From: a virus
DNA length: 24,648 nt
Virus record (IMG/VR): IMGVR_UViG_3300042519_000572
Location: 1-24,648 of that record
Strand: one strand, 5' to 3'
Position 1 is the first letter of the stretch, and every line of letters begins with the position of its first letter. Position numbers and translations under genes: made by a program. This document shows positions 1 to 24,648 of the stretch, one piece after another. The notes beneath the pieces were generated by a model. That model was not told the DNA's origin. It saw only the letters and a program-made list of their open reading frames with translations, and searched no databases.

Positions 1-408
1 TATGTTTAATTGATTCGAAACTGTATCAACCCAGATGTCTCCAATTGTTACTCCAGAACTATAACTTAAACTAGGATCAGAATTTTGTTGATAGATTCCG
101 CTAGCAGCTGGCCATCGATTACTTGTAATGTCACCATTATTAACTCTTAAAACTTTTCTGTTAGGATTGCTAGTATCATACCATAGTTGTCCCTTAATTG
201 AATTAATAGGAGGGTTAGGTCCTGCAAAATTTTCCAACAATTTTAAAAAATTTTGTGTAGTATCAAGACCGTAATTAGTATATCCTGGCCCGACTAGATC
301 AAGACTGGTACTATAATTGTTCTTTCCAGGACCTAATGTTGTTCCTAATACCTGCACTGTGCCAGTGTTTGTAGGGTCTGAGAATCGAAGTGTATATGAA
401 TTAGCCAT
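1..408 (-). CDS. Probable tail-fibre/structural protein, N-terminal part (runs off left edge)
   Basis: An open frame of 136 codons starts at the ATG at 408 and stays open to base 1, so the C-terminus is missing. The start is supported by GGAG at 417-420, 8 bases upstream, overlapping the end of the preceding gene, whose TAA is at 412-414; only 3 bases separate the genes. The protein begins MANSYTLRFSDPTNTG. At about residues 54-63 it has a helix-like stretch (TQNFLKLLENFA), then a GQLWYDTSNP motif (about 74-83) and a second related motif, GDIWVDTVSN (about 123-132). Repeated G-D/Q-x-W-x-D-T-x-S/T-N motifs are, as I recall, frequent in fibre and structural proteins of T4-like marine phages; the role here is inferred from that and from position. 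It is probably co-transcribed with the gene upstream from the promoter near 1050. No catalytic motif is visible. Confidence 0.8.
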   Translation of the reverse strand, partial: MANSYTLRFSDPTNTGTVQVLGTTLGPGKNNYSTSLDLVGPGYTNYGLDTTQNFLKLLENFAGPNPPINSIKGQLWYDTSNPNRKVLRVNNGDITSNRWPAASGIYQQNSDPSLSYSSGVTIGDIWVDTVSNQLNI

Positions 409-411
409 GTT

Positions 412-1041
412 TTAAACTCCGGTGCTCAAACTTTGGATCCTAATTGTATAATCTACCTGAATCATCCTGTTTAATGATTTCTGAACAGGGTGGAAGATAA
501 CATGTGTTAATAACATTCCTGTATTCGGACCTTCTGGATTAAAGGATCTCAATCCTAATTCATCAAACACAAAATTAGATTCAGTGTTTGTTTCTGTATC
601 AAATGCGGCTTGACCGCTCGGCTCACCAAAATCAAGCAAACAACTTACTAGCACGTCAGTATAAACTGTGCCAGCAATGTGTCTAGTTTCCATAAAATTA
701 CGTGCAGGATCTAACGAGTATGAACTTTTCGAATCAACAGTTTTATAATAAGTTTGATTATATAGGCTAGCACTTGTTCCTACACTGTTAGGTGTAAGGT
801 AAGTAATGATTCCTGTACTATCAACTCTGCTTCCTCCGTTGCCGAACACCATCTCGGCAATGGGTCCTTCGCCTTGATTTGCTATACTCTGTGCCAATGC
901 TATGGAAAAATTCTCATAATGAATAGCGTTTCTTTTATTAATAAAGACTTCTTGAGAGATAGGATCGTAGATTTTAATATGACCCTGGATGCCTATTGCT
1001 CCAGCTTCATTCGGTAAATTGTTCATGTTTCTGTTATCCAT
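412..1041 (-). CDS. Conserved-looking phage structural protein of unknown function, 209 aa
   Basis: The gene follows the S8 protease after a 32-base gap that contains a late-promoter motif, and its stop lies 3 bases before the next start. I do not recognise a named family. The protein is soluble-looking, with no signal peptide or membrane segment, and is rich in beta-type segments. Noticeable stretches are an early HIKIYDPISQEVFINKRNAI segment (about 21-40), a Gly-rich MVFGNGGS block (64-71), DPARNFMETRHIAGTVYTD (111-129) and a C-terminal HVIFHPVQ segment. Its place between a virion-type protease and a fibre-like gene suggests a virion or tail-tip component; that is inference. The start is ambiguous. 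The ATG at 1041 lies 5 bases from the promoter motif and has only a distant GGA, so an initiator at the second Met (1026) is possible, though it too lacks a good Shine-Dalgarno site. Confidence 0.82.
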   Translation of the reverse strand: MDNRNMNNLPNEAGAIGIQGHIKIYDPISQEVFINKRNAIHYENFSIALAQSIANQGEGPIAEMVFGNGGSRVDSTGIITYLTPNSVGTSASLYNQTYYKTVDSKSSYSLDPARNFMETRHIAGTVYTDVLVSCLLDFGEPSGQAAFDTETNTESNFVFDELGLRSFNPEGPNTGMLLTHVIFHPVQKSLNRMIQVDYTIRIQSLSTGV

Positions 1042-1046
1042 AATGA

Positions 1047-1054
1047 TATTTATC
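1047..1054 (-). promoter_or_regulatory. T4-type late promoter motif (GATAAATA) upstream of the 209-aa gene
   Basis: On the minus strand the 32-base gap between the protease stop (1074) and the next ATG (1041) contains GATAAATA, matching the T4-like late consensus TATAAATA/NATAAATA recognised by a gp55-type sigma factor. Only 5 bases (TCATT) separate it from the ATG. If the motif occupies -13 to -6 as in T4, transcription would start at the A of the start codon. A TATAAT hexamer just upstream (1062-1067) has no -35 partner that I can see. Confidence 0.7.
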
Positions 1055-1073
1055 CATCTAAATTATAAGCGGT

Positions 1074-2741
1074 TTATCTTCCGTATCGGTAGATTTTAGT
1101 TCTAGGCCATATGTGCCCTGTACTAGATCGATTACCTTGATTAACTTTGGGACCAACCATACCTTGATCTAGGCGTTCTTTATTGTAGTATAGGAATCTA
1201 TTTGTAGACCCTTGCAAGTCTGTATAGTCACCTATACCGCCTGTAGTAGCAGTAATTTGCCCTATTTTAGCTTTATTTCTAATGTAATCCCTAGCCTGTG
1301 ATTGTTTCATAGTAGGCCATTGCTCTGCAAGACAGGCTAGAACTCCCGCAACTTGTGGGCTAGACATACTAGTTCCAGATCTTTTAGTCACTCTATACGC
1401 AGAGTTTCTACTATCTCCAGTTGTAACTCCAGTAGTAGAGTTTACTCCGCCAACAATAAATCTTCCCGGAGCATACAAGTCTATCCTAGGTCCGCAATTA
1501 CTGTAAACAATTTTTGTTTCAGTTGTATTTGCGTCTGCGCCGCCGACACAAATTGATCCAGATGCTGCACCTAATGGGCCCCTGTTATAGTAATAAGTAA
1601 ACACATCACTTTGAACAATGTAATTATTATAGTCATCCCCAGTATCAACTGTAAAATTAGAAATTTTTGTATAATCGTTTCCTGCGGCTCCGACAACGAT
1701 AATCCCTTCGTTCATCGCATCTATTAAATCTTCCTCGTATGCAACGCTTCTTATTGGAAATGCTACGTTTCCTGCACTTACAACCAATCCATAATTGGTT
1801 AATTCTGATTCCGTAAAAGGACCACTAAATTCTGTACCTTGAAATCTAACAATAGTAATTTCAGAAATAGGTACTTCAATAGATACTCCATAACTGTGAT
1901 TAGTAACCGTAGGATTACGTCTACCTGTGGCAGGATTAATAGGCTTAGTTCTATGCCACTCTCTGATGTAATCTATTGTCCGTGCTCCTGTATTAGATGG
2001 ATTCGTTGAGTACGGACTTATATTATAAATGTTTGCATCTCTTGCCCATCCGTAGGTGTTACCACATGCTGTAGAAGCAACGTGTGTCCCGTGATCGCCG
2101 TCTACTGTTCTGTCAGATATTCCATCAAGATTGTTATCTGGATATGAAGGATCAATATAAGGAGTATAAGCATATGTACCAGGTGCTGTTCCTAGTACAG
2201 CTAGGTTATGTTGTAACCAATTATATTGAACAACCCTAGACCCACCAGAGCCGTCTGCATTGACTGCAAACTCGGGATGTAAGGGATTAAAATGTCCGTC
2301 TACTATAACCACATCAACATATTTTCCGCTCGAAGTTGTATTAACTGTTCCGGATACATTAGTAGTTCCGTTTGTTCCCCATCCACTTCTTTGTACTCCT
2401 TCAACAGATCTTAATATTCCCCAGTTTCTATGAGATGAACTTAGAGTATTAGACCTGTTCCATAACGTACTAGCTTGTGTCCAAAATGGTTTAAATTTTA
2501 AACCTTGTTCTTCAAGGCTCAATTCAACATGCAACACTCTAGGATCGTTTTTAATAAGTTCGGCTTCAGATGCATATAACGTATAATGAGTATTTCGACT
2601 TACCGGTCTTCTATCCTTTACCGGAATGGCGCGGTGAGGAATAAATTTTGCCCCGTTAGACAACTCCATATCATTATAAAAAGATTCAAGATCTTCTTTA
2701 TTTTTTAAAGTTATAATATACTCTCTAGCTTCAGAACTCAT
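1074..2741 (-). CDS. Subtilisin-like serine protease (peptidase family S8), 555 aa
   Basis: This is an intact S8 serine endopeptidase. The catalytic Asp is D148 in VVIVDGHF, the His is H217 in DHGTHVAS, the oxyanion Asn is N355 in VVGAAGND, and the Ser is S458 in SGTSMSSPQVAG, so all four key residues are in the canonical order. Residues about 6-75 look like an I9-type propeptide/chaperone region (YIITLKNKEDLESFY at the start, ending around VLHVELS), which in the family inhibits the enzyme until it is cleaved. There is no signal peptide, so it is made in the cytoplasm with the other late proteins. The start has GGAG 7 bases upstream; the gene begins 1 base after the stop of the collagen-like gene, implying translational coupling. 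A basic 30-residue tail (about 526-555) follows the protease fold. Its place in the adhesin end of a baseplate operon suggests a virion-borne or assembly protease; the substrate is unknown. Confidence 0.95.
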   Translation of the reverse strand: MSSEAREYIITLKNKEDLESFYNDMELSNGAKFIPHRAIPVKDRRPVSRNTHYTLYASEAELIKNDPRVLHVELSLEEQGLKFKPFWTQASTLWNRSNTLSSSHRNWGILRSVEGVQRSGWGTNGTTNVSGTVNTTSSGKYVDVVIVDGHFNPLHPEFAVNADGSGGSRVVQYNWLQHNLAVLGTAPGTYAYTPYIDPSYPDNNLDGISDRTVDGDHGTHVASTACGNTYGWARDANIYNISPYSTNPSNTGARTIDYIREWHRTKPINPATGRRNPTVTNHSYGVSIEVPISEITIVRFQGTEFSGPFTESELTNYGLVVSAGNVAFPIRSVAYEEDLIDAMNEGIIVVGAAGNDYTKISNFTVDTGDDYNNYIVQSDVFTYYYNRGPLGAASGSICVGGADANTTETKIVYSNCGPRIDLYAPGRFIVGGVNSTTGVTTGDSRNSAYRVTKRSGTSMSSPQVAGVLACLAEQWPTMKQSQARDYIRNKAKIGQITATTGGIGDYTDLQGSTNRFLYYNKERLDQGMVGPKVNQGNRSSTGHIWPRTKIYRYGR

Positions 2742-2742
2742 T

Positions 2743-3459
2743 TTAAGACTCCAGTTGTAGTAATGTTAACGTAACATCGATTGTTCTAGATACCGTGTCT
2801 TTGTTTGTTACAGATAGATAAACAGTAGTAGTGGTAGGCACATCATTATTAAACCCTATAACTCCGGGAGTTATTAATTGAGTTAGAGAGGATGCAGTTG
2901 TAATAACTTCCGCAATAACTCCGCTACCTGGCAACGGATCATTACCTTCGGTCCTTGCTGCATCATTAGTTCTGCTAGTGCTGTCTGAGTAAATTCGAAC
3001 CCATGCAGCATGAGAAGTTTGTACCTTTGACAACATATAAGTTTTAAAACCAGTTGCTTCTGTATTTCCACTAGCATTAGCAGCAAGAGATGCTGTTGTT
3101 CCAGTAGTTAATATTCTCGAAGATAGACCAACTCCGCTGCCGCCAGAAACAGTTCCCCAATCATAATCATAGTTTAGACCTGAAATTTTAATCAGCGCCT
3201 GCCCAATAGATCCACCATCTGGTAGACCTGGTCCAGTTGGGCCAGTTGGGCCTGGGACCACACTCGAACCTGCTGGTCCAGTCGGTCCTTTAGGACCCGC
3301 AGGCCCTGTGGGACCAGTAAATTCGGCGGCACCTATTTCTGTAACAACTTGATCAACTAAGTCAGTGTAACGGATTCTTCTCGGTAGTATCTCATCAACT
3401 ATTACAAAACTTGTAACAGTTGTACCTGAAGTTATAAATGGTAATTGATTAATTTTCAT
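2743..3459 (-). CDS. Small collagen-repeat structural (fibre-like) protein, 238 aa
   Basis: The protein has an N-terminal head of about 48 residues, a Gly-X-Y tract at about 49-81 broken once by a SSVV insert, a linker containing GQALIKISG and DYDWGTVSGG, and a beta-rich C-terminal domain (about 112-238). The Gly-X-Y triplets are mostly GPT/GPA, the pattern of short phage collagen-like trimers used in tail fibres. The C-terminal domain (KTYMLSKVQTSHAAWVRIYS onward, ending in a strand-rich TIDVTLTLLQLES) may be the trimerisation or ligand-binding head; that is inference. The gene starts 3 bases after the stop of the giant gene, with AGAGGG 10 bases upstream of the ATG, and ends 1 base before the protease start. 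It is a likely thin accessory fibre on the baseplate. No enzymatic motif is visible. Confidence 0.88.
   Translation of the reverse strand: MKINQLPFITSGTTVTSFVIVDEILPRRIRYTDLVDQVVTEIGAAEFTGPTGPAGPKGPTGPAGSSVVPGPTGPTGPGLPDGGSIGQALIKISGLNYDYDWGTVSGGSGVGLSSRILTTGTTASLAANASGNTEATGFKTYMLSKVQTSHAAWVRIYSDSTSRTNDAARTEGNDPLPGSGVIAEVITTASSLTQLITPGVIGFNNDVPTTTTVYLSVTNKDTVSRTIDVTLTLLQLES
3217..3315 (-). repeat. Collagen-like Gly-X-Y coding tract
   Basis: This stretch encodes residues about 49-81 of the 238-aa protein: GPTGPAGPKGPTGPAG, a short SSVVP interruption, then GPTGPTGPG. At the DNA level it holds imperfect 9-base units (variants of GGTCCAGTT/GGGCCAGTT), which makes it prone to length change by slippage or recombination. 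It is a coding repeat and not a separate element. Confidence 0.9.
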
Positions 3460-3462
3460 CTT

Positions 3463-6400
3463 TTAATATCCCTCTATCGGATTGTTATTGTCGTCTGTCA
3501 ATTCAAAATTATTATTGTCTGTTAGAGTAGGATCTCCACCATAATAATAATAATCAGGTAATTCTGTTGTTTTCTGTTGTATAAACATAGCCTGCGGTGT
3601 TACAGCAGTCAATAACGAAGATTTAATTACCCACTCATTAGCAGATACTTCTTCAATCGGTTGCCAGAACTGACCAGTTCTTTGTTCAATTTCTAATCTC
3701 ACTCCGGAAACAAATCCCTCAATATTTAATTTTAATTCATGATTGTTAGTCAACGAATTATAAACTACAGTAAATTCAGAATCCAGTGTTACTAAACTTG
3801 TTGAAGTCGTATCATAGGCTCTTCTAGAATCATGTACCAAGGTACTTGTTTTGCGAAGTGTCCTTCCACCGTACTTAATAGTTACCTGATTAGTTGCATC
3901 AGTCGATGTAGAAAGAGTAATTCCGTCACACACAAACTGGTATGGGCCCACGTCAGTGGAATAACTGGAAGTGCTAATAACAAATGTGTATGTGTTGAAC
4001 GAGTTAGTTACAGTACTTAATACTCGAGCATTTGTTGTGCTGGTAGTAATATGATATTGCTTCTTAATTACATCACTGTAGGGAACTTGTTGTTGTGTAC
4101 TTTGATCCATTAGTTTAGTTCCAACTTCAGAAAACAATGCGGGTGCTGTGCCGTGAGTGCTTCTTCGTAAATTGCTTAATGTATTACTGGCTTTTTCAAA
4201 GAACTCAATACGTTCGCTGTCAACAAATACTACTCCTGGAATATTTCTAATAGGATTAGGAGGAATCAATCTGCTAGAATCTTCAACGTGAATTTCAGTA
4301 TCAGTGAGCGTTAACTCTTTAGTTAAACGTGTACTGTAAAAATCTGATAATCGAGTATATGATGTTCTATCAAAAATATCTTTAAAAATTCTATAACCTA
4401 AAGTAACGTTATTTCTTAATGGTGAATTAATAGAGGTAATCATAATGTCGTTTGACGTATTGACAAATATCCATTCACTAAGTTGAATAGTTCGTTGATC
4501 TGGAAGAAGTCCAAAGTCATATCCAGGTATTAACGGTGCTCCGTCTACATAGACCCAGACATACTCTGCACTAATAACAGGTAAGCTAAGAGTAAATCTA
4601 CGCATAGAATTACCTGAGAAACGTTCTGTTCTAATCAACATGCCATCATGGTCTGTAAACGTAGTTACTTTTACAGATCCGGATGTAAGAGGAGTTGATA
4701 AAATAACCGTGTTACCAGACACTATATAATCATAATCAATAAGGCTTTCGATTGCAATTGCATCACCGTTTACAAGTAATCCGGTAGGGAAAGTAATTGT
4801 ACTGTTACTTACGGATAGCGTATAATCAAAGCCCGATCTTAGTAAGAAGCCATTTAAGTAAACATGCACTGTTTCAATAGAATATGTACCTGATGGTCTA
4901 GGCTTATTGTCAATATTGAATGTAAGTTGAGTTCCATCAAATTTATAATAAGTCACATCAGGAGGAGAAAGTCTTCTTCTGCCTGCTCCAGCCAATGCTT
5001 CATATTCTACTAATACCTGAGCACTAATCGGTTCTATATTAGCAATAGGCTTTGTTAAATTCAACACAGTAGTAGTTGTAGTAATGTTGAAATATTCTGT
5101 CCAAACTCCGTTAAACTCAGGATAGTTAGTTTCAAAAAACCATGCTTGAATCACGTTAGTACCAGCAGGAATATTGTAAACTGTAACTGCCGCTCTATTA
5201 TTTTCAATACCAGTAGGAGATACCATATAACCATATGATGAAGTTGATAGTGTTTCAAAAATTTGAGTACCATTAACTGTTACATAAACAGAACGAACAT
5301 CGTCTATACTAGCTAAACTAGGAATTAATACAGATGATTGATCACTAACTGATACTAGGTTACTATCTAACAGATAATCGCCTCCCATGGTCATTAATGT
5401 ATAACCTGCTCTACCAGTTGTTGTCTGAGGAGCAATGTACAAAGTTCGATCATAGATAAAGAACTGATTTCTTGCTGTAAAGTTATACGGTTCTTTATTA
5501 GGATCAAAACTTCCTTGTCCTGCATACTGCCAGTTTCCGCCCTCCGAAGTACTATAGAATACATGACTGGTATTATTTTGTATAGAAGTATACGGCACCT
5601 GAACGGCATTAGCGCCATTTTGATTAGAAATACCTGTTATAAATCCGCCATTTGGAACAGAAGATGAAGCGTTTAAAGGATCATACTCGCGCCATGTGTT
5701 TTCATAAATCATTTCTACATACTGATTCACTCCATCAGAATATAATCCGAGTTCATACTGGTACGCAGGTAACACTCCAGGTTCATCTCTTTTCTGGTAA
5801 TGACTACCTTGAAAGCGCAATCTCCAGTAATTAAATTGAGTAGTTGTTCCTGAAATCGTACCGGTATCGAACCATAGCCCAGGAAGTTGTCCGTTTTCTA
5901 ATAGTTGTCCGCTTTCTCCTATTGCCTGCCATAAGTCGCAGAACATCACCATAATTGATGGATTTTCAAGAGCGTCGATATTTAAAGGCGTGTACTCAGT
6001 ATCTCCTCCGCCAAACGTTACATAACCATTTGTGCCAACGTACACTTCAGTGTACACTGTACCAAACATGTTCCAATTAAACCCTAGCGAATAGGGTCCA
6101 GTAAATGTATCGTCACCGGCAGAGGCTCCGATAGGTGCCCCAGAAACGCCGATTGGCGTAGCAAGAGAAGAGCTAAAATAAGGACCTATTGTACCAGGAT
6201 CAGGTGGAGTATCTAATCTATCAAAAATTAATCCTTTATATTCTACCTGAACACCTACGGATTCTGTAACAGGATGTGGCAATGTAGTAACAGAAACTCT
6301 ACCGCTGACTACAGGAACAGCGCCTGAAATTACTAGAGGAGATGAGTTATTTTCTTGTGTATAGACATTAATACTAACACTATCAAATGTCTGTCCTTTA

Positions 6401-9400
6401 ACATGCTCTTCGGGAGCATACCCTAATTGAGCATTTAAGAAGCCGCTGCCATTGACTGTTAAGTCTGTAGGATTTACTCCTAGTGCTCCAACAAAGTTGC
6501 CAGCACTGTCCCAGGATCCTGCTGTAAGTTCTGTGTCAACTCCGTTAACATTAAAATTATCTTTCCAAAATTCTAATTTTGGATATCCGTAAATATCAAC
6601 ATCAATATGATGACCACTTAGGCCTAGCCCACGAATAGTAAGAGCAAGTGTTCCGCTAGAAGTAGCAGTTGTTTCAACATATTCAGCCAATGAACTTGTT
6701 TGCAACGGCAAAGTAGAATAATCTAAGTAAACAGATGATGTTGAAACATCTTGAATAGAAATTAAAGTATCATAATAAACTGTTGTAGTGTTTATGATAT
6801 CATCAGCAAAAGAATATATCTTATAAGTTGATGTAACTTCGTAGTCTCTTAACATTGATGGAATACGAACTGTTGTGCCTGCTGGAGCAGAACGCACAGT
6901 CGATGTCGACAACACACTAGACCAGTGTGTGCCCGTTCCGATTGCAGTAAATCTATCTGTACCAACTCCAGTTACTTGATATCTACCGTCGAAGCCAGTA
7001 AGTGTTCCGCCTTCGCCTCCATTAATTCCCCAAATTTCTGCGTAGTCTCCTACTCTAATATCGCCGCCGAAATCTTCAACTGTGTAGAATACTAAAGTTC
7101 CTCTGGTAGTTAGGCTGTCAGACCAAACACGTTTAATTTGAAATTCATAATTACTAACTTCAATCGAGTTGGCGCCAGTGTTAACAGAAACAACTACAGT
7201 ATCTGTCCTTAGATAATTTAAGGCAGTGTTCGTTAAGATAATTTTCTGCCCTGGAGAAATTCCTTCAGTGGTACTTAATACTAGTGTACCTGTATTGTAA
7301 AGCGCATCTGCTACTAATTTTGCAGAAGCATAGTAATCAGTTAAGTCAGACCATGCAGAATTGTTGTCGTATGCTCCGTGGCCCCAAGGTGGAGAATAAT
7401 CAAATCTTAAACCTTGCAGTTGAGTCTCACCAAATTCTGCACCAGACATTAATAGAGGCAATTCTAGTCCAGGCATGCTGTCTGTAGGTTCGTAATAATT
7501 ATGAATTCTATCAACTGCTGTATAAAGGTTGATATTTTTATTATATGTAATTTTAAATATCTGTCCTTCACCAGGAACATAGTTTAAAAATACAAACCTA
7601 GAATATTTCTTAGTGTAATTATTATATGTTTCTGTATAATATTCAATAGTATAGTCAGTAGCAAGCACCAACTTACCATCTACTAATGGAGTAATATTAG
7701 ACTTGTTAGGTTCAGCTAACCAGCTAAGTACAAACTTATTTGCATCTCCTGAACAGACGAACGTTTCAGTTACTGTAGTATCACCTAATTCGTAGCCTGT
7801 ACCAACTCTGTCAAATTTAATACCAACAGTGTTTTTTCTAATTGTGTCATTACCCATTACAACTGATACAGTTGCAGTTGATGTCACGTACTGGCCGCCG
7901 CCAGTAATTGTAACTAGAGGAGGAGTAACATATCCAGAACCAGGATGAGTAACTAGAACTTTATATAGTTCACCGTTTCTAATATAGGCTTCTGCTTTAG
8001 CGCCGACGCCGCTATCTCCTAGAGCAGTAGTAATTTGGACGTTAGGTCGTTGAGTGTACCCTGCACCTTTATTTCCAACTTCAATAGATTTAACATAATA
8101 TTTGTAGTTGTCATTCCAAGACTTTCTAGGATACTCATCTAGCAATGTATTACCTAACTGCACAACTTCAAACTTTCCAGTAGAAGAGTTATAATAAGAA
8201 GGCAAATCAAAATCTGTCAAATATACAGATCCTTGGTCAACGTTATTATTATAGATAGATGTGTAAGATCTAATCTTTGTTCTATAAGGTTTTACTTCTT
8301 TAATATAATCTTCAAAGTATTGTTCATTTTCCAATTGATAAACAGATCTTTGATCTAAACTGCCTATGTTGTTTTTGACATTAATGAAAGAAGTTTTAAA
8401 TGCCCAATCGAGCAACTTCTGTTCAGTTAGTGCATATTTGACTGCCTTAAAGAATAATAGATTCCAGTTGATTTTTAAATCTCTAACAAAGATATCGTCT
8501 TTAAGTGCTGTTAAAATATAGAATAGCTCTAGATCAGGAATTTGATCATACAGAGTTTCCTCTAATGTTGCAACATCATAGGCATAGTTACTGTCCGAGT
8601 AGTTCCAAATAGTGTCCAGAATTTGAACAGTTCCATTTTGTCTATAAATGATATCGTAAGACGTTGAAAAATCACCTATTTCAGTGTCGGTTAACTTTTC
8701 TAAAATAATGTAATTACCATCTCCGGCATTTTTAATTTTTACGTAATCACCAGGTACTGTGTCATTTAGTGTTGCTACTTCATATGTATCATTAACAACA
8801 TATTTGTAATCTTTAAATCCGTCATAAGTAGACTTTACCCAATCAGCATATTTCCAGTACAATGGAGTATTATATGTTTGAGTTTTAATTCTTAACCATG
8901 TTTTGTACAAATAGTCGTAGATATGTTTTGTCCAGCGATTTCCGTATTCAGTGTTAACCTGTACAATCACTGTATGTGGTCTGACTACTACTACAGGACT
9001 TTCTTCAACGTAATTTGATCCAGGTGCAGTAACAACAGCATTAATTACTCGACCATTTACATCAATTTCTGTTTCAATAACTGCACCGATACCTGTTGTA
9101 GCGTTAACATTAACTTTTGGAGGTAATGCATATCCGAAGCCAGGATCTGTAACTACTGCACTAATTACTTTGCCGTTCAAAGTGAAACATTCAATGTATG
9201 CTTGTTTAAAAGTTGATGTATCGACCTCAGTTAACTCTTCTAGATCTTCAACAATTAAATCATACTCCCTATCTAATGCATCTGGAATTTCTTCCTTACG
9301 TTCTAAATTAGAAAAAGAATAATTACCTGTAATTCTACTGTCAATTAATACAGAATTAGCAAACTCAACAATATTTCTTAATGCTTGCAGTCTGTCTTTG

Positions 9401-12400
9401 AACAGAGTCTGTTGAGGTCTAATTCCAATTCCGTATTTGTTTCTATATGACAAATTGATGTCGGGTACTAGATTTCCTAATGCATCACGACCCAATAGAC
9501 TGTCAAATAGTTTTTTATTCAACATTGTATTTGGCATACTTGATGCTGAACCTTCTTCTAACAACAACCATTCTGTATGTCTAGGGATAGAATTTTTTAT
9601 TTCATCTGTAGAAATATTTGCATTAATATAATTTCCTATTAGCATAGGTTGAATATTTGCAAAAGCAACCGAGTCAGAAGATAAAATTTCAGCAAATTTC
9701 AAACCATTCGATACTGGATCCGCAATCAAACTCGAAACTTGATATGCACTGATTCTTCTATTTTTAGCATCAGGAATTAATACTTTATTCTTAACCCAGA
9801 AGAAAAAGACATTTTCAAATGAATTCGTTACAGTGTTCCAAACTTGCTTAACAGAAACAATACTGTTATCAGGATACTTAGGCTGACCACTGATACCATT
9901 AGTTAATCCTTCCGAAGTATCTGCTTGTGATGCCCATTCGGTAGGTAGTAAATTAGATTTGACCCATTCATAAACATCAATAGTTGCACCCGGGAATAGT
10001 TTACCCCAGTTATTTTTTCTAAAGATGTCATCGCCCTGTTCGTACCATACATACTTAGCGGTACTTAGATCCCACCACAATTCGCCAACGTGTTCGTCAA
10101 TCCAGTTAGTTTCAGAATCGTTGATTGTACCAATAGTACCTATAGAATATGTTGCAGGATCGGAAGCAGACTTATATTTTAACTCTTGTTCGGCAATTCC
10201 TGCAATTTTTCCTTTTAAAGGATCAATTACATCTAAGTATTCAATTACTTCTTCATTTACAGAATCAATTAAAACAATTCTCTTTACAGTATCAATTTCA
10301 ACTAGGTCTGGTTGCTCTCTCAGTAACGACCAGCTATTTTTTGTGTTGTCAATCTTATTGAACTGAAAGAATGTAGAGCCGTCTGCTTCAGATGCAGAAA
10401 CATACCACGGGGCTCCTACATAAACTGCATCATTTGTTGCAACAACAGATGTTCCATAACGACTACCTTCAATAAAGTCAGCATCGTTTAATTCTTCAGC
10501 CTGAATAAAATAATCACCCAGGTTGTTATAAACATAGACTGCACCAGCATCTGAAATAGGAGATATAAAACGTGTAGTTCCCTGGTCAAATGTAGTTTCA
10601 CCAAATCGAGTTCCTTCATCAAATCCGTAAATCTTAGATCTATTTTTTCCTAAAGAACTAACTGTTAATACTGTTTCGTTCTTGCTCAATGAAATAGCCT
10701 GACCAAATTTAAGATCGTTAGTAAGAACAGGATTGTCAATAACTTGACGAAGTATATATGTACCTGTAGATGTTAAGTTAGTAGCCGTGTAAACTGCAAC
10801 TTTACCAAAACCTTCACCGATCAGTTTTGTATTAACTGACGAGATGAACATAAATTTGCCAGAAGCAGATACGTATACATCGTCGCCAAATATATCAGTT
10901 GTTCCAAACGGTGAAACAATAGTTTGCTTCCAGTTTAAACTATTGTCAAAAATTTGAACAATACCCGAAGTGGAAGATGTAGTGTAGCCAGGAGCACTGA
11001 TAGCAATAAATTTGCCAGCATAATCTCCTGCAATCTTATGTCCCCATTGCATTTGAGAATTTTGTGTAATTCCTTCAGGTCTTAAAGATATGCCATCTTC
11101 TAAGTTAGAAGATAAGTGTTGTGTAATGCTAACAAGATTTGTTGCAGAAGTAGTTGTACTTAGGTAATAGGCATATACATGACCAGTTCCTGTATTGTTC
11201 ACGCCATCCCCTGGAGCACTAACAAGAAGTGTTGAAGAACTAGTAGAAACAACTTGATTTAAGTATATAGAATGACCAAATCTAGCATAGCTAGAAGTTG
11301 AATAAGTTACTGTGTCGTTGTAGTTAGGTCTTACTAAAACTTTCTGTGTTATTTCTTCATTAACTAAAGGTCTCTTTGAACTAATCTTTACAAGACCTTC
11401 AGAAACAAAAGACTTTGCATATCCACTGCCTGTGCTGAATAATATAGCACTTGTACCAGTAGAACGTACATTTGTTGCTTCAGGAGCTCCTGTAAAAATT
11501 AATTCTTTACTGTTGTCATAATTTAAAGAATAACCAAATCCAGTAGATAAAGATACGTCACAGTATATTTTATCGTTACTGTTCATTATATATTCAAACT
11601 GCTTGTCTAATGTTAGTCTGTTCTTTTCTAATACCGAAACTCGGCCAGTACTGTCGTAACTAGGAAAATCCCATGTAGGAGCAGAAACGATAACCAACGG
11701 AATATCATCCGAAGCATAGATTGAGAAACCTAACTGCTGTGCAATAGGAGATGCAGATGAATTAATTCCTATACCTGTATCATAATTTTTTATCTTTTGA
11801 TAGACTGCCCACTTGTCAGGTGCATTGTCAATCCATATTTTTTCACCTGTTTTAAGTTTACGTAGGTCAGGAACATTTTTTAATTCTTCAAAATTCTGAT
11901 AACGAACATCATCAAATTTAAACAATGCGCCGAACGCTAATAAGTCATCATTAACAATAGTTGTTAAACCAGATGCAACAGTAAATTGATTTAGTTCTGG
12001 AATTTCAGTAACAATGTAGACACCATTCACTTGATCATTAAATTTAACAACTGAAACAATATCACCCACTGCAAGACTGTGATGTATGTCAGTAGTAAAG
12101 GTAATAGCGGTTGCTGGCGCACTTACATACACTCCAGAAACTTTTGCAGTTTGTCTAGAATATCTATAAACATCCCAGTCACCATTCTCTAAGAACCCCA
12201 TCCAAATAGTGTCGCCTTCTTGAATAGAAGAATTGTTTGCAATGTCTAATAAACTATTTTTATTATATGCTGTAGATGTAACGTCATCTAATCTAACATA
12301 TCCAACAGTGGTTAAATCAATATTTGTATCTTCATAGCCTGTGCTATTGTATACTTTAAATGTCTGTGCAGGATTGTATCCCGATGGAGAAATTAATAAA

Positions 12401-15400
12401 TTTGTAGAAGATGTATAGTTAATTAAATTGCTGGCATTTGAAGGCATCTCAGAAATAAATTTAACAACATAAGGATTTTCAATTGCTGTACCTTCTTCTA
12501 GTTTAAATTCAATTTCTTTATATGTTTCAAATCCGCCAAAATGTCCTACTCTAAAAGCCCAATCTTCATTAAAAGAAACGTCACCTTTACGTGCAAAGGT
12601 TCCTGCTTTTACAATTTTATCAATTGCATTTCGAGTACCTTTTTCACGAATAAATCCTTGATAGAACTTGTATTGTGCTGTGGCATTGGTAAAGATATTG
12701 TTTAGATACGTGCGAGGAGTATAACCAATTAAATGTTGTGCTAACTGTTGTTGCCCGTAATCAAAGTTATCAATATCTAAGCTATAGAAATCTTCAAACT
12801 GATTGATCTTGTAGTCAAAATTAGGCAACAGATCAGGTGCAGGTTTTTTAGATAGTTTAACCCATTTGTTAAAATCAAAAGTTTCATCACCGTTTATACG
12901 TGTCGACGATTCATAATAGACACCGTTATATCTAACAACCTTTCCAGGAAGATAAATGCCATATGCTTTCCAGTCTGAAATTTCAACAGAGTCATATATA
13001 AAACCTGGACTGAACAAATCTCCATTCCAATTAGCAGTTCTAAAACCAGTAATCTTAACCCTACGTTGACGATATCCAGATTCAATGTCATAGATAGTAT
13101 CGTTGAAGATAGTGGTGTTATTAAACACAATTGCATGTTCTTTCTGAACAGAATTTAGTGTTGCAAAGAAAATACCTTCTTCTGTATTAAGTGTATTAAT
13201 TGTACAAACACCATCTTGCCTACTAAGATTAAAATTACTAATAGGAAAAGATTTCCCATCTGCTTTTAACAAACTGTACTCGTAATTTCCTGAGGCAATA
13301 TTATCTACAATAGAGTCTACAAATTTATATCTTAATGTGTTAGCAAAAGGACTTAGAGTAATTAAATTTCCATCGGCCCAGTTTTGTGTGGTCCAAAATA
13401 AGAATTCTTTTCCTGTAAATTGCCAGTCTAAAATTTCTTTTAGATCAGTACTGTATTGATCAAATAAGAATCCTTGTTTTTCTAAGTATGCTCCGTAACC
13501 TACAATTAAGTCATATACTTCTTGAATAGTGTTATACTCAGTCCCATAAGGAACTTCAGTTACTGCTGTTTCAAATTTTGTTGCCTGTTGTGCTGTTGCG
13601 CCCCCGGTCATAGGCAACGAAGACATCTGTTGAAAATAAGTTTCATCAAATGTACTGGTAGCAACGTGTCCTATTTTAACTCGATAAAAACGACTATTGT
13701 ATCGAACAATTTGTCCTTGCTTATAATATCGAGATGTGTTAGTTTCAACTGATGTAAGATCTGTTTCGCTTATTCCTGTGGTTCCATTATTAGTAACAGA
13801 AGTCCATTCTGTAAACGGAGAAGACACTCCGCCTACTGTAACTGCTCCCGAAGTTGCAGTCTTAATGGGTTTTAAAATTTCAAAATACGGATTACTTCTG
13901 TCATAGCCCTTGACAACAAATTTGCCATTTGACTTTTGAACAATGATTCCCGAGATATTAGCAGACTTAACAGGATTACTAATATTTAAAATAAATGCAC
14001 AGTCTTCAGGGGGTAAAACTGCACCCTGGCTTGTTGACACAGGGTCAATACTGTCAATGATAATTTGCAATTTTTCTTTGCTTGCAAATCCGCCTAATTT
14101 GTGAAATAGGTTGAAATCTAAGTAAGAAAGATCTTGCTGAAACTTAGCTACATATCCTAAATCAGTTTGTTTTCCTTTTTCAATTATTAACGAACCAACT
14201 CCAGAAATTTGATAATCACCTTCAACTAATAATTTTTTAGGATTTAAGTATAAGTCGCCCGCATAGACTAATTGATTAGATTGATTAAATGTTGTTCTGC
14301 TGACATCATACATAGACGATGTATAGTTACAAGGTTCTAACAATGCCGCCATTGCATTAACTGCAAACGGCCAATAACTACTGCGATGCCAGGCGGTTTC
14401 TGCAGGATTGCGGTCGCCAAATGCCCATGTAAATTTTTTATCAGAGTAAGCATTCTCTGAAACTAAAAACTGATCAGGTGCTTTTAAATTACCACTGGTA
14501 TCAACAGGGATGATTGTTAATAACTGCGAACGAGCATACTCTGTTTTGTATGTACCAGTTCCTCTTACATAACCATTCTTCAAATCGGTCCACATGAGTG
14601 TATTTGAAGAAGTATACGGCGCAGGCCCATACTCAATTGCCCACCAAGTAGGTTTAGTTGTAAATCCTAACATTTCCCATGGGTGGCTATGAGGGCGGTC
14701 TGTGTCATAGAAATATTGATATATTCCTCTCCAATATCCAGGAACAGTGTTAAAAAAGACAGAGTCTATGCTACCTTTATAATTCCAGGTAAACGAATTG
14801 TTTTCATCAAATGTAGAATTTGCAGAAACATCGACATTATACATTCCTGCCCAACGCATATAATCTTTTCTTAAAATTCTATTTGCATCATCTAACGTAT
14901 ACTTAGAATTTCTAAATGCACCGGGTATTGTAGATTTTACATCAAATATTTCAGTATTATAGATTACTTTAATGTTATTATAAACACGCTTTTCAAATTC
15001 AAGAATAATTTCATCTCGATAATCGCCATACGCCTGCATTACACTGCCGTCGTGACCCCTAATCATAGAAACATTGCCGCTAGTATAAGAAGTATCTATA
15101 TATAATTCAGGTTCATATTTTGGATACAGTCCTAGCTTAGACGGTGTTGGTGGTACAAAACAACCCAGTGTATCGAGATAAGTTACAATCTTAATCACAT
15201 CGTCTTTAACTAAAGAAGAAATTACAGTAACGGTACCGTCGATACTATCTATCTCGTAATCTTTTCCATAGATTAATTGTACATCGTTTAGATATATTAA
15301 AATAGATTTAAAACTTAGTATTGTTGGATCAAATTCTATCCCTAATGGATACACATAACTTGGAATAATTCCTACTGTATATTCTTTTACAGTGTTATCA

Positions 15401-17661
15401 GCACCATAAGGAAGCATATCTGATCTATAGTATGCAGACTTATTGTCTTTATGGTTGTTGATAAGTTTTAAAACATAGTCAAGCGCATCAGCAGGTGTTA
15501 GTTGACTGTCAACTGAAACTGACAATCTTAACAGATTCATCTTAAACTGATTATACTGTTCTGCACCAAATCGCAATGCATCTACGACATTGTGTTCTTT
15601 TTTACCCAAGAACATCATAGCAAATGCAATAGGATTAGAGTTAATAACTAATCTTGTTCCGTATTTTGTATAATCTGAAACATCTCTTAAATTGCTAGTT
15701 CCAGGAAATTTTCCCGTGAACTCAGCTGCAGACGAAACCATAGTTGACAAGTGGTCTTCCAACTCACTCAATGTCATGTCTGAAACATCGCTGTTTAGCG
15801 GATTGTTTGTTAAACTTAGAGGAGTTTCATAATAACCATTTTCGTTAGGTGTTTGTTCAGTAGTAATTTTTAATTGAACAACATCGTTAACCGAAAGAGT
15901 TCTATTAAATGTAACAGAAATATCACTGCCTGTATTAACTGTGGATGTAGTTTGTACATTGTTGATATAGGAAACAATTGATGAAGGTGTGCTATATGGT
16001 CTATCTAAAGAAGTTATAAAAATTGTATTGGTGTTTTCTTCAACTACCTGTGTTTCAATAATAGGTATTTGATATGACTCAGCATTTTTCCAAACATTAA
16101 CCAATGATGTTGTTCCGTCTGCATTATTAGATTTAATATATCCAATACCAGTTTTAACAAAAGAACTTACATTATCTACAGTTGAAGAAATTACATCTGT
16201 CATGAAATAGTTACTAAACAGATAACTACCTATTCCTACACTATTTTGATATCGAAGTGCAAATCCTAGAACAGAATCAGGTGTACCTGTTCCTACAGCA
16301 TAACCAAATAATTTACTTCCTGCAAAGTCATTTATATTTGCAGACTGTGTATAACTAACGCCGTCTGCGTCAAACAAGTCAAACAGGGGGGCTTGATTTA
16401 AAACTGTTCGTTGCTGAGATAATACCCACACTTGTTGGGATGTAGAATAGTAAAAACTCTTTCCTGAATTAACTATTCCGTAATTAACTGAGATAGAATT
16501 TAAGTCTTCAGGGGTATCTACTAATGTTAGATGTAAAACAGGAGATTCACTATTTGTATAAGCTACCTGATAAATTTTTCCTCTAACATTTTCATTTAAG
16601 TCAGCATTAAAGATAATCCGTTGCCCGTGTTCAAGCAATACGCCATCAATGTAGTAACCAAAAGACCCGTCTACTGTTTCAAATGCATTTTGTGTATCTG
16701 TATCAATTAAGTCAATATTTTGAATACCGGTTACACCAAATTTATAAAGTTGCAGGTTAGGCTTAAATTCTACAATAGGTCTTTTTGCTTTAGCAGTTAC
16801 TGGATATAATGCTGTTTGATTATTAATCTCAGCAGTAACTCTAATAACTTCTTTGTGCGTCCATCTATTGTAACGAGACCAAGGATTTAAATCTTGACTA
16901 GATTTATTGATTGTGATATATTCAGGAGTTATAGGAAGTTTTTTATCTCCATCAAACGGAAAATCATCAAACACTGTACTGTCAAAAGTTTCGTTATATC
17001 CTTGTGCTAGGGATTCGTTAACTTCTAACTTGTCAAAATCAACCAACTTGATTGCTTCGCCGACGCCTTCAACAATATATTCCTTACCTTGAATAATAGT
17101 TCCTGTTGTGCCAACTGTGGAAGTAGAGAATACCAACTTCATACCATTAGACACACTATAACCATTATCCATTAGATAATTAGGTTGACCTAACATTGAT
17201 ACTACTAGATTAGTTCCAGTATTATCAATTAAAATAGGTTCTGGTCCTGTAGGTAACCAGTAATATTCACTGTAATTAACTAACTTGTCCCAATCTATTA
17301 ACGGATCGTAAGAATAAAAATTAGATCTAAAAAGTCTGTCTAAGTCTTCAGTACGGCCACCCTGAATAGAAAGTTCGTTAATAATATCATCATACCCAAT
17401 GACATCGGTAATATTAGAAATAGAATCTCTTAAAACTAATGCAGGTTCTAACTGATAATTTTTACGAAGAGGCAAATCTTCTTTTAGATAAACATCATTT
17501 GCCGGATCATAGTTAGGAGTAACTTTAGACCCTATAAATCCATCAATCCTCTCTAACTGTGGAGTTTGAATTAATTGATCAATAGTACTAGATAAAAATT
17601 TATCGTTCTTATTTGATCTTAAGTATTCCGGTAATAAATTTACTGATTTTTTATCCGCCAT
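3463..17661 (-). CDS. Giant modular baseplate/tail structural protein, 4732 aa, in the gene 7 position
   Basis: A single uninterrupted frame of 14.2 kb starts 1 base after the gp6-like stop (TGA-A-ATG), with GGAA 6 bases before the ATG, so translation is probably coupled. No signal peptide or membrane segment is visible. Modules in order: an N-terminal region (1-150) with LPLRKNYQLEPALVLRD and DPLIDWDKLVNYSEYYWLP; VYLNG/GxDY-type beta modules (about 550-600 and 755-835); a Trp-rich block with HPWEMLGFTTKPTWW (about 975-1120); YKFYQGFIREKGTRNAI (about 1655); seven FG-GAP-like repeats (1970-2440); PGxGY hairpins (2830-2890 and 3195-3300) flanking a KEVKPYRTKIRSY segment (about 3125); a nidogen-like domain (about 3830-4045); and further VYLNGFLLRSGFDY modules (4237-4410) plus a DSERIEFFEKASNTLSNLRR segment (about 4475). 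T4 gp7 (about 1030 aa) holds this place after gp6, but I see no residue-level similarity. It is probably a baseplate periphery or adhesin protein; the exact role is inference. Confidence 0.9.
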   Translation of the reverse strand: MADKKSVNLLPEYLRSNKNDKFLSSTIDQLIQTPQLERIDGFIGSKVTPNYDPANDVYLKEDLPLRKNYQLEPALVLRDSISNITDVIGYDDIINELSIQGGRTEDLDRLFRSNFYSYDPLIDWDKLVNYSEYYWLPTGPEPILIDNTGTNLVVSMLGQPNYLMDNGYSVSNGMKLVFSTSTVGTTGTIIQGKEYIVEGVGEAIKLVDFDKLEVNESLAQGYNETFDSTVFDDFPFDGDKKLPITPEYITINKSSQDLNPWSRYNRWTHKEVIRVTAEINNQTALYPVTAKAKRPIVEFKPNLQLYKFGVTGIQNIDLIDTDTQNAFETVDGSFGYYIDGVLLEHGQRIIFNADLNENVRGKIYQVAYTNSESPVLHLTLVDTPEDLNSISVNYGIVNSGKSFYYSTSQQVWVLSQQRTVLNQAPLFDLFDADGVSYTQSANINDFAGSKLFGYAVGTGTPDSVLGFALRYQNSVGIGSYLFSNYFMTDVISSTVDNVSSFVKTGIGYIKSNNADGTTSLVNVWKNAESYQIPIIETQVVEENTNTIFITSLDRPYSTPSSIVSYINNVQTTSTVNTGSDISVTFNRTLSVNDVVQLKITTEQTPNENGYYETPLSLTNNPLNSDVSDMTLSELEDHLSTMVSSAAEFTGKFPGTSNLRDVSDYTKYGTRLVINSNPIAFAMMFLGKKEHNVVDALRFGAEQYNQFKMNLLRLSVSVDSQLTPADALDYVLKLINNHKDNKSAYYRSDMLPYGADNTVKEYTVGIIPSYVYPLGIEFDPTILSFKSILIYLNDVQLIYGKDYEIDSIDGTVTVISSLVKDDVIKIVTYLDTLGCFVPPTPSKLGLYPKYEPELYIDTSYTSGNVSMIRGHDGSVMQAYGDYRDEIILEFEKRVYNNIKVIYNTEIFDVKSTIPGAFRNSKYTLDDANRILRKDYMRWAGMYNVDVSANSTFDENNSFTWNYKGSIDSVFFNTVPGYWRGIYQYFYDTDRPHSHPWEMLGFTTKPTWWAIEYGPAPYTSSNTLMWTDLKNGYVRGTGTYKTEYARSQLLTIIPVDTSGNLKAPDQFLVSENAYSDKKFTWAFGDRNPAETAWHRSSYWPFAVNAMAALLEPCNYTSSMYDVSRTTFNQSNQLVYAGDLYLNPKKLLVEGDYQISGVGSLIIEKGKQTDLGYVAKFQQDLSYLDFNLFHKLGGFASKEKLQIIIDSIDPVSTSQGAVLPPEDCAFILNISNPVKSANISGIIVQKSNGKFVVKGYDRSNPYFEILKPIKTATSGAVTVGGVSSPFTEWTSVTNNGTTGISETDLTSVETNTSRYYKQGQIVRYNSRFYRVKIGHVATSTFDETYFQQMSSLPMTGGATAQQATKFETAVTEVPYGTEYNTIQEVYDLIVGYGAYLEKQGFLFDQYSTDLKEILDWQFTGKEFLFWTTQNWADGNLITLSPFANTLRYKFVDSIVDNIASGNYEYSLLKADGKSFPISNFNLSRQDGVCTINTLNTEEGIFFATLNSVQKEHAIVFNNTTIFNDTIYDIESGYRQRRVKITGFRTANWNGDLFSPGFIYDSVEISDWKAYGIYLPGKVVRYNGVYYESSTRINGDETFDFNKWVKLSKKPAPDLLPNFDYKINQFEDFYSLDIDNFDYGQQQLAQHLIGYTPRTYLNNIFTNATAQYKFYQGFIREKGTRNAIDKIVKAGTFARKGDVSFNEDWAFRVGHFGGFETYKEIEFKLEEGTAIENPYVVKFISEMPSNASNLINYTSSTNLLISPSGYNPAQTFKVYNSTGYEDTNIDLTTVGYVRLDDVTSTAYNKNSLLDIANNSSIQEGDTIWMGFLENGDWDVYRYSRQTAKVSGVYVSAPATAITFTTDIHHSLAVGDIVSVVKFNDQVNGVYIVTEIPELNQFTVASGLTTIVNDDLLAFGALFKFDDVRYQNFEELKNVPDLRKLKTGEKIWIDNAPDKWAVYQKIKNYDTGIGINSSASPIAQQLGFSIYASDDIPLVIVSAPTWDFPSYDSTGRVSVLEKNRLTLDKQFEYIMNSNDKIYCDVSLSTGFGYSLNYDNSKELIFTGAPEATNVRSTGTSAILFSTGSGYAKSFVSEGLVKISSKRPLVNEEITQKVLVRPNYNDTVTYSTSSYARFGHSIYLNQVVSTSSSTLLVSAPGDGVNNTGTGHVYAYYLSTTTSATNLVSITQHLSSNLEDGISLRPEGITQNSQMQWGHKIAGDYAGKFIAISAPGYTTSSTSGIVQIFDNSLNWKQTIVSPFGTTDIFGDDVYVSASGKFMFISSVNTKLIGEGFGKVAVYTATNLTSTGTYILRQVIDNPVLTNDLKFGQAISLSKNETVLTVSSLGKNRSKIYGFDEGTRFGETTFDQGTTRFISPISDAGAVYVYNNLGDYFIQAEELNDADFIEGSRYGTSVVATNDAVYVGAPWYVSASEADGSTFFQFNKIDNTKNSWSLLREQPDLVEIDTVKRIVLIDSVNEEVIEYLDVIDPLKGKIAGIAEQELKYKSASDPATYSIGTIGTINDSETNWIDEHVGELWWDLSTAKYVWYEQGDDIFRKNNWGKLFPGATIDVYEWVKSNLLPTEWASQADTSEGLTNGISGQPKYPDNSIVSVKQVWNTVTNSFENVFFFWVKNKVLIPDAKNRRISAYQVSSLIADPVSNGLKFAEILSSDSVAFANIQPMLIGNYINANISTDEIKNSIPRHTEWLLLEEGSASSMPNTMLNKKLFDSLLGRDALGNLVPDINLSYRNKYGIGIRPQQTLFKDRLQALRNIVEFANSVLIDSRITGNYSFSNLERKEEIPDALDREYDLIVEDLEELTEVDTSTFKQAYIECFTLNGKVISAVVTDPGFGYALPPKVNVNATTGIGAVIETEIDVNGRVINAVVTAPGSNYVEESPVVVVRPHTVIVQVNTEYGNRWTKHIYDYLYKTWLRIKTQTYNTPLYWKYADWVKSTYDGFKDYKYVVNDTYEVATLNDTVPGDYVKIKNAGDGNYIILEKLTDTEIGDFSTSYDIIYRQNGTVQILDTIWNYSDSNYAYDVATLEETLYDQIPDLELFYILTALKDDIFVRDLKINWNLLFFKAVKYALTEQKLLDWAFKTSFINVKNNIGSLDQRSVYQLENEQYFEDYIKEVKPYRTKIRSYTSIYNNNVDQGSVYLTDFDLPSYYNSSTGKFEVVQLGNTLLDEYPRKSWNDNYKYYVKSIEVGNKGAGYTQRPNVQITTALGDSGVGAKAEAYIRNGELYKVLVTHPGSGYVTPPLVTITGGGQYVTSTATVSVVMGNDTIRKNTVGIKFDRVGTGYELGDTTVTETFVCSGDANKFVLSWLAEPNKSNITPLVDGKLVLATDYTIEYYTETYNNYTKKYSRFVFLNYVPGEGQIFKITYNKNINLYTAVDRIHNYYEPTDSMPGLELPLLMSGAEFGETQLQGLRFDYSPPWGHGAYDNNSAWSDLTDYYASAKLVADALYNTGTLVLSTTEGISPGQKIILTNTALNYLRTDTVVVSVNTGANSIEVSNYEFQIKRVWSDSLTTRGTLVFYTVEDFGGDIRVGDYAEIWGINGGEGGTLTGFDGRYQVTGVGTDRFTAIGTGTHWSSVLSTSTVRSAPAGTTVRIPSMLRDYEVTSTYKIYSFADDIINTTTVYYDTLISIQDVSTSSVYLDYSTLPLQTSSLAEYVETTATSSGTLALTIRGLGLSGHHIDVDIYGYPKLEFWKDNFNVNGVDTELTAGSWDSAGNFVGALGVNPTDLTVNGSGFLNAQLGYAPEEHVKGQTFDSVSINVYTQENNSSPLVISGAVPVVSGRVSVTTLPHPVTESVGVQVEYKGLIFDRLDTPPDPGTIGPYFSSSLATPIGVSGAPIGASAGDDTFTGPYSLGFNWNMFGTVYTEVYVGTNGYVTFGGGDTEYTPLNIDALENPSIMVMFCDLWQAIGESGQLLENGQLPGLWFDTGTISGTTTQFNYWRLRFQGSHYQKRDEPGVLPAYQYELGLYSDGVNQYVEMIYENTWREYDPLNASSSVPNGGFITGISNQNGANAVQVPYTSIQNNTSHVFYSTSEGGNWQYAGQGSFDPNKEPYNFTARNQFFIYDRTLYIAPQTTTGRAGYTLMTMGGDYLLDSNLVSVSDQSSVLIPSLASIDDVRSVYVTVNGTQIFETLSTSSYGYMVSPTGIENNRAAVTVYNIPAGTNVIQAWFFETNYPEFNGVWTEYFNITTTTTVLNLTKPIANIEPISAQVLVEYEALAGAGRRRLSPPDVTYYKFDGTQLTFNIDNKPRPSGTYSIETVHVYLNGFLLRSGFDYTLSVSNSTITFPTGLLVNGDAIAIESLIDYDYIVSGNTVILSTPLTSGSVKVTTFTDHDGMLIRTERFSGNSMRRFTLSLPVISAEYVWVYVDGAPLIPGYDFGLLPDQRTIQLSEWIFVNTSNDIMITSINSPLRNNVTLGYRIFKDIFDRTSYTRLSDFYSTRLTKELTLTDTEIHVEDSSRLIPPNPIRNIPGVVFVDSERIEFFEKASNTLSNLRRSTHGTAPALFSEVGTKLMDQSTQQQVPYSDVIKKQYHITTSTTNARVLSTVTNSFNTYTFVISTSSYSTDVGPYQFVCDGITLSTSTDATNQVTIKYGGRTLRKTSTLVHDSRRAYDTTSTSLVTLDSEFTVVYNSLTNNHELKLNIEGFVSGVRLEIEQRTGQFWQPIEEVSANEWVIKSSLLTAVTPQAMFIQQKTTELPDYYYYGGDPTLTDNNNFELTDDNNNPIEGY
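5521..6174 (-). other. Nidogen-like (NIDO-type) domain in the giant protein
   Basis: Residues about 3830-4047 read GPYSLGFNWNMFG, then TEVYVGTNGYVTFGGG, then a hydrophobic IMVMFCDLW segment, FNYWRLRFQG, YQYELGLYSDGVNQYVEMIYENTW, and a closing GFITGISNQNG. This succession (smooth/folded N-terminus, VYVGTNGYVTFGG, D-containing core, W-R-x-R-F, E-x-x-L-Y, GI-N) resembles nidogen-type extracellular domains and related phage and bacterial surface domains. The assignment rests on motif order seen by eye, so it is tentative. Confidence 0.45.
7762..8094 (-). other. Second PGxGY repeat group in the giant protein
   Basis: Residues about 3190-3300 hold KGAGYTQRPNVQI, then VTHPGSGYVTPPLVTI, then a decayed copy, RVGTGYELGDTTVT. 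Between the first two lies AKAEAYIRNGELYKVL, matching the strand-NG-strand connector of the other pair. With the pair at 8977-9189 this makes five copies, which suggests internal duplication of a small beta-module. Confidence 0.6.
8977..9189 (-). other. PGxGY beta-hairpin repeat pair in the giant protein
   Basis: Residues about 2825-2895 contain two related units, VTDPGFGYALPPKVNV and VTAPGSNYVEESPVVVV, separated by a strand-loop-strand (IETEIDVNGRVINAV). The pattern V-T-x-P-G-x-x-Y-x-x-x-P-x-V recurs further along the same protein at 7762-8094. Such units look like stacked beta-hairpins of phage fibre shafts; no function is demonstrated. Confidence 0.6.
10342..11754 (-). other. Seven FG-GAP-like repeats (predicted beta-propeller) in the giant protein
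   Basis: Seven copies follow the pattern (F/W/Y)G-x-S/x-I/V ... hydrophobic-VSAP/ISAP ... G-x-V-x-V/I-Y/F, with the aromatic anchor near residues 1979 (LGFSIYAS), 2042 (GFGYSLNY), 2128 (RFGHSIYL), 2206 (QWGHKIAG), 2258 (IFGDDVYV), 2319 (KFGQAISL) and 2402 (RYGTSVVA). Spacing is 52-86 residues. VSAP-like second motifs are clear in copies 1-4 (VSAP, TGAP, VSAP, ISAP) and 7 (VGAP), and weaker in 5 and 6 (ISSV, VSSL). The count and spacing fit one seven-bladed propeller like that of integrin alpha subunits. The DxDxDG calcium loop of integrins is not evident. Confidence 0.72.
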
Positions 17662-17662
17662 T

Positions 17663-20600
17663 TCATGTTCCGCTAGTTGTTACGATTGAAGATGATGCTT
17701 TCAATTGTGATGCTGTGATGCCGTCGATAATTTCAATGTCATTAATAGTTACGCCGCTGATAAAAATTTCATCAGACTGACATGCAACTTCGTATAGACT
17801 TCCAAAACTAGTATCATTTTTTGGTACAATTACAAAGTTACTAATATCAGGTGTCAAGCTGTTCATGACATACGCAGACAATTCACTAAAATAAAACGTT
17901 TGACCAAATTCCCAGTTTTCTAAAGCAAAAAATTCATTGATTGCTGTTAATATTCTTGTTTTAATATCATTGTCTGTAGTTGCTTTATTAGAATTCTTAA
18001 CAGCTTTAAAAACTGCCCGTAAATTAGAATCTGCTTTACTACCAAACAATACTTTATATTTTACAGGGTGAAAAATAATTTCATCGCTGATTGCCTTAAT
18101 AGGTTCTAATTTTTCTCTATAATTTTGTTCTAGACTTTGACTTGTAGGAGCAAACGGTTCTCTAGTTGTGTTTCCTGCAATCCAACTTCTAAACTCATTA
18201 TCATATGACAATGTTAAAACATACACGTCAATTAAATTTGTCTTGCTAGGATCAATTCTTTTTTCATCACCGCTATTATGTACATACTGGAATTTTAAAT
18301 CAGAGCGGCCAACTCTTCCATAGTATTCGTCTGTGAATAAAAGAGAGTTAGTCCCCGAAGACCAGTACTTAACTACATCTTCGTCTGGTGAATAGAAATA
18401 AAACAAATCGCCGTTTTCAATAGGTTGGTTTAATTGTAACTGATTATATTTGTAAGTATTCCAACTTGTTTCAGATTCGATTGAATCTCTAATATCAGTT
18501 GACAGATTGTATCTTAGCCCGTCTGCTTGTTTTTTAAAATAGATATAATTATCGCCAACAAGTTTTGTAAATGCTTCCGGATCTGCTATATAACCAGTAT
18601 TATTATAATCATAAAAACTAACACGAACTTTTTTAGGATCGACATAACCGTCTGACTCTATAACAGCTCCGTCAATTTGCCATGAGTAATCTAAACCTAA
18701 CTGTCCCGAAATGTTAGAACTTTGACTCCAAATTCCAGATTCATTTTTAAAGATTTTATTAGTTGCAGTGTTTAGATAAAAGTCGCCCGAACTACCTATT
18801 GATGATGTAGGATTGGATCCGCCGCCGTACCACGTAACTGATTCAACGGGTTGAGTATTAACTGACAACACATCAATTTTATCTTTAATAACAGTATTAG
18901 ATACAAAATCGTAGTTAACTGACGTATCGTCTATGAAAAACCCTGTTTCATTTTCACTTTCAAAAATGTGATTTAATGTTCTAAACTTAACTCTATATTT
19001 CTTTCCTGTCCAAATAAATGCAATAATCCAGCTAGAGTCTAATCCTAGATCTTCGACATTATTTTGTGTTGCAAGATTAAATGCATTCGTTGTATTCAAA
19101 TTTGAATTTAAGATGATGCTCCAGGTTCTTGAACCTGCATCAATAGTTAGACCAAAATTTCTCTGCGTCATGCAAATGTTTGCAATTTCATTTTCGATAG
19201 AAAAACTTAAAATACTACTGTATTTCGGAAGAACTTCAACAGGTATAGCACTCAAGGCCACTGTTCCGTTTCCAGGAACCCGTGTTGAGAAAATAACAGG
19301 ACCTGTTCCGTCATCCAGTGTGCCCGATCCTGAATTAGCACCATCACCTATAACTTGACTAACTCCTGCCCAGAAATAAGTTTTTCCATTTGTAGGAATT
19401 ACATTGTTAGCAGGAATAGATTTTAAATTATTGTTTTCGTCAAAGTATTTTCCAGATGGTGCAACAAATTTTACAGATGCTCCTGCTTCAACATATTTTA
19501 AATTGCTGTCTGAATACAAACCAACAGACTGAGGGCCAGATGAATTTTTAAAATAACCTCTGCTTTGTCCAGGTGTTTTATTAACTTCAACCCATGTCAA
19601 ACTTAGAGAAGTTATACTTGCTCTTTCATAGTTGTCAAAGTAAAAAGATCTTAAATTAGGTTGTGCAACAATAGGTGCTAACTGATTTTTAATAACCGAT
19701 AGCACTTGATTTCTACTAGAAAACTCAAATTCAAAAAATTCTTCTTTTAGTTCTTTATATAATAAACCGTCAGTGGCAAAAATATTTGTATTACTATAAC
19801 GTCCGCTAACATCTGCAATATCAAAATATTTGCTTAGTCCACTTGAAATTCTATTGATACTCTTAACTTTAAGAATATCAGATCCTGCGGTTAAAGGCCC
19901 GATGTTATAATCTTCGCCTGTGATCATTCTATTTTGAAGATAGTATGCTTGAGGCGCCTTTGTTTGTATGCTAGAATTTGACTCTGGTCCGGCACTATTT
20001 GTAACAGTGTACTGCAAACTCATAGTAACTTGCAGAGTATGGCTTTGACCCGAAGCACTAACATAAGGAATTGAAATAACAACTCCGCTCATTTGCTCAG
20101 GTTTAACAACATAATTAAGACCGTTACTCTGTCTATAAAATAGTCTAAAGTCACCCTTGGGTAAGTCTCCGAATACTCCGTCGGCAAAGTTTAAATCAAT
20201 CTGATCTTCATCTCTTGTAGATATAGCGTATATAGTTCTTAGATCTTGATTCAAACTGTTATAAACAACATTGTTGCCTATTAAGCTAGGAACACCAGTC
20301 CATAATGTATCAAATCCACCATTCTTATCTAATTGCCATAACCAAACATCAGTGTTGTTAATGTCGGGTGTATTGACTCCTACAATTTCGTTAGGAACAG
20401 GATTATCAAGGCCGAATTTAGCCATGCTTAGTGTACCTTGACGGAAGTGAGCAAAGAATCCTGTGTTTACACTGGATGATCCTTGATTATCATTTTTATA
20501 AATGATGCTAAAGGCACCTGCTGGTTCCGGAGCTTCTTCATAGATGTATGTTTTTCGCGAGAATGTACAGGGTACAATCTCGAAACTCATAGGCGTGCCG

Positions 20601-21208
20601 TTGATGTTTTTGCTAAAATTATAGATAGGAACATCTGTGTTTGCACTATTGATACGATACTGTTCTGTGCTAATACCGCTGATTGTATCTCTATCTGCTG
20701 GATTTCCAAAATTAGAAGTCATAGCAGAGTTCATAATATTAATGAACTGCTGGTACCAGTCTGGGTTAGTAGGATCGTTCCAACCTATTGTAGTGTTTGC
20801 TAAATTTGTACCGTTAGAATCATAAACATTGTCGGATGTTTGTACCGCAGTTACTTTTAAGAAGCCGTTAGCAGGCATATTTCTTGCAGGATTATAACTA
20901 ACCAATTGAGCTAAACGTAGAATACTATCTCGGCGCTGTGCAGTTTCTAAGAAGTTTTCACGAGCATTTAAATCAATGCGGAAACTTAGATTCTGACCTA
21001 GATAAGCAATGAGATCGATAAGAGCAACGTACTCACTGCTGTCAATAAAATCGTTAAATTCTTCAGGATAATTTTCCTGAAGATAAGAAATCATAGTGCG
21101 GCGGAGTGTTTCAAAATCGTAACTTTTGAAGTCAGCGTTTCTGAAAGACTGGTAGATTTTTTTCCAATCTTCACTTACTAATATTTTTGAATTTGTTGCT
21201 GGAATCAT
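17663..21208 (-). CDS. 6: Baseplate wedge protein, T4 gp6-like (J family), enlarged, 1181 aa
   Basis: The N-terminus is typical of gp6/J-type wedge proteins. Residues about 30-114 contain DFETLRRTMISYLQ, EYVALIDLIAYLGQNLSFR, a NARENFLETA helix and RRDSILRLAQLVSYNPARN. The C-terminus (about 1041-1127) has DEIIFHPVKYKVLFGSKAD, ILTAINEFFALENWEFGQTFYFSEL and NFVIVP, the conserved C-terminal domain of the family. In T4, gp6 forms the inner ring of the baseplate and joins wedges. At 1181 aa it is nearly twice T4 gp6 (about 660 aa). The extra sequence is in the middle and is beta-rich, including YFWAGVSQ (about 615) and a GDFYLNTATNKIFKNESGIW unit (about 806-825) of a kind seen in phage fibres. The ATG at 21208 has no clear Shine-Dalgarno site; a late promoter lies 21 bases upstream. 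The giant gene starts 1 base after its TGA. Confidence 0.9.
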   Translation of the reverse strand: MIPATNSKILVSEDWKKIYQSFRNADFKSYDFETLRRTMISYLQENYPEEFNDFIDSSEYVALIDLIAYLGQNLSFRIDLNARENFLETAQRRDSILRLAQLVSYNPARNMPANGFLKVTAVQTSDNVYDSNGTNLANTTIGWNDPTNPDWYQQFINIMNSAMTSNFGNPADRDTISGISTEQYRINSANTDVPIYNFSKNINGTPMSFEIVPCTFSRKTYIYEEAPEPAGAFSIIYKNDNQGSSSVNTGFFAHFRQGTLSMAKFGLDNPVPNEIVGVNTPDINNTDVWLWQLDKNGGFDTLWTGVPSLIGNNVVYNSLNQDLRTIYAISTRDEDQIDLNFADGVFGDLPKGDFRLFYRQSNGLNYVVKPEQMSGVVISIPYVSASGQSHTLQVTMSLQYTVTNSAGPESNSSIQTKAPQAYYLQNRMITGEDYNIGPLTAGSDILKVKSINRISSGLSKYFDIADVSGRYSNTNIFATDGLLYKELKEEFFEFEFSSRNQVLSVIKNQLAPIVAQPNLRSFYFDNYERASITSLSLTWVEVNKTPGQSRGYFKNSSGPQSVGLYSDSNLKYVEAGASVKFVAPSGKYFDENNNLKSIPANNVIPTNGKTYFWAGVSQVIGDGANSGSGTLDDGTGPVIFSTRVPGNGTVALSAIPVEVLPKYSSILSFSIENEIANICMTQRNFGLTIDAGSRTWSIILNSNLNTTNAFNLATQNNVEDLGLDSSWIIAFIWTGKKYRVKFRTLNHIFESENETGFFIDDTSVNYDFVSNTVIKDKIDVLSVNTQPVESVTWYGGGSNPTSSIGSSGDFYLNTATNKIFKNESGIWSQSSNISGQLGLDYSWQIDGAVIESDGYVDPKKVRVSFYDYNNTGYIADPEAFTKLVGDNYIYFKKQADGLRYNLSTDIRDSIESETSWNTYKYNQLQLNQPIENGDLFYFYSPDEDVVKYWSSGTNSLLFTDEYYGRVGRSDLKFQYVHNSGDEKRIDPSKTNLIDVYVLTLSYDNEFRSWIAGNTTREPFAPTSQSLEQNYREKLEPIKAISDEIIFHPVKYKVLFGSKADSNLRAVFKAVKNSNKATTDNDIKTRILTAINEFFALENWEFGQTFYFSELSAYVMNSLTPDISNFVIVPKNDTSFGSLYEVACQSDEIFISGVTINDIEIIDGITASQLKASSSIVTTSGT

Positions 21209-21229
21209 GATTTTTACTATTCGATACCG

Positions 21230-21237
21230 TATTTATT
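21230..21237 (-). promoter_or_regulatory. T4-type late promoter motif (AATAAATA) upstream of gp6
   Basis: The 49-base gap between the gp25 stop (21258) and the gp6 ATG (21208) contains AATAAATA on the minus strand, ending 21 bases before the ATG. With T4-like spacing, transcription would begin near 21224, leaving a leader of about 16 bases (TCGAATAGTAAAAATC) without an obvious Shine-Dalgarno site. I found no further copy of the motif until 1054, so this promoter may serve gp6, the giant gene, the collagen-like gene and the protease. Confidence 0.75.
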
Positions 21238-21257
21238 TGAAAAATTATCAGGGTATA

Positions 21258-21695
21258 TTATTGTGCTGTTAGCCCTAGCTTCTGATCAAACACTAACTTC
21301 ATCGTAGTTGATTCGTCTGTGTTCCTCATGGCTAAAGTAATTTCAACAAGATACCCCTGCTCATATTCACTGATATCTATCTGAATTGGATAAGCTCTAG
21401 GATCAAAGCTACAGATAGCCTCTATGTCTTGTTGTAATAGTTCTCTGACGTGTTCGGTTAACGGTTCCATTATTAAGTCCCAGACAATGGTTCCGAACGT
21501 AGGATTCATAACCCTACTTCCTTTACGTGTGTTAAAATGATTTAAGATGTCTTGTTTGATTAAATCAAAGTCGTACAACTTAGATCCGTAGTTTGTAGAA
21601 TCTACCGTACTGAAGCCGCGATAAAACTGACTTAGTCGGTTAGTATGCTGACTATTGTAATTAGAAACGTTAATTTCAAGGTTCTTGTAAGGCAT
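21258..21695 (-). CDS. 25: Baseplate wedge protein gp25 (GpW/gp25 family), 145 aa
   Basis: This is a short protein of the gp25/W family, close to T4 gp25 in length (132 aa). The family core is clear: FDLIKQDILNHFNTRKGSR at about 43-61 (the TRKGSR motif is near-invariant), NPTFGTIVWDLIMEPLT at 64-80, a helix EHVRELLQQDIEAICSF, and DPRAYPIQIDI (98-108), which corresponds to the E/D-P-R motif, followed by a C-terminal strand pair. In T4, gp25 joins gp6 and gp53 in the wedge core and primes sheath assembly. About 40 N-terminal residues (INVSNYNSQHTNRLSQFYRG) precede the core. The ATG at 21695 is the only plausible start, because the next Met is residue 63, inside the core. It has no Shine-Dalgarno site at normal distance, and a late promoter motif sits 4 bases upstream. 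Confidence 0.96.
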   Translation of the reverse strand: MPYKNLEINVSNYNSQHTNRLSQFYRGFSTVDSTNYGSKLYDFDLIKQDILNHFNTRKGSRVMNPTFGTIVWDLIMEPLTEHVRELLQQDIEAICSFDPRAYPIQIDISEYEQGYLVEITLAMRNTDESTTMKLVFDQKLGLTAQ

Positions 21696-21699
21696 ACTA

Positions 21700-21707
21700 T
21701 ATTTATT
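21700..21707 (-). promoter_or_regulatory. T4-type late promoter motif (AATAAATA) overlapping the gp5 stop codon, 4 bases before gp25
   Basis: The minus-strand sequence across the junction is TAATAAATATAGTATG: the gp5 stop TAA (21708-21706), a late-promoter octamer sharing bases with it, four bases (TAGT), then the gp25 ATG. With T4 geometry (motif at -13 to -6) the first transcribed base falls within one base of the ATG, so the mRNA would be essentially leaderless. Confidence 0.72.
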
Positions 21708-23994
21708 AGCCGCCAGAACCAGTCTTTATAGGGTTCCCAGAACCATCAGTTACAATGCCGCCTGTGCCAGATTGTACAGTTGCTCCTTGCAATTGCCCTA
21801 AGAAACACTCGTAATAGCCCTTCTTTTTAGCTTTAATATCGGCTGTGTTAAATCCAACAGACTTACAGGCAGCTTCAAAATAGTTAGGATCTGTTTGTGC
21901 AACTTTGCATCTGTCAAGCATATACTTGACACTGACTTCGGCTGCTATAGCAGGATTAGAAAGCAAGGACGGATTGCCTAAAAGATCCTGTCCTACCATA
22001 GTTCCGTATTTAGAATAGTTTGCTCGACCAGTTAATTGAATGTAGCCGCGTCCAATATATTTTCCGCCGTCGCCGGCTTGTGTATTGCCTAGACCTTTAC
22101 CTTTGGCAGTTGTATAACCGTATAGAAACTCAGGTAAACTATTATTAGGATTGCCTGCATATTGTTGAGCAAGAGCTTTATCGCCTTTAAACACACTAGG
22201 GAATACTTGTAACAATCTATCTGCTGAATAATTAAACCCTTCATTAACTAACTTCCATCGACATTCACCGCCTGCGATACCTAACAAAGATGCTACTGCA
22301 TACGGACTTGTTAAACCATATTTTGCACAGGCTGCTTTAAGAGCTGCAATACCCGGAGCCGAAGAACTAGCATTGATATCTTTAGCATACTCTGGACTAC
22401 ATGTTCCTGCTACTACTTCTTCTTGGTTTGCAGGCTCTTGACTTCCTGTGGCAGGATTTGGTGCTACACCGCCTGCACTCCTGTCTGCAAGAGTTGCATC
22501 AGTTGCCGCAGGTGTAAATTTAGAAGGGTTAATATTTTCGTGCTGATCCCACGGCTCATGTGTAGGAACTCGTTGCATAATACTCTTAATGCTATTCCCC
22601 TTATAGAATACACTATTTGCCCAACCAGCGGCGGCACTTCTATTAGGTAATGTAAACAATGGTAGGTCTGGTGGTGTTTCTGCAGTATCTGCAGGTGTAG
22701 GTGCGGCGGCGGATGGACCGTTTAAGTGAATTGCCGAACCGGATGCTATAATATTTCCATTAGCTCCCAGGTTTAATTGCCCCGCTGTGCCTATGCTAAT
22801 AGTGCCCTCTGCCCCAAAATTTATTGTTGCACCTGCACTGGATTTAATATCGTTTGCTACATTAAGATTGTAAGAATTTGCAATGCTTACTTTTGTAAGA
22901 CCGCCAATAGTTTCATCGTGGGTACCTCTAACAGATATCTTTTGATCTTGATCAACTGTTAGATAATTGTATCCTGTGATATTAGTTTCCATGTTCTTGC
23001 CGGCACGCACATGAATATTACGACCTGCTTCTATGTTAATATCACGGTCGGCTCGGAAGTTAAAATCTTGTTCACTGTGAATGCTAACGCTGTCTGCTGC
23101 ATATATATCAATCTTACCATTGCTAGTCATTTCAATCCATGCTGTACCTTTACTATTAGCAATGTAGATTAGGTCTTGACTGTTGTGCATCAAGATTTGA
23201 TGTCCAGTTCTTGTACGCAATCTAACTAATTCATTTTGTCCATTAACATCCCCGTCATCCATAACAAAGGTAGTTCCTCCGAGTCTGCTTACAGGTGCTT
23301 GAGCATTACCTTCATAACCAATTCTACCTCGACGGGCTCCGGGACTATCATCTAATGGACCAGGTGTGCTAATGCCAAATACTCCGCTAGGTACTTCTCG
23401 GCGAGCACTACTCGACGTAACACCGCGAATTGTATCTAGCAATAATCCTTGTTGTAATAACCTATCGGCAAAAGGATGCACAGGTTTTGCAAAACGATCA
23501 GGATTAGGGTTTTCTAATTTTTTAGAACTCTTGTGAAACTCTGCAACTGGCAGATAATCAGTTCCGTACTTTCTTCTTTGTTCATCTGTTAGTGCAGTTT
23601 GCTTTGTGGCTGCAATTCCCGGAGTCATGTGATTCTGGAATATGTCTTGTACGCATCCAAAAAAGTAACCTTGATTAGGGTCTCCGTCTATGAACAGGAC
23701 CATAACTGTTGTTCCAACATCCGGCGGAACCATCCACATTCCGTAACTTTTTTGTACATCATTAAAGTCACTGCTGTTAGTACCTTCGTATCTAATAGAT
23801 GTTGTTCCTGCAAAGGGACTTAGATATCTAACTACATAAGTTTCGCCCTTTTCTTTAGTGGAACTGGGCATGCCTTTTAAAAGTGCAACTTCAAGACAGC
23901 CCATGTATGTAGGGTCAAGGTGGTTTGTTACTTCTGCTAGGAAAGGACCTGGGGAAGGCAACGGTGACCGCGATCTGGTTTCAAAAGACGCCAT
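21706..23994 (-). CDS. 5: Baseplate hub/tail-spike protein, gp5-like, with C-terminal GH19 lysozyme domain, 762 aa
   Basis: Residues about 15-120 form the gp5/VgrG OB fold (GPFLAEVTNHLDPTYMGCLEV, VRYLSPFAGTTS, then SYGMWMVPPDVGTTVMVLFI and DGDPNQGYFFGCVQD). Residues about 285-425 are a beta-helix of 8-10-residue repeats (DFNFRADRDINIEAGRNIHV, KISVRGTHDETIGG, INFGAEGTISIGTAGQLNLG) that would trimerise as the spike shaft. A Pro/Ala/Thr-rich linker (about 426-530) leads to a C-terminal GH19 chitinase/endolysin-type domain (about 545-735) with candidate catalytic E577 in IAGGECRW, NEGFNYSADRLLQVFP and GRGYIQLTGRANYSKYG. The protein would puncture the envelope and cleave peptidoglycan during injection. 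In T4 gp5 the lysozyme is a GH24 domain placed between OB fold and helix, so domain type and order both differ. The ATG at 23994 has GGGAT upstream and lies 4 bases after the previous stop. Confidence 0.93.
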   Translation of the reverse strand: MASFETRSRSPLPSPGPFLAEVTNHLDPTYMGCLEVALLKGMPSSTKEKGETYVVRYLSPFAGTTSIRYEGTNSSDFNDVQKSYGMWMVPPDVGTTVMVLFIDGDPNQGYFFGCVQDIFQNHMTPGIAATKQTALTDEQRRKYGTDYLPVAEFHKSSKKLENPNPDRFAKPVHPFADRLLQQGLLLDTIRGVTSSSARREVPSGVFGISTPGPLDDSPGARRGRIGYEGNAQAPVSRLGGTTFVMDDGDVNGQNELVRLRTRTGHQILMHNSQDLIYIANSKGTAWIEMTSNGKIDIYAADSVSIHSEQDFNFRADRDINIEAGRNIHVRAGKNMETNITGYNYLTVDQDQKISVRGTHDETIGGLTKVSIANSYNLNVANDIKSSAGATINFGAEGTISIGTAGQLNLGANGNIIASGSAIHLNGPSAAAPTPADTAETPPDLPLFTLPNRSAAAGWANSVFYKGNSIKSIMQRVPTHEPWDQHENINPSKFTPAATDATLADRSAGGVAPNPATGSQEPANQEEVVAGTCSPEYAKDINASSSAPGIAALKAACAKYGLTSPYAVASLLGIAGGECRWKLVNEGFNYSADRLLQVFPSVFKGDKALAQQYAGNPNNSLPEFLYGYTTAKGKGLGNTQAGDGGKYIGRGYIQLTGRANYSKYGTMVGQDLLGNPSLLSNPAIAAEVSVKYMLDRCKVAQTDPNYFEAACKSVGFNTADIKAKKKGYYECFLGQLQGATVQSGTGGIVTDGSGNPIKTGSGG
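21790..22362 (-). other. GH19-type glycoside hydrolase (lysozyme/chitinase) domain of the hub protein
   Basis: This stretch encodes residues about 545-735 of the gp5-like protein. GH19 hallmarks seen are a helix ending in the catalytic Glu (LLGIAGGECRW, E577), NEGFNYS with a second acidic residue E585, LLQVFPSVF, a short A-QQYAGNP segment, a LYGYTTAKGKG loop, GDGGKYIGRGYIQLTGR, then NYSKYG, LLGNPSLLSNP and AAEVSVKYM. The domain follows the common phage GH19 endolysin layout but has IAGGECRW where many have HESGG. It is inferred to act on the glycan strands of peptidoglycan. Confidence 0.88.
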
Positions 23995-23998
23995 ATTC

Positions 23999-24648
23999 TT
24001 ATCCCAATGTATTCTTATTAATTATTTTGTCTAACGGACTATTACCAGCTGAAATACTGCCAAACTTACCTGTAACAGAATCAACTAGTCCTTGGCCTCG
24101 AATTAAAGATTGCCCGGTAACATTTGCAATCTGAGACCTTGCAGTTAAAATTTTATCAGCCGATACGTTTGTATCAATGCTATTTAATCTTCCTGTGAAC
24201 CCTGACAAAGGATTAGACTGTGCAGCAAATTCTTTAACAGCAGATAAATTTGGACTAGGTGCGATCGAATACGGTGACGTTGCTGGTAAATTAGAAATTT
24301 TTGCAGATGGAATGTAATCTAGCACAACTCCAGAATCAACTGCTTGACTTAGGTTAACATCAGCTGGCGCTTTACTGATCATATTTTTAACTTGATCAAG
24401 AGATTTACTGGATAAGTTTGGACTTAGTCCAGACAAAGCAGATGCACTCAATCCCAGTGTTGCGCCTAACGCCGCAGGATCCGCAGGTGTCCCAGATAAT
24501 GATTTTACTTTGTCGCCTATACCAGACGCATATTCTCCCGCTTTCTTTCCTAATCCAACCACAGTGTCTACTGCATTTGTTCCTAGAGATTTTAATGTAC
24601 CTAAAGAATCTGAAATACTGCCAACTGGAAGTGCAGCTGAATTAATGG
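23999..24648 (-). CDS. Unrecognised Ala/Ser/Gly-rich protein upstream of gp5, C-terminal part (runs off right edge)
   Basis: The frame ends with TAA at 23999-24001, 4 bases before the gp5 ATG, and stays open to the right edge (216 codons visible), so the N-terminus lies outside the window. A GTG at 24562 could be read as a start, but open frame continues upstream of it and no Shine-Dalgarno site supports it. I do not recognise the family. The visible part is low in aromatic and charged residues and rich in Ala, Ser, Gly, Leu and Asn, with amphipathic helix-like segments (GTLKSLGTNAVDTVVGLGKK, LGLSASALSGLSPNL, LDQVKNMISKAP) and a C-terminal SADKILTARSQIANVTGQSL stretch. Immediate coupling to gp5 suggests a hub- or tail-associated structural protein; gp53- or LysM-like features are not visible in this part. 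The function is open. Confidence 0.75.
   Translation of the reverse strand, partial: INSAALPVGSISDSLGTLKSLGTNAVDTVVGLGKKAGEYASGIGDKVKSLSGTPADPAALGATLGLSASALSGLSPNLSSKSLDQVKNMISKAPADVNLSQAVDSGVVLDYIPSAKISNLPATSPYSIAPSPNLSAVKEFAAQSNPLSGFTGRLNSIDTNVSADKILTARSQIANVTGQSLIRGQGLVDSVTGKFGSISAGNSPLDKIINKNTLG

Follow-up and report, generated by a model that had tools for sequence, protein, structure and literature searches.

The stretch of DNA analysed here (the window, 24,648 nt of IMG/VR virus record IMGVR_UViG_3300042519_000572) is a virus fragment whose entire length matches part of the 167-kb contig G001 at 99.97% identity. Its minus strand carries a series of baseplate genes in which a gp5-like gene, gp25 and a gp6-like gene follow each other closely. 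The features relevant to this analysis are the following, in coordinates of the window:

21706–23994, minus strand: gp5-like baseplate hub/lysozyme gene with a GH19-like domain, assigned by profile searches
21706–21708, minus strand: stop codon TAA of the gp5-like gene, with two bases common to the octamer
21700–21707, minus strand: putative late-promoter octamer AATAAATA, 4 nt before the gp25 ATG and kept in relatives
21696–21699, minus strand: spacer TAGT, with T (a pyrimidine) at -1 of the gp25 ATG
21693–21695, minus strand: gp25 start codon ATG, whose A is the predicted transcription start according to the offset of the pyrimidine-purine step
21258–21695, minus strand: gp25 baseplate wedge gene, 145 aa (PF04965 GPW_gp25, 6.2e-11; phrog_43, 4.4e-18)
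21230–21237, minus strand: octamer AATAAATA, predicted ordinary leadered late promoter, 21 nt before the gp6 ATG
17663–21208, minus strand: gp6-like baseplate wedge gene, 1181 aa (phrog_10646, 2.8e-290)
1047–1054, minus strand: octamer GATAAATA, 5 nt before the ATG (1041–1039) of the ORF at 412–1041, the second octamer-on-ATG gene in the window
412–1041, minus strand: 209-aa protein of unknown function (phrog_11259) with an octamer-on-ATG start

Read directly, the minus strand from 21708 to 21693 is exactly TAATAAATATAGTATG, in which the gp5 stop, the octamer and the gp25 start are joined as TAA-TAAATATAGT-ATG. An earlier note on this DNA, which had placed a stop codon, a late-promoter octamer and a start codon within these 16 bases, was thus exact on the minus strand, and its gene identities hold as well: PF04965 and phrog_43 identify gp25, and the upstream gene is a gp5-like hub/lysozyme. 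It had also stated that gp25 has no alternative start before its conserved core and no Shine–Dalgarno (SD) site at normal distance. Both statements are confirmed in the sequence, since no in-frame ATG, GTG or TTG separates the gp25 ATG from the core, and an SD is missing at normal spacing because the octamer occupies that place. Scans of the region for sigma-70 promoters and terminators gave results near shuffle level.

Several neighbouring genes have features of their own. The GH19-like (chitinase/endolysin) domain forms the C-terminal part of the gp5-like hub protein (21706–23994, minus strand). On the 3' side of gp6, a single ORF of 4732 aa (3463–17661, minus strand) stands where jumbo relatives have gp7-like wedge or virion structural genes. 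Immediately 5' of the 209-aa gene, among virion genes, lies a subtilase-family protease (PF00082; 1074–2741, minus strand).

The late promoter system of T4 comprises the sigma factor gp55 and the octamer TATAAATA (PMC2988020, PMC1524935), from which AATAAATA differs by a single mismatch at the poorly conserved first base. In the window ATAAATA is rarer than expected (3 copies versus 13.7 expected from shuffling), and all three copies fall in minus-strand intergenic gaps, at distances of 4 nt from the gp25 start, 21 nt from that of gp6 and 5 nt from that of the ORF at 412–1041. The octamer-on-ATG arrangement of the latter is also found in G001, G004, G005, G007 and G008.

Alignment of the gp25 junction among relatives, a check proposed in the earlier note, reveals that motif and spacing are both conserved: the octamer lies 4–7 nt before the ATG in 77 of 80 gp25 relatives (viral contigs, 57–100% identity), the exceptions being L058, L062 and L063. 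The position of the gp5 stop is variable, as it may lie ~20 nt upstream (L008), overlap the octamer as in the window, or be provided by the TAA within the octamer. The conserved unit is therefore the octamer together with the ATG, not the stop, and a dependence of the octamer on the gp5 stop was rejected on the relatives with a distant stop, which keep the octamer-ATG pair. The overlap between octamer and gp5 stop described in the earlier note is consequently real but incidental. At the gp25 junctions of G005, G006, G007, G008 and G010, the upstream gene ends on the TAA contained in the octamer (nATAAATA). An octamer of this kind likewise provides the stop of the upstream gene at an 81-aa gene after the portal gene in G001, G004–G007 and G010, and stop, promoter and start are thereby packed into ~15 nt. 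In a gp25 tree, junctions without octamer-on-ATG are scattered, by inspection, over several separate places. A scan with gp25 of phage PA5oct gave only two further loci. Two phage-like contigs of 153 and 335 kb (L304 and L305; PBPT01000082.1 and PBPT01000016.1), binned in a Marinimicrobia metagenome-assembled genome (MAG), encode gp25 of 41% identity with GTAAATA 4 nt before the ATG, and the arrangement thus occurs in a marine relative too.

Judged from sequence, the single site of the earlier note is not isolated but belongs to a class that is found throughout the clade and comprises about 22 gene families. In eight related contigs (G001 and G004–G010, ~830 kb; genes called by a simple greedy ORF caller), the spacing between ATAAATA and ATG is bimodal, with 38 genes at 4–8 nt, 57 at 13–60 nt, one at 9–12 nt and none at 0–3 nt. 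ATAAATA occurs 3–8 nt before an ATG 28 times in four genomes versus 0.31 expected (20 permuted words give 0–15), and close before an ATG 38 times in eight genomes versus 0.40 expected, counts that are not independent because the contigs are related, so that p-values on them would be too strong. A chance origin was rejected on the shuffle counts in the window and the excess in four and eight genomes. Variants, which were added once the first result had been seen, are likewise registered to the ATG in the eight genomes (GTAAATA, 14 versus 0.32 expected; CTAAATA, 5 versus 0.44). Including GTAAATA, CTAAATA and TTAAATA, the class comprises 60 ATG-started genes in 22 families, versus 3 doubtful GTG or TTG starts, and its families include the terminase large subunit, tail tube, head-tail adaptor (connector), virion proteins and baseplate gp25. 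Octamers TATAAATA or NATAAATA, as expected of T4-type late promoters, are present in the gaps before late genes. In this uncultured group of T4-related phages, about one third of the putative late octamers are located 4–8 nt before an ATG; the others have a leader, in many cases with an SD.

A gp55-like late sigma is encoded (phrog_12791, 6.5e-85; phrog_234, 3.5e-26). An octamer 45 nt upstream of its gene (G001:60806–61747) suggests that this sigma may promote its own expression. The C-terminal domain of the gp45 clamp (PF09116) was not found in four contigs, which are possibly incomplete, although it was found in the T4 control. Searches for phage S21 (PF01165) and IF3 (PF00707), as helpers of leaderless initiation, found neither. 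As for clues to the host, G001 contains no tRNAs, and the only matches in a genome collection were the phage-like contigs in the Marinimicrobia MAG, which are not host evidence.

The T4 late octamer spans -13 to -6 (PMC1524935), and strict T4 geometry with a 4-nt spacer would put +1 on the T of the gp25 ATG. In leadered promoters, the commonest pyrimidine-purine step has its purine at offset 6 past the octamer in T4 (0.48) and in RaK2, PA5oct and Atu_ph07 (0.53), and at offset 5 in the leadered promoters of this clade (0.45). The class is dominated by spacings of 5 and 4, at which offsets 6 and 5, respectively, fall on the A of the ATG. At gp25, with its spacing of 4, a start on the A of the ATG is predicted only with the clade's one-base-shorter offset, and spacings of 7–8 would give leaders of 1–3 nt. 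In keeping with this position of the purine, a pyrimidine precedes the ATG in 58 of 60 octamer-on-ATG genes, compared with 48% of other genes, and in 57 of 59 distinct octamer-on-ATG gp25 junctions. Pyrimidine is the majority base at -1 in all families with ATG starts (22/22), and this family-level agreement is a safer figure than raw counts. A pyrimidine at -1 is a signature of the polymerase. The predicted RNA 5' ends of the class are also less folded (mean -1.69 versus -2.97 kcal/mol).

An SD core is present in 8% of octamer-on-ATG genes, 40% of leadered octamer genes and 42% of others, a rarity in the class that is partly mechanical because the octamer fills the SD position. In 14 of 59 gp25 junctions an SD-like word is present, though only on the 5' side of the octamer, and gp25 orthologs without an octamer on the ATG possess an SD core in 15 of 19 cases. 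The octamer could accordingly be read as a translation-initiation element, either an SD substitute or an AU-rich ribosome site at -12 to -5, since it stands at the SD position, keeps a fixed register with the ATG and, in gp25 orthologs, takes the place of the SD. This reading is nevertheless very unlikely. ATAAATA is concentrated in gaps away from any start codon (46% of all its sites lie in gaps that lack an ATG at 4–8 nt, versus mostly 4–10% for permuted words) and is therefore more than a start-codon element, a result that disfavours an SD substitute in particular. It also precedes, at 13–60 nt, genes that in many cases retain an SD, and gp25 of PA5oct and Atu_ph07 has the octamer 23–33 nt upstream, with a leader containing an SD. 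Moreover, the octamer matches that of T4 late promoters in genomes encoding a gp55-like sigma, and the -1 pyrimidine is a mark of the polymerase.

Alternatively, the octamer may be a real promoter while gp25 is translated only from longer messages, its translation being coupled to that of gp5 or reinitiated after it; initiation at the ATG would then benefit the genes further downstream. The gp5 stop is only 10 nt from the gp25 ATG, and 30 of 38 class genes have a co-directional upstream neighbour. We regard this as unlikely: gp6 has its own octamer 21 nt upstream, the spacing is kept in relatives whose stop lies ~20 nt upstream, and the registration of octamer to ATG and the -1 pyrimidine would need no selection. 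In addition, 8 of the 38 sites face a divergent gene and cannot be served by co-directional read-through; at G006:75078–77056, two divergent octamer-on-ATG genes have a 29-nt gap in common, with one octamer per direction. It is even conceivable that promoter and start are neighbours by chance, through nothing but tight packing and with their distance not under selection, as coding density reaches 97–99% and intergenic gaps are very short. Because the gaps are short, octamers were placed at random within the same gaps as a control, which predicts 18.6 at 0–3 nt, 21.2 at 4–8 nt and 11.9 at 9–12 nt; the numbers observed are 1, 48 and 2. Packing alone, which also leaves the -1 pyrimidine unexplained, was rejected by this control and is extremely improbable. 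In the nearly empty zone at 9–12 nt, a leader would presumably not be long enough to hold an SD, yet would exceed what counts as leaderless.

The explanation we consider probable is that T4-type late promoters across this clade start transcription on the A of the ATG, or within 1–2 nt of it, and give leaderless late mRNAs. From the motif, its conservation, the bimodal spacing, the -1 pyrimidine, the low SD frequency and the sigma gene, all read in the sequence, we infer promoter activity, the exact start and leaderless translation. The octamer AATAAATA at 21707–21700 would be a late promoter of the T4 type, to which the phage gp55-like sigma presumably directs the host RNA polymerase. Transcription would begin at the gp25 ATG, on its A or no more than 1–2 nt away, and a promoter so close to the start codon should yield messages that open with the AUG and lack a ribosome-binding leader; ribosomes would then start through the 5'-terminal AUG rather than an SD. 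Two predictions of the earlier note gain from these data. The late promoter it proposed appears clearly as a promoter-like signal in the clade genomes, alongside a gp55-like sigma, and the transcription start it expected at or next to the ATG is made more plausible by the -1 pyrimidine, the matching offset of leadered promoters and the nearly empty 9–12-nt zone.

The clade has in common with the T4 late system the octamer core, the weak first base, the pyrimidine-purine step ~6 nt past the octamer, a gp55-like sigma and late structural genes. In contrast, T4 octamers lie at least 12 nt from the ATG, with a leader, and none is found at the 4–8 nt of the class described here. Among the records searched, gp25 and gp6 point to the jumbo phages RaK2, 121Q, CBB, PA5oct and Atu_ph07 as the closest cultured relatives; in CBB, an ATAAATA late motif has been predicted at 35 places (PMC5259590). 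Unlike those of the clade, the gp25 starts of these five phages use an SD and have no octamer on the ATG. Genes with an octamer at 4–8 nt are absent from RaK2 and number two each in PA5oct and Atu_ph07, and cyanophage Syn9 likewise has an ATAAATA late-type motif upstream of genes, but none at 4–8 nt from an ATG. A general T4-like feature was rejected on the absence of such octamers from T4, RaK2 and Syn9; the octamer-on-ATG class, which was seen in neither T4 nor a cyanophage, occurs sporadically at best in those cultured relatives that were examined.

Lambda cI is a known leaderless phage mRNA. Leaderless mRNAs can be initiated by 70S ribosomes at a 5'-terminal AUG (reviewed in PMC9031893). 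The messages predicted here resemble leaderless bacterial and phage mRNAs in their 5' end at the AUG, little 5' structure and lack of SD, and differ in that they are predicted, from sequence, for a set of late genes under the direction of a sigma throughout a phage clade. Leaderless mRNAs are known, as are late promoters of the T4 type; their systematic combination, and leaderless late mRNAs in T4-type phages, were not found described in the literature searched, with subscription journals outside the search.

A late-stage switch in translation, in which part of the virion programme is carried by leaderless mRNAs favoured late over leadered host and early phage messages, is distinctly unlikely on present evidence; ribosomes altered by the phage or by stress (e.g. 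70S initiation) would in that case prefer leaderless messages. The late promoters of T4 and the cultured relatives examined lie far enough upstream to give a leader. If leaderless late transcription is true of this clade, its phages would offer a naturally occurring collection of virion genes expressed without leaders, and each genome would supply its own controls in the leadered promoters used by the same sigma. The start sites of class genes would then be readable from DNA, and gene callers trained on SD sites may misplace such starts.
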